DNA from: Ensifer adhaerens
GTDB taxonomy: Bacteria > Pseudomonadota > Alphaproteobacteria > Rhizobiales > Rhizobiaceae
Assembly (NCBI RefSeq): GCF_020035535.1
Contig: NZ_CP083350.1
Span: 1,188,501 to 1,252,500 of the forward strand
DNA length: 64,000 nucleotides
Reading direction: 5' to 3'
Positions 1-64,000 of this stretch are shown piece by piece (the stretch's first letter is position 1; each line of letters begins with the position of its first letter). The position numbers were made by a program, and so were the translations under genes. The notes below the pieces were generated by a model. It was not told where the DNA came from. It saw nothing but the letters and a program-made list of their open reading frames with translations, and made no database searches.

Positions 1-1
1 C

Positions 2-142
2 AGCGATTTCACGCCGAAATTTGTCAAGAAATTCGCAGACATAAGCCCGCTCATTTCCAGTGCGGTCGAAGAGTACGTCTCAGAAGTGAAGGCGGGGTTA
101 TTTCCGACCAAGGAACATACTTTCCACCCCCGCCGTAATTGA
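2..142 (+). CDS. panB: 3-methyl-2-oxobutanoate hydroxymethyltransferase, C-terminal end (partial)
   Basis: Only the last 46 codons are inside the window. The peptide runs from SDFTPKFVKKFADI through AVEEYVSEVKAGLFP to HTFHPRRN and stops with TGA. This matches the usual PanB C-terminus, where an F-x-PKFV-K/R segment is followed by a helix and a 'FP..EH.F' tail. PanB transfers a hydroxymethyl group from 5,10-methylene-tetrahydrofolate to 2-oxoisovalerate in pantothenate synthesis. The gene enters from the left edge, so its start and any panC partner cannot be seen. A divergent PanB-like paralogue lies on the minus strand at 43184-44011 and is clearly a different gene. The call rests on a short segment but the motif is characteristic. 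Confidence 0.75.
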   Translation, partial: SDFTPKFVKKFADISPLISSAVEEYVSEVKAGLFPTKEHTFHPRRN

Positions 143-255
143 GACCTTAGCGCGAGATTACATAAGATGGCACGGAGAAGGCGCGAGACGTCCTCAAGCC
201 GTGTCGTTCGGCAACCTACGCTGGTTTCGGAAAGCCAGCGCCGTTCAGCCTAGCA

Positions 256-1359
256 TTACAGAAGCGGGCGGGTTAGCGGTTCGTAGGTGCGTCGATAAAG
301 AGCGTTCCCGAAGAGCCGCAAGACGACGTTCCGTAAAGCGCTGGATCCGCCTCTAAGCTTGTCTCGTGATCGTGCCTTCTTCTGAACCCATTCAACGCGG
401 CCGATCCGGTTCTCGTGAAACCGCTGCAGGATGTCCGCCATAGGACCGCCACGCGCAATGAGTTCACCTAAAACTACGGCATCTTCAATCGCCATACCCG
501 CCCCTTGGGCCATGCTCGGGGATGAAGCGTGTGCAGCGTCCCCGATCAGGACGTGACGATCAGCTATCCAGCGCTGCGCGCGGATTTCTTGCAGGGTAGC
601 GCGGTGGATTTGGGTCGTGGGGTCGAGATTGGCGACGATCAGTCCAAGAGGTCCAGTAAAGCTACGGAACAGGTGCTTCAGAACCTCAACAGAACCGTCG
701 CCAAATTCGTTCGAAGGGCAATCGGCATAAACATATGTTTCCGTGTCGCTTATCGGAATCCCGAGGAGGGTGCGGCCTTGTCCAAGCATCGCCGTCCACG
801 TAACGATCTTTCCGTTGCTCGGAACTATGGTTCGCCAACAAGAAATCCCGATCTGTCGAGGGGATGATCCGAAGATGCGCTCACGTAGTGGGGAATTAAC
901 CCCAGAGGCACCGATTACCAAATCGTAATCCCTTTCCCGTCCGTCCGAGAACTGAACCGTCCGGCTGTCGCCAATGGCGTTAGTGGAGAGTACTTCGACC
1001 CCATAGGTGATGGCGTCAGGATCTATTGAGTTTTGAAGCACGCTGATGAGGCCTTGGCGAGAGAGTGAGAGGCAGGGCCCACAATGCTCCCAAACCGCCG
1101 CGGTGGCTGTGTCGTTTAGCACAATCCCCGATGATGACAGGATGCGCTGTGCTGTAATCGGATAGGCGATCGATGTGACAGCGTCGAGCAGTCCTAGATC
1201 GCCAAGCGCTCGCGACGCGTTTCCGAGCAAGAAGATACCTGCTCCTTCAGTGGGTGGCCGCTCCCGCCGCTCGACGACCTCGTATTTGATGCCCCTTAAT
1301 TCGAACGCGCGCGCGGCCGCGAGGCCAGCGATGCCCGCGCCTACAATCAATACTCTCAT
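256..1359 (-). CDS. FAD-dependent aromatic-type monooxygenase
   Basis: The 367-residue product is a class A flavoprotein monooxygenase of the p-hydroxybenzoate hydroxylase fold. The N-terminus MRVLIVGAGIAGLAAARAFE holds the GxGxxG dinucleotide-binding loop. A DG-type motif (DYDLVIGASGVNS) and the late FAD-ribityl motif GDAAHASSPSMAQG are both present. Such enzymes hydroxylate aromatic or related substrates with NAD(P)H and O2; the substrate cannot be read from sequence. I start at 1359 because the motif begins there and GGGAAAG precedes it. The frame stays open to 1443, but that extension is not family-like. The gene ends about 110 bp from the panB stop and faces it. It lies downstream of a same-strand LysR gene that is a plausible regulator. 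Confidence 0.85.
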   Translation of the reverse strand: MRVLIVGAGIAGLAAARAFELRGIKYEVVERRERPPTEGAGIFLLGNASRALGDLGLLDAVTSIAYPITAQRILSSSGIVLNDTATAAVWEHCGPCLSLSRQGLISVLQNSIDPDAITYGVEVLSTNAIGDSRTVQFSDGRERDYDLVIGASGVNSPLRERIFGSSPRQIGISCWRTIVPSNGKIVTWTAMLGQGRTLLGIPISDTETYVYADCPSNEFGDGSVEVLKHLFRSFTGPLGLIVANLDPTTQIHRATLQEIRAQRWIADRHVLIGDAAHASSPSMAQGAGMAIEDAVVLGELIARGGPMADILQRFHENRIGRVEWVQKKARSRDKLRGGSSALRNVVLRLFGNALYRRTYEPLTRPLL

Positions 1360-1526
1360 TGACTTTCCCGGATAATGGGGCTTCGCCCAACTGTCGTTAT
1401 ACGTGCAGATATCGCCTATGCCATCGTTTCCGTCACTATTCAATCCATCACCACATACATGATTTCAACGAGTGGTTAACCTCGCGTGTCAGCCACCCTG
1501 CAGTCAGTCAAAGTACGACCAGGGTC

Positions 1527-2447
1527 TTATCTGGTGAAGTTGGGTGCCGTGCCCCCAATCAGGCTGCGGCGCTTGGATATCGCTTCATTGCAATATGTCA
1601 TGAATGCATAAACTCTCCCCGAACGCCTAATATCAGGGTGTGTGAGTACCCACAATTCGTCAGTCAAACTGGGTTCCACGCTGCCGATGCGAGATAAATT
1701 CCTATTCACATCACCCAGCATGCAGGGAAGATAGCCGATTCCTATTCCGGCTTCGATTGCAGCTGCGACACATAAAACAGAGTCGCTTCGATAGGTGATG
1801 TTTTCATGAGGCACGATCTCCTCAATACGTTTGGATGACTTAAGGCGGGAAAGCGACCCTGTGAATGAGGCCCATTGCTCGTGGACAAGGTTTTCCAAGG
1901 TACGAGATTCAAAGCCCGCGTATCGCTGCGCATATACCGCCCAGGCGATATTTGCGACTTTTCGTCCAAAGAGGTTCTCCGGCGGAGAAGAAGTCGCCCG
2001 AACTGCGACATCCGACTCCCCCCGAGCCAGATTGAGGGGACTGTTGGCTATGAGGATTTCACAGCGTATTCCTGGGTTTTCCCTTCGGAAGTCAGCCACG
2101 ATTGGAACTATCAGGTTGTATGCCAGTGAATCACTGGTAGTGATCCGAAGATCGCCAGCGTAGCCGGCATCAGAGCCCGAAAACCGGGTGGTAACACCGA
2201 TTATTTCCAGCTCGATGTTCTGAGCAAGCGTGATGACTTCGGTGCCTGCGTCAGTCGCTACGTAACCGGTCCTCCGACGGTCGAACAAGGAGACTTTCAA
2301 CGCATCCTCTACTTGAGCGAGCCGGCGAAACATCGTCGAGTTGTTTACTCCGAGGCTCGCTGCAGCGGTTGCCAGGCTGCCATGTTCTCCGATGGCTTTT
2401 ACCACCCGTAGATCGTCCCAGCTCAGTCTGCTAAGCGGATCACTCAT
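1527..2447 (-). CDS. LysR family transcriptional regulator
   Basis: The product is about 306 residues, normal for the family. An N-terminal winged helix-turn-helix reads LSWDDLRVVKAIGEHGSLATAAASLGVNNSTMFRRL, followed by the linker helix and a periplasmic-binding-like effector domain (roughly residues 90-295). The motif order 'W.DL..v..i...gSl..AA..L' is typical of LysR regulators without a dedicated named subfamily. I use the ATG at 2447, next to the conserved start MSDPLSRLSW; an upstream ATG at 2486 in the same frame is possible. It is co-oriented with the flavin monooxygenase downstream and may control it. The ligand is unknown. Confidence 0.85.
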   Translation of the reverse strand: MSDPLSRLSWDDLRVVKAIGEHGSLATAAASLGVNNSTMFRRLAQVEDALKVSLFDRRRTGYVATDAGTEVITLAQNIELEIIGVTTRFSGSDAGYAGDLRITTSDSLAYNLIVPIVADFRRENPGIRCEILIANSPLNLARGESDVAVRATSSPPENLFGRKVANIAWAVYAQRYAGFESRTLENLVHEQWASFTGSLSRLKSSKRIEEIVPHENITYRSDSVLCVAAAIEAGIGIGYLPCMLGDVNRNLSRIGSVEPSLTDELWVLTHPDIRRSGRVYAFMTYCNEAISKRRSLIGGTAPNFTR

Positions 2448-2678
2448 CTTAAATTCGGACCTTTTCTCTTTGATGAAAAAGAGCATCTCTCAATAACAAC
2501 GGGATTCCAAGGCTTGTGATTGCCTGATGTCGCCGCTTTGCCGCAGAGCGCCAGAGACGCGAAGCCCTTTGGCGATTATCAGCATGATCGCCACCAGTAC
2601 GGGACTAAAAGGTCGTGCCCAACCGTCACGCGGTCGCAAATGGATCCGCTGTTTCCTCGAAGATCTTCGGCACGCGAG

Positions 2679-3584
2679 CTATCCGGTTCGGAGGTCGGGA
2701 AGAGTTCCACTCGCAAAGGTTTCGTTGAGGGCCGCCAGAAAGCGGGACACCTTGGGACTAACATAGCGCCTCGAAAGATGCAGCGCCCAATACTCGACGG
2801 CGCTATCGGGCAGGGTGCCCAATACAGCAAGCCTGCCGGCTGATAAGTCATCAGTGACAATCAGGCGGGGAAGGATAGCAACCCCAGCGCCTTCACAAGC
2901 CGCGTCGCGAACCATCAGCAGAGACGACAAGCGCAATCGTACGTCGGGCTCGATAAGGCGGACCTTGTCGTCGCAGTTAACAAGCCAAGGTGCAGGAGTT
3001 TGAGCGAGCGACATCTCGACCGACGGCAGCCGAACGCGTTCGCCCCCTTCCTTGAAGGTGCGCAAGTATTCTGGTGTACCAGTGATGAGCATCTCGTCGC
3101 GAGCGAAACAACGTCCTACAAGGGCGTCATCGGGGCGAGGATTGACACGTATCGCTATGTCAAAACCTTCTTGCACCAGATCTACAAATCGATCCTCGGC
3201 TGAGATTTCGAGCGAAACAGCAGGATACCGCTTCGTGAATGCGGTCGCGACCGCGGGCAAATGAGTGTGCGAGAACAGAATCGGCGCAGTCACACGGAGG
3301 TGCCCCCTCGGTTGCGCATGTCCGGTTGAGAGCCCTCCGGCGATTTCCTCGATTTCGCTCAGCAGTTGGAGGGTACGTTCGTGGAGTTGGCTTCCTTCCT
3401 CTGTGAGGCGCAGACCACGACTCCCTCGTTCTATTAGGCGTACACCCAATGAGGCCTCCAGATCCGAAACACGCCGGGAGAGGGTGGCCTTTGACCGTCC
3501 AGTAACGCGACTTGCTCTGCCGAAGCTGCCATGCAGCGCGACGAGATTGAAATCTTTGAGCCCATCCAGGTCCATGTGTTTCAT
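2679..3584 (-). CDS. LysR family transcriptional regulator, divergent from an ene-reductase
   Basis: About 301 residues with a clear LysR N-terminus: MDLDGLKDFNLVALHGSFGRASRV, then the recognition helix SKATLSRRVSDLEASLGVRL. An effector-binding domain follows (LRVTAPILFSHTHLPAVA and onward), of the CrgA/PA0477-like kind that often controls oxidoreductase genes. It is divergently transcribed from the Old Yellow Enzyme gene starting at 3695, with about 110 bp between starts. That is the classical arrangement for a LysR protein controlling its neighbour. Start chosen at the ATG at 3584; ATGs at 3605 and 3575 are also in frame. Regulation of the ene-reductase/hydrolase pair is inference from arrangement. 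Confidence 0.87.
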   Translation of the reverse strand: MKHMDLDGLKDFNLVALHGSFGRASRVTGRSKATLSRRVSDLEASLGVRLIERGSRGLRLTEEGSQLHERTLQLLSEIEEIAGGLSTGHAQPRGHLRVTAPILFSHTHLPAVATAFTKRYPAVSLEISAEDRFVDLVQEGFDIAIRVNPRPDDALVGRCFARDEMLITGTPEYLRTFKEGGERVRLPSVEMSLAQTPAPWLVNCDDKVRLIEPDVRLRLSSLLMVRDAACEGAGVAILPRLIVTDDLSAGRLAVLGTLPDSAVEYWALHLSRRYVSPKVSRFLAALNETFASGTLPDLRTG

Positions 3585-3694
3585 ATTTGATCCTATCTGT
3601 TTCAATTATCGGATCTGTGCCTTGTTTTTGCAACGATGTATTTTGAAATCGCGGTGGAAACCGCAGCATGACAACTCATTCAAAGGAACTCCAC

Positions 3695-4762
3695 ATGACC
3701 ACGATTTGGGATCCGATTACCGTGGGCCGGATGTCACTCGGCCACCGATTGGCACTGTCGCCGTTGACCCGCAGCCGTGCCTTGCCAGATGGAACGCCAG
3801 GTCCGCATGCCGCTGAATATTATTCTCAACGCGCTTCGCTCGGCCTTTTGATCACCGAAGGCACGCAACCCTCCGCCGACGGTCAGGGGTTTCCTAACAC
3901 GCCAGGCATCTATTCCGACGCCCATGTCGCTGGGTGGTCGAAGGTTGCGACGGCAGTGCACGAAAAAGGAGGACATTTGTTCATTCAGCTTATGCATGCG
4001 GGACGGATGGCGCATCCCAGCAACCGGACGCACGATCGCGTTCCGCTTGCGCCGTCTGCTGTTCGACCCGAGGAGAAAATGTACACAAACAGTGGCTTGC
4101 TCGAGGTTCCGGTTCCGCAGGCACTTTCAGAGGCAGGCATTCGCGACACGATCGCGGACTTTCGCCGTGCTGCCGCCAAGGCGGTCGAGGCAGGTGCTGA
4201 CGGCGTCGAAATCCACGGTGCAAATGGGTACCTCGTTCAACAATTTCTTTCGCCAAACACAAACACTCGTTCGGATGCCTATGGTGGGTCCATCGAGAAT
4301 CGTGCGCGCTTTGCTCTCGAAGTTGCCGAAGCAGTCTCAAAGGAGATTGGTGCCGACCGCACCGGAATTCGGTTGTCTCCTGGTTCGCGACTGAGCAGCA
4401 TTGACGAAGGCGATTCCTATGCTCCGCTCTATCGCTATCTCACCGCAGAACTTGCGAAGCTTGACCTGGTTTACTTGCACGTAGTGCACAGTGGCAACGA
4501 GGAGCTTTTGCGCGATATCCGGGCGCTGTGGCCTAACACGCTCCTGGTTATCCGCCCCAACCGGCCGATCGAAGATATTGGCATGGATGTGGAAGCCGGT
4601 CTGGCAGATGTTGTTCCTGTAGGTCGTTGGGCTTTGGCTAATCCGGATTTTGTCGAACGTCTGCGTCGTAGCGCCCCGCTCAATACAGCTGATCATACCA
4701 CGTTCTACGGCGGCGGAGCGGAAGGGTATACCGACTATCCCACTCTGGAAGCGGCCGAATAG
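3695..4762 (+). CDS. Old Yellow Enzyme family alkene reductase (NemA-like)
   Basis: The 355-residue FMN-dependent (beta/alpha)8-barrel protein starts MTTIWDPITVGRMSLGHRLALSPLTRSRA, the standard OYE opening. It retains EIHGANGYLVQQFLSP and the NTRSDAYGGSIENRARF signature around residues 170-205, which hold the substrate-binding and FMN-proximal residues. OYEs reduce activated C=C bonds or nitro compounds with NAD(P)H. The ATG at 3695 is chosen over one at 3668 because it begins the conserved barrel and follows AAAGGAACT. The stop lies 13 bp before the alpha/beta hydrolase gene, so the two form one operon. The probable regulator is the divergent LysR gene. Confidence 0.9.
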   Translation: MTTIWDPITVGRMSLGHRLALSPLTRSRALPDGTPGPHAAEYYSQRASLGLLITEGTQPSADGQGFPNTPGIYSDAHVAGWSKVATAVHEKGGHLFIQLMHAGRMAHPSNRTHDRVPLAPSAVRPEEKMYTNSGLLEVPVPQALSEAGIRDTIADFRRAAAKAVEAGADGVEIHGANGYLVQQFLSPNTNTRSDAYGGSIENRARFALEVAEAVSKEIGADRTGIRLSPGSRLSSIDEGDSYAPLYRYLTAELAKLDLVYLHVVHSGNEELLRDIRALWPNTLLVIRPNRPIEDIGMDVEAGLADVVPVGRWALANPDFVERLRRSAPLNTADHTTFYGGGAEGYTDYPTLEAAE

Positions 4763-4775
4763 TAGAGGAAACGCC

Positions 4776-5606
4776 ATGTCCTTCATGCAGACACGCGACG
4801 GAACCTCACTCTACTACAACGATGTGGGCAACGGACGTCCGGTGGTGTTGATACATGGCTGGCCGCTATCCTCAGACAGTTGGGAATATCAACTTGATGC
4901 CCTCGTCAACGCGGGTTTCCGAGTGATCTCCTATGATCGTCGTGGATTCGGTCGTTCCGATCAACCATGGTATGGCTACGACTACGATACACTGGCGGAT
5001 GACCTCGCTGATCTTATGGTGCATTTGGAAGTCTGGGATGCAGCTTTGATCGGTTTCTCAATGGGAAGCGGGGAGGTTGCGCGTTACCTTGGACGTCACG
5101 GAAGTTCCAGGGTTTCTCAAGCAGCCATCATCTCTGGCGTGACGCCGTTTCTCATGCGGACATCTGACAACCCCTCCGGCATAGAGCGGACGGCAATTCA
5201 GCCTCTGCATGACTCACTGCGGCAAGACCGGTTTACCACGCTTTCGCAGTTTGCCACCGGGCTAATGGAGTTGGAAGGAAAAGCAGAAGAAATCGCACAA
5301 GCCAGTCGCGGCTGGTTTATGCATCAAGCAATGGCCGCCTCGCGAAAAGCCACGCTTGATGCAGCCGAGGCGTGGTTCAGCACAGACTTCCGTGAGGACT
5401 TGGCGACGATCGATGTTCCCACGCTTATCTTGCACGGAGATAACGACAAGGGAGTGCCGGTTGAGATCAGCGGGCGGGCTGCTGCCAAGCTTATCCGGGA
5501 CGCCACGTACGTCGAGTTCGAAGGGCAAGGGCATGCGTTGACGATTACGCATCGCGAGGCGGTCAACGCGGAACTTCTGAACTTCTTGGCTTCGAAAAAT
5601 AGCTGA
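4776..5606 (+). CDS. alpha/beta hydrolase (non-haem chloroperoxidase-like)
   Basis: The 276-residue alpha/beta hydrolase has the oxyanion segment VVLIHGWPLSSDSWE, the strand-turn YDRRGFGRSDQPW, and the nucleophile elbow GFSMGSGEVARY with Ser95. The acid region LILHGDNDKGVP and the His of GQGHAL complete the catalytic triad. This combination is typical of cofactor-free 'chloroperoxidase'/esterase enzymes; real substrates are usually esters or lactones. The ATG at 4776 follows AGAGGAAACGCC and begins the conserved MSFMQTRDGTSLYY. It is the second gene of the ene-reductase operon and ends just before a strong hairpin. The two enzymes may act in sequence on an unsaturated ester or lactone, which is inference. 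Confidence 0.88.
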   Translation: MSFMQTRDGTSLYYNDVGNGRPVVLIHGWPLSSDSWEYQLDALVNAGFRVISYDRRGFGRSDQPWYGYDYDTLADDLADLMVHLEVWDAALIGFSMGSGEVARYLGRHGSSRVSQAAIISGVTPFLMRTSDNPSGIERTAIQPLHDSLRQDRFTTLSQFATGLMELEGKAEEIAQASRGWFMHQAMAASRKATLDAAEAWFSTDFREDLATIDVPTLILHGDNDKGVPVEISGRAAAKLIRDATYVEFEGQGHALTITHREAVNAELLNFLASKNS

Positions 5607-5611
5607 TTAGT

Positions 5612-5646
5612 CGAAGCGCTGCCCAAGGACAACGGGCAGCGCTTCG
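5612..5646 (+). terminator. Rho-independent-type terminator after the ene-reductase/hydrolase operon
   Basis: A perfect 13-bp inverted repeat CGAAGCGCTGCCC / GGGCAGCGCTTCG is separated by a 9-base loop and followed by TATT. It begins 5 bp after the hydrolase stop codon. The T-run is short, so termination may be partial. Confidence 0.75.
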
Positions 5647-5689
5647 TATTGAAGCTCGGAAACTTGAATCTACCTGGTTGGTTGGCCCA

Positions 5690-6000
5690 GCTTTCAGTTA
5701 GCTTGGGTAATCTGCCCTTCGGTCTGCCCATTGGACCAGCGTGAGACGATAGCCGCTCGAACCGCCTTAATGATCTTTCGCTACGCCGTTGCCAAAGGAT
5801 GTGACCAGACTGTCTTGGGCGCGGTCGATTCACGGTATGAGTTGGCTTTCCATTTTTTGCCGAACCATCACATGGAAGTCGGCAAATTATATCCCGAGCC
5901 GCAATGAGCAGCGGGCCGCCGTTTTCGATCGCGCGATGGTGACGGTTTCGGATTTCGTCAGGTTGTCTCGGTTGGTTGCTGAGTGGCGAGCGATCGTCCT
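5690..6000 (-). pseudogene. degraded ISL3-family transposase remnant
   Basis: Reading the minus strand in shifting frames recovers pieces of an ISL3-type transposase C-terminal half. One frame gives LTKSETVTIA and another AIENGGPLLIAARDII. A third gives WFGKKWKANSYRE and, past an in-frame TAG, the diagnostic SRWSNGQTEGQITQ. SNGQTEGQ sits just before the last catalytic region in this family. At least two frameshifts and one nonsense codon are present and the downstream KRQMYGR segment is missing, so it is inactive. No terminal inverted repeats were found. Same-strand frames in this stretch are not convincing. Confidence 0.6.
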
Positions 6001-6378
6001 GGCGGAGGGAGTGCGGGTCAACGTATCCGCGTCCGCCTCGTCGGCCCGCTTCCGCCGTGTAGCCCATTCACTTACGACTCGGCGCGAACCGCGAAAGCCC
6101 TATATTCTCAAAAACCGCCATAGTTCAGTTCCGTTTCGCCTTCCGGCGGCCCATTGTGCGTCGAGCCAAAGCCGCAGGTGCCAAGTTTGTTGGCGGGGCG
6201 TATGTTGTCTAACGCAGGTGGACCGGCCAAACGCACGTTGCTTCTCTCCATGTGGGTCGCTGCCGACATCGAGATGTACGGCTGCGGGTAGCGATGCGTT
6301 CAACATCGTGCCGTGCAAACAAATCGGGGCTGGTTTCGAACGCGATCAGACATCTGGGCTCAACTGCAATAAGGCAAT
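6001..6378. other. non-coding or decayed stretch
   Basis: No frame in this interval gives a recognisable domain or a start with a good ribosome-binding site. It separates the ISL3 remnant from the orphan gene at 6379-7764 and may be further decayed mobile-element DNA. Confidence 0.4.
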
Positions 6379-7764
6379 TCAGTCCGGCAGCCACGCGCAA
6401 TCGGTCCATTCCCGCTCATGGCGCTCTGCAAAAGCTTGCATCTCCCGGGTATTGGCCGCTGGCTTCAGGCAAGCGCGGGCGCAGGTGGAAACAACATCCC
6501 GATACAATGCGGGGGCGACCGGCCGGATGCCCTCGTAGTTCATGAGGAGGTCGGGAAGGCGTTCCGTGATCGCCTCTCCACGAGGCGCCATGACGAGGGT
6601 CGGCGGTCTCCCAAACGCATTGAACAGGACGTATCTCCAGCTCGGATCTGCCTGTCCTTGGGCGGGTACGATCTCGCAGGGGCAGGCATCACCACCGCCG
6701 GAAATCTCTTGATAGATCGCTTCGAGCGCCTGAGCCTTCCTCGCGACCAGAACGTAGGGACCCGCAGGCGTGTAGCAACCCACCCGTTCGTCATATTCGA
6801 TGCCCAACATACGTTCGAGGGCGTAGCGTGCCGACCGGTCCAGGTTGGAGCGCTCCGAGATAAACCACTGGAGGTGTCGCAGGGTCAACCCGGCGGTGGC
6901 GGCGATCTCCTTCGGTGGGTTGGGCCAGCAGGCGACCAGATTCTTGGCGATTTCGGGTAGGTTGTCATACTCGTCGTACGTCGTGATGTCGTCATCGTCA
7001 TCTACGTCCTCCGATGGCTCCTCTCCCGAATGCAGCCACATCCTGCCGGTAACACCGTCGTGTTTGAAATAGCGGTCCCGATCGGGTGGGAGTGAAGCCT
7101 CCCATGACGACAGCCACGGACCGGCTTCCCACTCCACCTTTTCGAGGAGACCCCCAGCCGGCCGTCGCATCGGCAATTCCAACCATCGCTCGATGTTGTC
7201 CTCGAGCTTTCGATTGCTGAGCCCGCGAGGACCACGACCTGCTCGCCAATCGTGATCTTCGTGCGCGTCGCGACAAAGGGCGTCGACGGACGCAGCGAGA
7301 GACGGATCGACCGGCGCGTTCCTTTTCGACAACCATCCGGAGATATCCTGGGCCGAGCGCAACGATGCGGCCACTGTCTTATCCTTGGCGTCGGCAACCT
7401 CAAGCCGGACGCCGACCTCGGCCAGATCCTCTGCCAGCGACGGATCTGCCTGTGCAACATAGCGGTTCACACGCAGAATATCTGGCGGCCCACGCAAACC
7501 CTCGGCGTTTCTCCATCCTGTTTGAAGCACTTCGCGCAACGATTTGCGCTGCCCGACGGTGGAGAACGTCAACCAGCGGATTGGCAGGCCGGCAACGGTG
7601 AGCCCGTAAAGCACGATGGAGTCCAGCCCGCGCCGTTTGGCGTCGGTCAGCCGCATCGGATCGCGAACAGCCACGATACCGTGCTGAGGATGGTGAAACA
7701 GCGATTTTGCAATTGAGACGTAAAAATGATGTTCGCGGATTGGCTGTTGCAACTGATTTTCCAT
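6379..7764 (-). CDS. hypothetical protein, 461 residues, acidic centre, HTH-like segment
   Basis: I do not recognise the family. The frame is open for 461 codons and the protein looks real, with mixed charges, regular Trp and Tyr and a coherent composition. The N-terminus (MENQLQQPIREHHFYVS) lacks a signal peptide. A Trp-rich middle section around residues 190-250 is followed by an acidic run (DVDDDDDITTYDEYDNL, near residue 260). Around residues 275-315, PPKEIAATAGLTLRHLQWF and ISERSNLDRSARYALERML resemble a small XRE-like helix-turn-helix. The C-terminal third includes YVLFNAFGRPPTLVMAPRG. Its neighbours are IS debris and gene fragments, so it may be cargo of a mobile region. It might be a DNA-binding protein; no function can be assigned. 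Confidence 0.6.
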   Translation of the reverse strand: MENQLQQPIREHHFYVSIAKSLFHHPQHGIVAVRDPMRLTDAKRRGLDSIVLYGLTVAGLPIRWLTFSTVGQRKSLREVLQTGWRNAEGLRGPPDILRVNRYVAQADPSLAEDLAEVGVRLEVADAKDKTVAASLRSAQDISGWLSKRNAPVDPSLAASVDALCRDAHEDHDWRAGRGPRGLSNRKLEDNIERWLELPMRRPAGGLLEKVEWEAGPWLSSWEASLPPDRDRYFKHDGVTGRMWLHSGEEPSEDVDDDDDITTYDEYDNLPEIAKNLVACWPNPPKEIAATAGLTLRHLQWFISERSNLDRSARYALERMLGIEYDERVGCYTPAGPYVLVARKAQALEAIYQEISGGGDACPCEIVPAQGQADPSWRYVLFNAFGRPPTLVMAPRGEAITERLPDLLMNYEGIRPVAPALYRDVVSTCARACLKPAANTREMQAFAERHEREWTDCAWLPD

Positions 7765-8187
7765 GGCGTTGTCAAAATCATCAAATCACTCGTCGTCATA
7801 CCACGGTTTCTGTGTGGGTGCCCAAAGTAGTTCTTTGCTTCGAACGCTTGTTCGCAGTTCCTGCGCCGCAGGCTCCGTGCGATGTGCACCTGATTGGGTA
7901 TGTCTTTGCGTGTTCCTATGCCGATGCGTACACGCGGGCTAGGCAATTCGGAGGAATACAACTCTCACAACCGTACCACGTTGTGGAGCGGTAGCTTCGC
8001 TCTTGAGGAGCGAGTGGTTGACGTATATTACTTGGTGTTGGGATCTCACCAAACCTGCTGCCGGGTTGAAGGGTAAAGAGACGTTTTTTGACGACGACCC
8101 TGTTCACAAGGTCGAAGTGTAATCGGCAGACTTCGACCGAGAACGTTGGATCGTCTCATGCTCCCACCCGTCCGGTTTTCCCGCTGA
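7765..8187. other. no supported gene; likely promoter region plus decay
   Basis: The stretch upstream of the 461-residue gene contains only short overlapping frames on both strands, none with family features. The promoter of the minus-strand gene should lie near 7765-7850, but I could not identify convincing -35/-10 elements. Confidence 0.35.
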
Positions 8188-8520
8188 AACATCGGCGCTC
8201 TTAAGACAACTCTGCGTCGTCGATACCCACAGGTCAAGTCATCGCACCTTGATGAGGCGATCGCCGCGTCACTTAATTTCAAGACCTATGCAGCCATGCT
8301 TTCCGTGTTGCATCAAGTCAGCCGCTCAGCCCAACTGAAGATTCTCATCGACCCTCTGCTGCTCACGCTTCCGTTGGAAAACCTGGGATACGGAAACAAG
8401 GGCGCGAAGCCTTTGAGTAATCTTCTTTGGGACATCAAGTATCCCCATACTTGGTATGATAATGACGTCGAACAGTTCATTCACGCGCGCAGGAAACTAA
8501 CGGCTGCCAACGAGCCTTGA
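8188..8520 (+). pseudogene. fragment of a small conserved hypothetical protein
   Basis: The frame reads IGALKTTLRRRYPQVKSSH then LDEAIAASLNFKTYAAMLSVL before a less conserved C-terminal half ending RRKLTAANEP. The pattern 'R.P.VKSSHL.EA.AA.L.F.T.AA.L' recurs, from memory, in small uncharacterised proteins of proteobacterial plasmids and genomic islands. The conserved segment begins immediately after a TGA stop at 8185, and no ATG/GTG with a ribosome-binding site precedes it; the first ATG at 8296 is inside the motif. It is therefore probably truncated at the 5' end. A CTG or an unusual start near 8212 cannot be excluded. Function unknown. Confidence 0.4.
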
Positions 8521-9135
8521 GTCGTCGTCGTCTGCGCGCGATGTCCGAGGGTATCCTTGCAAGCCGGAACCCGAGGACAACCTCGGCGCCTACTATCGCA
8601 AACTGACGATCGATCCGGGCTACCTTGTTAAATCCCAGATGGGGCAGCGGCGGTTCGCTGTCCTTAGGTGAAGCCGACATAGCCCGGAGCGCTCGTACAA
8701 GTGAAATCTTCCAACGTCCGTTCGGTGTGTTCAGTTTGTCGTTGCGCGTCTCGAAAGTCTCGTAGACCTTCTCGATCCGCGGTCCCAGACGCCGTGAAAT
8801 GCCAATGTCGCATCGGCACTGCCTAGATATCAGCGCTTGAGTTTTGCGGGCAAAGAGTTGATCTCGGCGACAGACGCCCGGAGCGCCTTCTCGTTGCGCG
8901 CTTAGGCTCGATATTGCGTCGAACGCATAAACTACCTGCGTCTGAGAGACGAAATTTTGCGGTGAAGTCGACCTGCCAGTCGGTGAGTTCGACACCCTTG
9001 ACCCCAGACATCCAGATCACGCGTTCTGCCGAAGACACGGTGCAGCGCCGCCTCGATGTTCGCCTTGCTTTTCCCTGGGGACGCGCCGCGCTGCCCATGG
9101 CGGAAAAGGATCTCGCCTGCGACCGTGAGCTTCAA
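8521..9135 (-). other. possible decayed minus-strand gene
   Basis: On the minus strand, peptides in successive frames look like one broken protein: MKLTVAGEILFRHGQRG and KANIEAALHRVFGRTRDLD, then GVKGVELTDWQVDFTAKF and later RIEKVYETFETRNDKL. I do not recognise a family and the frame changes several times. It could equally be several unrelated fragments. No plus-strand gene is supported here. Confidence 0.25.
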
Positions 9136-9169
9136 TCGCGTCCGTGACTACCACATAGGCGGCAGCATT

Positions 9170-9361
9170 TTGCCGTTTATTTTGATTTTCTGCCTGGGCA
9201 TCTATGCATCGTTAGACCCAATGTCTGATACATACTCCAATTTCAGGATGTCTATTCTTTCTAGTGTCGAGGTTAATTTGGTAAAGTGTGGCGTATTCAT
9301 TTACGTTTTCTACCTATGCGCATTGATAATGCTCTGTAAGATACGTTTCCGTAAAAGTTAA
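9170..9361 (+). CDS. possible small two-helix membrane protein
   Basis: A low-GC frame encodes two strongly hydrophobic segments, LPFILIFCLGIYASL and CGVFIYVFYLCALIMLC, joined by a short polar stretch and ending in a basic tail KIRFRKS. That is the topology of a small membrane protein. The start is uncertain: TTG at 9170 keeps both segments, while the first in-frame ATG at 9221 keeps only the second. Base composition is distinctly more A+T-rich than most of the window. No family recognised; it may be chance. Confidence 0.25.
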   Translation: MPFILIFCLGIYASLDPMSDTYSNFRMSILSSVEVNLVKCGVFIYVFYLCALIMLCKIRFRKS

Positions 9362-9907
9362 TGTCGTATTTTTGGATTATACAGGGGATTCCCAGTTAAG
9401 GCTAAAGAACAGATTGAGTGTGTCAATCGCGCTCCGGCGCGATACCTTCGCAAGCGAGCCTTTATATGTTTTTTGGGTGACCGGTTCAGGAGTTTAGGGG
9501 ATGCCCATTATGTCTCCGCCTCGTGCGGCAACGATCACGGCATTACTTCACAACGCGTCGTTCCAAGGGCTCCGCCGAAAGATTGAAGCAAAGGAACAAT
9601 AAGTAATATTATTGGGTGCCGTTACGCGACCTAAATGCATCGATTTATTTGGATTATTCTGCGTCGCCCATTGCAACTTATGCGTTTTTTTCATATTGCC
9701 CTAACCTGTGCCTTGAGGGGCTTAGCGGTCCCTTCCAAATTATTTGGATCGACGAAAGACCGCTGCGTTCCCACACGCGGGTTGATGAAAGGATGAAATT
9801 CTTGCGCATCAAGTCAAAGGGTAAGTTAGCACTGCAGGTGAAGCGGGACGATGAGATTACTGACATGGCACGTCGGGTGTCAGGCGTTCAGATTTGAGTT
9901 GGAACGC
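9362..9907. other. A+T-rich region upstream of the type I secretion locus
   Basis: No gene is supported. A 33-codon frame at 9500-9601 (MPIMSPPRAATITALL...) has GGGG before its ATG but no recognisable content. The low-GC stretch directly precedes the lipoprotein and giant-protein genes, so their promoter is likely here; no clear sigma-70 elements stood out. Confidence 0.35.
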
Positions 9908-10552
9908 ATGAAAACGAAGGGCTTCACTGCTATCGCCGCTATGGGCCTGGCTTTGGCTCTCAATGGATGCACAAATGACTTAGGGTTGTCAGGCGAGAGT
10001 GGGTCTCCGGAAAATCGCGAGGAGCGATTCAAGCTGGAAGCGCTCGCAATGAGTGAGCGCCGATGCGAACAGTCTTGGAAACTGCTTTGGCCTATGGCCC
10101 GGGAAGGCGATGGCGAAGCCTTGGTGGACCTTGCAAACAGTATGCAATTGGGGGGGGTGCTTTTACCTGATCGCGACACAAGGTTTGGCAACGAAGAAAA
10201 GCAGTATGCCAACGCTCTCGCGCTAGCCGTCTATGGCGCGGCCGCCCCCAAGCATCGCTCCACGTTGAATATGAAGATCGCGCTTCAATGGGCCGCCGGC
10301 CCACATCGGATCACCGTCGTAGCGCCAAACGAAAATCGAATGGAGTACAAGATCGTCAACGCAGTCGATCCCCGTTCGATCGAGAAGCTCGGAATTTGTC
10401 TTGAGCGAGTAGACTCCGCAGTTGCCGGAGAGCGCTGCGTCAACCAAGCAATGGGGCTCGGAATTGTACCCGCGTTCTCAGTGTATCGAGAAGCGGTCGA
10501 TCGAACTATTGCCCAAAACAGCCCAAAATCTTGTTTTCGTCCATATTTGTGA
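9908..10552 (+). CDS. predicted outer-membrane or periplasmic lipoprotein
   Basis: The 214-residue protein starts MKTKGFTAIAAMGLALALNGC, a type II signal peptide with lipobox LNGC and Cys21 as the lipidation site. The mature part is polar and helical, with several Cys (RRCEQSW, KLGICLERV, GERCVNQAM), and ends SPKSCFRPYL. No catalytic motif or named domain was recognised. The ATG at 9908 is chosen over an upstream GTG/ATG frame start because it gives the complete signal peptide. The stop is 18 bp before the giant secreted-protein gene, indicating cotranscription. It may be an accessory or cell-surface tether for that protein; this is inference from position only. Confidence 0.7.
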   Translation: MKTKGFTAIAAMGLALALNGCTNDLGLSGESGSPENREERFKLEALAMSERRCEQSWKLLWPMAREGDGEALVDLANSMQLGGVLLPDRDTRFGNEEKQYANALALAVYGAAAPKHRSTLNMKIALQWAAGPHRITVVAPNENRMEYKIVNAVDPRSIEKLGICLERVDSAVAGERCVNQAMGLGIVPAFSVYREAVDRTIAQNSPKSCFRPYL

Positions 10553-10570
10553 TGTTTTAAAGGTTTGACT

Positions 10571-13500
10571 ATGGCAGAACGTACTCTTACGGCCGGCGAA
10601 ATTGAGATGGCACGCACCATCTTCGGAAACGAAATTGACTATAGCAGGATCCGGATTTTCGACCATCGATGGTGGCTAGGCCCTATCGATGGACGGCCGC
10701 ATGCTCCCGACGGAAACATATATTACCCACAAGGATACTCTCCTGACTTCTCAGCAATAAAGCATATCGGTATCCAACAGAAATTTATTCATGAGCTCGC
10801 TCACGTCTGGCAACATCAAAATGGCTACGATGTCCCTAAAAACGTACTGAATAGCTCGAGCTACGACTACAACCAAGTATTTCATGGAACTTCTTTTTTC
10901 GGAATGGGGCTTGAAGCGCAAGCCGAGATGATAGGCCACTACTATTATCTGAAGAATGGAGGTGTCCTTACGCCCGAGTTTACTGAAGGGCATCCAGTTC
11001 AGCCTATTGGTGAATACGAGCGCTTCCTTCCTCCCGAGTTCGTACCTAGTCCCTCGGTCGCACCTGCGCCAAGCCAAAGTCTTGAACACACCCCGTGGGA
11101 TGCGCCCGGCACGACGCCGGTCCCGGATAACTCAAGCATTGTGCCCTATGCGCCGATTAGTTACGACCCTGCTGTTCCGGCGGTGTCGGGATGGGGGGAT
11201 GTTGGGACCCCTGTAGGCATAGAACCAGTTTCGTCGTCTTTGGGTGTCGTCACACCGGGGACTTTTGAGCAAATACTCTCCCCCGGAGTAGTAGCTCCGT
11301 CGAACATCCAGCCGGTAAAACCCCCAGAATTGCCCCAGAGCCGCCCCGAGGAGCTACGGCCGGATATCACAACTGGCAGCCCGTTGGCGGGTGCGGGTGG
11401 TGGTTTAGGTGTTGGTGGCTTGCGAGGGGAAGATCGTAACGACCGCGCCAGCAACGGCTACGGTGCGGGGCATTATGACCGAGGGCCTTCGAGTGCTCAG
11501 GGTGGCGGAACTGCCGGAGCACCGTCCAGTGGCGGAAAGGCGTCCTCGGGCGCCGGGCATTCGTCTTCAGGTGGATACGCTAGAACTCCTTCAGAGGGGC
11601 CTACACCGAGTGCTAGACCAGATCGTGGAAACAGCCCTGGTGATACCGCCAAGGGCAACGGCTATGGCGGCGGTGGCTCCTATCGCGGGAACGGACCGGG
11701 CCGTAGCCCGACCGGCAAGAGCGATACGAGGGGCCGCGGTGGCGACATTACGCGAGGCGAGCGGGGGAATGGGACCTCGGAAGTAGGCGTCCCGGTCCTA
11801 CTTGACCTCGCCGGCAATGGCCTCGATATCAATCCGCTGTCTTCGTCATCTAAATTTGTGGAGACTGATGGCGATGGTTATGAACGTCGGACGGCGTGGG
11901 CCGGTGCTGGCAATGGCATACTGGTCATCGACCTCGGTGGAGATGGCAAGGTCACTGAAGAGAGGGAGTTTGCGTTTACGCACTGGAATCCGGGCGCGGG
12001 CGGAGATCTGGCAGCGCTGAAAAGCGTATTCGACACGAACGGTAACGGCAAACTTGATGCCGGAGACGCTCGTTGGAACGAATTCAAAGTCATGGTCGAC
12101 GATCAACTCGTTTCGTTGTCGTCGCTTGGAATCGAGTCGATCGACCTAACACCGACGGGGACCGGTCGCGTTTTCAGTGATGGTTCGGCAATTACCGGAA
12201 CCACGACTTTTACGCGAACAGATGGAACTCAGGGGGCAGTTGGGGACGCGATTCTCGCGTCTGATTCTCGAAGTTACGCTATCAAGCGCAACAGCGTCGC
12301 CAATGCCGACGGCTCGACGACGAGCGAAGTTTCGGGCTTCGACAAGGCCGGTGTGCTCGCGTTCCGTGAATTGATAACGGTTAGCGCCGATAGGGCCACT
12401 ACGATCACCAAATTCGATGACGACGGGAATGGCACCTACGATCGTCAGCAGAGCGTCGCTCTCACTGTTGCGGCGGACAATTCGAGGACGACTGTCGTAT
12501 CGAACTTTGCGGCTGACGGCTCTCTTACGGATCGTACGACAACGACCACTCGAGCTGATAAGCGCCTAGTCACGACACTGCTGGATCTCGATGGCGACGG
12601 TGTCACCGATAAACGTCAAATATTCAAATCAAATGCCGACGGATCGACGTCCACTACCGTCGAAGTGCTGAGCGCGAGTGGCGCGGTACTCACGCGTATC
12701 GTCATGGATGCTTCAACAGACGGCTTGTCGAAAACGACCAGCACGGATCTGACCGGCGGCGGCGTGTACCATTTTGTGCGAACCGAAGCGACCATTGTCG
12801 CCGTGGACGGCACTCGGACCAGCACCGTCACCGAGGCGAGCGACGACGGGACGCTGCTGAGCAAGTCAGTCGAAGTGACTTCAGCGAATGGGCAGTTGAA
12901 AACCATTGACATTGACAGCAACGGCGACGGCCGCTTCGACGAACGTCAAGTTATCACAACGGAGGTCGGGGAAGGATTTTATACTACGACGACCGAGATC
13001 TTTAACGAAGATGGCACTCTGCGTTCCAGCGGTTCAACTTTCACGAATCTCGACGGCAAGCAGAAGTCGCTGCAGTTCGATCGCGATGGCGATGGTGTTT
13101 TCGAAAGCCGGGCGTCCGAAACCAGTTGGGATAGCAATGGATTCCGATACGAGTCCGTTTCAAGAAGGGGACCTGCGGACAAGTACAGCAGCACCAGCGT
13201 AGTAGGACCGGGCGGCGCAACCCGGCTAATTGTCGAAGATTCGAACGGAGACGGCAAACCCGATCGAAGGGTCCAAGTCGTTTCGTCCACCCAGCAAACT
13301 ACGACGTCGACGCAGATGTTCAATCGCGCTGGTGCCGTCATAGCTACCGAATCCATTACGGCTTTCAATGATGGTTCGCGGCTTTCCACTAGTTTGGACA
13401 GGGACGGAGACGGTGTCTTTGAAGCATTTGTTGAGCAAACGACAACGTCCGGCGATGACGGTGAACGGATAACGTGGATCACAAGTCGCTCCGGTTTCGG

Positions 13501-16500
13501 TCCCTCTGCTGGTGTCACCGGATCGACGATCCGAACTGTGTCTGCCGACGGCCTAACAACCGACCTCATGACCGATATCGACGGAAACGATCGCTACGAG
13601 CGGTCGACACGGGAAGTCAACGTCGTCCAACAGGACGGTAGCCGCACGAAACGCACGACCGTTCATTCTAACCAGGGGGCAAAGCTTTCTAGCGTTGAGG
13701 CCACCGTTAGTGCTGATCGGAAGACATTGACGATGCTCGAGGATGCCGACGGGGACGGACAGACCGATCGCCAGCAGGTCTCCGTCAACCACCTGGATGG
13801 ACGCAAAAGTGTCGTCTCGTCTCTGCTTGCGGCCGGATCAACAATCCAACGGACTTCCTCGACCCGCAGTGCGGACGGTCTCAGGTCGACCACTGACGTC
13901 GACGCGGATGGTAATGGTTCGACAGACCTGACGACGACAGAGGACACCCAGATCAATGCCGACGGGAGCAGAATCCAGAGCCTGGCTCAGTTTGCAGGCA
14001 ACGGGAAACTGCTATCGAAATCGACCACAAAAATCAGCGGAAACGGCCTTACGTCAGAGAGCACCGGAGATCGCAATGGCGACGGCATCGTCGATCTCCG
14101 CGGAAGCGATACCACGGTTCTCAATGCAAATGGTTCAAGGACGCGAACGATTTCGAGTTCGGTCGACGGTTCGATAACAACGACGGTCAGCGCGAGTGGC
14201 TTGATCAAGACGACGGTGGTTGACGCAGACGGCAACGGGAATGCAGAACGAACGATCTCGGATCAGACCGTGATTGCTGGCGATCTTTCTGCGACGAACA
14301 CAGTTTCTGCTACAAACGGGGCCGGCCAACTTCTGTCGAAGACGACAACGATTACCGCGAGCGATCGCAATACCAGCAGCGCTTCTGTCGACTCGGACGG
14401 TGATGGATTTGATGATCGCACCGTCTCCGCACAGGTAGAGATGAGCGGCGGCACTACGACAACCGTCTCGACGTTCAAAAGGAACGGCACGCAGTCGACG
14501 CTCTCCTCACGAGCGACCACGAGGGTATCCGCGAATGGTCTTTCGACGACGCAGCTAGTCGATCTCGATGGTGATGGCACTGTCGATCGCAAGCTGGAGA
14601 TTGCAAAAGCGCTAAAGTCGGACGGTTCGGTCGAAGAGCGGATCACCGAGTACCACGCAAACGGCTCGCGCAAATCTGAGACTATTACCAAGGTCCTTCG
14701 AGGTGGTGTCGAAAAGACGACTGAATGGCGCAGTGATGGTACGACTACCTCGCGAACGGCGACCGAAAGCCGCGTCTACGCCGACGATGGAAGCGTAGTC
14801 GATACCGTCGTCATGCGAAAAGGCGACGGCGTACTTGAAAGCAAAACCATTAACTCGGTCAGCGGGAACAAGCGCACGACCATCACCACTCGCGATATCG
14901 ACGGAGACGGAACTATCGACCAGGTGGCAAAGTCCGTCTTGCAGGCTGATGGATCGTTGGTGACGACTTACGATGATCTCGCAGTGGATGGCATCGCTCT
15001 CGGTGCACGAAGGACAGTGACGATCAGCGCGAACGGTATGTCGAAGACGACGGAACTTGACATAGACGGCGACGGCACGGCCGACCAACGCTTCCAGTCG
15101 ATTACCGTCCTCAAGGCCGATGGTGGCAAAACCGAAACCATCACGGAATACGGAGCCGACCTTGTCGCACGCGCCAGGAGCGTGTCGAACAGTTCCTGGG
15201 ATGGGCTCGCTGTCGAAGAAAAGTGGGACGTGAACGGAGACGGTGCTTTCGAGCGTTCGCGCAACCGGGTTGTTCAGCTGAATGCCGATAGTTCTTCGGC
15301 TGAGACAGTCAGCCAGTTCGATGGGGCCTCGCTTCGCGCTCGCTACCTGTCGAGTTCGAGCGCCAATGGCCTAGTGAAGACGAAGCAATGGGACCTGAAT
15401 GGCGATGGATCGATCGATGAAAATCTATCGGACACGACCACGCTTAATCTCGACGGAACGACGACGCGGACCGTTCAGGCTTTCGAGGCCGGCATCTCGC
15501 TATCGTCCAGCACGACAACGACCAGCTCCGATGGGCTTACGGCAACAACGCAAGAAAAGCGAAGCCATGCTGGAGCCGAGGCGGACCGGACACTGCGATC
15601 CAACAAAGTCGTTCTCGCCGACGGCACAGTTGTCGAAACGCGGTCGGTGTTCAACGCGGTCAATCAGCTGCGTGAGCAGCAAAGGACTACCGTATCCGGC
15701 AACGGACTTGAAATCAAAATCGAGCGGGACACCGAGGGTGACGGAGATTTCGATCAGGTCGAAACCCGTTCTCAGGCAGTCGATGGCTCCAAGAGGACGG
15801 TGATCGCCAATTTTGCTGACAATGGCGCGAAATTTGGCGTCACTACCGTTTTGACCGCCGCGGATGGCCGAACGACGTCGATCGATTGGGATGAGGACGC
15901 GGGTGGCAGCGTTGACCGTCGCCGCCTTCTGACTGAGAACTTCAATGCCGACGGAAGCTATGAAAGCGTCGCCGTCGACACTAGAGGAAATGGCGTCGCC
16001 GCATCGCGCACACATACTAGAACAAGTGCGGACGGTTCGACCCGTACGATCGCCCGTGATCTCAACGGAGATGGCGTTGCCGACGTGAACGAAGTCTCTG
16101 TCACCGATATCAGGGGTGAGACTGTCGTCACAACGACGAGCAATGCTGAGGCCCGTAGCGCCAAATACCTCACACAGGGAGATGTGTACTGGTCTCAGGC
16201 AATTGCCGCCAAGACTGAGCTGACCGTCGCAAGCGATGGGCTCACTCGAACAATGCGGTCTGACTACGACGGCGACGGAACCTTTGAGCACTTTGCGTCG
16301 TCACGAACGCAGATCGATGGATCCGTCGTGACCGCCATCACCGAGCGGGATAGTGGCGGTAATGTCGTTGCCAGAGGTCTGTCCACCGTCACTGTCGATG
16401 GCAATACAACGATCCTGAAGAAAGATGCCAACAATGACGGCAGGGACGACCGAGTTGAAACCAGCTTCCAACGGTCGGATGGATCCGTTACGCACACGAT

Positions 16501-19500
16501 CATCGAGAACGGTAGCGACGGTTCGTTGCGCCAAACAACGCGGAACGAGGTTAACGCGTTGGGCCGTCGGACACTGACAATCGTCACCGATACGCAGGGC
16601 CGTAAACTTTCCGAGCACACGTTCAGGCTTGACGGTTCATCGACGAAGTGCGGCTTTGATGGCTTTAGCGGCGAGCTCCTCTGGACGGCGGAATTCAGCA
16701 CCGATGGCACCCAGGTCAGTGGGGTTCTTCTTGACCCGTTGAACGAGAAATCCTGGGCGCGCGTCGAACAATCATTCGATTCCGCAGGTGTAAAGGCCTT
16801 CGAAAAGCTGTTCAACGATGACGGGACCACGCAGGAAAACCGCTTCAATCCGACAACGGGCAAGATCACGGATGTCCAGACCTTCGCTGCCAACGGCGCA
16901 CTGACATCAAAGACCGCTTTCGACGCACAAGGCAAGCCGACGAGCACGGTCCTGTATGATCCTCTCAACCAGTCCGTATGGTCTCGTGTCGAGCAAACAT
17001 TCGATCAGACCGGCGCTAAAACGCTTGAGAAGCAATACAACGACGACGGCACCAGGCAGGAAAACCGCTTCAATCCGGCGACCGGAAAGATTACGGAAGT
17101 CCAGACGTTTGCCGCTAACGGGTCATTGACGTCAAAGACCGTCTTCGACGTACAGGGAAAGCCGACCAGCACGGTTCTATACGATCCGCTTAACCAAAAC
17201 CCGTGGTCAAGGGTCGAACAGTCATTCGATCAGACCGGTGCAAAAACACTTGAGAAGCAATTCCATGATGATGGGACGACCCAGGAGCATCGCTTCAATC
17301 CCACGACCGGGAAGGTAACGGAAGTCCAGACTTTCACCGCTGCTGGCGCGCTGACTTCGAAGACACTCTTTGACGCTCAGGGGAAAACAGCGAGCACGAT
17401 CCTGTACGATCCGCTCGACCAGCAAATCTGGTCGCGCGTCGAGCAGACCTTCGATCCCGTTGGCGTCAAGACACTCGAAAAACAATTCAACGACGATGGC
17501 ACGCGCGCTGAGATCTTCTACAGGTCGCCAAGCGGCAAGCCGTACGAGGCGCAGAATTTTGCTTCGAACGGCACCCTGCTATCAAAGACGTTCTACGATA
17601 CTGCCGGCATCAAGACGAGCGCCGTCATCTACGATCCCTTCAGCCAGAATGCCTGGTCGCGCGTCGAACAGACCTTTGATGCAGCAGGGGTGAAGACGAT
17701 CGAGAAACAGTTCAATGACAACGGGACGCGCGTAGAAGTGTTCTACCGGTCCCCAAGTGGGAAACAGTACGAATCTCAGAACTTTGGCGCCGATGGCAAC
17801 TTGGATTCGAAGACCTTCTATGACGTCGCCGGTGTCCGAACGAATGCCGTCGTTTACGACCCTCGCAACCAGGCGAGCTGGTCACGCGTCGAGCAGACGT
17901 TCGATGCGGCTCAAGTGAAGACAGTTGAGAAGCAGTTCGGGGATGATGGCACTCGCGCCGAATTCTTCTATCGGTCGCCAAGCGGGGTTGTCTATGAAAC
18001 CCGGAATTACACGGCCAGCGGCAGCTTGCTGTCGAAGACTTTCTACGATACGGCGGGCAAGAAAACGAGCGCTGTTGTCTACGATGTTGCGAGCCAAAAC
18101 GGTTGGTCACGGGCCGAGCAGACTTTCGATGCTGCTGGCGTGAAAACGCTTGAAAAGCAGTTCCAGGACAACGGGACGCGAACGGATCTCTACTTCCGTT
18201 CGCCCGGTGGTCAGCTGTACGAGGCGCAAGTCTTTTCCACGTCGGGAGTACTTACGAGCAAGACGGAGTATGACGCACTCTCCAATCAAGCCTGGAGCCG
18301 GCGAGAGCACATTATAGACGCGCAGGGCCGTACCACTCAGACGTCAGTCTTCAACGATGATGGCACAAAGAGGGTCGACCACTTTGATGCGACCAGTGCG
18401 CAATCCTGGTCCACAATAGCGTCTTACTACAACGCAGCCGGGCAGCTGTATTTCGTTGACCAGGCCAACGACAATGGTACACGCAGCACGATCAACTACG
18501 ACGTTAGCAATAGCCAGGGCTGGTCGCGGTATGAGCAACTGAAGGACAGTGCTGGCCGGGTCCTGAGCCAAACAAACTTCAACGACGACGGCACCCGGAC
18601 GACCTACACCTACGACCCAACAAATGCCCAAGCTTGGTCGCTTTATCAGCAGAACTATAACGCGGCCGGCCAGCTCACCTCTGTCGATCAGACCAACGAC
18701 AACGGCACGCACAACACCATCCATTATGACGTTGCGAACAACCAAGGCTGGTCGCGGTATGAGCAGTACATTGACGGCAGCGGCCGCGTTCTGAATCAGG
18801 CCAACTTCAACGATGACGGCACCAAGCACGTCTATCAGTTTGATCCGGCGAACACGCAGACCTGGACCAAAATCACGCAAGTGTACAATGCCGCTGGGGC
18901 GCTCGAGTGGCAGGCAAACGAGTTCGATAACGGGGTCACCGAAACAACGACGTTCAACGTCAATAACAACAAACCCTGGGCGCGCTTCGTCCAAACCAAG
19001 AATGCCGGCGGCTCGTTGACGTCGGAAGCGGCGTATCAGAACGACAGTTCGAGATATGTGAAGTTCTGGGATCCCGGCAATGCCGAGACGTGGTCTCAAC
19101 TCGAACAATATGTTGACGCCGCCGGAACACTAACCGCGCAGCTTAAAAGGCTCGACAACGGGTCGGTTGAAGAACTCCGATTCAATGGTCAGGGGACGGC
19201 CCGCCAAATTGCCACCTTCGACGCGGACTTCTACGTCGCGGCCAACCCTGATATCGCCGCCGGCTGGCATGCCCCGCCGATCGAGCACTATAATCAGTTC
19301 GGTTGGAAAGAAGGCCGCAAGCCGAACGCCTGGTTTGATGGTAATTACTACCTACAGCAGAACCCAGACGTCAAAAATGCCGGCCTCAATCCGTTCGAGC
19401 ATTGGCGTGTAAATGGATATGCCGAAGGGCGATCGCCGTTTGCGGGTTACCAGAGATTCGACGGTCGCGCGCAGACAGATCTCGCCGGTATCAGCGATCA

Positions 19501-20374
19501 GCAGTTTTCACAGATGCAACTCGCGCGGATCGACGAAATGCGCCGCGCCGCCAGGGACGTGATAAACTGGTGGCGATTGAAGTCTCCGCGCGAGTGGCCG
19601 CGTTCGAGTGCGGATTCGTACCAGATCGCCAAGTCCAACGAGGTCATTCGTTCAGACAATCGGACTGTCCTGGGTATGTATCCCGAATACGCCGCAAACC
19701 GGTTCCGTCCGGCAAACCTGTCGAACAACAACAACACCGGCGGTGGCGGTCGTGGTGATTATTATGACGGGATCAGCCGTCCGGTAGTTCTCGACCTCGA
19801 CCGCGATGACCATCTCGATCTTCGTCCATTTCACCCTAATCAGGACCCCGGCGCCTCGGCTCCGCGATTTGATTGGGACGGGGACGGCGTCCGCGACTTG
19901 ACCGGCTGGGCCGGGCCCACGGATGGCCTGTTGGCGATCGATTTGGCCGCTGACGGCAGTGCCGGCGGGGATGGCTTCATCGATCAGGCGAAGGAGCTGG
20001 GCTTCTCACTTTGGAAGACGCCGGAGGAGATCAACGGCGAGCAAGAGGTGGTTACCGATCTCGAGGGCCTGCGCCATGCCTTCGACACCAACGGAAACTT
20101 TATGCTCGATGAAGGTGATGCTCGCTGGAGCGAGTTCCGTATCTGGCGGGATCTCAATCAGGACGGGCTTACCGACGCCGGCGAGCTTCAAACCCTTGCG
20201 GAAGCTGACATCCGGATCATCGAACTCGTGCCTTCGATGAACGGCGGAAGCGCCTTTGCCGATGGATCGCAGATCACCGGCATCAGCAGCTACTTGAAGG
20301 CGGACGGGACGAAAGCGCTCGTCGGCGATGCGGAGGTGGGTTACCGCCCGAGCCGTCAAGCCGCGGTAGCATAG
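10571..20374 (+). CDS. giant type I secreted repeat protein with N-terminal HExxH domain
   Basis: This 3,267-residue protein opens with a domain resembling the 'Vgr-related' zincin family (residues 1-130) containing FIHELAHVWQHQ: His74, Glu75 and His78 form the HExxH metal site. A Pro/Gly/Ser-rich linker follows (about 165-415). A Ca-binding block starts VPVLLDLAGNGLDINPL and includes DTNGNGKLDAGD. Three repeat arrays then span about residues 610-2870. Near 2880-2960 are two FDxxYYLxxNPD-type units, and the C-terminus repeats the Ca-binding block (VVLDLDRDDHLDL, DTNGNFMLDEGD, RDLNQDGLTDAGE). It has no Sec signal. The ABC exporter and adaptor genes follow directly, so type I secretion is the likely route. 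ATG 10571 follows AAAGG. Probable role: cell-surface or extracellular adhesin, toxin or protease; unproven. Confidence 0.88.
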   Translation: MAERTLTAGEIEMARTIFGNEIDYSRIRIFDHRWWLGPIDGRPHAPDGNIYYPQGYSPDFSAIKHIGIQQKFIHELAHVWQHQNGYDVPKNVLNSSSYDYNQVFHGTSFFGMGLEAQAEMIGHYYYLKNGGVLTPEFTEGHPVQPIGEYERFLPPEFVPSPSVAPAPSQSLEHTPWDAPGTTPVPDNSSIVPYAPISYDPAVPAVSGWGDVGTPVGIEPVSSSLGVVTPGTFEQILSPGVVAPSNIQPVKPPELPQSRPEELRPDITTGSPLAGAGGGLGVGGLRGEDRNDRASNGYGAGHYDRGPSSAQGGGTAGAPSSGGKASSGAGHSSSGGYARTPSEGPTPSARPDRGNSPGDTAKGNGYGGGGSYRGNGPGRSPTGKSDTRGRGGDITRGERGNGTSEVGVPVLLDLAGNGLDINPLSSSSKFVETDGDGYERRTAWAGAGNGILVIDLGGDGKVTEEREFAFTHWNPGAGGDLAALKSVFDTNGNGKLDAGDARWNEFKVMVDDQLVSLSSLGIESIDLTPTGTGRVFSDGSAITGTTTFTRTDGTQGAVGDAILASDSRSYAIKRNSVANADGSTTSEVSGFDKAGVLAFRELITVSADRATTITKFDDDGNGTYDRQQSVALTVAADNSRTTVVSNFAADGSLTDRTTTTTRADKRLVTTLLDLDGDGVTDKRQIFKSNADGSTSTTVEVLSASGAVLTRIVMDASTDGLSKTTSTDLTGGGVYHFVRTEATIVAVDGTRTSTVTEASDDGTLLSKSVEVTSANGQLKTIDIDSNGDGRFDERQVITTEVGEGFYTTTTEIFNEDGTLRSSGSTFTNLDGKQKSLQFDRDGDGVFESRASETSWDSNGFRYESVSRRGPADKYSSTSVVGPGGATRLIVEDSNGDGKPDRRVQVVSSTQQTTTSTQMFNRAGAVIATESITAFNDGSRLSTSLDRDGDGVFEAFVEQTTTSGDDGERITWITSRSGFGPSAGVTGSTIRTVSADGLTTDLMTDIDGNDRYERSTREVNVVQQDGSRTKRTTVHSNQGAKLSSVEATVSADRKTLTMLEDADGDGQTDRQQVSVNHLDGRKSVVSSLLAAGSTIQRTSSTRSADGLRSTTDVDADGNGSTDLTTTEDTQINADGSRIQSLAQFAGNGKLLSKSTTKISGNGLTSESTGDRNGDGIVDLRGSDTTVLNANGSRTRTISSSVDGSITTTVSASGLIKTTVVDADGNGNAERTISDQTVIAGDLSATNTVSATNGAGQLLSKTTTITASDRNTSSASVDSDGDGFDDRTVSAQVEMSGGTTTTVSTFKRNGTQSTLSSRATTRVSANGLSTTQLVDLDGDGTVDRKLEIAKALKSDGSVEERITEYHANGSRKSETITKVLRGGVEKTTEWRSDGTTTSRTATESRVYADDGSVVDTVVMRKGDGVLESKTINSVSGNKRTTITTRDIDGDGTIDQVAKSVLQADGSLVTTYDDLAVDGIALGARRTVTISANGMSKTTELDIDGDGTADQRFQSITVLKADGGKTETITEYGADLVARARSVSNSSWDGLAVEEKWDVNGDGAFERSRNRVVQLNADSSSAETVSQFDGASLRARYLSSSSANGLVKTKQWDLNGDGSIDENLSDTTTLNLDGTTTRTVQAFEAGISLSSSTTTTSSDGLTATTQEKRSHAGAEADRTLRSNKVVLADGTVVETRSVFNAVNQLREQQRTTVSGNGLEIKIERDTEGDGDFDQVETRSQAVDGSKRTVIANFADNGAKFGVTTVLTAADGRTTSIDWDEDAGGSVDRRRLLTENFNADGSYESVAVDTRGNGVAASRTHTRTSADGSTRTIARDLNGDGVADVNEVSVTDIRGETVVTTTSNAEARSAKYLTQGDVYWSQAIAAKTELTVASDGLTRTMRSDYDGDGTFEHFASSRTQIDGSVVTAITERDSGGNVVARGLSTVTVDGNTTILKKDANNDGRDDRVETSFQRSDGSVTHTIIENGSDGSLRQTTRNEVNALGRRTLTIVTDTQGRKLSEHTFRLDGSSTKCGFDGFSGELLWTAEFSTDGTQVSGVLLDPLNEKSWARVEQSFDSAGVKAFEKLFNDDGTTQENRFNPTTGKITDVQTFAANGALTSKTAFDAQGKPTSTVLYDPLNQSVWSRVEQTFDQTGAKTLEKQYNDDGTRQENRFNPATGKITEVQTFAANGSLTSKTVFDVQGKPTSTVLYDPLNQNPWSRVEQSFDQTGAKTLEKQFHDDGTTQEHRFNPTTGKVTEVQTFTAAGALTSKTLFDAQGKTASTILYDPLDQQIWSRVEQTFDPVGVKTLEKQFNDDGTRAEIFYRSPSGKPYEAQNFASNGTLLSKTFYDTAGIKTSAVIYDPFSQNAWSRVEQTFDAAGVKTIEKQFNDNGTRVEVFYRSPSGKQYESQNFGADGNLDSKTFYDVAGVRTNAVVYDPRNQASWSRVEQTFDAAQVKTVEKQFGDDGTRAEFFYRSPSGVVYETRNYTASGSLLSKTFYDTAGKKTSAVVYDVASQNGWSRAEQTFDAAGVKTLEKQFQDNGTRTDLYFRSPGGQLYEAQVFSTSGVLTSKTEYDALSNQAWSRREHIIDAQGRTTQTSVFNDDGTKRVDHFDATSAQSWSTIASYYNAAGQLYFVDQANDNGTRSTINYDVSNSQGWSRYEQLKDSAGRVLSQTNFNDDGTRTTYTYDPTNAQAWSLYQQNYNAAGQLTSVDQTNDNGTHNTIHYDVANNQGWSRYEQYIDGSGRVLNQANFNDDGTKHVYQFDPANTQTWTKITQVYNAAGALEWQANEFDNGVTETTTFNVNNNKPWARFVQTKNAGGSLTSEAAYQNDSSRYVKFWDPGNAETWSQLEQYVDAAGTLTAQLKRLDNGSVEELRFNGQGTARQIATFDADFYVAANPDIAAGWHAPPIEHYNQFGWKEGRKPNAWFDGNYYLQQNPDVKNAGLNPFEHWRVNGYAEGRSPFAGYQRFDGRAQTDLAGISDQQFSQMQLARIDEMRRAARDVINWWRLKSPREWPRSSADSYQIAKSNEVIRSDNRTVLGMYPEYAANRFRPANLSNNNNTGGGGRGDYYDGISRPVVLDLDRDDHLDLRPFHPNQDPGASAPRFDWDGDGVRDLTGWAGPTDGLLAIDLAADGSAGGDGFIDQAKELGFSLWKTPEEINGEQEVVTDLEGLRHAFDTNGNFMLDEGDARWSEFRIWRDLNQDGLTDAGELQTLAEADIRIIELVPSMNGGSAFADGSQITGISSYLKADGTKALVGDAEVGYRPSRQAAVA
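12412..16480 (+). repeat. array A: about 25 degenerate ~56-residue Ca-binding-like repeats
   Basis: Inside the giant gene a unit of roughly 56 codons recurs about 25 times. Its anchor is a D-x-D-G-D-G-x-x-D loop (for example LDLDGDGVTDKRQ, LEDADGDGQTDRQQ, RDIDGDGTIDQV). This is followed by a Thr/Ser-rich strand with DGS and a second turn S-A/G-D/N-G. Copies differ at most positions and a few have lost the acidic loop, so the array is old or diversifying. The loops resemble EF-hand-like or thrombospondin type 3 calcium sites. Confidence 0.85.
16720..18290 (+). repeat. array B: seven 75-residue repeats
   Basis: Seven consecutive copies of a 75-codon unit begin with YDPLNQ..WSRVEQTFD and continue with K.(L/I)EKQFNDDGTR and SLTSKT.FD..GK. 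The first three copies share the middle NRFNP(T/A)TGK, while copies 4-7 have FYRSPSGK instead. This shows two sub-families produced by separate local duplications. The first three are the most alike at DNA level, suggesting recent expansion. Confidence 0.85.
18300..19185 (+). repeat. array C: about eight ~37-residue YD-like repeats
   Basis: Half-length relatives of array B alternate here, with W-S-x-(Y/L)-(E/Q)-Q followed by AAGQL or GRVL, then FNDDGT or NDNGT and a Tyr-Asp pair (YDVSNSQGW, YDPTNAQAW, YDVANNQGW). The pattern resembles RHS/YD-type repeats. Later copies are increasingly degenerate. Confidence 0.75.
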
Positions 20375-20392
20375 TCGCCTGGGCTTGCCCAC

Positions 20393-20431
20393 TTGCCCGC
20401 CGATCGGTCCTAAAGGCCGATCGGCGGGCAA
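20393..20431 (+). terminator. strong hairpin between the giant gene and its exporter gene
   Basis: A 15-bp perfect stem (left arm TTGCCCGCCGATCGG, right arm CCGATCGGCGGGCAA) with a nine-base loop starts 19 bp after the giant gene's stop. No T-run follows. It is more likely a partial terminator or an mRNA-stabilising or processing site than a full stop signal. It would let secretion-machinery genes be expressed at a different level from the substrate. Confidence 0.55.
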
Positions 20432-20471
20432 CCACACCTAACAAACCCTCTTATTCAGATGCTTCCCGTTC

Positions 20472-22667
20472 ATGGATAACGCTCCACTTGGCGCTCAAGG
20501 CCCAAAGGGCTCAGAGACAGCCGCAGTCGCAACTGATACCGGGATGCGCGCGCTCTGCCTCGTCGCTGGCTACTACCGCATCGCCGCACAGGCCGAGGTC
20601 ATAGCCAAGCAACTCGCACTTGGCGCACCAGCCGCCGCCGATGACCTGTTGCGCGCCGCCACGCGCGTCGGTCTCAAGGCACGGCAGGTGTCTTCAATCT
20701 CGCTTGCCCGTCTCTCAGCATTGCCGACACCGGCGATCGCCTGCCTTGCAGCCGGTGGCTTCGCGATCTTTGCGGGCGCGACGTCTAGCGGGGGGCTACG
20801 CCTCGTCAATCCCGCGACGATGGAAACTCTCGAGGTCGATGCCGTGGAACTGCTGCGGCTGACCGGCGGCAACTTCATCCTGCTGCAGCGCAAGTTTCTA
20901 GGCCCCGGTGTCTCGGCGACATCATTTGGCTTCCGCTGGTTCCTGCCGTCGATCTGGCGCTACCGCCGCTCGCTCGGCCACGTGCTGATCGCCAGCCTGT
21001 TCATCCAGCTGTTCGCGCTGGTGACGCCGATGTTCTTCCAGGTGGTGGTCGACAAGGTTCTGGCGCATCGCAGCTATTCGACGCTGACCGTACTCGTCAT
21101 CGGTCTGGTGACGATCGGCCTCTTCGATGTGGTGCTGCAGTATCTGCGCACCTACGCGCTCACGCATACGACGAGCCGCATTGATGTCGAGTTGGGACGT
21201 CGCCTCTTCCGTCACCTGCTCAACCTGCCGCTTAGCTATTTCGAGACACGCGCCGCCGGCCAGACGGTGGCGCGCATGCGCGAGCTTGAGACGATCCGAG
21301 AGTTCCTGACAGGGCAGGGGTTGTTCAGCGGTCTCGACTTCATCTTCACCTTTGTCTTCATCGCGGTTCTATTTGCCTATTCGACGACGCTCGCCTGGGT
21401 GGTCGTCGCTTCGATCCCGTTCTATGTCGCCATCGGCTTCCTGATCCGGCCGTTCCTGCGGGAGCGCATCGACGAGAAATTCGACCGCGGCGCCTATAGC
21501 CAGCAGTTGCTGGTCGAATCCGTCGTCGGCATGCAGACGCTTAAGGCGTCGGCGATCGAGCCCGTGGTCGCCTCGCAATGGGAAGAGCGTCTGGCCGCCT
21601 ACGTCCGCTCGTCGTTCCTTGCGGCGATGCTTGCGGCCAAGGGCCAGAACGCGATCCAGTACGTCAACAAGCTGACGAGTGCTGCCCTTCTGATGCTTGG
21701 GGCGCAAGCCGTGATCGACGGCAGTTTGAGCGTCGGCGCGCTTGTCGCCTTCAACATGATCGCCGGTCAGGTGTCGCAGCCGATCCTGCGTCTGTCGCAG
21801 CTCTGGCAGGATTTCCAGCAGGTGCAGATCTCGGTCACGCGCCTGGCCGACATTTTGAACGCGCCGGCCGAGCCGCGGCCGCTGCAGCCGGTGGCGCTGC
21901 CAAAGCCGCGCGGCGCCATTGGCTTCAAGAACGTCAGCTTCCGCTATTCGCCAAACGGGCCCGAGATCCTGAAGACCATCAATCTCGACATTCAGCCCGG
22001 CGAAGTCATCGGTATTGTCGGTCCGTCCGGGTCGGGCAAGTCGACGCTGACCAAACTGATGCAACGCTTCTACATTCCTGACACCGGTCAGGTCTTTGTC
22101 GACGGCCAGGATATCGCTCAGGTCGATCCGGCCTGGCTGCGTTCACACGTCGGCGTCGTGCTGCAGGAAAACTTGCTATTCAACCGCACGATCCACGACA
22201 ACATCGCACTCTCCAATCCGGCCATGTCGCGCGAAGCCGTGATCAGTCTTGCGCGCCTTTCCGGCGCTGACGAATTCATCGCCAAGCTGCCGAACGGCTA
22301 CGACACGATGATCGAGGAACGCGGCGCTAATCTCTCCGGCGGTCAGCGGCAGCGGATCGCGATCGCGAGAGCGCTTTCGACCAACCCGCCGATGCTGATC
22401 CTCGATGAGGCGACCAGCGCCCTCGACTATGACAGCGAGCGCATCGTCCTTGCCAATATGCGCCAGATCGTCCGCGGACGCACCGTAATCATCATCGCCC
22501 ACCGGCTGGCAACGGTTCGTGCCTGCAACCGTATCATTGGCATGTCGGAGGGGCGCATCGTCGAGGTCGGCACGCATGACCAGCTGCTGGCGCGCACCGA
22601 CGGCCTCTACGCCCATCTGTGGCGCCTGCAGAACGGCATGGCGGACGTCGCTGCGGAGGGCCAGTGA
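20472..22667 (+). CDS. type I secretion ABC exporter (HlyB-like) with degenerate C39 domain
   Basis: The 731-residue protein has an N-terminal C39-peptidase-like domain (about 25-150), a six-helix transmembrane domain (about 165-440) and an ATPase domain (about 480-720). Walker A GPSGSGKST is near residue 518, followed by the signature [15 protein letters not shown], Walker B MLILDEATSALD and the H-loop IIIAHRLATV. The C39-like domain (GMRALCLVAGYYRIAAQAE) lacks the canonical peptidase arrangement. It is probably an HlyB-type substrate-docking domain rather than a leader protease. It lies between the giant substrate gene and the adaptor, overlapping the latter by one base. The outer-membrane TolC partner is not in the window. 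Confidence 0.93.
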   Translation: MDNAPLGAQGPKGSETAAVATDTGMRALCLVAGYYRIAAQAEVIAKQLALGAPAAADDLLRAATRVGLKARQVSSISLARLSALPTPAIACLAAGGFAIFAGATSSGGLRLVNPATMETLEVDAVELLRLTGGNFILLQRKFLGPGVSATSFGFRWFLPSIWRYRRSLGHVLIASLFIQLFALVTPMFFQVVVDKVLAHRSYSTLTVLVIGLVTIGLFDVVLQYLRTYALTHTTSRIDVELGRRLFRHLLNLPLSYFETRAAGQTVARMRELETIREFLTGQGLFSGLDFIFTFVFIAVLFAYSTTLAWVVVASIPFYVAIGFLIRPFLRERIDEKFDRGAYSQQLLVESVVGMQTLKASAIEPVVASQWEERLAAYVRSSFLAAMLAAKGQNAIQYVNKLTSAALLMLGAQAVIDGSLSVGALVAFNMIAGQVSQPILRLSQLWQDFQQVQISVTRLADILNAPAEPRPLQPVALPKPRGAIGFKNVSFRYSPNGPEILKTINLDIQPGEVIGIVGPSGSGKSTLTKLMQRFYIPDTGQVFVDGQDIAQVDPAWLRSHVGVVLQENLLFNRTIHDNIALSNPAMSREAVISLARLSGADEFIAKLPNGYDTMIEERGANLSGGQRQRIAIARALSTNPPMLILDEATSALDYDSERIVLANMRQIVRGRTVIIIAHRLATVRACNRIIGMSEGRIVEVGTHDQLLARTDGLYAHLWRLQNGMADVAAEGQ

Positions 22668-24130
22668 TGAACGTCCACCAGCCACGCCCGAAGAAGCCCG
22701 CCAATCGCGCCGACCAGGAGTTCCTGCCGGCGGCGATCGAGATCCTGGAGACGCCGGCCTCGCCGGTGCGAGCGGCGATGATCTGGCTGATCTGCCTGCT
22801 GGCAGCGCTAAGTCTCATCTGGGCCTATTTCGGCAAGTTCGACATCGTCGCGACGGCACAAGGCAAGATCCAGCCGATCGGGCGGGTGAAGATTGTTCAG
22901 TCCGAAGAGCCAGGACGCGTCAACGTCACCAATGCGATCAACGGCGCGCGTGTTGAGAAGGATGAGATTCTGATCGAGCTCGATCCAACCACCGCGAAGG
23001 CAGAGGAGCAGGCACTCCTCCTCCGTCTCCAGTCACTCCAGGCGGAGATAGCCCGACGGCAGGCGCTGAACGAGGTCGTCAGCATCTGGTCATCTCTCGA
23101 TATCTGGACAGAGGCCGATGGCCCTCCTAGCCGCCCGATCACGTTTCCCAAAGAGATCAACGCGATGCTCCAGGAGCGTGAGCGTCAGGTCTATGCAGCC
23201 GAAGTCGCCAAGCTCTCCGGTACGATCACTAACCTGCGCGCACAGTACACCAAGGGGCAGGCACAGACCGAGCGGCTGGCCGGGACCATCGCCGCGCAAC
23301 AGGTGTTCGTCGCAACGCTGGCGCAACGCGTGTCGATGCGCAGCAAGCTCGTCGATGCGGAAGCAGGCAGCAAGGCGGCGATGATTGATGCGCAGGAAAC
23401 TCTGCTGGAGGCTGAGCGTGATCTCGCCTCGCAAAAGGGTGAGGTCAAGGAAGCCGAGACGGCGCTTGACGTCGTCAAAAGCGAGGCGGCAAGCCAGTTC
23501 AGCCTGTTTCTCGCCGACAACACCCAACGTCTGACGGAAGCGCAGCGCGAAGCCGACCAGGCGGCCCAATTGCTTGCCAAGGCGCGCCGCAAGCTTGCGG
23601 CGATGACGATCAAAAGCCCGGAGACCGGCGTCATCCAGGCATCGGCGATCACCACGGTCGGGCAGGTGCTGTCACCCGGCACGGAACTGATGCGCATCGT
23701 GCCGACCGGCCAAAAGCTGGAGATCGAGGCCTATCTGCCGAATCGCGACGTCGGTTTCGTCGAAGCCGGCCAAGAGGCGGTGATCAAGGTCGAGGCTTTC
23801 CCCTTCACCCGCTACGGCATTCTTCACGGCAAGGTTATCCGCGTCGCCACTGACGCGATCCCGGAGCCTGACGCGCGGCAGACGGAAGAGTCTTCCTCCG
23901 CCAGCTTGCAGACATCGGTTCCGTTCAGCAATGCGCAGCGCATGCAGAACCTGGTCTATCCCGTCGTCATCGAACCGACGGAGACTTCCATTGTCATCGA
24001 CGGAAAAGCTGTTCCGCTGTCTCCAGGCATGGCCGTGACCATTGAGGTCAAGACCGGGCAGCGGCGGATCCTCGAATACCTGTTCTCGCCGCTGGCCGAG
24101 GTCTCATCCAGTGCGATGAAGGAAAGATAA
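22667..24130 (+). CDS. type I secretion membrane fusion protein (HlyD family)
   Basis: The 487-residue adaptor has a short cytoplasmic N-terminus and one transmembrane segment (about 40-60, AAMIWLICLLAALSLIWAYF). A biotinyl-lipoyl-like beta domain follows (AQGKIQPIGRVKIVQSEEPG). Long coiled-coil hairpins span about 110-340 (many E/Q/A heptads), and a second beta domain contains ITTVGQVLSPGTELMRIVP. HlyD proteins bridge the ABC exporter to TolC across the periplasm. The ATG overlaps the exporter stop as TGATG, showing translational coupling. Length and architecture are standard. Confidence 0.93.
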   Translation: MNVHQPRPKKPANRADQEFLPAAIEILETPASPVRAAMIWLICLLAALSLIWAYFGKFDIVATAQGKIQPIGRVKIVQSEEPGRVNVTNAINGARVEKDEILIELDPTTAKAEEQALLLRLQSLQAEIARRQALNEVVSIWSSLDIWTEADGPPSRPITFPKEINAMLQERERQVYAAEVAKLSGTITNLRAQYTKGQAQTERLAGTIAAQQVFVATLAQRVSMRSKLVDAEAGSKAAMIDAQETLLEAERDLASQKGEVKEAETALDVVKSEAASQFSLFLADNTQRLTEAQREADQAAQLLAKARRKLAAMTIKSPETGVIQASAITTVGQVLSPGTELMRIVPTGQKLEIEAYLPNRDVGFVEAGQEAVIKVEAFPFTRYGILHGKVIRVATDAIPEPDARQTEESSSASLQTSVPFSNAQRMQNLVYPVVIEPTETSIVIDGKAVPLSPGMAVTIEVKTGQRRILEYLFSPLAEVSSSAMKER

Positions 24131-24199
24131 TGTCGGCCAGGAGCGAAGGGCAAGGTCCTGAGCAGCGCGAACGTCATTAGCATTTTGGAGAAATTGCGA

Positions 24200-24601
24200 A
24201 TGTTTGGATATGTTGCCGGGCTGCCGGCCTTTCTCGCCTATTTCGCCATCGGTTTAGCCGCCTATGCGATTTTTGCGAGGGTCTACACCCTGCTTACGCC
24301 CCACGAAGAGATCAAACTCATTCGATCGGGAAACCTCGCCGCGGTCACGGCTTTCCTGGGAGCCCTGATCGGGTTCAGCTTGCCGCTCTCTTCGGCTGCC
24401 GCCAACTCTGTGAGCGTTGTCGACTACATCATCTGGGCAATCATTGGCACAGTGATGCAAGTGCTCGCCTTTTTTATCGCGCGCTTCACGATGCCAAGCC
24501 TGCACGAGAAGATCACACAAGGTGACATGGCCGCGGGTCTCTGGGGCGGAGGAATTGCGTTTTCGATCGGCATCCTCAATGCCGCTTGCATGACCTATTG
24601 A
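24200..24601 (+). CDS. DUF350 family membrane protein (YjfL-like)
   Basis: The 133-residue protein is almost entirely hydrophobic, with four predicted transmembrane helices: LPAFLAYFAIGLAAYAIFA, NLAAVTAFLGALIGFSLPL, VDYIIWAIIGTVMQVLAFF and GGGIAFSIGILNAACM. The pattern TPH(D/E)E..LIR.GN.AAA...GA..GF.LPL is the DUF350/YjfL signature. The ATG at 24200 has GGAG nine bases upstream. It starts 70 bp after the adaptor and 12 bp before the DUF1190 gene. In E. coli, yjfL lies with yjfM and yjfC in a stress-associated operon of unknown mechanism. Here the same trio is attached to a type I secretion locus, which is unusual. Confidence 0.87.
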   Translation: MFGYVAGLPAFLAYFAIGLAAYAIFARVYTLLTPHEEIKLIRSGNLAAVTAFLGALIGFSLPLSSAAANSVSVVDYIIWAIIGTVMQVLAFFIARFTMPSLHEKITQGDMAAGLWGGGIAFSIGILNAACMTY

Positions 24602-24612
24602 GAGGGCACCCG

Positions 24613-25248
24613 ATGCGCAGACGTTTGAGTGGCCGCACGCCTCCTGTCCTTGCCCTTGGCACTATTGCGGTTTCGAGCCTGGCGTTGGCGAGCTGCGGCG
24701 GCAAACTGCCGGTCGAGGATGTCATGTTTAGCTCCGTAGATCAGTGCGTGCAGGCCGGCATGGATGAGCAGGTGTGCCGGGCCGGCTACCAGGACGCCAT
24801 GCGCGTCCATCTGGCTGGCGCTCCCCGGTTCGACCGCCTTGCGGCATGCGAGGCGGAATACGGTTGGGCGCAGTGCACGCAGGCGCGCGCGGCGGACGGC
24901 AGTGGAAGCGCGGGCAGTTTCTTCATCCCCTTTATGGCGGGATACCTGCTATCAACCGGGATCGAGAAAATTGACGACTACTATAAATACCGCCGCAAAG
25001 AAGAGGAGCAGGAAGGAAGTGGTGCCGGCTCCGGCAGTGGCAGCGGTGGTGGTGGACACTACGGCTCGTCGCCCATCTACAAAACACGCTCGGGCCAGAC
25101 AGTGACAGCGGTGCCTGTTTCAGACAGCGGCTCGCAGAACGTTAGCGCATCTTCCAGATACAGCCTCAAGCCAGTCAATGTGAGCACACAAACAGTGGCG
25201 CGACGCGGTTTTGGCAGCCGTTCGTTCTCATTTGGTTTGGGCGGCTGA
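24613..25248 (+). CDS. DUF1190 family lipoprotein (YjfM/YgiB-like)
   Basis: The 211-residue lipoprotein starts MRRRLSGRTPPVLALGTIAV and has the lipobox LASC with Cys28. The DUF1190 core contains conserved Cys-bearing motifs: SVDQCVQAGMDEQVCRAGY, RLAACEAEYGWAQC. It ends in a Ser/Gly-rich low-complexity section (about 140-160) and a basic C-terminal tail (RRGFGSRSFSFGLGG). YjfM/YgiB proteins are always found beside a glutathionylspermidine-synthase-like ATP-grasp protein, which is the next gene here. Function is unknown; it may be the substrate or partner of that ligase. ATG at 24613 selected because it gives the complete signal peptide. Confidence 0.88.
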   Translation: MRRRLSGRTPPVLALGTIAVSSLALASCGGKLPVEDVMFSSVDQCVQAGMDEQVCRAGYQDAMRVHLAGAPRFDRLAACEAEYGWAQCTQARAADGSGSAGSFFIPFMAGYLLSTGIEKIDDYYKYRRKEEEQEGSGAGSGSGSGGGGHYGSSPIYKTRSGQTVTAVPVSDSGSQNVSASSRYSLKPVNVSTQTVARRGFGSRSFSFGLGG

Positions 25249-25249
25249 C

Positions 25250-26407
25250 GTGCGACGGATCACACTCCCCGCCCGCCCGGACTGGCAGGACAAGGCACGA
25301 GCAGTCGGCTTTGGCTTCCACGAAATGTATGGCGAGCCTTACTGGCTCGACGATGCCGCATACGTGTTCACCCTTGAGCAGATAGAGACACAGATCGAGG
25401 GACCAAGCCAAGAGCTTCATGAAATGTGTGTCGAGCTCGTCGCAGATATCGTTACGAGCGACGAAATGCTGCACCGGCTGGCCATCCCGGAAGAGTTCAG
25501 AGATCTCGTTTGCACGTCCTGGCAACGCCGAGATCAGCACCTCTACGGCCGCTTCGATCTGGCGTACGACGGAAGAGGCCCGGCCAAGCTGCTCGAGTAC
25601 AACGCGGATACGCCCACGTCGATATTCGAGTCCGCCTTCTTTCAATACAACTGGCTCACAGATCAGATGGCCAACGGCGTTTTGCCGCCTGACGCTGATC
25701 AGTTCAACTCTCTGCAGGAGTGCCTCATCGAGGCGTTCCAGGGGTTCAATCAGCGTTCCATTTTTCATTTCGCCGCAACCATGGACAATGATGAGGATCG
25801 CGGGACGACGGTTTATCTTATGGACTGTGCCGTGCAGGGAGGCCACCGGGTCGAGTTGCTCGATGTTCGTGACATTGGCGTAGATGCCAGTGGCCGGTTT
25901 ACAGATTTGCAAAACCGCGTCATCGACCGCTGCTTCAAGCTCTATCCGTGGGAATTGATGCTGCGAGAGCCGTTTAGCTGCTACCTGCCGCATTCGGCAT
26001 CTGTCTTCGTCGAGCCGGCCTGGAAAGCCGTCCTTTCGAACAAAGGCCTCCTCCCATTGCTTTGGGATCGCTATCCGAACCATCCAAATCTTCTGCCAAG
26101 CTTTTTCGCCGACGATGCCAGCGCCTGGCAACTTTCAGACTACGTTCGCAAGCCACTGCTTTCTCGTGAAGGCGAGAATGTGTCTGTCTATCGTGATGGT
26201 AAGGAATTCCTGTCCCTGGGAGGGAGCTACGGCGGGGAGGGGTTCGTCGTCCAAGCCTACGCGCCGCTTTTTCACAGTGACGCTGGCTACGCCGTTCTCG
26301 GAAGCTGGATAGTCGGTGATCGTGCTTGCGGCCTCGGCATTCGCGAGGATCGCACCTGTATCACCGCCAATCTGTCGCGGTTCGTACCCCACGTTATCTT
26401 GGACTGA
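25250..26407 (+). CDS. glutathionylspermidine synthase-like ATP-grasp protein (YjfC/YgiC family)
   Basis: The 385-residue protein matches the synthetase half of E. coli Gsp synthase: pre-ATP-grasp start RRITLPARPDWQDKARAVGF, then the signature GRFDLAYDGRGPAKLLEYN followed by ADTPTSIFESA. It keeps the C-terminal phosphate/Mg loop LSLGGSYGGEGF. It lacks the amidase domain of bifunctional Gsp synthase, as YgiC and YjfC do. Family members are thought to form an amide bond between a carboxylate and an amine using ATP; the true substrates of the stand-alone members are unknown. Start is GTG at 25250, directly after the DUF1190 stop at 25248. It is the last intact gene of the locus. Confidence 0.88.
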   Translation: MRRITLPARPDWQDKARAVGFGFHEMYGEPYWLDDAAYVFTLEQIETQIEGPSQELHEMCVELVADIVTSDEMLHRLAIPEEFRDLVCTSWQRRDQHLYGRFDLAYDGRGPAKLLEYNADTPTSIFESAFFQYNWLTDQMANGVLPPDADQFNSLQECLIEAFQGFNQRSIFHFAATMDNDEDRGTTVYLMDCAVQGGHRVELLDVRDIGVDASGRFTDLQNRVIDRCFKLYPWELMLREPFSCYLPHSASVFVEPAWKAVLSNKGLLPLLWDRYPNHPNLLPSFFADDASAWQLSDYVRKPLLSREGENVSVYRDGKEFLSLGGSYGGEGFVVQAYAPLFHSDAGYAVLGSWIVGDRACGLGIREDRTCITANLSRFVPHVILD

Positions 26408-26572
26408 TCTGCTTGGAGCGTGACGGCGCAAGCTGGAGACGGACCATGTGCACGGCCGGTTGCGAGAATGTTCACTGCCTGGGCAAGCAGATCGCATAAT
26501 ATATCGACTGAAAGCTACAAGGGCCGAAGAGGCGTATGGCTCATGCGGTTGTCAGCAATCGACTATTGATAC

Positions 26573-27038
26573 TTTTGATTGCCGAGTCGTTCTCGACCTC
26601 GACGGGGATCGTATCGAGCTCTGCACTCTCGGGCTCCAATATCCATTTTGACTACGATCGTGATGGTTTCGCCGAGAAAACGGGGCTGGGTTTCCGCCGA
26701 CGATGGCATCTTGGTCATCGACGCCAATGGAAATGGATCAGTCGACGGCGCCAACAAGCTCTTTGGCTCGCCGTTGCAGGACGGCTTTGCCGTGCTTGAG
26801 ACGTTCGACAGCAATCGCGACAGTAAGATTGACCAGAACGATGCGACGTTTGAGCAATTGCGCGTGTGGCGCGACCTGGACCAGGACGGGGTGTGTGACG
26901 AAGACGAGTATGACACTCACTGTGGTCGGCATCACCTCAATTTCGCTCAATCGGACCGATGATTACTCATTGGTATGCGATGCCGATGATCTCATCGATG
27001 CTGCTCAGGTTGCATTTCCGACTTACAGATTTTCGTAG
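26573..27038 (+). pseudogene. frameshifted C-terminal remnant of a second Ca-binding type I secreted protein
   Basis: Four consecutive reading-frame pieces line up with the C-terminal block of large type I secreted proteins. First RVVLDLDGDRIELCTLG, then SNIHFDYDRDGFAEKTG, then WVSADDGILVIDANGNG continuing to FDSNRDSKIDQNDA and VWRDLDQDGVCDEDE, finally GITSISLNRTDD. Each change of piece needs a frameshift, so at least three indels are present. The upstream part of the gene is absent. The module parallels the tail of the giant protein at 10571-20374 but is clearly diverged from it. It is a relic of another substrate gene, probably once exported by the same machinery. Confidence 0.75.
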
Positions 27039-27248
27039 AGGTTGGCTCATCCTATCAACGCCTTATTCATTTCTCTGAGAGCTGGTCGATGGTTCGTTGA
27101 TAAATTAATATGAGTAATTAACTCTAGTATTGCTATCTGCACTATCTCGCGATAACGAGGCGGAGAGCTGACAAAGTAGGGTTAAGCGGCTTCGAAACCT
27201 TACGCTTTCCCAGCGATACCGATTGGGGACGCCGAAAGAGGTTGCCGC

Positions 27249-27764
27249 GTGAGCGCGAGCTTTACCGACATATTCCTGAGCAACCGAAAGGCGTTGATCT
27301 GGACGGCCATGAGGATCGTCGGAGACCATCAAGCTGCGGAGGATGTGACGCAGGAGGCCTACGTCCGTGTGAGTAAGGCCGTCGAAGGTGGCACTGTCGA
27401 GCACATCGAGGCGTTCCTTTTCCAGACGGCCCGCAACCTTGCTCTGAACTATAAGCGCAGCCGCCAGATCCGCGGAGCGGTGGAGCTAGATGATATCGCT
27501 GGCACGGATGTTGAAACGATTGCTTCCCCTTTACAAGAAGCCGAGATTATCCATCGCGAGCGCCTTCGGCTGCTGGAGGAGGCGGTCTCCCGACTGCCGG
27601 ATCGGGCTCAGAGGGTCTGGATCCTCAGTAAGGTCGAGAAATGGTCCTATCCCAGGATAGCCGAGCATCTTGGCGTGTCTCCGAATACCGTATTCAATGA
27701 CCTTAAAATGGCTCACGCCTACTGCATGGAAGCACTGGCTAACATCGACAGGGGTGACCGCTGA
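27249..27764 (+). CDS. ECF sigma factor, FecI-like
   Basis: The 171-residue sigma-70 family ECF protein has region 2 at about residues 8-75 (RIVGDHQAAEDVTQEAYVRV, AFLFQTARNLALNYKR) and region 4 at about 105-160 (LPDRAQRVWILSKVEKWSY, then HLGVSPNTVFNDL). It begins with GTG at 27249. A FecR-like gene follows 95 bp downstream, then a TonB receptor with an N-terminal signalling domain. This is the standard cell-surface signalling set in which the ferric-siderophore-bound receptor releases the sigma factor. It likely drives the receptor and possibly the downstream transport operon. Iron repression is expected but no operator was identified with confidence. Confidence 0.9.
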   Translation: MSASFTDIFLSNRKALIWTAMRIVGDHQAAEDVTQEAYVRVSKAVEGGTVEHIEAFLFQTARNLALNYKRSRQIRGAVELDDIAGTDVETIASPLQEAEIIHRERLRLLEEAVSRLPDRAQRVWILSKVEKWSYPRIAEHLGVSPNTVFNDLKMAHAYCMEALANIDRGDR

Positions 27765-27859
27765 TGGGTAAACCGAGTTATTTTGTGAGATTTCCCGGCG
27801 CCGACTGTCTCATGTATAAGACCGCCGATGCTGCCGGACCCGTGATGGGATGGAACTGA

Positions 27860-28876
27860 GTGGGACACGACCGATCAAATTCCGCTGGCGAGCAAGGCTT
27901 CGCCCATTCTGATCCCGTGATGGATGCCGCTTTGGATTGGTTTTTCCAGCTAAAAGGCGAGCCGGACAACAACGATCTCAAAATGAGGTTTGAGGCCTGG
28001 CGAGTTGCGAATAGCGTCAATGAACAGACATTCGATGCGGTCGCCGAAGCGTGGGCCATACCCGAGGCGGAAGAGGTTGCGCGGTCGCTCGCGGAGCGGA
28101 TCAGGTCCGAAGAAATGCCTCAGCCGACTAACGTTGTCGAGCTGAAGCGGGCCAGCCGCGTTTTCCGGTCTTGGGTCGCTGCTGCGGCCGCGGTCATACT
28201 TTTAACGGTCGGGTACCAGCAGTATCCAGCGCTGCGGATACAGTGGGAGGCGGATTATGTTACAGCCGCCGGTGCGCAGCGGGAGGTCGTCTTGCCGGAT
28301 GGATCGAAAGCTGTACTGAATACCGATACTGCCATTGCACTCGACTTCGAAGGGATCAAGCGGTCCGTTCGGCTTCTGAAGGGCGAAGCCTATTTTGATG
28401 TGGTTCACGATGCCTCCCGCCCGTTCGATGTCGCCGCCGCATTTTCGCAAGTAGAGGTCAAAGGCACCGCATTCTCAGTCCGGCGTGATGACGACAAGGA
28501 CGCCGTCGCTCTTGAGCGCGGCCACGTCGAGGTGAGGAGCCTGTCGCATCCAGGAAAGAAGGTCGACCTCCAGCCAGGTCAGGCGATTGTCGCCTCGGCT
28601 TCGACCATTTCAGCGGTTCAGGCGATCGACAGTTCGGTGAGGTTTGCATGGCTGAAAGGCCAGATCGCCTTCCAGGATCAACCGTTCAAGACTGTGCTAA
28701 ATGAACTTCAGCGATATTATGGCCACTCAGTTGTCCGCACCGGCACATCGTTTGATGACGTGAAGGTCAATGGGCGCTACCGCATCGATAATCCCGAGCT
28801 TGCTATCCGGTCTCTGGCGACAACGGTAGGTGCCTCGGTGACCCGCCTGCCGGGCGGAATTCTAATCCTTCGTTAA
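27860..28876 (+). CDS. FecR-family anti-sigma/signalling protein
   Basis: The 338-residue protein has a cytoplasmic N-terminal DUF4880-like segment (ALDWFFQLKGEPDNNDLKMRF, AWRVANSVNEQTFDAVAEAW) and one membrane helix near 100-118 (SWVAAAAAVILLTVGY). The periplasmic FecR domain holds REVVLPDGSKAVLNTDTAI and RLLKGEAYFDV. The C-terminal STN-like end (FQDQPFKTVLNELQRYYG, RLPGGILIL) contacts the receptor signalling domain. The start is GTG at 27860. It sits between the sigma factor and its receptor, as in fecIRA-type systems. The next gene is interrupted by an IS, so the signalling input is probably lost. Confidence 0.9.
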   Translation: MGHDRSNSAGEQGFAHSDPVMDAALDWFFQLKGEPDNNDLKMRFEAWRVANSVNEQTFDAVAEAWAIPEAEEVARSLAERIRSEEMPQPTNVVELKRASRVFRSWVAAAAAVILLTVGYQQYPALRIQWEADYVTAAGAQREVVLPDGSKAVLNTDTAIALDFEGIKRSVRLLKGEAYFDVVHDASRPFDVAAAFSQVEVKGTAFSVRRDDDKDAVALERGHVEVRSLSHPGKKVDLQPGQAIVASASTISAVQAIDSSVRFAWLKGQIAFQDQPFKTVLNELQRYYGHSVVRTGTSFDDVKVNGRYRIDNPELAIRSLATTVGASVTRLPGGILILR

Positions 28877-28982
28877 TAGCTCAACTTTTTTTGTGAGATT
28901 ACTCTTCGTCGCGTGTCCCAGTTACAGGGATCTCGTTTCAACAAATTTTCGGTCCCTGAACATTGCTGAGAGGGATACGGGA

Positions 28983-30068
28983 ATGACGGGCAGGGCAACA
29001 GCGGGCGGTTCAGGACCGGGAGCTGTAACTCAACGGAAAAGTCAGCGGAAGTCGCGCAGGTTTTCGCTATTATTTCTATCGACGTTCCTGGGGACCATTG
29101 TCGCTGGAGGTTACACGACCGCGCTGGCGCAAGAGGCCAGAGAAACCCTTTCCTTCAATATCCCGGCTCAGCCTCTGGCGTCAGCATTGGCAACTTTCAT
29201 GCGCGCCAGTGAGTGGGATGTCAGCTTCACATCCGACGCAGTCTCTGGCAAACGCTCGACGGTGGTCACAGGACTTATGTCGCCAGAGCAGGCGCTCAGA
29301 ACTCTGCTCGCAGGAACCGGCGTGATCGTGCGCATGGCTGGTGCAAGGACCGCAGCACTGGTTGTCGCATCGTCGAACGGTAATGATGCGAGCAGTGGCG
29401 ACACTACCACTTTGCAGCCAATTGTTGTTGCAGTTCAAGGTTCCACCACGGAAGGAACCGGCTCCTATACCACCGGCGAAATGAGCACGGCCACAGGGTT
29501 GGACTTGTCGATTAGGGAAACCCCGCAATCGGTGAGTGTCGTGTCCAGCGCACGCATGCGTGATAACGGCATGACTACGGTGGAAGATGCTCTTAGTAAG
29601 ACAACAGGCATCACCGTGTTAGCCACCGGTGGCGAACGGAGCAACTATTTCTCACGAGGCTTCCAGGTCGACAACATCATGATGGATGGTGTGCCGATCG
29701 CGCACGATTCTGACACTCTCGGTTCCGCCTCACTGGCCATGTATGATCGCATTGAGGTGGTTCGCGGGGCGACAGGCCTTCTTGAAGGTGCAGGCAACCC
29801 TTCTGCCTCGATCAACCTGGTTCGCAAGCGTCCGACGGACACGCGCCAGATTTCGGTCACGGGCTCGGCCGGAAGTTGGGCAGACTACATGGGCATATTG
29901 GATGCCGGCGGTTCGCTCAATGCGGATGGTAGCCTGCGCGGGCGCTTCGTTACCTCACTTCAGGATGCCAATACATACACTCAGGATTACGAGCACAAGC
30001 GGCAGCTCTACTACGGAGTTCTTGAGGCTGATATTACCGACAACACCATGCTGACCTGCCACGGGTAA
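28983..30068 (+). pseudogene. TonB-dependent siderophore receptor, 5' part (interrupted by IS)
   Basis: The N-terminal 356 codons of a FhuA/FpvA-like receptor. The signal peptide ends near TTALAQ. An STN signalling domain follows (ETLSFNIPAQPLASALATFM to about residue 125). The plug domain runs from RETPQSVSVVSSARMRDNGM to RIEVVRGATGLLEGAG-NPSASINLVRKRP. The reading frame runs into the IS at 30052 and stops six codons later at 30068. Removing the IS and one copy of the 4-bp duplication joins DNTMLT to FGGYYNSER in frame. The result is a gene of 2,484 bp (827 residues), normal for the family. ATG at 28983 follows GGGATACGGGA. It is non-functional unless the IS excises precisely. Confidence 0.9.
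30048..30051. repeat. target-site duplication ATGC (left copy)
   Basis: ATGC immediately precedes the left inverted repeat of the IS, and an identical ATGC lies at 31323-31326 immediately after the right end. A 4-bp duplication is the expected length for IS407-group elements. Confidence 0.9.
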
Positions 30069-30114
30069 TTTCCTCCAGATTGGATTAGAGTCCGGCCTGA
30101 TTAAGGACGGACGC

Positions 30115-30381
30115 ATGAAGAAGCAGAGATTTACGGAAGAGCAGATTATTGCGGTGCTGAAGGAGCAGGAGGCTGGCGCGAAGGTGGCTGAGCTCTGCCG
30201 CAAGCACGGGATTTCGGAAGCGACCTTTTATAACTGGAAAGCCAAATACGGCGGTATGGAGGTCTCCGAGGCGAAGCGTCTCAAGGCGCTCGAGGAGGAG
30301 AATGCTAAGCTGAAGAAGCTGTTGGCCGAGCAGATGCTGGACGCTGCCGCGCTCCGCGAGCTTCTGGCAAAAAAATGGTAG
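30115..30381 (+). CDS. IS407-group transposase OrfA
   Basis: The 88-residue protein has the IS3 OrfA helix-turn-helix: [20 protein letters not shown], then [21 protein letters not shown] leucine-zipper-like coiled coil follows ([20 protein letters not shown]). It ends in a run of seven A residues of DNA at 30369-30375 (LAKKW-stop). That A-run is a classic slippery site allowing a -1 shift into orfB to make the OrfAB transposase. Intact. Confidence 0.93.
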
Positions 30382-31304
30382 GGCCTGCCGCCAAGCGCGA
30401 AGCCGTCGCGCATCTGAAGACCGTGATGGGTCTTTCGGAACGGCGGGCCTGCCAGATCATATCCGCTGATCGGAAGATGGTGCGCTATCGGTCCTGCCGG
30501 CCGCCGGAGGTCGAACTGCGGGCAAGACTGCGCGACCTCGCCAACGAGCGACGGCGTTTCGGCTATCGGCGGCTGTTCGTCCTGCTCAAGCGAGACGGAG
30601 AGCCGTCCGGCGTCAATCGCATCTACCGGCTCTACCGCGAGGAAGGGCTGTCGGTCCGCAAGCGGAAAGCCAGACGGCGTGCCGTCGGCACGCGTGCGCC
30701 GATCCTGGTCGAAGCGAAGGCCAATGCCCGCTGGTCGCTGGATTTCGTCCACGACCAGTTTGCCTGCGGAAGGAGGTTTCGCGTGCTCAACATCGTCGAT
30801 GACGTGACGCGCGAATGCCTGGCGGCAATCCCCGACACATCGATCTCCGGGCGTCGGGTCGCCCGCGAACTGACGGCGCTTATCGAACGGCGCGGCAAGC
30901 CCGGCATGATCGTCTCCGACCATGGCACGGAGTTCACGTCGAACGCGATCCTCGCCTGGTCAAAGGAGCACAAGGTCGAATGGCACTACATCGCGCCGGG
31001 AAAGCCGATGCAGAACGGCTACGTCGAATCCTTCAACGGCCGCATGCGCGACGAACTGCTGAACGAGAGCCTGTTCTTCGGTCTCGGCCACGCTCGCAGC
31101 GCCATTTCCGAATGGGCGGAGGATTACAACAATTTCCGGCCACACTCATCGCTCGGATATCAGACCCCGGCCAACTATGCCGGGACCATCGCCGCAACCG
31201 GCTCCAACGCTGCGCAAGATGAAGGCTACGCGTTTCCGCCGGTTGCTCCCACCGCGCCAAATGGCGTATCGAAAACCGCCGGGGCTCTAATCGCCGCTGG
31301 ATGA
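30375..31304 (+). CDS. IS407-group transposase OrfB (DDE integrase)
   Basis: The 309-residue protein contains an HTH_21 region ([21 protein letters not shown]) and the rve integrase core. The DDE residues are visible: [10 protein letters not shown] (first Asp), [12 protein letters not shown] (second Asp) and [18 protein letters not shown] (Glu). It ends with the family-typical [16 protein letters not shown]. Its ATG at 30375 overlaps the end of orfA in the -1 frame. Coding potential is undamaged, in contrast to the other IS remnants in the window. Confidence 0.93.
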
Positions 31305-31326
31305 AAGTTCAGTGGCAGGTCAATGC

Positions 31327-32741
31327 TGACTTTTGGTGGATACTATAACAGTGAGCGAAACCCGGGAGCCGACTGGAATGGTCTACCTGCTCGGCCTGAT
31401 GGATCCTTCTACGATTTCGATCGTTCAGTTCGCTCGAGCCCATCCTGGACATATTGGGACAAGGAAAACTTTAATGTCTTCGGCGAGGTCAAACACGAGT
31501 TCGAAAACGACTGGGAATTGAACGTTAAGGGCAGCTATCTTGATACGAAACTGGATATGTTGGGCGCGTCTCTCTACCGCCTCGATCCTTCTGCGGATGA
31601 ACTCCAGTACAATGTTGGGAAGTATTTCTATCACCACAAGCAGACAGCGCTGGATGCTAATCTCAAAGGCGATTTTGTCGCGTTCGGCCGCACCCATGAA
31701 TTCTCCGTCGGCGCGAATTATCGCAAGAACAGGAGCGACGATGGCCCTGGCGGATGGCCGGCATCCTTCCCTTACCGGTTCGACCCTCTGAACTGGCAAA
31801 ATTCCATCGATGCTCCCTATCCTGAGTTCAACTATCTTTGGTCCCTCCAGTCCGAGATCGTCAACTTTGGCGTTTACGGAACGACAAAGATCAACATTGC
31901 TGATCCACTCAACATCTTTCTTGGTGGGCGCCTAAGCTGGAACGATACTGAAACGCATTACCGTAGCGGCACCTACGAGGAGGCAACAGCCTTCAACGCG
32001 AAGGGCAAATTCACGCCTTACATTGCTGCGACCTTCGATATCACTGACAATCTGACCGTCTACGGCAGCATTACGGATATCTTCAAGCCTCAGAACTACC
32101 AGACGGCCGGCGGGGGTCTGATCGATCCTGTTGAAGGCACGAACTACGAGGTGGGCTTGAAGGGCGAGTTCATGGACGGCCGACTGAACGCTAGCGTGGC
32201 CGTGTTCCAGATCGACCAGACGAACCTTCCGCAACAGGTCGTCGGCAGCTGCGGTGGTCTTGACTGCTATACCGCCGCTGGCGAAGTTCGCAGCCGCGGC
32301 CTCGAAGTTGAGGTTTCTGGCGAGATCACTGACGGTTGGAATGTATTCGCTGGGTATACCTATGTGGATTCTCGTTATGTCGAGGGCTCATCCAGTGGCG
32401 CTGCGGGTTCACGCTATGGCCGCGATCTCCCGCAGAATACTCTGACGCTATCGACGATCTATACCTTATCTGGTGAGTGGGAGAATTGGCGTATTGGCGC
32501 TTCAGCCCGAGCACAGAGCAAGATCGAGGGGGATGTCGCAGGCGTCACCACAACCAAACAAGGTGGCTTTGGGACTGTCGATCTGATGGCCGCATACAAT
32601 CCGAATGAAAAGACCGAATTCCGCCTAAACGTCTACAACGTTTTCGACAAATATTACTACAAGAGCGTCGGTTACACCGACAACGCCAACATCCTCGGGG
32701 CGCCGCGAAGCTTCATGCTGACCGGAACTTACAAATTCTAG
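31327..32741 (+). pseudogene. TonB-dependent siderophore receptor, 3' part
   Basis: The C-terminal 471 codons encode the beta-barrel of the receptor split by the IS. The segment starts TFGGYYNSERNPGADW and contains barrel strands with extracellular loops. Typical late motifs are NLTVYGSITDIFKPQN, GTNYEVGLKGEFMDGRLNAS and WNVFAGYTYVDSRYV. It ends in the C-terminal barrel signature APRSFMLTGTYKF with terminal Phe. The frame is continuous with the 5' part once the IS is removed. No start codon with a ribosome-binding site was seen at the IS border, so this half is unlikely to be translated. Its stop is 51 bp before the binding-protein gene. Confidence 0.9.
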
Positions 32742-32792
32742 CCGAATTGGCGGCCGTGAGGCCGCAGACTTCCCGTAAACGAGGATACTAAC

Positions 32793-33803
32793 ATGCGGAC
32801 CAGCTTCGATGCACTGGCTTTTTTCCAGCAGGGACGATTGCTTCGGTGCGTTGCCATGCTTGTGTTTTGTGGGACCGCAATGGTGGCACCGAAAGACATT
32901 GGACGCGCCGAGGATAGCACTCACGTCGTCCGACATGCACTTGGTCAAACACGTATTGTGTCGCATCCGCAGCGTATCATGACATTAGGTTGGAGTGGTG
33001 AGGACGTCGTTCTTGCGCTGGGGCAGACACCGGTCGCAATGACAAGATATGGAGCATTCGCGAGCGGTATGTTTCCGTGGGTGGAGGAAAAATTTGCCGG
33101 ACCTGCCCCCACCTTGCTGAGCGGAGACTTCGACTACGAGAAGATTGCCGCTTTGAAGCCGGATCTGATCCTTGGGGTTTATTCGGGCATAGACGAGCGG
33201 GCGTACAAGCGCCTCAGCGCCATTGCGCCCACCGTGGTGTATCGCAGTGGCCCCTGGAGCGCAGACTGGCACGAACAGACAACTATCATTGGAGAAACGC
33301 TGGGCAAGGCCAGAGAAGCCGAGGCGCTTATCGAAGGCACCGAAAAACAGCTGGGTGCCCTCGGTCAGACACATCCCGAGCTTGAGGGCAAAAGCTTCAC
33401 TTTCGGGACCTATTTTCCCGGCAGCAATGGTATTGTCGTGTATTTGCCAAAGGATCCGCGGGTGGCGGCCCTGACCGGGCTCGGCTTGCTGCCTTCCGAA
33501 GGCGTAAGAGACCTGTCGAAGCGGGCGCCCGAAGAGACCTCCGTCTCGGTATCGCTTGAGGAGCTCTCGTCGATCGACGCTGACGTCTTCATCATGTGGT
33601 ACGGCCCCGGTGCGCGTGCGGCAGCCGAAGCGCAGCCCCTGTTTAACATGCTGGGCGCGGTCAAGCGTGGCTCCTATGTGGCGCTGGAGGATCCGGTCGA
33701 TGTGTGGTCGACGTCTGCCTTGAGCGTTCTATCAATCCCCTATGGTTTCCCCAGATTTGTGCCTCGCCTTGCCGAGGCCGCGGCTCATGCGAACGGACGA
33801 TGA
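32793..33803 (+). CDS. iron-siderophore ABC transporter substrate-binding protein
   Basis: The 336-residue periplasmic protein has a signal region (LLRCVAMLVFCGTAMVA, cleavage near GRAEDS). The FepB/FecB-type fold shows TRIVSHPQRIMTLGWSGEDVV, YEKIAALKPDLILGVYSG and ERAYKRLSAIAPTVVY. It captures the ferric siderophore in the periplasm and delivers it to the FecCD permeases encoded downstream. It heads a tightly packed operon: stop and next start are separated by a single base. It lies just downstream of the broken receptor, so the substrate may no longer reach it unless another receptor exists. Confidence 0.9.
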   Translation: MRTSFDALAFFQQGRLLRCVAMLVFCGTAMVAPKDIGRAEDSTHVVRHALGQTRIVSHPQRIMTLGWSGEDVVLALGQTPVAMTRYGAFASGMFPWVEEKFAGPAPTLLSGDFDYEKIAALKPDLILGVYSGIDERAYKRLSAIAPTVVYRSGPWSADWHEQTTIIGETLGKAREAEALIEGTEKQLGALGQTHPELEGKSFTFGTYFPGSNGIVVYLPKDPRVAALTGLGLLPSEGVRDLSKRAPEETSVSVSLEELSSIDADVFIMWYGPGARAAAEAQPLFNMLGAVKRGSYVALEDPVDVWSTSALSVLSIPYGFPRFVPRLAEAAAHANGR

Positions 33804-33804
33804 C

Positions 33805-34644
33805 ATGCCAGCGAATGCCGAAGCTCTTTCAGGTGCAGCCGACCACGACCATGACCACCACGATCCCTATTTCGAGGACTATTTTCTGGCCGAGACGACT
33901 TCGGTCGTGCGGCTGACACCGTCGATGATCCGTGTCGTGGTCAAGGTGGATGGCGGCGAACGCTTGCTGCCGAGCGGCCATCCGGACGAATGGGTGCGGC
34001 TTGCACTGAGTCCCGATGATGCCACGCCGGTGACGATCCCGGTCCTGATGGAGAACGGCAAGTGGGGGCGGCCGGATGGCTCGAAACACTGCCCGAACCG
34101 CCCCTACACGATCCGCCGCTGGGATGCCGAACGGTGCGAGATGGTAATCGACATCGTCGTCCATGAAGGCGGCGTCGCAGCCGGCTGGGCGATGAACGCG
34201 GCAGTCGGCGATGTGGTCGGCATCTGTAATCCCGAAGGCCGGTTCTGGATGCCGAAGGGTAGCGAGTGGCTGCTGATGCTGACCGATATTACCGGGCTTC
34301 CTGCCGTCGCTCGCGTGCTGGAAGAGCTGGCGGATGGTTTCAAAGTCATCGTGCATGTCGAAGTGCCGTCGGATGCGGACTGCCAGGACATCGGAACGGT
34401 GGCGGATGCCGACATCCACTGGCACGCCTGCCATGGGCCCAGAGACGAGCGGCCGGGTTACACCGAACTCTCCCGTATCGCTGGGGAGATCTCCTCTCTG
34501 CCCGATGGGCCGGGCTATATCTACATTGCAGGTGAAGCACGGGCTGTATCCGATTGCCGCAAGCATTTCCGCGATCGGCTCGGTTTCGACAAGGATCGGA
34601 TCGACGCGATCGGCTATTGGATCGAAGGGCAGGCGCGGGTGTGA
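33805..34644 (+). CDS. siderophore-interacting protein (FAD-dependent ferric reductase family)
   Basis: The 279-residue flavoprotein has a His/Asp-rich N-terminus (DHDHDHHDPYFEDYF), unusual for the family and possibly metal-binding. The ferredoxin-reductase-like FAD domain contains RPYTIRRWD and a long IVVHEGGVAAGWAMNA segment. The SIP C-terminal domain contains YIYIAGEARAVSDCRKHFRD. These cytosolic proteins reduce ferric siderophores with NAD(P)H to release iron. I start at ATG 33805, just after the preceding stop; an ATG at 33787 overlapping the previous gene is also possible. It overlaps the next gene by four bases (GTGA). Confidence 0.9.
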   Translation: MPANAEALSGAADHDHDHHDPYFEDYFLAETTSVVRLTPSMIRVVVKVDGGERLLPSGHPDEWVRLALSPDDATPVTIPVLMENGKWGRPDGSKHCPNRPYTIRRWDAERCEMVIDIVVHEGGVAAGWAMNAAVGDVVGICNPEGRFWMPKGSEWLLMLTDITGLPAVARVLEELADGFKVIVHVEVPSDADCQDIGTVADADIHWHACHGPRDERPGYTELSRIAGEISSLPDGPGYIYIAGEARAVSDCRKHFRDRLGFDKDRIDAIGYWIEGQARV

Positions 34645-35693
34645 CCGTGGCAGAAACAGCCGCGGCAGGCCGTGAGCGCTGTGGGAGGGCCAGGCAGGAA
34701 CTGATCAAGTGGTCCGCGCTCGGCCTAGGTTGCCTGCTTCTCCTGGCCTTGTGCGTCACCAGTCTTTCGGTCGGCGTGCGTTCGATCCCTCTTTCGATGA
34801 CTGTAGATGCACTGTTCGCCTATGATAACAGTCTTCCGGACCATATCATCGCTCATGACTACCGGCTGCCAAGGACGCTGCTCGGGCTGCTCTGCGGCTC
34901 GGCATTTGGCATCTCTGGTGCACTGATCCAGGCCGCCACCCGCAATCCCTTGGCCGATCCGGGTGTTTTGGGCGTGAATGCAGGGGCAGCGTTCTTCGTC
35001 ACGCTTGCCGTCGGTGTTCTCGGCTGGCAGTCGATCGAGGCCTATATCTGGGCATCATTTGCCGGCGCCATCACCGTAACCGCGCTCGTATATGCACTCG
35101 GCGCCGCAGGCCGCGACGGTGCGACGCCGGTCAGGCTGGTGCTCTGCGGCGTTGCGATCTCGGCAGTGCTTGCCGGTATCGGTTCGTTGACCACCCTTTT
35201 CGATCCCCAGGCCTTCGATGCGTTGCGCATGTGGTCGATCGGTTCGATCGCCGGCCGCGACATGGCCGTTGTGCAGACCGTCGCGCCATTCGTCATGACG
35301 GGTCTGGTGATCGCGCTCCTTCTGGCCCGGTCGCTCAATGCCGTCGCGTTGGGCGATGATCTGGCAAGGACACTGGGCGGCAACCTGTTGAGAACCCGCA
35401 TCCTCGCCGTCACCGCAATCACGCTGCTTGCCGGAGCGGCAACCGCTGGTGCCGGTCCAATCGCCTTTGTCGGACTGATGGTGCCGCATGTGATGCGCTG
35501 GCTTGTCGGCCCGGACCAGCGCTGGATCCTCGGCCTGACGATGATTTATGCCCCTTGTCTTCTTCTCACGGCCGATATTATCGGCCGTCTGGTGCTTTAT
35601 CCGGGTGAACTGGAGACCGGCATCGTCACCGCCTTCGTCGGGGCGCCGGTGCTGATCCTGCTCGCGCGGCGCTCGAAGGCGAGCGGCTTGTGA
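34641..35693 (+). CDS. FecCD family iron-siderophore permease (first)
   Basis: The 350-residue polytopic membrane protein has about ten transmembrane helices. FecCD signatures are visible: YRLPRTLLGLLCGSAFGISG, LIQAATRNPLADPGVLGVN, and the coupling region LGDDLARTLGGNL. The late motif GPIAFVGLMVPHVMRWLVG is also present. It pairs with the next permease to form a heterodimeric channel for ferric siderophore import. The start is GTG at 34641, overlapping the previous stop as GTGA. Co-translational coupling through the whole operon is evident. Confidence 0.92.
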   Translation: MTVAETAAAGRERCGRARQELIKWSALGLGCLLLLALCVTSLSVGVRSIPLSMTVDALFAYDNSLPDHIIAHDYRLPRTLLGLLCGSAFGISGALIQAATRNPLADPGVLGVNAGAAFFVTLAVGVLGWQSIEAYIWASFAGAITVTALVYALGAAGRDGATPVRLVLCGVAISAVLAGIGSLTTLFDPQAFDALRMWSIGSIAGRDMAVVQTVAPFVMTGLVIALLLARSLNAVALGDDLARTLGGNLLRTRILAVTAITLLAGAATAGAGPIAFVGLMVPHVMRWLVGPDQRWILGLTMIYAPCLLLTADIIGRLVLYPGELETGIVTAFVGAPVLILLARRSKASGL

Positions 35694-36760
35694 AAGGACG
35701 TGCGGCAGACCATATGCCCGACCTTGCCCACCGGCCGGTCCTTCGCCTGTTCGGCGAGCGCCTGTCGCTCAGCATCGGAACGAGGAGCATTGCCGTTACG
35801 GTAATGCTGATGCTTGTCGCCTGCGGGATCGGGCTGATCTCGCTTATCAGCGGTAGCTATGATGTTCCACTCGCGGCTGTGGTCAACATATTGCTCGGGC
35901 ATGGTCAGGCAGATGACGACATGGTGCGGATGATCATCATCGAATGGCGGCTGCCGAGGGTGGTGCTCGCCATCCTGCTGGGAGCAGCCCTTGGCATGAG
36001 CGGTGCGATCTTCCAGTCGCTGACGCGCAATCCGCTCGGCTCGCCCGACATTATCGGCTTCTCTGCAGGATCCTATACTGGCGCACTCATCGTCATTCTG
36101 CTGTTCTCCGGCGGGTATTACCAGACGGCGGCAGGTGCGCTTGCCGGTGGGATCGTCACTGCAGCCGTGGTGTATCTTCTGTCCTGGCGTCGCGGGGTGC
36201 AGGGCTTTCGGCTGATCATCGTCGGCATCGGTGTCGCTGCCATGCTGTCCGCCTTCAATGCCTGGATGATCCGCCAAGCGGATCTGCAGGTGGCGTTGTC
36301 TGCGGCAATCTGGGGCGCAGGCTCGCTCAACGTACTGGGGTTCGAGCAGCTGGTCCCGGTGATGATCGTGCTTCTGATCGTGATGCCGACAAGCTGTCTC
36401 TTCTCTCGATCCTTGCGGCAGTTGGAAATGGGTGACGATCTGGCCCGCGCCTCGGGTGTCAATGCCGGTCGTTCTCGTTTAGCCCTGATGGTACTCGGCG
36501 TGGCGCTGACGGCAGTCGTCACGGCGGCTGCCGGGCCGATCTCCTTCATCACGCTGGCAGCACCGCAGATCGCCCGAAGGCTGACCCGCTCGGCGGGTGT
36601 AGCACTCATCCCGTCGGCACTGATGGGCGGGCTTCTGCTGATTGCCGCCGATTGGGCCGCCCAGCATGCATTTGGCGTCCAGATTCCGATCGGCGTCATG
36701 ACGGTCAGCATCGGTGGGATCTATTTTCTCTTCCTTCTGTTTCGCGAGGGTCGCAAATGA
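35690..36760 (+). CDS. FecCD family iron-siderophore permease (second)
   Basis: The 356-residue protein is homologous to its neighbour. FecCD motifs include EWRLPRVVLAILLGAALGMS, FQSLTRNPLGSPDIIGFSAG, MGDDLARASGVNAGRSR and GPISFITLAAPQIARRL. About ten transmembrane helices are predicted. It starts with GTG at 35690, overlapping the first permease stop by four bases, and its own stop overlaps the ATPase start (ATGA). It forms the second half of the inner-membrane channel. Confidence 0.92.
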   Translation: MKGRAADHMPDLAHRPVLRLFGERLSLSIGTRSIAVTVMLMLVACGIGLISLISGSYDVPLAAVVNILLGHGQADDDMVRMIIIEWRLPRVVLAILLGAALGMSGAIFQSLTRNPLGSPDIIGFSAGSYTGALIVILLFSGGYYQTAAGALAGGIVTAAVVYLLSWRRGVQGFRLIIVGIGVAAMLSAFNAWMIRQADLQVALSAAIWGAGSLNVLGFEQLVPVMIVLLIVMPTSCLFSRSLRQLEMGDDLARASGVNAGRSRLALMVLGVALTAVVTAAAGPISFITLAAPQIARRLTRSAGVALIPSALMGGLLLIAADWAAQHAFGVQIPIGVMTVSIGGIYFLFLLFREGRK

Positions 36761-37584
36761 CCAGCACAAGTTTTCCATCCATCTCAGACCGACTGCAGGC
36801 CGATGCGGTAACTCTGCGATATGACGAGCGGACGATCTCAAAGGATCTCTCGGTTTCGATTCCGGGCGGGTCATTCACCGTTATCGTGGGGCCTAATGCT
36901 TGTGGCAAGTCCACGCTACTCAGGGCGCTCTCGCGCCTGCTCTTCCCGTCTGAAGGCGCGGTCATCCTTGATGGCCACGATATTTATGCAATGGCGGCGA
37001 AGGAAGTTGCCCGTCGTCTCGGGCTTCTGCCGCAGAGTGCAACTGCACCGGACGGGATCACGGTTGCCGATCTGGTTGCCCGTGGACGCTATCCTCACCA
37101 GTCGTTCCTACGCCAATGGTCGTGGGCTGACGAGGAGGCTGTCGCGCGCGCGATGGCGGCGACCCGTGTGACGGACCTGTCCGATCGTCCGGTCGACGAA
37201 CTGTCTGGCGGGCAGCGCCAGCGGGTCTGGGTTGCCATGGTGCTGGCGCAGGAGACACCGATCCTGCTCCTCGATGAGCCGACGACGTTTCTGGACATCG
37301 CCCATCAGATCGAGCTTCTCGATCTCCTGTCGGGCTTGAACGAGGAAGGTCGCACTATCGTCGCGGTGCTGCATGATCTCAACCATGCCTGCCGTTATGC
37401 CTCGAACCTCATCGCGATGAAGGCCGGAGTCATCGTTGCAAGCGGCCGACCGGACGAGATCGTCACGGCGGATATTGTCGCAACCGTCTTTAACCTGCCC
37501 GCGATCGTCATTCCCGATCCCGTAACCGGCACTCCGATGATCGTGCCCAAGACGCGGCGGCATAAGGAGCTCTTCCATGAGTGA
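36757..37584 (+). CDS. iron-siderophore ABC transporter ATP-binding protein
   Basis: The 275-residue FepC/FhuC-type ATPase has Walker [16 protein letters not shown]-loop LLPQSATAPDG, signature [15 protein letters not shown], Walker B ILLLDEPTTFLD and H-loop VAVLHDLNHA. The FepC-type motif ARGRYPHQSF precedes the signature. It drives import through the two FecCD permeases. Its end overlaps the start of the ABC-exporter-like gene by eight bases. Confidence 0.93.
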   Translation: MTSTSFPSISDRLQADAVTLRYDERTISKDLSVSIPGGSFTVIVGPNACGKSTLLRALSRLLFPSEGAVILDGHDIYAMAAKEVARRLGLLPQSATAPDGITVADLVARGRYPHQSFLRQWSWADEEAVARAMAATRVTDLSDRPVDELSGGQRQRVWVAMVLAQETPILLLDEPTTFLDIAHQIELLDLLSGLNEEGRTIVAVLHDLNHACRYASNLIAMKAGVIVASGRPDEIVTADIVATVFNLPAIVIPDPVTGTPMIVPKTRRHKELFHE

Positions 37585-39314
37585 TCTGATCAAGCGCTTT
37601 GCGGCCTATTATCGCCCGCATCGCCGCCTGTTCGCTCTCGACTTTGGTAGCGCGGTTGGCGCCGGCATGCTGGAACTCGCGTTTCCGGTTGCCGTCACAC
37701 TGTTCATCGACAGGCTTCTGCCGAGCAACCAGCTGGGGTTAATTGCTCTCGCTATCGCCGGGCTCTTTTTGATCTATCTGATCAATGCTGGCCTTCAGGT
37801 GGTGGTCACCTATTGGGGCCACGTGCTGGGTTTGAAGATCGAGACCGAGATGCGCAGGAAGGCTTTCGATCATCTCCAGATACTCTCCTTCGGCTTTTTC
37901 GACGAGCATAAGACGGGACATCTGGTGGCGCGGCTGACCAAGGATCTCGAAGAGATCGGGGAGGTCGCGCATCACGGACCAGAAGATCTGTTCATCGCGG
38001 TCATGACCCTGATCGGTGCCTTTCTGCTGATGCTATCGGTCCATGTGCCTCTTGCTGTCCTGACGGGCCTTATCGTTCCGATAACAGCTGTGGTCACAAC
38101 GATCTACGGCAAGCGCATGACGACGACCTGGCACGCCCTCTATGGAAGGGTGGGGGAGTTCAACGCCCGTATCGAGGAGAATATCGGCGGTATCAGGGTG
38201 GTGCAGGCTTTTGCCAACGAGGAACATGAACGGACGCTGTTTGCCAGCAACAACCGCAACTATCTCGTTACCAAGCTAGAGGCCTACAGGGTCATGGCGG
38301 CTTCCATGTCACTCTCATACCTGTCGATGCGCTTCGTCCAAGTCGTGGTGATGCTGGCTGGCGCCTGGTATGTCACGCGTGGTGAACTGACCGCCGGTGG
38401 ATTTGTCGGCTTCCTGCTTCTGGTCGGTGTTTTCTTCCGACCGATCGACAAGATCAATTCGATCATCGAGACCTATCCAAAAGGGATTGCAGGGTTCCAG
38501 CGCTATACGGAATTCCTTGATCGGCAGCCTGATATCAAAGGATCGGCCCGGTGCCAACGCCATCCAACGATTGAACGGACGCATTACCTATCGTGATGTC
38601 CATTTTGGCTACCGCGCCGGCATGCCGATATTCGCCGGCCTGAACCTGTCGATCGAGGCTGGGGAAACTGTTGCGTTCGTCGGCCCCTCTGGTGCAGGCA
38701 AGACGACGATCTGCGCTCTCCTGCCACGCTTTTACGAGGTGACCGGCGGCGCCATCAGCATCGATGGCATGGACATCAGAGATATCACCCTCAACAGCCT
38801 TCGCTCCAATATCGGCATCGTTCAGCAGGACGTCTTTCTGTTTGCCGGGACCATCAGGGAGAATATCGCCTATGGTCGCCTCGAAGCCAGCGAGAGCGCG
38901 ATCATCGAGGCCGCACGCCGTGCCCGTATTGACGATGTTATTGCAGCCTTACCCGACGGTCTCGATACGGTGATCGGCGAGCGCGGGGTTAAACTGTCCG
39001 GCGGGCAAAAGCAGAGACTGGCGATTGCTCGCATCTTTTTGAAGAACCCGCCGATGCTGATCCTCGATGAGGCAACCTCCGCGCTTGACAGCGAAACGGA
39101 ACGGGCCATCCAGCAATCACTCGCTGAACTTTCGCAGGGCCGCACGACGTTGGTCATTGCTCATCGACTGGCGACCATCATCAATGCTGATCGCATCGTC
39201 GTGGTCGAAGATGGACGTATCGTGGAGGAGGGAAGACATGGCGACCTTCTAATGAAGACCTCCGGACGATACCGCGCACTCCATGCCGCTCAGGACCAGA
39301 GCAACCTAGCGTGA
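37577..39314 (+). pseudogene. ABC transporter with fused membrane and ATPase domains, frameshifted
   Basis: The first frame (37577 to about 38540) encodes a six-helix type IV ABC membrane domain (MSDLIKRFAAYYRPHRRLFA, DEHKTGHLVARLTKDL, RIEENIGGIRVVQAFANEEH). The next frame continues without gap into a full ATPase: Walker A GPSGAGKTT, signature LSGGQKQRLAIARI, Walker B MLILDEATSALD. The break is a single extra G in AAAGGATCGG at about 38540; without it the join reads QPDIKDRPGANAIQRL. The intact gene would encode about 578 residues of the MsbA/YbtP/IrtA type often found in siderophore operons. It is either a real disruption or a sequencing error. Confidence 0.85.
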
Positions 39315-39385
39315 GAAGGGGGAAGTGTATTCACAATCGAGGCGGCAGGCTAAATTCGTGGATCAAAATCACGGAGGATAAGTAG

Positions 39386-39523
39386 ATGAGGCTGAAACGG
39401 GAGACCGAAGTGGCGATTGCGATTCTGGTCGCCTGTGCCAGGTCGAATGACTGCCGCCTGAAGACTGCGGATGCCGGAACCGACCCCAATAAGGGAATCT
39501 GGCGGGTAGCGCGCGGTAGCTGA
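39386..39523 (+). pseudogene. truncated Rrf2-like regulator remnant
   Basis: A 45-codon frame preceded by GGAGG starts MRLKRETEVAIAILVACARS. That is the typical first helix of Rrf2-family winged-helix regulators such as RirA and IscR relatives. After about 25 residues the similarity is lost and the frame stops; no cysteine ligands are present. Short Gly/Leu-rich matches in other frames downstream suggest a deleted and frameshifted gene. Calling it Rrf2 rests on the N-terminal helix alone. Confidence 0.4.
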
Positions 39524-39879
39524 GATCGAGCTGGCCTCGCCGGCTGGGTTGCCTCGAGGATGGGGTCCAAATGAAGCTAAGCGATTAACCCGTCAGACCT
39601 GATCACAATGTCCGGTGCCTATCGTTGGTGCATCCTTCTACCGTTTTCCCGGGATATGAACGATCGCTAGGGGGATGATCAAGCGAAGCAATGTTCGTTC
39701 GTTCGCTCGTCAGGCAGGAGTGTCCTTTGGTCAGTCTAGGCCAGGCGCTGAACGCCGCGGGACTGTCTTCCTCGGAGGGGAAGGTTCTCCTACGATCGAA
39801 TCCGTCGCGACGGTTTAGTTCGCCGGGGCAAGCTAAATCGCGTCACGGCTGCCATGTTGCAGCATAACTGGAAATTGGC
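39524..39879. other. intergenic, no supported gene
   Basis: The stretch lies between the Rrf2-like remnant and the 3' end of folD. A minor frame near 39727-39835 (VSLGQALNAAGLSSSEGK) looks protein-like but has no recognised relatives. No terminator for the converging operons was found. Confidence 0.35.
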
Positions 39880-40785
39880 TCAGAATTTCGGCGGTGTGCT
39901 GCCGGCCTTGCGATAGGCGGCAATGACGGTGTTGGCCATCAGCATGGCGATGGTCATCGGCCCAACACCACCGGGAACCGGGGTGATGACCCCTGCTACC
40001 TCAGCAACCTCGCCGAAGGCAACGTCGCCGACGAGACGGGATTTGCTTTCGCCCTTTTCCGGTGCATCGATGCGGTTGATGCCGACGTCGATGACGGTCG
40101 CACCGGGTTTGACCCAATCGGCCTTCACCATTTCCGGACGGCCAACGGCGGCGACGAGGATATCGGCGTTGCGGCATACGGCAGGGAGATCCTTCGTGCG
40201 CGAATGCGCGGTCGTCACCGTCGCGTTGGCGGCGAGCAGCAGGGCCGACATCGGCTTGCCGAAGAGGTTCGAGCGGCCGACCACCACGGCGTTGAGGCCG
40301 GAGAGATCATCGCCATGGGTGCGGCGCACCAAAACCATGGCACCGGCCGGCGTGCAGGAGACGAGGCCGCCGTCGAGATCACCGGTCGCCACCTTGCCGG
40401 CATTGACGACATGCAGGCCGTCGACATCCTTCTCCGGCCTGATCGACTGGATGATCGGCTCGGAATTGAGGTGTTTTGGCAAAGGGAGCTGGACGAGGAT
40501 GCCGTGGATGGTCTCGTCCGCATTCAGCCTCTCGACGAGAGCGGCCAGTTCTTCCTGCGTCGTCTGTTTCGGCAGGGTGTGCTGGATGGAGGTGAAACCA
40601 CACTCCTTCGACATGCGGCTCTTGGCACCGACATAGGCATGGCTTGCCGGATCCTCGCCGACGATGACGACGGCGAGACCGGGCTTGACCCCGGCCTCGT
40701 TTTCCAGGGTCACGGTCGCGGCCTTCACGGCGTCAATCACGGAAGCGGCAACCTGCTTCCCGTCAATCGTCATAGCGCTCATCAT
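39880..40785 (-). CDS. folD: bifunctional methylenetetrahydrofolate dehydrogenase/cyclohydrolase
   Basis: The 301-residue FolD has the catalytic stretch [16 protein letters not shown] (the Y..K pair), the signature [13 protein letters not shown] and [15 protein letters not shown]. The dinucleotide loop [17 protein letters not shown] and the C-terminal [19 protein letters not shown] are also present. It interconverts 5,10-methylene-THF, methenyl-THF and 10-formyl-THF. It is the last gene of the moc-like operon and starts directly after the purU stop. A rhizobial genome normally also has a housekeeping copy, so this one is probably dedicated to the pathway. Confidence 0.95.
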
Positions 40786-41670
40786 TCAGCCCATCCGCTC
40801 GGATTTGTAGGAGCCCGGCGACGGCGGGAAGACGATGGTCTTGTTGCCGTTCATGAAGACGCGGTGATGGATATGGGCGTGTACGGCGCGGGAGAGAACC
40901 TGGCTCTCTACGTCTCGGCCGATCGAGACATAATCCTCTGAAGACTGCGCATGGGTGATGCGGGCGACGTCCTGCTCGATGATTGGACCCTCATCAAGGT
41001 CTTCCGTAACATAGTGCGCCGTCGCGCCGATCAGCTTCACACCGCGCTCGAAGGCCTGCTTGTAGGGGTTCGCACCCTTGAAGGACGGCAGGAACGAGTG
41101 ATGGATGTTGATGATGCGGCCCGACATCTTCTTGCACACGGCATCCGACAGGACCTGCATGTAGCGGGCGAGAACGATGAGCTCGGCGCCGGACTGCTCG
41201 ACCACTTCCATCAGGCGGGCTTCGGCTTGCGGCTTGTTCTCCTTCGTCACCTTGATGTGGTGGAAGGGGATGTCGTGGTTGACGATGACCTTCTGGTAAT
41301 CGAAGTGGTTGGAGACGACGCCGACGATGTCGATCGGCAGGGCTCCGATCTTCCAGCGGTAGAGGAGGTCGTTGAGGCAGTGGCCGAAGCGCGAAACCAT
41401 GAGCAGTACCTTCATGCGCTCGTGGCTGCTGTGGAACCGGTGGACCATTGCGAATTTCTTGGAAATCGGGGCGAAGCCGCTGTCGATCTCCTCCTGCGTC
41501 GCACCGCCTTCGCTGTTGAAGGTCAGGCGCATGAAGAACAGGCCGGTCTCCAAGTCGTCGAACTGCGAGGAATCTACAATGTTGCAGTTCTTCTCGGCCA
41601 GGTAACCGGTGATCGCGGCGACGATACCGCGGGTGGATTGGCAGGATACGGTCAGGACAAAGGTCTTCAT
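40786..41670 (-). CDS. purU: formyltetrahydrofolate deformylase
   Basis: The 294-residue protein has an N-terminal ACT-like domain (TVSCQSTRGIVAAITGYLAEKNCN) and a formyltransferase-fold hydrolase domain. The catalytic region includes NHDIPFHHIKVTKENK, IVLARYMQVLSD, INIHHSFLPSFKGANPY and GATAHYVTEDLDEGPIIEQD (His and Asp of the active site). PurU hydrolyses 10-formyl-THF to THF and formate. The ATG at 41670 follows GGAGG. Together with FolD it forms an oxidative route from methylene-THF to formate. It sits between the ferredoxin reductase gene and folD in one operon. Confidence 0.95.
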   Translation of the reverse strand: MKTFVLTVSCQSTRGIVAAITGYLAEKNCNIVDSSQFDDLETGLFFMRLTFNSEGGATQEEIDSGFAPISKKFAMVHRFHSSHERMKVLLMVSRFGHCLNDLLYRWKIGALPIDIVGVVSNHFDYQKVIVNHDIPFHHIKVTKENKPQAEARLMEVVEQSGAELIVLARYMQVLSDAVCKKMSGRIINIHHSFLPSFKGANPYKQAFERGVKLIGATAHYVTEDLDEGPIIEQDVARITHAQSSEDYVSIGRDVESQVLSRAVHAHIHHRVFMNGNKTIVFPPSPGSYKSERMG

Positions 41671-41765
41671 TCATGGCCTCCGAGTTGAATTGCAGCCAAA
41701 CCGTCACGGAAGGCTGTTCAGTCTGGTCTAAAAAACGGACGAGGGTTGCAGCGGTCGGATGTGGT

Positions 41766-42998
41766 TCAGCCGGCCAGCAATGTTTTTAAGCGGACATCGG
41801 GTGATGCCAGGGCGACCGGATCCGGCACCACCTTCGATGCTATCAGCCTTTCGGCGAGCTTGATGTCGCGAGCGATGGTAAGACCGCCACCGATCCCGCT
41901 GACGGCCACAAGAACGCCATCGGCGTTGAGGTGGAACAAGAGGAATGCGTCGCCATCGACGTCTCGACGAACTGTGGTTGCCGCGCCATCGGCAAGCCCA
42001 GCCACCTGAAGCGTCAGGTCGTATTGATCGCTCCAGAAATACGGGATCGAACTGATGGCTTCGTTGGCGCCCAACATGTTCCTTGCGGCCAGCGCTCCCT
42101 GGTCGCGGGCGTTACGCCAGGCTTCAAGGCGCACGCGGCGACCGCCATAGATCGGAAGAGGGAACGAACAGCAGTCGCCGGCGGCGAAAACGTTCGATGC
42201 GCTTGTTCTCAGTGTTTCGTCCACGGCAATGCCGTTGTCCACCTCGATGCCTGCAGCTTCGGCCAGGGCGATATTCGGCATCGCGCCGATACCCACCACG
42301 ACGGTATCGACCGTGAATTCGGTTCCGTCGGCAAGACTGATTTCGACGCCGGTTTCGGTCTCGATCAGCGACGAGATACCTACCCCGCAACTCAGAACGA
42401 CCCCCTCATGGAGGTGACGGGCCGAAATGACCGCGGCGATCGCCTCCGGGACGCCGCGCTGCAAAACGCGAGATTGCGCCTCGATGACAGTGACATCGCA
42501 ACCACGCGTACGTGCGGTAGCGGCAAGTTCGAGGCCGATGAAACCCGCGCCGATGATTGCCAGGCGGCGCCCCGCACCAATGCTGGAGCGGATATCGACT
42601 GCATCGCCGAAGGTACGGAGGTATTTGACCCTTCCGTGGGCAAATTCCGATCCGGGAAGCCGGCGGGGACGGGCGCCGGTCGCAAGAAGCAGTTTTTCAA
42701 AGGAGATGCGATTGCCATCGCTCAGCGATAGATGGCTGTCCTCGAGGGAGATGGAGTCGACCATCACACCAAGGCGGACGTCGATTTTGGCATCACGATA
42801 GGCCTCGATGGGGGCAACAGGCTTGTGGCCAGCGCCATCAACGAGCGTAGTTTTCGACAGCGGCGGGCGCTCGTAGGGCAGATGGCTTTCATTGCCTATC
42901 AGCGTGACCGGCCCATCGTATCCGTTGCTGCGCAAGGCGAACGCAGCGCATGCGCCACACTCTCCCGCACCCAAGATAACCATTCCCGCGATGCTCAT
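41766..42998 (-). CDS. mocF: NAD(P)H:ferredoxin reductase, MocF-like
   Basis: The 410-residue reductase has two Rossmann dinucleotide sites: N-terminal VILGAGECGACAAFALRSNGYDG is shifted to GAGECG, and the NAD site is LAIIGAGFIGLELAATA. It also has the late FAD motif VFAAGDCCSFPL and a C-terminal reductase domain. This is the oxygenase-coupled ferredoxin/rubredoxin reductase family. It would pass electrons from NAD(P)H to the Rieske ferredoxin encoded at 44361-44669. The name MocF follows from its association with MocD- and MocE-like genes, known from rhizopine catabolism in Rhizobium. The real substrate of this copy is unproven. Confidence 0.85.
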   Translation of the reverse strand: MSIAGMVILGAGECGACAAFALRSNGYDGPVTLIGNESHLPYERPPLSKTTLVDGAGHKPVAPIEAYRDAKIDVRLGVMVDSISLEDSHLSLSDGNRISFEKLLLATGARPRRLPGSEFAHGRVKYLRTFGDAVDIRSSIGAGRRLAIIGAGFIGLELAATARTRGCDVTVIEAQSRVLQRGVPEAIAAVISARHLHEGVVLSCGVGISSLIETETGVEISLADGTEFTVDTVVVGIGAMPNIALAEAAGIEVDNGIAVDETLRTSASNVFAAGDCCSFPLPIYGGRRVRLEAWRNARDQGALAARNMLGANEAISSIPYFWSDQYDLTLQVAGLADGAATTVRRDVDGDAFLLFHLNADGVLVAVSGIGGGLTIARDIKLAERLIASKVVPDPVALASPDVRLKTLLAG

Positions 42999-43183
42999 GT
43001 CAGGGCCCCCGTTAAGTTGGATCTCTGAGAAACGTTCATTTCAGCTTGCGCTCCGAGGGCTTACAGGGCGTGAGCGCGGCTATCCGTTCGAGGCGAACTC
43101 TTGCTCGCTCTTCATGTCCCGGCTAGAGCCGCCGGGACCTCGTCGGCAGGTGCCGAGAACGGTTGTTCAAGAATCGCGACGCG

Positions 43184-44011
43184 CTACCGTTCTCCAACGC
43201 CATTGAGGAACTTCTCGAACTCGGCGTCCGAAATCCCAACGCTGTGTTCGTCAGCCGGATAGGCGCCACTTCCCACGTCGACGCGGAACTCGCTAAACGC
43301 GGCAACCCGCTCGTCGTTGAGACGGTCGAATTCGGCCTTGAAATCTCGGTAAGCCTTGGCGTGACGCGGCAAGCGCGTGCGGCCGTAGCCGAGAACATCT
43401 TCCGCAAAGAGATACTGGACGTCGCCGCCTGAACCGGAACCGAGGCTGAAGTAAACCATCGAGGTGTTCTTCGCGAAAAACTCCGTTATTCGCGCCGGCA
43501 CGACTTCAAGCTCGACCGCGAAGCATCCTGCTTCCTCCAGGCGCTTCAGCTGCTGCCACATCGCCAGGGCTTCCTCAGCGGACTTGCCGACCGCACGCCA
43601 ACCGGTCCAGGTGATGTAGGACGGAACGAGGCCGACGTGTGCTACGATCGGAATATGATTGTCGCACATTGCCTTCTGTATCTCGAAGGAAGCAGCGCAA
43701 TAGAAGCAATCCCCGCCGATGGCGGTGTACTTGTAAGCCGCTTCGAGAAAATGCTCGGCGGTGACGAGCAATTTTCCGTCGACGGTTCCCTTCGTCGGTG
43801 GTGTCAGGCCAATCTGCACGAAACATGCGCCGGCAGCTTCCCGCATCTCAGGTGTGAAGTCCTTGGCCTCTATGGAGAGAAGGTCAATTCCAGCGGCCGC
43901 AGCCGCGGCAGCCTCGTCCGTCGTGGTGACATACAGCATCGAGAGCTTTTCGCCCCGCTGCTTGCGTGCACGGATGTCCGCGACGTGCGGTCGTTTCTGT
44001 TTCAGGCTCAT
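43184..44011 (-). CDS. divergent PanB-like hydroxymethyltransferase
   Basis: The 275-residue protein follows the PanB barrel: opening RARKQRGEKLSMLYVTTTDE, PIVAHVGLVPSYITWTGWRA, the acidic strand GCFAVELEVVP (catalytic Glu position) and GSGSGGDVQYLFAEDVLGY. The first metal-binding loop of true PanB (DS.GM) is missing, replaced by LLSIEAKDF. It is therefore a paralogue and not the pantothenate enzyme, whose gene end is at the left edge of the window. True PanB uses methylene-THF. Here the protein sits between folate C1 genes and a demethylation-type oxygenase, so it may transfer or bind the released one-carbon unit. ATG 44011 follows AAAGGGAG. Confidence 0.8.
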   Translation of the reverse strand: MSLKQKRPHVADIRARKQRGEKLSMLYVTTTDEAAAAAAAGIDLLSIEAKDFTPEMREAAGACFVQIGLTPPTKGTVDGKLLVTAEHFLEAAYKYTAIGGDCFYCAASFEIQKAMCDNHIPIVAHVGLVPSYITWTGWRAVGKSAEEALAMWQQLKRLEEAGCFAVELEVVPARITEFFAKNTSMVYFSLGSGSGGDVQYLFAEDVLGYGRTRLPRHAKAYRDFKAEFDRLNDERVAAFSEFRVDVGSGAYPADEHSVGISDAEFEKFLNGVGER

Positions 44012-44044
44012 TGCGCTCCCTTTGCTGTTGTAACGCAGTCTCGA

Positions 44045-44350
44045 TCAATCCACGCGCTGCAAGAAGGTCAGGGTCGACCCATTGCCCTCGACGAGCGGGG
44101 CGAGAGCGGCATTGAGAGTAGCGTTCTCGGGAGCTGATAAATGGGCCTGGAAGGCCACTTCATCGGCATAGATCTCGTAGACGACGAATTTTTCGCGCTG
44201 GCCATCGACGCGGTAGCAGACGAAAGCTTCGTTTCCGGGCTCGTTGCGGACGACATGACCGTAGTCGCGGAGCAATTCCTCGACCTTGTCGGCGGTTTCG
44301 AGACGCGCCGTAACCTCGGCGATTAGAATTTTCTGTTTGGCGGTGGTCAT
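44045..44350 (-). CDS. antibiotic biosynthesis monooxygenase (ABM) domain protein
   Basis: The 101-residue single-domain protein has a dimeric alpha-beta barrel pattern: KILIAEVTARLETADKVEELL, RNEPGNEAFVCYRVDG, FVVYEIYADEVAFQAHLSA. These are typical of YgiN/ABM-type quinol monooxygenases. Members oxidise quinols or handle reactive intermediates without cofactor; the exact role here is unknown. ATG at 44350 has TGAGGA upstream and is preferred over one at 44368 that would overlap mocE. It lies between mocE and the PanB-like gene. Confidence 0.82.
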   Translation of the reverse strand: MTTAKQKILIAEVTARLETADKVEELLRDYGHVVRNEPGNEAFVCYRVDGQREKFVVYEIYADEVAFQAHLSAPENATLNAALAPLVEGNGSTLTFLQRVD

Positions 44351-44360
44351 TGGAGCATCC

Positions 44361-44669
44361 TCAGACATCGATTTTGATGCGACCGTCTTCGACTTTCACA
44401 GCGTAGGTGCGCAGGTTTTCGCACGCCGGAGGCGTCTCGACCTCGCCAGTCGTGAAGTCGAAGATAGACGAGTGCTTCGGACACTCGACCGTATTCTCCA
44501 TGACGAGCCCATCGGCGAGATGGATCTCCTCATGTGTGCAAAGCCCATCGGTGCAGTAATACTCGTTGCGATCGTTGCGGAAGATCGCAAAGGTCTTGCC
44601 GCCGTGATCGAAGCGACGTCCGCTTTCTTCCTCAAGGTCTTCTGCTTCGCAAACATCAATCCAAGGCAT
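44361..44669 (-). CDS. mocE: Rieske-type 2Fe-2S ferredoxin, MocE-like
   Basis: The 102-residue protein has the two halves of a Rieske cluster motif: C44-T-H46 (DGLCTHEEIHL) and C63-P-K-H66 (VECPKHSSIFDF). This gives C-x-H-x16-C-x2-H. No N-terminal targeting segment is present, so it is a soluble electron carrier. MocE proteins carry electrons from a MocF-like reductase to the MocD-like membrane oxygenase. It is preceded by the oxygenase gene (44 bp gap) and followed by the ABM gene. The match in length and motif is very good. Confidence 0.92.
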   Translation of the reverse strand: MPWIDVCEAEDLEEESGRRFDHGGKTFAIFRNDRNEYYCTDGLCTHEEIHLADGLVMENTVECPKHSSIFDFTTGEVETPPACENLRTYAVKVEDGRIKIDV

Positions 44670-44713
44670 GGTCGTTCTCTTTCATTGAAACTTTGAAAAT
44701 CAGCGCGCGAGCA

Positions 44714-45724
44714 TCACTGCGATTTCGCCTTCAGGCGTTCCTTCTTTTCACGGAAACGGGTCTTCATCTGCTCGTCCGACTCCTTGGAGCCGTCGTGATA
44801 GGTGCCGAAGACCCGATCGAACGGGACGAGGCCGTCGCCGCCGTAGTTCACCTCGAAATACTTGTGGTGCAGGTAGTGCATGTAGGCGTGGGTGTCGAAG
44901 CCGCCTTCTTCGGTGGTCTCGACCTTGTCAAAGCCGACGTGTCCGGGAACAGCGCCGAAGCCGGCGAAATGCAGCTGATAGAGCGCGATGATCGGGTTCG
45001 ACGGAATGATGAAGTGCCAGAAGACCGTGCCGAAATAGAGAAAATGCTCGATCGGGTGCATCGACAGCGAGGACCACGGGCTCGGATTGACCGAGTTATG
45101 GTGGACCGAGTGGACGTACTTGTAGAGCACCGGCACATGGATCAGGCGATGAATGCAGTAAAAGTGAAAATCGTGGATGATCGGCACAACGAGTGCGACC
45201 AGCGCGAGCCAGTAGGGATGCTCGGCAAAGTTCAGCCACGGAATGTAGCCGTTGGCGGATGCCGATAGCATCAAAACCTGCAGCGCTGTCCAGATCGGAA
45301 CGCCGATCAGCAAGGAGCGCAACATGTTGTCGAGCGTCTGTTTCTGGAACCAGAAGACGTCGGACGGCTGATCTTCGGGGAATTTGTGATTGTACTTGAA
45401 GCGGGTTTCCTGTCGCCGGCGGATGTAGAGCGGCAACTCCCAAGCCTGATACCAGAGGAACGTCAGCACGACGTTGAGCGCCATCATTGTGAGCGGCCAG
45501 CCCCACGTCAAGTTCTGAAGAACCTCGGGAGCCGGGACGACGAGATACCAGTAGGCCAGGGCGGAGGCCATGAATAGGAGGTTGTACGGGAAGAAGTAGG
45601 CGGGCAGCCACTTCAGGACCTTCAAAGGCTTGGGAGGAAACAACCAAATCGGCGCGGGTTCCAGAAGCTTGTTCGGCGCCCAGTCTCCGCGCTTTGTGCG
45701 CGTTCCATATTTATTGTCGTCCAT
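44714..45724 (-). CDS. mocD: membrane di-iron oxygenase (fatty acid hydroxylase/sterol desaturase superfamily), MocD-like
   Basis: The 336-residue protein has at least four membrane helices and the conserved histidine boxes of the superfamily: HDFHFYCIHR (His184, His187, His192), HSVHHN (His205, His208, His209) and a late HYLHH. It activates O2 at a di-iron centre. MocD, with MocE and MocF, is linked in Rhizobium to O-demethylation of the rhizopine 3-O-methyl-scyllo-inosamine. This is an inference for the present gene. The start is ATG 45724, preceded by GGGAGGCC; a longer frame to 45808 lacks support. It heads the seven-gene operon. Demethylation would release formaldehyde for the downstream folate enzymes. 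Confidence 0.87.
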   Translation of the reverse strand: MDDNKYGTRTKRGDWAPNKLLEPAPIWLFPPKPLKVLKWLPAYFFPYNLLFMASALAYWYLVVPAPEVLQNLTWGWPLTMMALNVVLTFLWYQAWELPLYIRRRQETRFKYNHKFPEDQPSDVFWFQKQTLDNMLRSLLIGVPIWTALQVLMLSASANGYIPWLNFAEHPYWLALVALVVPIIHDFHFYCIHRLIHVPVLYKYVHSVHHNSVNPSPWSSLSMHPIEHFLYFGTVFWHFIIPSNPIIALYQLHFAGFGAVPGHVGFDKVETTEEGGFDTHAYMHYLHHKYFEVNYGGDGLVPFDRVFGTYHDGSKESDEQMKTRFREKKERLKAKSQ

Positions 45725-45941
45725 TACGGCCTCCCACAGTCGGTTCCGTCGAATGATCATGCGTCGAGCTGGTCGGGCCAGACGACTTCGAATGGCGGCA
45801 GGCCACACGAACCCATGCGTACGGATGCATGGAACGCTCGGACTGCCTTGTTTCCGGATGCGAAATCTGCGGGACCAGCGCTCCTCACGTCAGATCCTGC
45901 GTTGAGCGCTTTATCGCAATTTGCGTGCTGGCCGTCAATAA

Positions 45942-45960
45942 GTAAATCCACTGGCTTTAC
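45942..45960. promoter_or_regulatory. candidate ROK operator between mocD and the ROK gene
   Basis: GTAAA and TTTAC flank a nine-base spacer, forming an inverted repeat in the divergent intergenic region (45725-46152). AT-rich half-sites of this kind are common for ROK/NagC-type repressors. The halves are short and could be chance. No other structure in this 428-bp gap was convincing. Confidence 0.3.
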
Positions 45961-46152
45961 AAAGTAGCTTGCGATCGCTATCGGTTTGATTAATGTCGTT
46001 CTCCATGGCACAGACGTGGTGACGGTACGAAACTTCTGGTCGGCCGATGAAAATCTTGGTGGCGAGGAGCTGGATGGCGTAACGTCACCAACAACCTGGT
46101 CGCGGCCGTTTCCAATGGCGGTGCCCCAGAAAAACGTGAGCTCTCTTCGACG

Positions 46153-47391
46153 ATGTCGGACGATAGTAACTATACAGATTTGATGGACGACGCCACGCGC
46201 CGCGGCGGCAACCAGGCGGGTGTCAGGCAATACAATGAGCGCCTGATCATGGCCCTTGTCCGAGAGGCGGGTGCGCTCTCGAAGGCCGAGATTGCTCGAA
46301 TTACCCGGCTTTCGTCCATGACGGTGACCACCATCGTCAACAAGCTTCTGGAGGAAGGCCTCGTTCGCAAGAAAGAGGTGATCCGCGGGCGCATGGGCCA
46401 GCCTTCGACACCGATAGAGCTTGCGCCGGACGGAGCGATTTCGATCGGGATGAAAATCGGCAGGCGCTCTCTCGATCTTCTTGCACTCTCCTTCGATCGA
46501 AGCGTGGTCGTGAAAAAGACCGTCTCCTACGATGCGCTTGATTCCGGAAAATTTTCGGGTCTGATCGGCGAGGCTTTCGATCGCCTCTTTGAAAGCTTGT
46601 CCGATCTGCAGCGCTCCCGACTGGTCGGTGTCGGGGTCGCCGCGCCGACGGCCATCGAAGCAGGGGAGGCGGTGATCGGCGACCCTGGCGGAAGCGTGCC
46701 GCGCTTGCGAGAGAAGGAACTGATCGGGCAAGTCGAAAAGGCATCCGGGCTGAGTGCTGTCGTGCTCAACGATGCGACTGCAGCCTGCCTTGCGGAGATA
46801 GACTTCAGCCGCGACCAGCGAAATCGGTCGATGATCTATTTCTATGTCAGCACGCTTATCGGCGGCGGTGTGGTCCTTGAGGGAAACCTGATTACCGGAC
46901 GAACCGGCAATGCCGGCGCCGTCAACGCCGTTCCGCTCGGCATTTCCGGTGGCGCGAAATCCGGCCCGCCGGCACAGTTGATCGAGGCCGCTTCGCTCAA
47001 TCGGCTGGAGACGATCGCTGAGCGGCAGGGCGTTCCCATAGGCGTTTTCCGAGAGGATGGAGGCCCTGCCTCGGCCCTCGACGAAGCCGCCTGGGCCTGC
47101 TTTGACGAATGGTGCGACCTTGCTGGAGATGCCCTGGCGCACGCCGCGATCTCAGGGACAAGCTTCATCGAGGCAGAAAGCGTCGTGATCGACGGCGTGC
47201 TTCACCGCGTCCTTCTCGACCGGCTGATCGCGCGGATCGGTGAACGGATTCCTCGCTACAATCTCGAAGGGATCAATCTGCCCGAGTTTCGTGCGGGCTC
47301 CATCGGCTTTGATGCGCGCGCTCTCGGTGCGGCTCTGGTTCCCATGTATGAGCAGTTTGCGCCGGACAATAGGGTTGTGCTCAAACGATAG
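46153..47391 (+). CDS. ROK family transcriptional repressor
   Basis: The 412-residue protein has an N-terminal MarR-like helix-turn-helix (SKAEIARITRLSSMTVTTIV, then NKLLEEGLVRKKEV) joined to a ROK sugar-kinase-like domain from about residue 85. ROK features include LVGVGVAAPTAIEAG, AVVLNDATAACLAE and GGGVVLEGNLITGRTGNAGAVN. The Cys-rich zinc motif of ROK kinases is absent, which supports a regulator and not an enzyme. It is divergent from the mocD operon and upstream of the polyol dehydrogenase gene. It may control either or both, with a sugar or polyol as effector. Confidence 0.9.
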   Translation: MSDDSNYTDLMDDATRRGGNQAGVRQYNERLIMALVREAGALSKAEIARITRLSSMTVTTIVNKLLEEGLVRKKEVIRGRMGQPSTPIELAPDGAISIGMKIGRRSLDLLALSFDRSVVVKKTVSYDALDSGKFSGLIGEAFDRLFESLSDLQRSRLVGVGVAAPTAIEAGEAVIGDPGGSVPRLREKELIGQVEKASGLSAVVLNDATAACLAEIDFSRDQRNRSMIYFYVSTLIGGGVVLEGNLITGRTGNAGAVNAVPLGISGGAKSGPPAQLIEAASLNRLETIAERQGVPIGVFREDGGPASALDEAAWACFDEWCDLAGDALAHAAISGTSFIEAESVVIDGVLHRVLLDRLIARIGERIPRYNLEGINLPEFRAGSIGFDARALGAALVPMYEQFAPDNRVVLKR

Positions 47392-47414
47392 CGGTGGCCT
47401 TAGTGGCCTTGGCA

Positions 47415-47428
47415 TGACAACGTAGTCA
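47415..47428. promoter_or_regulatory. operator-like site TGACAACGTAGTCA
   Basis: This 14-mer differs by one base from the site before the binding-protein gene (53566-53579). It lies in inverted orientation 53 bp from a second copy at 47482-47495. Paired sites of this kind are typical of LacI-family operators with a central CG. Confidence 0.6.
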
Positions 47429-47481
47429 GTTCCAGTGATATTTCGGCGAATTGTCTCAACTGACTGGCCATTTCCAAATTG

Positions 47482-47495
47482 TGACTACGTTGACA
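47482..47495. promoter_or_regulatory. operator-like site TGACTACGTTGACA before the polyol dehydrogenase
   Basis: Its reverse complement, TGTCAACGTAGTCA, is identical to the site at 53566-53579. It is about 90 bp upstream of the dehydrogenase start. The LacI gene at 52167-53240 is the best candidate for the binding protein; the ROK protein is an alternative. Confidence 0.65.
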
Positions 47496-47583
47496 TAATT
47501 CCGCTTCTGAGCTATCCATGGCGCGATATATGGCGCGAGTTCTCGCCGACCATCGTCCGCCGCCCCATCTCGCCGAGGAACCT

Positions 47584-49059
47584 ATGACGATCCAATTGAC
47601 GCCGGAAAACCTGTCGAAGCTGGGCGAGAGGGTTCAGATCCCCAACTACAACGCAAAGCAGCTCCGCGCGGGGATCCTGCATTTTGGGGTTGGAAACTTT
47701 CATCGGGCGCATCAGGCGGTCTATCTCGACGATCTCTTCAATGCGGGCGTAGACCAGGATTGGGCAATCGTCGGCGCCAGTGTGCGTAGCGCCGACGGGG
47801 AAATCCGTGAAAAGCTGAAAGCGCAGGACTGGTTGACCACAGTCGTTGAGCAGGAGACGTTCGGATCGGCCGCGCGAGTAACCGCATCCATGATCGACTA
47901 TCTCGAAATCGGAGACACGGCCTCGATCATCAAGTGCCTCGTGGCGCCCGGCATACGCATCGTCTCGCTCACCATCACGGAGGGCGGCTATTTCATCGAT
48001 CCGGCGACGCAGCGCCTCGACGCCGGTCACCCCGATATCGTCAAGGACGTGGAGGATCGGCTGGCCAATCCCCAGACGACGTTCGGCCTCATCCTTGCCG
48101 GCCTGAAGCGTAGGCGGGAGGCTGGCATGCTGCCGTTCACCATCATGAGCTGCGACAATATTCCCGGTAACGGCCATGTCGCCCAGCAGGTCGTGGTTGG
48201 GCTGGCAGAGCTGATCGATGCCGAATTCGCAGAGTGGATTCGAGGAAACGTCGCTTTTCCGAACAGCATGGTCGACCGCATAACGCCGCTGACAAGCAAT
48301 CGCGAGCGAAAGCTGCTCGAGGAGAGCTACGGCATTTCAGACAACTGGCCGGTGTTTTGCGAGAGCTACAGGCAATGGGTTCTGGAAGACAACTTCCCTG
48401 CCGGACGCCCGGCTCTTGAGAACGTGGGTGTGCAGTTCGTTTCGGACGTCGTTCCGTTCGAACTCATGAAGATCCGCATTCTCAATGGTGGAGGCGCGAT
48501 CGTCGGCTATCCGGCAGCGTTGCTCGATATCCACTTCGTTCATGAAGCCATGCAGCATCCGCTGATCAACGGGTTCTTCCGCAAGGTCGAGCACGACGAG
48601 ATCATCCCGGTCGTGCCGCCGGTCCCCGAAACGAACCTGAACGAGTATTACGAGCTGGTAGACCGGCGTTTCTCCAACCCGAAGATCGGCGACACGATCA
48701 CTCGCTTTTGCCACGACGGGACCAACAGGCAGCCGAAGTTCATCTTGCCGACAGTTGCAGACCGCCTGAAAGCCGGTGCAAGCGTGGACGGTCTCGCTCT
48801 CGTCTCGGCGTTCTGGTGCCGGTACTGCTACGGGGCGACTGACAGGGGCGCGCCGATTGCTGCCAACGATCCAAACTGGGATCGCCTCCAGGACTTCGCG
48901 CGACGTGCGCGCAACTCTGCGGGCGCCTGGCTCGAAATGACGGACATCTTCGGCGACCTGCGTCGAAACGACCGCTATGTCGCTGCTTTCAAATCAGGCC
49001 TGGAGAGCATCTGGTCCAACGGCACGAAGGCAACGCTCGAAGCCTATCTCAGCCGCTGA
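47584..49059 (+). CDS. mannitol/polyol long-chain dehydrogenase (MtlK-like)
   Basis: The 491-residue NAD-dependent polyol dehydrogenase has the N-terminal FGVGNFHRAHQAVYLDDLF, the FTIMSCDNIPGNGHV segment and SMVDRITP. The catalytic stretch starts with Lys296 (MKIRILNGGGAIVGYPAA). The family motif is Lys-x4-Asn-x2-His; here Lys296 and Asn301 are present but the His position (304) is Gly. Activity may be changed, or another residue may compensate. Related enzymes oxidise mannitol, sorbitol or arabinitol to ketoses. ATG 47584 follows GAGGAAC; an upstream ATG at 47518 is less likely. It precedes the polyol ABC permease genes. Confidence 0.88.
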   Translation: MTIQLTPENLSKLGERVQIPNYNAKQLRAGILHFGVGNFHRAHQAVYLDDLFNAGVDQDWAIVGASVRSADGEIREKLKAQDWLTTVVEQETFGSAARVTASMIDYLEIGDTASIIKCLVAPGIRIVSLTITEGGYFIDPATQRLDAGHPDIVKDVEDRLANPQTTFGLILAGLKRRREAGMLPFTIMSCDNIPGNGHVAQQVVVGLAELIDAEFAEWIRGNVAFPNSMVDRITPLTSNRERKLLEESYGISDNWPVFCESYRQWVLEDNFPAGRPALENVGVQFVSDVVPFELMKIRILNGGGAIVGYPAALLDIHFVHEAMQHPLINGFFRKVEHDEIIPVVPPVPETNLNEYYELVDRRFSNPKIGDTITRFCHDGTNRQPKFILPTVADRLKAGASVDGLALVSAFWCRYCYGATDRGAPIAANDPNWDRLQDFARRARNSAGAWLEMTDIFGDLRRNDRYVAAFKSGLESIWSNGTKATLEAYLSR

Positions 49060-49308
49060 GTCGACAAGTGAAGCCGGCAGCTCACAGCTCCCCAGTTCAC
49101 AACTGCTCCGGATCGATTGCCGCGCATTGGCCGCTGTTGGGGAGATGGCGGGACATATGTGAGGAAGTGGCGGCGTTGCTCGTGCTTTTGTGCGGCAACG
49201 TGGTTCATCGGCCGTTTTTCGGTGCGCCTGACCTTTCTCAGTAGGAAATCCGATTCCCGTCGCGCCGATGCAACGAGGATCGACCAAGCTCGAAATTCAG
49301 GGGGGTAC

Positions 49309-50181
49309 ATGGCTACGCAAAACACGCGAATTCTCGCGCGCATGATGATGGCGCCGTCCGTAGGGCTGCTTTTGATCTGGATGATCGTGCCCTTGGTGAT
49401 GACCTTGTGGTTCTCGTTCCAGAACTACAATCTTCTCAACCCCGCCAACGTCAGCTTCGCTGGCTTGTTCAATTACAAGTATTTCTACACCGATCCGGCA
49501 TTCTTCCAGTCGATCTGGAACACGCTCGCCATTGTTCTCGGCGTGCTCTGTATCACCGTAACGGGCGGCATCGCGCTCGCGCTGCTGATCGATCAGCCAA
49601 TCGCGGGGCAGGGGCTCGTTCGTATCCTGGTAATCTCTCCGTTCTTCGTGATGCCGCCCGTTGCGGCGCTCGTCTGGAAGAATATGATCATGCACCCTGG
49701 GTATGGGGTCCTCGCCGACATCAGTCGCGCCCTGGGTCTGCAGCCGGTCGACTGGTTTGCGCAATACCCGCTCCTGTCGATCGTGATCATCGTGGCATGG
49801 CAGTGGCTGCCGTTTTCCACGCTGATTCTGCTGACTGCCCTTCAATCACTGGACACCGAACAGAAGGAAGCGGCCGAGATGGATGGAGCTGGCGCGCACA
49901 ATCGGTTCATCTATCTAACCGTTCCCCATCTCGCTCGCTCGGTCACCGTGGTGATCCTGATCCAAACGATCTTCCTCCTGGGTGTTTATGCGGAGATCCT
50001 GGTCACGACCAACGGCGGGCCGGGTTACGCTTCGACCAATCTGCCATTCCTGATCTATCGCACCGCGCTCCTCGGCTATGATGTCGGTGGCGCGTCCGCC
50101 GGCGGCATTATCGCCGTCATCCTCGCCAACATCGTCGCCTTCTTCCTGATGCGCGCCGTCGGCAAAAATCTCGACAAGTAG
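49309..50181 (+). CDS. polyol/sugar ABC transporter permease (SmoF/MalF-like)
   Basis: The 290-residue inner-membrane protein has six predicted helices and the binding-protein-dependent transport EAA loop [25 protein letters not shown]. The N-terminus is [24 protein letters not shown] 49309 follows GGGGGG; the frame is open further upstream but without family sequence. It forms the channel with the next permease, and the gene order permease-permease-ATPase matches the Smo/Mtl polyol transporters of rhizobia and Rhodobacter. The 249 bp before it hold no gene. Confidence 0.92.
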
Positions 50182-50192
50182 GAGGAGCGATC

Positions 50193-51017
50193 ATGGCTCG
50201 AGCAGTTTCCAAGAAAAAGGTGGCCATTGTCACCGTCATCGCATGGATCGTGGCGCTCATCATCTTTTTCCCGATCCTTTACACCATCATCACCAGCTTC
50301 AAGTCGGAATCGGAAGCCATCACCGGCTTCAACCTTATCCCGTCCGGCACCATCGAGAGCTACGCTGCGGTGGAAGCCCAGAGCGGCTATTTCAAGTTCT
50401 TCCTGAACTCGGTGGTACTGTCGATTGGCTCGACGCTCATCGCTCTGCTGATCGGTGTGCCGGCAGCCTGGTCGATGGCGTTCGCGCCGTCGAACAGGAC
50501 GAAGGATATCCTCATGTGGATGCTGTCCACGAAGATGATGCCTGCCGTTGCGGTGCTGGTGCCGTTCTATCTGATATTCCGGGATTTGGGCCTGCTCGAC
50601 AGCCGGGCAGGGCTCACGGTGATGTTGACGATGATCAACCTGCCGATCGTCATCTGGATGCTCTACACCTATTTCCGGGAGATCCCCGGCGAGATCCTGG
50701 AAGCGGCCCGCATGGACGGGGCGACGCTTTGGGGCGAGGTGGTCTATGTCCTGACGCCCATGGCGGTTCCGGGGATCGCGTCCACGATGTTGCTGAACAT
50801 CATCCTGGCGTGGAACGAAGCATTCTGGACGCTGCGTTTGTCCACGACGAACGCTGCGCCGCTGACCGCCTTCATCGCCTCGTTTTCGAGCCCGCAGGGT
50901 CTCTTCTGGGCGAAGCTTTCCGCAGCCTCGACGCTCGCCATCGCACCCATCCTGATCATGGGTTGGTTCAGCCAAAAGCAGCTTGTCCGCGGCCTGACCT
51001 TCGGCGCCGTGAAGTAA
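50193..51017 (+). CDS. polyol/sugar ABC transporter permease (SmoG/MalG-like)
   Basis: The 274-residue protein has six helices and the EAA loop [21 protein letters not shown], and ends in [22 protein letters not shown], the classic MalG-type C-terminus. ATG 50193 follows GGAGGAGCG. It starts 11 bp after the first permease. It completes the membrane heterodimer of the polyol importer. Confidence 0.93.
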
Positions 51018-51040
51018 ACGAAAATCGGTGGAGGAAACCC

Positions 51041-52042
<1,002 letters not shown>

Positions 52043-52166
52043 CGACAAGTTTGGCGCGCACTGCAATATCGCACCGGGCGCGTTTCAAAAGGAAATCCTT
52101 CGATCGGGTTCGTCTTGGTCGTTCCTGATCGGAGGATTGATTGTTGCGACATTGGCGTCGGACGGG

Positions 52167-53240
52167 CTACCGGTTTTCGAAGAACGGACCCGCGATCTCG
52201 CCCGAGCCGCGAATGATCAGATGAGTGCGGAGAGTTTGTGCGGACGGCTCCGGATTTTCTCCGTTCATGCGTTTGAGGAGAAGCTCTGCCGCAGTCTTCC
52301 CGATCAAGGCCGGGTCCTGCGCGATTACGGTGAGGCCGGGTTCTATCAGGTCGGCACCATCGAAGCCATCGAAGCCAACGATAGCGATCTCCTTGCGTTT
52401 GCCCAAGGCAAACACGGCGCGCATCGCTGGTGAGCAAAGCGCATTCTGCGCGACAAACAGCGCCGTGATAGCGGGATCCGCCGCCAGCATCTTCTCTGTT
52501 GCGCTTTGAACAGCTACCGCGTCGGGAAAGCCCTGCAGAACGATCGTCGGATCCAGTTCGATGTTCGCGCCGGTTAAGGCGTCCTCGTATCCTGCTAGTC
52601 GCAACTGAGAAGAGGCGACCGTCGGCCAATCACCGACGAATCCGATACGCCGATGGCCATGGCGGAGAAGATGATCGACGCCGATCTTTGCGCCTTTCCG
52701 ATTCTCGGAGACCACCGAATCAACGTTCAGAAATGCTGGAGGTCGGTCGATAATGACGACATGCGTTCCTGCTGCCATCTCTGTGCGAAGGTAGCCCTGG
52801 TCGTGGCTCGCCGGCATGATCACTAGGCCGTCAACGCGTCGCTTGGAAAAAGCGTGCACTGCGGCCCTTTCCCGATCGGATTCCTCATCCGTGGATGCGA
52901 GGAACACGGCGACCCCGGTCTCGCGAAAGACATCCTCAACGGCGCGGTGAACAGCCGCGGAGAAGGGGTTGGAAATATCGACAAGGATAACGCCGACGGC
53001 AGAGGAGTTGGCGCCGGCGCGAAGCTGGCTCGCGGCGAGATTGTGGCGGTAATTGAGACGCTGTATCGCCTCGTTTACGCGTTGTGAGATGTTTTCGGAT
53101 ATGTATCTCTCGCCGTTGATAACCCGCGAAACGGTTTTGATGCTGACATCCGCCAGTGCTGCAACATCGCGCATTGTGGCCCGCTGCAAGGGTTTCGCAA
53201 TCGTGGCCCTTTCTTTTCTGTTGACCCGTCCCGTCATCAT
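52167..53240 (-). CDS. LacI family transcriptional repressor
   Basis: The 357-residue regulator has the LacI helix-turn-helix and hinge: RATMRDVAALADVSIKTVSR, then VINGERYISENISQRVNEAI, followed by a periplasmic-binding-like effector domain (NSSAVGVILVDISNPFSAAVH). Start chosen at 53240, which has GGAAAG eight bases upstream; ATG 53237 or TTG 53267 are alternatives. It lies between the polyol ATPase gene and the binding-protein gene, in opposite orientation, so it separates the two parts of the transporter. It is the leading candidate to bind the repeated TGTCAACGTAGTCA site. Confidence 0.92.
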   Translation of the reverse strand: MMTGRVNRKERATIAKPLQRATMRDVAALADVSIKTVSRVINGERYISENISQRVNEAIQRLNYRHNLAASQLRAGANSSAVGVILVDISNPFSAAVHRAVEDVFRETGVAVFLASTDEESDRERAAVHAFSKRRVDGLVIMPASHDQGYLRTEMAAGTHVVIIDRPPAFLNVDSVVSENRKGAKIGVDHLLRHGHRRIGFVGDWPTVASSQLRLAGYEDALTGANIELDPTIVLQGFPDAVAVQSATEKMLAADPAITALFVAQNALCSPAMRAVFALGKRKEIAIVGFDGFDGADLIEPGLTVIAQDPALIGKTAAELLLKRMNGENPEPSAQTLRTHLIIRGSGEIAGPFFENR

Positions 53241-53565
53241 CCTCGAACTTTCCAGTCTTTTCGACAAGTAGTCTTAGCGTGATCCGTCACGAATGGCACT
53301 ATTCGTCGATCGATTACAGCGCCGACCTCCGTGAAATCTTCGAAGGGCCTAGCGGCCTCAAACTCTGGTCAGCAGAGTTGAGGGTTCCTGCCATAGTGGC
53401 ATCCGTGTTAGGTTGATTTGATTGAAAGGCGCCTTCGCCTGTCTGTGGCAGCGTTCACGCGATTACGCCAACTTCTTGGCTGCTCTCGGCACCCACATCC
53501 TTTGAAAGCCTCCCTTGGTCGCCAGCTCGACTCCGGCGTCTATTGGTAATACTCGCAACTGGTTA

Positions 53566-53579
53566 TGTCAACGTAGTCA
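53566..53579. promoter_or_regulatory. operator-like site TGTCAACGTAGTCA before the binding-protein gene
   Basis: Exact reverse complement of the site at 47482-47495. It lies about 150 bp before the binding-protein ATG and about 325 bp from the LacI start. The sequence is a near-palindrome around ACGT. The rest of 53281-53731 shows nothing else that I can support. Confidence 0.65.
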
Positions 53580-53731
53580 TCATTGAGTAAGCGCCATTCA
53601 AGTCCTGCAAGTATCGTTAAAATAGAGAGCGATAAAATACGATTGACAACGTAGGACAGAGTCCAATAAGTTTCTACCGAGCCGCACTCGGGGGCATTGT
53701 GCCGGTTGGCGGCGTAAGGGAGGAAGTTTGA

Positions 53732-55045
53732 ATGAAGCGCATGAGTCTGATGCTCGGTGGCTGCGTTGCGGCCATGTTCTCGGTTGCTGCACACGCAGAA
53801 TCGCTGACGATCGCGACGGTCAACACCGGTGACCTGACGCGCATGCAGCAGCTGTCCGAGGAATTCACGAAGAACAACCCGGATATCCAGCTCGACTGGG
53901 TCACGTTGGAGGAGGGGGTTCTTCGCGAGCGCCTGACCACCGACATCGCCACCAAGGGCGGCCAGTACGACGTCATGAACATCGGCACTTACGAGGTGCC
54001 GATCTGGGCCAAGCAGGGTTGGATCCTGCCGCTCGACAAACTCGGCGCCGACTATGATATCGACGATTTGCTCCCCGGCGTTCGCAGCGCGTTGTCCTTG
54101 GATGGGAAGCTTTATGCGGCTCCGTTCTACGGCGAGTCCGCCATGATTATGTACCGCACGGACATGTTCAAAAAGGCCGGCCTCAAGATGCCGGAAGCCC
54201 CGACCTGGGAATTCATCGCCGATGCTGCCCGCAAGATGACTGACCGTACGACGGGCGTGAACGGCATCTGCCTGCGCGGCAAGGCCGGTTGGGGCGAAAA
54301 CATGGCCCTGCTGACCACGATGACGAACACCTTCGGCGGTCGCTGGTTCGACGAAAACTGGCAGCCGCAGTTCGACAAGCCGGAGTGGAAGGCAACGCTT
54401 CAATTTTACGCAGACCTGATGAAGGATGCCGGCCCGATCGGCGCATCCTCGAACGGCTTCAACGAAAACCTCGCACTCTTCCAGCAGGGCAAGTGCGGGA
54501 TGTGGATCGACGCCACTGTTGCAGCATCCTTCGTTTCGAATCCGAAGGAATCGACGGTCGCCGACAAGGTCGGCTATGCCCTCTTCCCCACCAAGCAGGG
54601 GGTAAGCAATCACGGCAACTGGCTTTGGGCCTGGAGCCTGACGGTTCCGGCGAGTTCGCAGAAGTCTGAAATCGCGCAGAAGTTCATCGCCTGGGCGACG
54701 AGCAAGCAGTATACCGAGCTGGTCGCCTCCAAGGAGGGTTGGGCAAACGTTCCTCCGGGCACGCGTACTTCGCTCTACAAGAATCCGGAATACCTGAAGG
54801 CCGCCCCCTTCGCCGATCTGACGCTTTCCGCGATGAATGCAGCCGACATGACCAAGCCCTCCGTTCAGCCGGTCCCCTATATCGGCGGCCAGTTCGTCGC
54901 GATCCCCGAATTCCAGGGCATTGGCACGACCGTCGGTCAGCTTTTCTCCGCGGTCATCGCGGGACAGTCCTCCGTTGACGATGCGCTGGCGCAGGCGCAG
55001 ACCACAACAGTGCGCGAAATGACCCGCGCCGGATACATCAAATAA
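53732..55045 (+). CDS. polyol/sugar ABC transporter substrate-binding protein (SmoE-like)
   Basis: The 437-residue periplasmic protein has a signal peptide MKRMSLMLGGCVAAMFSVAA (cleavage near AHAES). The solute-binding family 1 fold shows KNNPDIQLDWVTLEEGVLRE, GGQYDVMNIGTYEVPIWAKQ, GKLYAAPFYGESAMIMYR and GHGNWLWAWSL-like SNHGNWLWAW. These are typical of sorbitol/mannitol-binding proteins. ATG 53732 follows GGGAGGAAG. In related systems this gene is first in the operon; here it is separated from the permeases by the LacI gene but has the same putative operator. Confidence 0.92.
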   Translation: MKRMSLMLGGCVAAMFSVAAHAESLTIATVNTGDLTRMQQLSEEFTKNNPDIQLDWVTLEEGVLRERLTTDIATKGGQYDVMNIGTYEVPIWAKQGWILPLDKLGADYDIDDLLPGVRSALSLDGKLYAAPFYGESAMIMYRTDMFKKAGLKMPEAPTWEFIADAARKMTDRTTGVNGICLRGKAGWGENMALLTTMTNTFGGRWFDENWQPQFDKPEWKATLQFYADLMKDAGPIGASSNGFNENLALFQQGKCGMWIDATVAASFVSNPKESTVADKVGYALFPTKQGVSNHGNWLWAWSLTVPASSQKSEIAQKFIAWATSKQYTELVASKEGWANVPPGTRTSLYKNPEYLKAAPFADLTLSAMNAADMTKPSVQPVPYIGGQFVAIPEFQGIGTTVGQLFSAVIAGQSSVDDALAQAQTTTVREMTRAGYIK

Positions 55046-55071
55046 GTTCCTCCTCCCAGGGGAAACGGCGG

Positions 55072-55100
55072 CCGTCCGGACACTTGTGTCCGGGCGGTTT
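55072..55100 (+). terminator. Rho-independent-type terminator after the binding-protein gene
   Basis: CCGTCCGGACA and TGTCCGGGCGG pair with one G-U-type mismatch around a four-base loop, followed by TTT. It lies 27 bp after the stop codon of the binding-protein gene. Confidence 0.7.
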
Positions 55101-55120
55101 GCTATTTCAATCTGGATTGG

Positions 55121-55774
55121 TTGGTCGGATTCATCGAGTCAATTTATCCTCTCCGAAGTGCGCGAGAACAGCCGCATAAAACGGCACTGCGAATGGGTCG
55201 CCTGGCAACTATCAAAACACTCGCCGGCTTCGATTTCTCCTTCCAGCCCTCCCTCGATCGAGATCGGATCTTCACGCTTGCGCAACTGGGTTTCATCGAC
55301 CGACATGAAGCGGTGCATTTTCTCGGACCACCGGGAACCCGCAAAAGCCATCTCGCCGTGGCGCTCGGCGTCGAAGCCGTCAAAGCTGGCAAGAGCGTCT
55401 ACTTCTGGCCGCTGGCCGATCTCATTGCAGCGCTGTCCAGGGCCGAACGCGAGGGCCGGCTGCAAGAGCGCATCCGCTTCTTCTGCAGGCCAAGTCTGCC
55501 GATCGTCGATGAGATCGGCTATCTCCCGGTCATCGACGGCGGCGGCAATCTGTTCTTCCAACTCGTCAACGCCCGCTACGAGAGCGGAGCAATGATCCTG
55601 ACGTCAAATCGCGGCTTTGCAGAATGGGGCGATGTTTTTGGAGGCGCGGTGGTCGACACCGCGCTGCTCGACAGGCTTCTGCATCATGCCGTTGTCGTCC
55701 AGATCGAAGGATCAAGTTACAGTCTGCGCCAACATGCTGAACTGATGCCTGACACGTCCGTTCCAAAGCTTTGA
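55121..55774 (+). pseudogene. IS21-family IstB-like ATPase remnant
   Basis: The frame contains the IstB core: LATIKTLAGFDFSFQPSLDR, HFLGPPGTRKSHLAVALGVE, LPIVDEIGYLPVIDGGGNLF and MILTSNRGFAEWGDVF. The N-terminal domain is missing and there is no IstA gene nearby. The Walker A loop should be GPPGTGKS but reads GPPGTRKS, a Gly-to-Arg change that would impair ATP binding. Length is about 215 residues including non-homologous start codons, shorter than the usual 240-260. It is a dead fragment of an IS21-type element. Confidence 0.8.
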
Positions 55775-55929
55775 TTACGCCACCCTCCTTCCCCCCCGCC
55801 GCCACGTCCAAGAAGTCGGCCGCCCAAACATACCCAATTCTCCGTCCCGTCCACGTCGGCATAATCGGAGAATTTTACTTCGGCACTTTGGAGGTGCGGA
55901 CGAATACTTGGACTAACAGGAGATAGTTC

Positions 55930-56270
55930 ATGTATTCGTACGAAGACCGCAGGAGAGCCGTGCAGTTCTACATCGACGTCGGCAGACGCGTGAGGGCCAC
56001 GATCCGTCAGCTAGGCGATCCGACGAAGGATGCTCTCAAGTAATGGTGCCGTGAGTACGAACGCGGTCCCGGCTTGTCGGCAGGTTATGTTCGCACCAAA
56101 CAACGGTATTCGTATGAGCAGAAGCGGATTGCCGTCGAGCACTATTTGAGCCAGCCGTTGCATGGCATGGACCATCAAGGCGCTTGGCTACCCTTGTCGT
56201 GGAAAGCAGCGGCTTGGATCGACGAATATGAATCCGATGGGGCTCGCCGCGATCTGGATCGGCGGCGCAC
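55930..56270 (+). pseudogene. IS3-type transposase OrfA remnant
   Basis: After GGAGATAGTTC the frame reads MYSYEDRRRAVQFYIDVGRR and TIRQLGDPTKDALK. It is then cut by TAA at 56041 and resumes as WCREYERGPGLSAGYV and KQRYSYEQKRIAVEHYL. A shifted frame supplies IKALGYPCRG, and the first frame returns as AAWIDEYESD. This is the first ORF of an IS3-type element, with one nonsense codon and two shifts. The rest of the element is gone, replaced by the IclR gene on the other strand. Confidence 0.72.
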
Positions 56271-56273
56271 GGA

Positions 56274-57065
56274 TCAGATCTGTGCTTGCTCGTCGGACTT
56301 TGGTGAAGGTTCCCGCAGCGCTCGCTGCATGGGAGCAACAGCCGACCGCAGTATCTCGACCGTTTCCTGCTCCGGCCTCTGGACAAGCCGGTCGATCAAG
56401 CCAGCGGTGCCGATACTGTAAGCTACACCGACCATGGGGAGGGGCACCGGTACCGCGATTGCTCCCAACCCGTTTTCCATCTCGTTCCAACACGTTGCGT
56501 AGTCGCTCAACCGCACCTGTTCATATTCACGCTCAATGTCAGCGCGATCAATCTTGCTGCTTTCGGTCAGTTTGGGTAGAGGGCCACTCAAGGCCTTATC
56601 CACGATGTCCTTGGACTGAAAGGCTAAGATCGCCTTCGCAGAAGCCGCTACGTGTGGTGCCAACGTATGGCCAGGAACAACATATCCATGGAGCCCGTCA
56701 CCCGGCGCAGCCCACGCTACCGAAATGACCTTGTGGCCTACCAACCGGGTAAGAAAGCAGGTGTAAGACAGGCGGTTCGCCAGCTCATCCAATATTGGCT
56801 GTACTGCGATAGCCAGCCGTACGCTATTCGATCCAGCGTGAATAAGCCGAAGAAGCCGCTGTCCGAGTTGGTATTCCTTTTGCTTTCCGCCGCCGGCAAC
56901 GATCAAACCAGATTGCAGCAAATTTTGCATAAGGCGATGCGCGGTGCCGATAGGAAGGTCGCAGGTTTGAGAGATTTCCGAAACATTGCACGCTTGAGAG
57001 ACTGCAATGCTTTCCAGTATTCGGATATAACGCTCCAGAGGAGGGGTTGTCTCGACCGTTCCCAA
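56274..57065 (-). CDS. IclR family transcriptional regulator
   Basis: The 263-residue regulator has an N-terminal winged helix (LERYIRILESIAVSQACNVS, then CDLPIGTAHRLMQNLLQSGL) and the IclR effector domain with PHVAASAKAILAF and NEMENGLGAIAVPVP. The start is TTG at 57065, supported by AAGGAGAGAGGA directly upstream. IclR proteins usually control nearby catabolic operons. Here the neighbours are the XdhC gene and the molybdenum hydroxylase. Its 3' end abuts the decayed IS3 remnant. Confidence 0.88.
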   Translation of the reverse strand: MGTVETTPPLERYIRILESIAVSQACNVSEISQTCDLPIGTAHRLMQNLLQSGLIVAGGGKQKEYQLGQRLLRLIHAGSNSVRLAIAVQPILDELANRLSYTCFLTRLVGHKVISVAWAAPGDGLHGYVVPGHTLAPHVAASAKAILAFQSKDIVDKALSGPLPKLTESSKIDRADIEREYEQVRLSDYATCWNEMENGLGAIAVPVPLPMVGVAYSIGTAGLIDRLVQRPEQETVEILRSAVAPMQRALREPSPKSDEQAQI

Positions 57066-57362
57066 TCCTCTCTCCTTATTTTACGACCAGGGAAAGCCCC
57101 TATAATCAAACTCTTATCACGCGGCCTTTCTGAAAATCAAGAATTCTTATCGATAATCGAGTGTTGACGGACGCAGTTGGATTCTGCCCCGTATCTCACG
57201 CGAGGTCTGGCGGCCATGTATCCCATGTACGGCTCGTGCTGGTGCGTCGCTCTTTAACGCTCAGGAAGTTCCCGCCACGACAATATCGCCTGGAGGCCGC
57301 GACCTTCTCCGGCGTCCCGCTTACGATGAAGACGCCCTTTTGGTTCGGACCTATCGATTGCC

Positions 57363-58310
57363 TCAAGGCTCCGTTTCGCGCGCCTTCGCTATATCCGCAA
57401 GGACAGACAGCGCTAGGGAATGTGAATCGCGTGTTTTGCCGAAAATGCCGATAGGTGCCTTGATCCGTGCAATATCAGTTTCCTGGTACCCAAGTTCACG
57501 GAGAGCTTCTGATCGACGTTCATGCGTACGTTTGCTCCCAAGTGCGCCAATGTAAAATGGGCGCGCGTCTAGTGCAGACCGCAGCATCGGGATTTCCTTT
57601 TCGAGGTCATGGTGGAGAATCACCACCGCCGTGTCCTGATCGATCGCTGGAGTTTGGGGGGTCGGTGCACCGTCGTGGTGGACTTGATACCGAACTGCGG
57701 TGGCAACACGGGCGGCAACGGTGGTCTCGACAATTCCGCCGGAAAGCCAAATCCTTGGACGCGGTCGATACGCCCGTAAAAACCGGCCATCTTCCCAGCT
57801 TGACTGCCCGCTAAAGGGGTAGGTGCGCAGTGCTTGTTCGTCGGGATCGTAAAAAAGACAGGACCGCACCCGTCGTTCGATGTTCGCCAAGAGCGCACTA
57901 AGCGTCTCGACCTCCCGTAACACATGGATTGAAACCTCAATCCCCCCACCGCATGGCAGGACGATGTCGAAGAACTTAGAGCCGTCGCCAAGACGAAAAA
58001 AACGATCCGCGCCGCTTTTTAGCGCTTCACGCGCTTCCGCTGCAATCGCCGCCTCGGTGCAGCCCCCCGAGACGAAACCACAGTAAAGAGAATCTTCGCG
58101 TACTGCCATTTGCGCGCCTAAAGCCCTCGGCGCGCCGCCACGAGTTTCCACTAATGTAACAAGGCAGCAGCCGAGGCCGCTCCCCCAAGCGTCTACCGCA
58201 AACTTCAATACTTCGATCTCATCGTCAGTCACAAGGCCCATTCTGGGGGCCGTGATACCGGAGTTTTGTAGTTCTGTCGGGCGATCTGACTTTTGGGCAA
58301 ATTCATCCAT
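57363..58310 (-). CDS. XdhC family molybdenum-enzyme maturation protein
   Basis: The 315-residue protein has the N-terminal XdhC/CoxI domain (GLGCCLVTLVETRGGAPRAL, LYCGFVSGGCTEAAIAAEA) and a C-terminal Rossmann-like domain (TAVVILHHDLEKEIPMLRSA, YIGALGSKRTHERR, IKAPIGIFGKTRDSHSLALS). XdhC proteins bind and sulfurate molybdenum cofactor and insert it into xanthine-dehydrogenase-family enzymes. The molybdenum hydroxylase at 59581-63613 is the obvious client. Start 58310 is uncertain; ATG 58241 (MGLVTDDEIEV) is also possible and no strong ribosome-binding site was seen for either. Confidence 0.88.
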   Translation of the reverse strand: MDEFAQKSDRPTELQNSGITAPRMGLVTDDEIEVLKFAVDAWGSGLGCCLVTLVETRGGAPRALGAQMAVREDSLYCGFVSGGCTEAAIAAEAREALKSGADRFFRLGDGSKFFDIVLPCGGGIEVSIHVLREVETLSALLANIERRVRSCLFYDPDEQALRTYPFSGQSSWEDGRFLRAYRPRPRIWLSGGIVETTVAARVATAVRYQVHHDGAPTPQTPAIDQDTAVVILHHDLEKEIPMLRSALDARPFYIGALGSKRTHERRSEALRELGYQETDIARIKAPIGIFGKTRDSHSLALSVLADIAKARETEP

Positions 58311-58793
58311 GGTTCGACTTGCATTGTGTTGAACTGAAAAGCGGCAACTCAGTCATAGGATCGTTAATCGTGGCGAAATTTACCCAACTTATGTGCGCAC
58401 GATATCACTCGCGCTTGAACGGAAAAATTGGATTTGCCCGAAAGCGCTTAAAAGCGCCTCCCTTAGCGGGCGCTTGGGCAACAGACGCCTATCCAAGCTT
58501 CAACAATTTTACTCCCAACTCATATCCAAGTCCGCTTCAGATTCCGTGTAGCTCCCGTACAGATTTGAACGACCCTTCTGCAGATTTGTGGGTTTCAAAA
58601 CGAATTGGAACGTCCGACATGTTCCCTCCACTAGGGAAACAATGAATGACCCAACACTCCAATCTCCAGCAATTTGTAGGCGCAAGATTCCTTATTGAAC
58701 CTCTCGTCACCGATATGAAGGAATTCACGGGGAGGAGGATTACGATGCGAGCGACAGCAGGGCTGGGCAAAAGGCGCGGCTACGGAGGGACTA
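58311..58793. other. intergenic region between divergent xdhC-like and AraC genes
   Basis: The two flanking genes diverge from this 480-bp gap. No gene, clear inverted repeat or RNA was recognised. It should contain promoters for both genes; an A+T-richer section lies around 58320-58420. Confidence 0.35.
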
Positions 58794-59399
58794 ATGGCCA
58801 AGTGTCCCGCTGATCTATCCGGCGAGCTTCTAGAACACTACGGTCTAATCGATCTTGCAATTTCGGATGAGGTATCTCGCCTGGTGATAGATGCGATCAA
58901 CCGTGTCGAACTCGATGAGACAACGGCCATCGACTTGATCAAAAAGGCTGCGGCCCTCTTGCGATCCCCAGTGCATTCCGTTCAGCCAAGGCCCGAGCGT
59001 GTAGAGCGCAGTGGCTTAGCCCCCTGGCAGATCAATCATCTTAAGCAATACATCGAACAAAACCTTACTATGCCCATGACGCGCGCCGACCTTGCCCAAG
59101 TCGTTAGATTGAGCACGAGCTATTTTTCTGTAGCTTTCAGAGTGAGCTTTGGAACGTCACCACACAATTTCCTCATGCGGAGACGCGTCGAGCGTGCCAA
59201 GCAAAGGCTATCAGAAACGGACGCACCCTTGAGCGAAATTGCGTTGGATTGTGGACTTGCTGATCAAGCGCACCTGTCCCGGGTATTTCGTCGTGCGACC
59301 GGCACGACCCCCAGCCGCTGGCGTCGATTTAACAGGCGGTTCGAAAATGAACGTGACAATCTGAAGCGCTACCCTGAAAAAGCGGCTGCCAGAGTGTAG
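58794..59399 (+). CDS. AraC family transcriptional regulator (short)
   Basis: The 201-residue protein consists mainly of a C-terminal AraC DNA-binding domain (about residues 85-185). The two helix-turn-helix units are TRADLAQVVRLSTSYFSVAF and PLSEIALDCGLADQAHLSRV, followed by FRRATGTTPSRWRR. The N-terminal 80 residues (LSGELLEHYGLIDLAISDEV) are not a standard sugar-binding domain. It is upstream of and co-oriented with the molybdenum hydroxylase operon, 181 bp before it, and is a likely activator. No clear operator was seen. Confidence 0.87.
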   Translation: MAKCPADLSGELLEHYGLIDLAISDEVSRLVIDAINRVELDETTAIDLIKKAAALLRSPVHSVQPRPERVERSGLAPWQINHLKQYIEQNLTMPMTRADLAQVVRLSTSYFSVAFRVSFGTSPHNFLMRRRVERAKQRLSETDAPLSEIALDCGLADQAHLSRVFRRATGTTPSRWRRFNRRFENERDNLKRYPEKAAARV

Positions 59400-59580
59400 T
59401 CAAATGGTAGCCGCTTCCTCTGCAAAAAAAAGGTCCCGAGCGCAACTGAGATCCGCAGGGAACCGTGAGGAATGCTGCCAGCATTTTTCAGTGCTTTGAT
59501 CCAAACGAAGTTCGTTCGATCAAGACCGCACCAAAGCTCTCACTACAGTGAGAGGTCATTTGTTAATTTCGGAAGTCGAG

Positions 59581-60873
59581 ATGTCATCAAACCGAAAAAG
59601 CCTCCGTGCGGCATTATTCGCAACGACGATCGCTGCTCTTGGCGGTATCGCTGTTGCATTCTGGTATGCTTATGAACCGGCTATCGACAAAATTTCTCGA
59701 CCGGACCGCGAGAGCTTTAGCCCCGACGCGATCCGGCGCGGAGAGCAACTGGCTACTGTCGGCGACTGTATCGTCTGTCATACGTCGGAAGGTGGCCAAC
59801 CCTTTGCAGGGGCCAGGCCACTTCCGACGCCCTTCGGAACGCTCTATTCCACGAATATAACGCCCGACGAGGATTCCGGGATCGGAACTTGGTCTGAGCC
59901 GGCGTTCATCCGGGCAATGAAGCAGGGCGTGCGTCGCGACGGCAGCCACCTTTATCCAGCTCTGCCCTATGAACATTTCACTCATGTCCGGGACGAAGAC
60001 TTGAAAGACGTGTACGCATTTTTGATGACCCGTCAGCCGGTCATGCAACAAGCCCCAGACAACGATTTGTTGCCAGGACTGGGATTTAGGCCGCTTTTAG
60101 CGGGCTGGAAAATGTTGTTTCTCGATCAGGCGAACTTTGAGCCTATCGCCTCGCAAACAGATGAATGGAACCGTGGCAAATATCTCGTCGACGGGCTGGC
60201 GCACTGTGGAGGCTGTCATACTCCCCGCAACATTGCTGGCGGGGAGAAGTCAGGCAGCGAGTTTGCTGGCGGCATGGCAGAAGGCTGGATTGCTCCTGCG
60301 CTTGATTCCAGCAACCCTTCAGCGGCTACGTGGTCTGAGGAATCGCTATTCGACTACCTCAAGACGGGCTTCGATCAGATGCATGGTGTTGCAGCCGGGC
60401 CGATGGGCCCAGTGTCAGAGGGTCTGTCGAACTTGGCCGACTCCGATGTGAGCGCAATCGCTACCTACATCTCTTCGATCATGAAAGACGATGGCACAGA
60501 AGCGGTCAAGGAGCCAGCGGACCCAATCGACAATGCGCAGAGAGCGGCCAACGATTTCCCAGAAGGTGCGCAAATCTTCCAAGGCGCATGCGCGAGTTGC
60601 CATGAGTCTGGTTCCCCGATGCTACATCAAGGTCGGCCGCCGCTTTCCCACCTGACATCGGTCAAGACGGGCGATCCCACAAATGCGGTCGCCGCTGTGT
60701 TGCAGGGGGTTGCGGCCCTTCCGGGGAAGGGGGCGTTCATGCCTGCCTTTGGGAGGAATATGAGCGACAAGGACCTTGCACAGGTGCTTGGCTACGTACG
60801 CGCTCGGTTCACACATCAAACTGAGTGGAAAAATCTCGAAGAAATCGTGGCGTCAAGTCGATCCAAGGAATAA
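59581..60873 (+). CDS. tri-haem cytochrome c subunit of a periplasmic dehydrogenase
   Basis: The 430-residue protein has an N-terminal membrane or signal segment (RAALFATTIAALGGIAVAFW). Three c-type haem motifs are present: CIVCH near residue 63, CGGCH near 209 and CASCH near 337. Domain order and spacing match the cytochrome subunits of membrane-bound alcohol/aldehyde dehydrogenases and of IorAB-type molybdenum hydroxylases. It would pass electrons from the 2Fe-2S/Mo subunits to the quinone pool or oxidase. ATG 59581 is used because it starts the family-like MSSNRKSLRA. The small subunit gene follows three bases after the stop. Confidence 0.9.
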   Translation: MSSNRKSLRAALFATTIAALGGIAVAFWYAYEPAIDKISRPDRESFSPDAIRRGEQLATVGDCIVCHTSEGGQPFAGARPLPTPFGTLYSTNITPDEDSGIGTWSEPAFIRAMKQGVRRDGSHLYPALPYEHFTHVRDEDLKDVYAFLMTRQPVMQQAPDNDLLPGLGFRPLLAGWKMLFLDQANFEPIASQTDEWNRGKYLVDGLAHCGGCHTPRNIAGGEKSGSEFAGGMAEGWIAPALDSSNPSAATWSEESLFDYLKTGFDQMHGVAAGPMGPVSEGLSNLADSDVSAIATYISSIMKDDGTEAVKEPADPIDNAQRAANDFPEGAQIFQGACASCHESGSPMLHQGRPPLSHLTSVKTGDPTNAVAAVLQGVAALPGKGAFMPAFGRNMSDKDLAQVLGYVRARFTHQTEWKNLEEIVASSRSKE

Positions 60874-60876
60874 CCC

Positions 60877-61359
60877 ATGACCATAAAACTGAACATCAAC
60901 GGAGACCAATATCCCGTTGACGCCGATCCCAGTACGCCATTGCTCTACGTTCTGCGTGATGAGCTGGAACTTAATGGCGCGAAGTACGGCTGCGGATTGG
61001 GACAGTGCGGAGCTTGCACCGTCATTGTAGATGGCAATCCCATCTTTTCCTGCTTGACGCCAATCCGGGTCATCGCTGATCGCGCTGTAACTACAATCGA
61101 AGGTCTAGGCACTGCAGACAAGCCTGGTCCAGTTCAATTGGCCTTTCAGGAAGAGCAAGCTGTGCAATGCGGCTACTGCATTGCGGGGATGATTATGCGA
61201 GCGCAAGCCCTTCTGGACAACAACCCGTCGCCGACCGATGAAGAAATACGGGTCCACATGCAACCTAACCTTTGTCGATGCGGTACACACGCTCGTATTT
61301 TGCGAGCCGTGCGCAGAGCTAGCGACGCGATCATCGCGGCGACCGGAGCCTCGAAATAA
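60877..61359 (+). CDS. 2Fe-2S small subunit of a molybdenum hydroxylase
   Basis: The 160-residue protein has the plant-type cluster motif C39-x4-C44-x2-C47 with C59 (YGCGLGQCGACTV, IFSC). The second cluster uses C98-x2-C101 (QCGYCIAG) and C133-x-C135 (LCRCGTH). This is the IorA/NicA/CoxS-type electron-transfer subunit. It links the molybdenum centre of the next gene product to the cytochrome c. No signal peptide is present; it is probably exported as a complex with the Tat-targeted large subunit. Confidence 0.94.
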   Translation: MTIKLNINGDQYPVDADPSTPLLYVLRDELELNGAKYGCGLGQCGACTVIVDGNPIFSCLTPIRVIADRAVTTIEGLGTADKPGPVQLAFQEEQAVQCGYCIAGMIMRAQALLDNNPSPTDEEIRVHMQPNLCRCGTHARILRAVRRASDAIIAATGASK

Positions 61360-61360
61360 T

Positions 61361-63613
61361 ATGACACAAGACCGATTGCTATCCAGGCGTTCCTTCCTCG
61401 CTTCAAGCGGCATCGCGGTGGCATTTGCCCTAGCCGGACCCGCGCTAGCGCAGCATGCTGGTGGAGGTGAAGGTGGCGCTGGTCCCGCGGTCGTGGCTCC
61501 CGAACTGCTGGGTAGCCTTAAGTCGTGGCCTCACCTCGACGCTTGGATTCAGATCGACGCCGTTGGCCACGCGACTGTTTTCACCGGGAAGGCTGAGCTT
61601 GGCCAAGGAATCAAGACTGCCTTGCTTCAAGTGGCCGCGGAAGAGCTGGATCTCGAGCCCGGGAAAGTGACTGTAGTTACCGTCGATACGGATCTGACCC
61701 CCGACGAGGGCCTCACCGCGGGGAGCCACTCTATGCAAGACAGCGGCACAGCGATCCGAAATGCCGCTGCCAACGTCCGGATGCTTCTGATACAGAACGC
61801 CGCTGCTAGGCTGAATGTATCCGTAGATCACTTGGAGACTCAAGGGGACGGTACTATCAGGGCCGCCGACGGCCGATCCCTGTCGTACGCGGAAATTGCC
61901 AGCTCGCTTGCTCTGCATGTCAAAGCGATCCCCAACGCGCCATTGAGGCAAACCGAGCACTTCCGCACCATGGGACGGAGTATACCGCGCCTGGATATCC
62001 CGGCCAAAACGACCGGAGGTCAGGCTTTTATCCACGATATGAGGTTGCCGGGGATGCTGCATGCGCGGGTTGTTCGCGGTCCAAGTGAAGGCACTCGTCT
62101 AAAATTGCCAGAGCGCTCGGAAATCGAGGCCATGCCCGGACTAGTGAAATTCGTACAGCATGGTAGCTTTCAGGCGGTACTTGCAAACAAGGAATGGGAC
62201 GCTATTCGTCTGATGCGAAAGCTTCAGGCATCGCCATTCGAGTTGGCACGAGCGGAATTTCCGACAGGTTCCGTAGAGGAAACGCTAAAAAGCTTGCCCG
62301 CAAAAGATATCGTTATCTTGGATGTTCATAAGCCAGCTGCTGACCCAGTGGAAACGGTTGCCGCGAAATACTCCCGGCACTGGATAAGCCATGGTTCGAT
62401 CGGTCCGTCTTGTGCGTTGGCCTGGCTTAGAGGCGACATTTTAACGATATGGACGCATAGTCAGGGAACATTTGACGTGCGTCGCGTCGCCGCCGACTTG
62501 CTAAGGTACCCCATAGAAAAAATCCGAGCGATCCATGTCGAAGGATCCGGTTGCTATGGGCAGAACGGTGCAGACGACGTCGCAGCCGAAGCGGCGCTGA
62601 TCGCAATGTCCGTGCCTGGCCGCCCTATTCGCTTGCAATGGATGCGCGAGCAGGAGTTTGGCTGGGAGCCATTGGGCCCCGGCATGATTACTGAAGTGCA
62701 AGCCGGTCTCGACGCTAGTAAGAGAATCGTGACTTGGAAATACGAGGTTTGGAGCAACCCGCACAATAACCGTCCCGTCAACGCCGGAGGCGTTTTGGTC
62801 GGTAGTGAGGTAGTGCCTGCGTTCCCTGTGCCGGTGGGTAAGCCCATTCCAATGCCCGAGGGCGACGGAAGTCGAAACTCTAATCCCCTCTACGATCTGC
62901 CAAACATGAATGTACTGTATCACTTCATCAAAGATATGCCTGTCAGAGTTTCAGCTCTCCGCTCATTAGGAGCTCATCTCAACGTGTTTTCGATCGAAAG
63001 CATGTTTGATGAACTGGCACTCGTTGGTGACGTGGATCCGCTTGATCTGCGTCTAGCCCATATGTCCGATGAGCGGGCGAGGCGGGTAATGGAGAGCGCG
63101 ACTCAAGCATTCGGATGGCGGAGTCGAAAGAAAGAGACCCCCATGCATGGCTTCGGGATGGCTTTCGCTCGTTACAAGAATATCGGTGCCTACTTCGCGG
63201 TATGCCTTGAAGTTAAGGTGGAACAAAACACAGGTCAGATCAGTGTTGTGCGAGCGGAGGCGTCAATTGACTGCGGCGAGCCGGTCAGCCCGGACGGGAT
63301 CCGCAATCAGGTCGAAGGCGCAATTATCCAATCGCTTAGCTGGTGTACAAGAGAAGCTGTTGGTCGGACCCCTTCATTACGCACCACGTTCGACTGGAGT
63401 GGGTACCCCATACTCCGCTTCCTTGATATCCCAGGAAACATAAACGTCTCCATCGAACCGCAGCCGGGGGCCCCGTTCCTAGGGGTTGCTGAGTGTGGGC
63501 AGGGACCCACGTCGGCAGCTCTCGCCAACGCAGTCGCGGATGCGACTGGGGTTCGCTTCAGGGATATGCCGATAACGCCGGCAACTGTACGGGCGGCCGT
63601 TGTGAATCTCTAG
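61361..63613 (+). CDS. molybdopterin-dependent large subunit of an aldehyde/N-heteroaromatic dehydrogenase
   Basis: The 750-residue protein begins with a twin-arginine signal (LLSRRSFLASSGIAVAFALA) ending near ALAQ. Molybdenum-binding regions follow: FTGKAELGQGIKTALLQVAA, EGSGCYGQNGADDVAAEAAL and APFLGVAECGQGPTSAALAN (C-terminal, with the Glu-Cys-Gly-Gln motif). It resembles IorB (isoquinoline 1-oxidoreductase), NicB and the large subunits of acetic-acid-bacteria aldehyde dehydrogenases. The substrate cannot be chosen from sequence. It ends the operon cytochrome-small-large and lies near XdhC, IclR and AraC genes that complete the set. Confidence 0.92.
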   Translation: MTQDRLLSRRSFLASSGIAVAFALAGPALAQHAGGGEGGAGPAVVAPELLGSLKSWPHLDAWIQIDAVGHATVFTGKAELGQGIKTALLQVAAEELDLEPGKVTVVTVDTDLTPDEGLTAGSHSMQDSGTAIRNAAANVRMLLIQNAAARLNVSVDHLETQGDGTIRAADGRSLSYAEIASSLALHVKAIPNAPLRQTEHFRTMGRSIPRLDIPAKTTGGQAFIHDMRLPGMLHARVVRGPSEGTRLKLPERSEIEAMPGLVKFVQHGSFQAVLANKEWDAIRLMRKLQASPFELARAEFPTGSVEETLKSLPAKDIVILDVHKPAADPVETVAAKYSRHWISHGSIGPSCALAWLRGDILTIWTHSQGTFDVRRVAADLLRYPIEKIRAIHVEGSGCYGQNGADDVAAEAALIAMSVPGRPIRLQWMREQEFGWEPLGPGMITEVQAGLDASKRIVTWKYEVWSNPHNNRPVNAGGVLVGSEVVPAFPVPVGKPIPMPEGDGSRNSNPLYDLPNMNVLYHFIKDMPVRVSALRSLGAHLNVFSIESMFDELALVGDVDPLDLRLAHMSDERARRVMESATQAFGWRSRKKETPMHGFGMAFARYKNIGAYFAVCLEVKVEQNTGQISVVRAEASIDCGEPVSPDGIRNQVEGAIIQSLSWCTREAVGRTPSLRTTFDWSGYPILRFLDIPGNINVSIEPQPGAPFLGVAECGQGPTSAALANAVADATGVRFRDMPITPATVRAAVVNL

Positions 63614-64000
63614 CAAATCGATGCCGGCAACTTTGGAGCCGAACGAATAGCGGATACGAAGACGCGAACCTTTGGCAATACATTTTTGGGCGGTCGGCGA
63701 GACGGCCCAAATTCCGATCTCTTCGGGAGACGCATGCACTCTTGGCGCAGCCGCCCTGCTTATCGATCACCTGCTACGGTCCACTCCGACAATAAGTGCC
63801 TGGGTGAACGTACTCGCGCACGACTTTGCTGTTCGTTTCCCACGATGGCGAGCGCGAGCGGCAGAAAGCTCTCCTTCCGAGGTGACGGAGGGATCGTTTG
63901 GTTCAGTAGCCGTACGCCCAGGTCGGCTTATAACGACGCGGCGTCCCGCCACGACAATGCCTCCTGAGAATGCATCCCAACAACGTAAGCAACGTCATCA
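63614..64000. other. no supported gene at the right edge
   Basis: The last 387 bp contain only short unsupported frames on both strands. The text SPEEIGIWAVSPTAQKCIAKG on the minus strand looks protein-like but belongs to no family I recognise. A gene may begin beyond the edge. Confidence 0.35.

Follow-up and report, generated by a model that had tools for sequence, protein, structure and literature searches.

The window analysed here, a stretch of 64,000 nucleotides of Ensifer adhaerens DNA, contains a run of five co-directional genes on the + strand, coding for HlyB, HlyD, a DUF350 protein, a DUF1190 lipoprotein and an ATP-grasp ligase of the GSP_synth type; the gene of a 3269-residue candidate substrate lies upstream. 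The run, pointed out in an earlier note on this DNA, was confirmed by profile searches, in which each of the five genes passes curated cut-offs. HlyB, the type I secretion permease/ATPase (20472..22667, with ABC_membrane and ABC_tran domains), scores 925.7 bits with TIGR01846 (type_I_sec_HlyB, cut-off 725.55); HlyD, the periplasmic adaptor (22667..24130, HlyD_3), scores 331.3 bits with TIGR01843 (type_I_hlyD, cut-off 208.65). The probable start of HlyD is the ATG at 22667, which overlaps the HlyB stop. The three following genes, indicated below as the cassette, code for a YjfL-like DUF350 protein of 133 residues, predicted to reside in the inner membrane (24200..24601; PF03994, 123 bits), a YjfM/YgiB-like predicted DUF1190 lipoprotein (24613..25248; PF06693, 108 bits) and a YjfC/YgiC-like ligase (25250..26407; PF03738, 478.7 bits). 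Their probable starts, assigned, as for HlyD, from the sequence and from relatives, are ATG 24200, preceded by a TTGGAG Shine-Dalgarno sequence, ATG 24613 and GTG 25250.

The HlyD stop and the DUF350 ATG are 69 bp apart: in this gap the scan for promoter-like and terminator-like sites, whose yield over the whole stretch is not above that of shuffled sequences, i.e. at chance level, lists neither. A DUF2491 remnant was also sought between HlyD and DUF350, and no DUF2491 end was seen there. DNA homology to Brucella endophytica starts only about 20 bp upstream of the DUF350 ATG.

The presence of HlyB and HlyD, both above cut-off, next to a large substrate candidate identifies a type I secretion module. 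The giant protein, encoded outside the cassette (10565..20374, + strand), shows in translation D-x-D-G-D and YD-like repeats and, close to its N-terminus, a HELAH stretch; no Pfam family matched it. Its C-terminal part is 53% identical, over 1046 residues, to its counterpart in Ensifer sp. PDNC004. For HlyB and HlyD, compared with the same strain, dN/dS is 0.06 and 0.10, respectively.

A conserved tail in DUF1190 proteins

The DUF1190 protein of the window (alignment A4) carries a LASC lipobox with Cys28 and ends with the tail RRGFGSRSFSFGLGG. The general pattern is RxGFG, followed by some residues and then, often, by Gly-Gly. Residues 197-211 (25201..25245, + strand), the predicted substrate end for the ligase, are strongly constrained in a 40-row alignment: G199, G201, G210 and G211 are found in all 40 rows, which therefore all end with Gly-Gly, R197 in 39 and F200 in 38; entropy is 1.08 bits in the tail, versus 1.68 bits in the core. 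The AlphaFold2 model (mean pLDDT 68.8) is mostly confident in the core, and pLDDT is below 50 for residues 192-211, with the exception of 207. The tail is thus conserved although it is predicted to be disordered.

A Gly-Gly end is found in 73 of 80 close DUF1190 proteins (the one of the window plus 79 from the best 80 of 526 relatives' loci), versus 13 of 1139 control ORFs; L031 was read in a broken frame, and one of the 13 is itself a DUF1190 protein (L088), absent from the 80 and counted among the controls. Other ends in the same 80 proteins are GS (five) and SG (one). Gly-Gly ends are also present in all 30 phylum-wide loci (the best 30 of 68), in both E. coli DUF1190 paralogues and in 128 of 131 database proteins among the matches listed, a count obtained with profiles which themselves contain the tail. 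Class-wide, 20 of 46 DUF1190 proteins end with Gly-Gly and 26 with Ser, Thr or Ala. A universal terminal Gly-Gly, the form in which the tail was originally conceived, is weakened by this count, so that the tail is now defined by RxGFG and a small final residue. In most of the database proteins counted, the RGGFG motif is located about 9-25 residues before the end.

The ligase and its neighbours

The best solved relatives of the ligase are YgiC (chain 7uk8, 427 bits) and YjfC (7uk6, 392 bits). Together with the PF03738 score and with the adjacent DUF350 and RxGFG-tailed DUF1190 genes, these matches assign the cassette to the YjfC/YgiC type, a putative peptide-spermidine ligase cassette. E. coli database records name YgiC and YjfC peptide-spermidine ligase, a name which is also the title of Pederick et al. 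2023. Compared with Ensifer LC163, the ligase gene has a dN/dS of 0.05, with dS saturated at 1.8.

The ligase family is common, being matched in 71 of 385 class-wide genomes. Class-wide loci were collected as 58 regions, a selection from the places listed that excludes those on short contigs, partial hits and some further ones. High-scoring ligases (at least 250 bits, n=52; both this threshold and the tail patterns are post hoc choices) are accompanied by a DUF1190 gene at 45 loci, within 200 bp at 43. At five of the other seven, where no DUF1190 profile match is present, a frame that stops 4-11 bp before the ligase gene carries RGGFG with a short tail; among 4748 frames lacking a DUF1190 match, only these five feature such a tail. 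When the five cryptic partners were analyzed with Pfam, no DUF1190 was found in three, L143 scored 10.7 bits and L180 scored 20.3 bits (cut-off 22). The notion that all five are unrelated to DUF1190 is weakened by the last two, as L143 is a weak match in the tail and L180, just below the cut-off, is probably a diverged DUF1190. No tailed partner was found for two of the 52 ligases (L168, L186), nor was DUF1190 found for five of the six lower-scoring class-wide ligases. The tail is the most constant feature among ligase neighbours.

Association between exporter and cassette

All three cassette genes are found within the region in 79 of the closest 80 loci (the best of 526). An intact HlyBD pair next to the cassette is found in none of these 80 loci and in none of the 58 class-wide regions, little upstream sequence being available for four and five of them, respectively. 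HlyB of at least 250 bits is absent from the best 80 of 526, while HlyD of at least 40 bits is present only in L011, a remnant from Ensifer LC163, and in L028, with 36% identity and about 9 kb from the ligase; none of the 58 class-wide regions reaches either threshold. In five relatives of the exporter (PDNC004, R. ruizarguesonis TP23, Phyllobacterium T1293, Ochrobactrum LM19 and S. meliloti T073), HlyB-HlyD follow a large substrate gene, and neither the ligase nor DUF350 nor DUF1190 has a match within 14-20 kb; the T1293 substrate does not match the giant protein. Since the two sets of genes occur separately in the relatives read, their link is likely accidental; a conspicuous row of genes, as here, can consist of two separable modules side by side.

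Among the loci read, Ensifer LC163 is the one exception to an arrangement otherwise seen in this genome alone. Here a 177-bp remnant of HlyD, with 75% identity, lies next to an intact cassette; no HlyB match was found at 1e-150 among the 150 scored of 289 candidates. Between the two genomes the cassette genes are under purifying selection (dN/dS 0.05-0.17), which, next to so short a remnant, indicates that the cassette likely outlived the exporter. The remnant also makes the junction seem older than a single genome, and a past functional link is possible. The position of the cassette behind HlyB-HlyD is likely the result of a local operon rearrangement, and transcription of the exporter operon may now extend into the cassette.

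These data bear on the secretion-coupled surface modification proposed in the earlier note, by which the ligase would modify the giant protein or work only with the HlyBD exporter. The co-directional run, with its short gap devoid of terminator-like sites, and the HlyD remnant in the same position in LC163 are in its favour, as is the location of the paralogous ygiB-ygiC genes directly behind tolC in E. coli K-12, TolC being the usual exit duct of type I systems; among 30 phylum-wide loci (the best 30 of 68), 14 likewise have TolC next to DUF1190. Yet the conserved co-occurrence which such a system calls for was searched and not found in the 80 loci and 58 regions read, exporters without cassette are present in the five relatives, LC163 keeps the cassette with no HlyB match, and the giant protein ends with RQAAVA, lacking a DUF1190-type tail. 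Coupling to secretion is thus considered very improbable.

The same note had described the cassette genes as companions of PspA, not of type I secretion. The former holds for close relatives, where PspA is nearby in 63 and DUF2491 in 64 of 80 loci (the best of 526), while the tolC neighbourhood just mentioned speaks against the latter. Operons of this kind, combining PspA with an ATP-grasp ligase, a K+ channel, DUF350, DUF1190 and DUF2491, are described in the excerpts available of Ravi et al. 2024 (PMC11237479). The cassette could still serve as output arm to such an envelope stress system, its PspA partners being encoded elsewhere, and one partial PspA match (50 bits) does exist elsewhere in this genome. 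Within the window, however, PspA, DUF2170, Kch and DUF2491 give no tblastn match, so that the locus is not a PspA-type yjfIJK-Kch-LMC operon; LC163 has no PspA match and DUF2491 is absent from both genomes. Class-wide, no more than 2 of the 58 regions have PspA close to the ligase, indicating that the stress-operon setting is not general. A surviving PspA arm appears, on these grounds, quite improbable.

A possible function for the tail

The reading preferred here, with moderate confidence, is that of a yjfLMC-type cassette, in which the ligase joins a polyamine to the RxGFG tail of the DUF1190 protein, and whose place behind HlyB-HlyD is a local rearrangement. The tail would be the substrate: ATP would be spent to join a spermidine-like polyamine to its C-terminal carboxylate. 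The earlier suggestion of a ligase acting on the lipoprotein is retained to this extent, as a proposal suggested by the constant DUF1190 tail and by the names of the E. coli ligases, given for activity on peptides. The amine would be a polyamine, homospermidine being the obvious one in rhizobia. Modification would come before export of the lipoprotein; for a Sec-exported lipoprotein, the reaction would need to take place in the cytosol, which is a point against the proposal. The resulting membrane-anchored protein, with a positively charged tip and DUF350 as inner-membrane partner, might serve in envelope protection. A chemical parallel is offered by SUMO with an LGG end, to which spermidine is conjugated at the C-terminal carboxylate, according to the part available of PMC12270671. 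No paper naming the tail as ligase substrate was found in the literature searched, as far as its accessible parts tell; Pederick et al. 2023 may already do so.

Alternatively, the ligase could make a small polyamine-peptide metabolite, the tail being kept for another reason, such as docking, unmodified, to DUF350 or to the ligase. Homology of the family to glutathionylspermidine synthetase, the distance of RGGFG from the end, which could reflect selection for binding and not for chemistry at the terminus, and the variable final residue class-wide would all fit. The Gly-Gly end common to all aligned rows and the persistence of the tail in partners otherwise barely or not recognisable argue against it, as does the report, credited in PMC12506659 to Sui et al. 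2012, that YgiC is without Gsp synthase activity. A metabolite is therefore regarded as rather unlikely.

Polyamine capping of the tail has a bolder form, advanced tentatively and given somewhat less than even credence: RGGFG...G(G/S) may be a transplantable C-terminal tag, capped by a dedicated neighbouring ATP-grasp ligase on a family of membrane-anchored proteins which includes both DUF1190 proteins and short proteins unrecognisable as such. If so, bacteria would have a counterpart to the Gly-Gly conjugation of ubiquitin-like proteins, the acceptor being a polyamine. The conserved tail on an adjacent protein provides a concrete candidate substrate for the ligase family, and polyamines, if the proposal is true, would be covalent decorations of the envelope, beyond their role as free cations.

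Comparison with known systems

The giant-HlyB-HlyD module of Ensifer sp. PDNC004 has the same gene order, with HlyB 94% and HlyD 85% identical. Unlike the window, it has no cassette match within 20 kb, and the N-terminal part of the giant protein found here falls outside the matches shown.

The bifunctional enzyme GspSA contains an ATP-grasp homologue of the ligase, GRMDF...EYNAD of the former aligning with GRFDL...EYNAD of the latter. The synthetase part alone matches: PRK10507 scores 124 bits (cut-off 882), its best stretch covering positions 225-448 of 619, and the ligase is thus not a GspSA. Glutathionylspermidine synthetase acts on a tripeptide.

The PspA operons, as far as described in the excerpts of Ravi et al. 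(PMC11237479), include the same cassette genes and are the usual form among close relatives (L010 and others), while at the present locus the regulatory half is missing. In E. coli tolC-ygiB-ygiC, a DUF1190 protein with an RGGFG...MGG end is likewise followed by the ligase; DUF350 is not present, and the upstream partner is TolC instead of HlyBD. From E. coli yjfIJKLMC the locus differs by lacking DUF2170, PspA and DUF2491 and by having HlyBD upstream; the order DUF350, DUF1190, GSP_synth ligase is the same in both, and the E. coli DUF1190 protein similarly ends with Gly-Gly, behind an RGGYG tail.

Organization of the locus

The window is part of a 3.2-Mb contig, in a genome of 8.1 Mb in total. 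The gene run described in the earlier note is confirmed on the forward strand: a giant candidate substrate of 3269 aa (10565..20374) is followed by the type I exporter, HlyB (20472..22667) and HlyD (22667..24130), and by a cassette composed of DUF350 (24200..24601), a DUF1190 lipoprotein (24613..25248) and a GSP_synth ATP-grasp ligase (25250..26407). HlyB, HlyD and the three cassette products all score above cut-offs. As read from the sequence, the HlyD start codon lies within the HlyB stop; the most likely starts of the cassette genes are ATG 24200 (DUF350), ATG 24613 (DUF1190) and GTG 25250 (ligase). Directly 5' of the giant, a 233-aa protein (9851-10552), for which Pfam and NCBIfam return no match, is a possible partner of the giant. 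A TonB-dependent receptor (28893-32741) is found in two pieces, plug (28893-30068) and barrel (31323-32741), separated by a gene for an integrase core (rve, 30375-31304); upstream of the receptor lie FecR and an ECF sigma factor.

Exporter and cassette in related genomes

A secretion-coupled system, as proposed in the earlier note, is unsupported: conserved co-occurrence of exporter and cassette was searched from both sides and not found. At a cut-off of E 1e-60, relatives of HlyD are present in 9 of 151 family genomes, the window genome included, and DUF350 lies beside none of 10 other HlyD matches, within the short loci returned. In Ensifer PDNC004, giant, HlyB (94% identity) and HlyD (85%) are plasmid-borne; the same HlyB-HlyD order is found in R. 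ruizarguesonis TP23, Phyllobacterium T1293, Ochrobactrum LM19 and S. meliloti T073 (HlyB 75–77%, HlyD 48–56%). In none of these five are DUF350, DUF1190 or the ligase found within 14–20 kb on each side of the exporter. Four of the five feature a match to the window giant, while T1293 has a different large gene at that place. The giants of the window (10565-20374) and of PDNC004 (L101:8260-17709) match in repeats and C-terminal parts; among the matches listed, their first 400–500 residues fall outside the alignments. The N-terminal part contains HELAH in the window and, according to the record, a Hint domain in PDNC004. N-terminal exchange is possible.

From the cassette side, genome contigs were scanned with a four-sequence ligase alignment, and the best 80 of 526 loci were kept. 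The three cassette genes are present in 79 of the 80 regions, PspA in 63 and DUF2491 in 64; in the standard layout, checked by Pfam in one locus (L010), a divergent DUF2170-PspA pair precedes Kch-DUF2491-DUF350-DUF1190-ligase. None of these best 80 contains HlyB of at least 250 bits, and 58 further regions from the class-wide ligase search contain neither HlyB at that score nor HlyD of at least 40 bits, little upstream sequence being available in 4 of the 80 and 5 of the 58. One close locus (L028) has a HlyD match at 36%, about 9 kb from the ligase. Eleven Rhizobium/Agrobacterium loci (L044-L052, L067, L084), two of which (L044, L047) run into a contig end, contain the trio with no match to PspA, DUF2170, Kch or DUF2491, possibly a stand-alone form of the cassette.

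The junction between exporter and cassette

Among the loci read, the sole trace of the junction elsewhere is in Ensifer LC163, where a 177-bp stretch, 75% identical to the window HlyD, lies about 180 bp before the DUF350 ATG. The alignment extends over 44 residues, a stop codon interrupts the frame upstream, and no more HlyD sequence is seen around it; HlyB gives no match in LC163 at 1e-150, with 150 of 289 candidates scored. All three cassette genes of LC163 are nevertheless intact, and comparison with those of the window shows purifying selection (dN/dS 0.11, 0.17 and 0.05, dS being saturated for the third value). The cassette, therefore, can likely do without the window-type exporter. DUF2491 is absent from both genomes and PspA has, of the two, a partial match in the window genome only: thus, the regulatory half is also missing from both.

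In the window, the DUF350 ATG comes 69 bp after the HlyD stop. Homology to Brucella endophytica at the DNA level starts about 20 bp before this ATG; the cassette therefore retained its ribosome-binding site, without the sequence found upstream elsewhere. Just 3' of the cassette, at 26579-26962, is a broken giant-type C-terminal domain (ILVIDANGNGSVDG...FDSNRDSKID). It matches, at 26–37%, the giants that accompany the exporter in four relatives, and is likely what remains of a second gene for a type I substrate. Plausibly, a rearrangement among type I substrate genes would have brought exporter and cassette together. Exporter and cassette might share a transcript. As to function, 14 of 30 phylum-wide loci (L199-L228, the best 30 of 68 places) have a TolC gene beside DUF1190 and the ligase, as where ygiBC lies behind tolC in E. 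coli and its close relatives, so that this ligase might have a weak functional tie with export channels.

The DUF1190 tail

Across an alignment of 40 DUF1190 rows, the lipobox Cys28, Leu25, Cys45, Cys55, Cys79, Ala62, Pro71, Pro106 and Gly110 are invariant, as are Gly199, Gly201, Gly210 and Gly211 in the C-terminal tail. Mean entropy is 1.08 bits for residues 186–203, against 1.68 for the core and 1.78 for the linker; in the AlphaFold2 model (mean pLDDT 68.8) the core is mostly confident, and the tail scores below 50. A Gly-Gly end is found in 73 of 80 close DUF1190 proteins (the window and 79 loci); among 1139 control ORFs it is found in 13, of which one is itself a DUF1190 protein. It is also found in 128 of 131 database proteins among the matches listed, mainly rhizobial and enterobacterial and retrieved by queries that included the tail, and in all 30 phylum-wide loci (the best-scoring 30 of 68 places). 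In the class-wide, ligase-centred set, 20 of 46 end in Gly-Gly, the others in Ser (21), Thr (4) or Ala (1); all 46 contain G[FLY]G within the last 40 residues.

By a custom profile, the ligase reaches at least 250 bits in 52 of the 58 class-wide regions; DUF1190 is detected, likewise by a custom profile, in 45 of them, within 200 bp of the ligase in 43. In five of the remaining seven (L136, L143, L157, L176, L180), the frame that stops 4–11 bp before the ligase frame has RGGFG plus a short tail at its end. With tail patterns and the 250-bit threshold chosen after the data were seen, RGGFG-tailed frames are exactly these five among 4748 stop-to-stop frames (at least 100 codons, no DUF1190 match, 58 regions); for a looser pattern, with a background of about 1%, the binomial chance of five out of seven is 2e-9. 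A Pfam search gives no match at all for L136, L157 and L176, and DUF1190 at 10.7 bits for L143 and 20.3 bits for L180; the latter, barely below the cut-off of 22, is probably a diverged DUF1190. The tail of the partner, more than its body, is the constant companion of the ligase.

Proposed chemistry and known ligases

In E. coli records, both YgiC and YjfC carry the name peptide-spermidine ligase, and the paper by Pederick et al. 2023 is reportedly titled for a peptide-spermidine ligase. Against the solved chains, the window ligase scores 427 bits with YgiC and 392 bits with YjfC. In the GspS reaction, spermidine is attached to glutathione at the carboxylate of its glycine. A protein end that is exposed and carries Gly-Gly, or a different small residue, would fit chemistry of this type. 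For SUMO, conjugation of spermidine to the Gly-Gly C-terminus by other enzymes is documented (PMC12270671). From the E. coli names, the GspS-like ligase, the small-residue tail end and the SUMO precedent, we infer that the ligase may cap the DUF1190 tail with a polyamine. The suggestion of the earlier note that the ligase acts on the lipoprotein thus holds as a prediction, narrowed to the tail and detached from secretion. In GspSA, GRMDF...EYNAD aligns with GRFDL...EYNAD of the window ligase, stretches which we take to be the metal and substrate residues.
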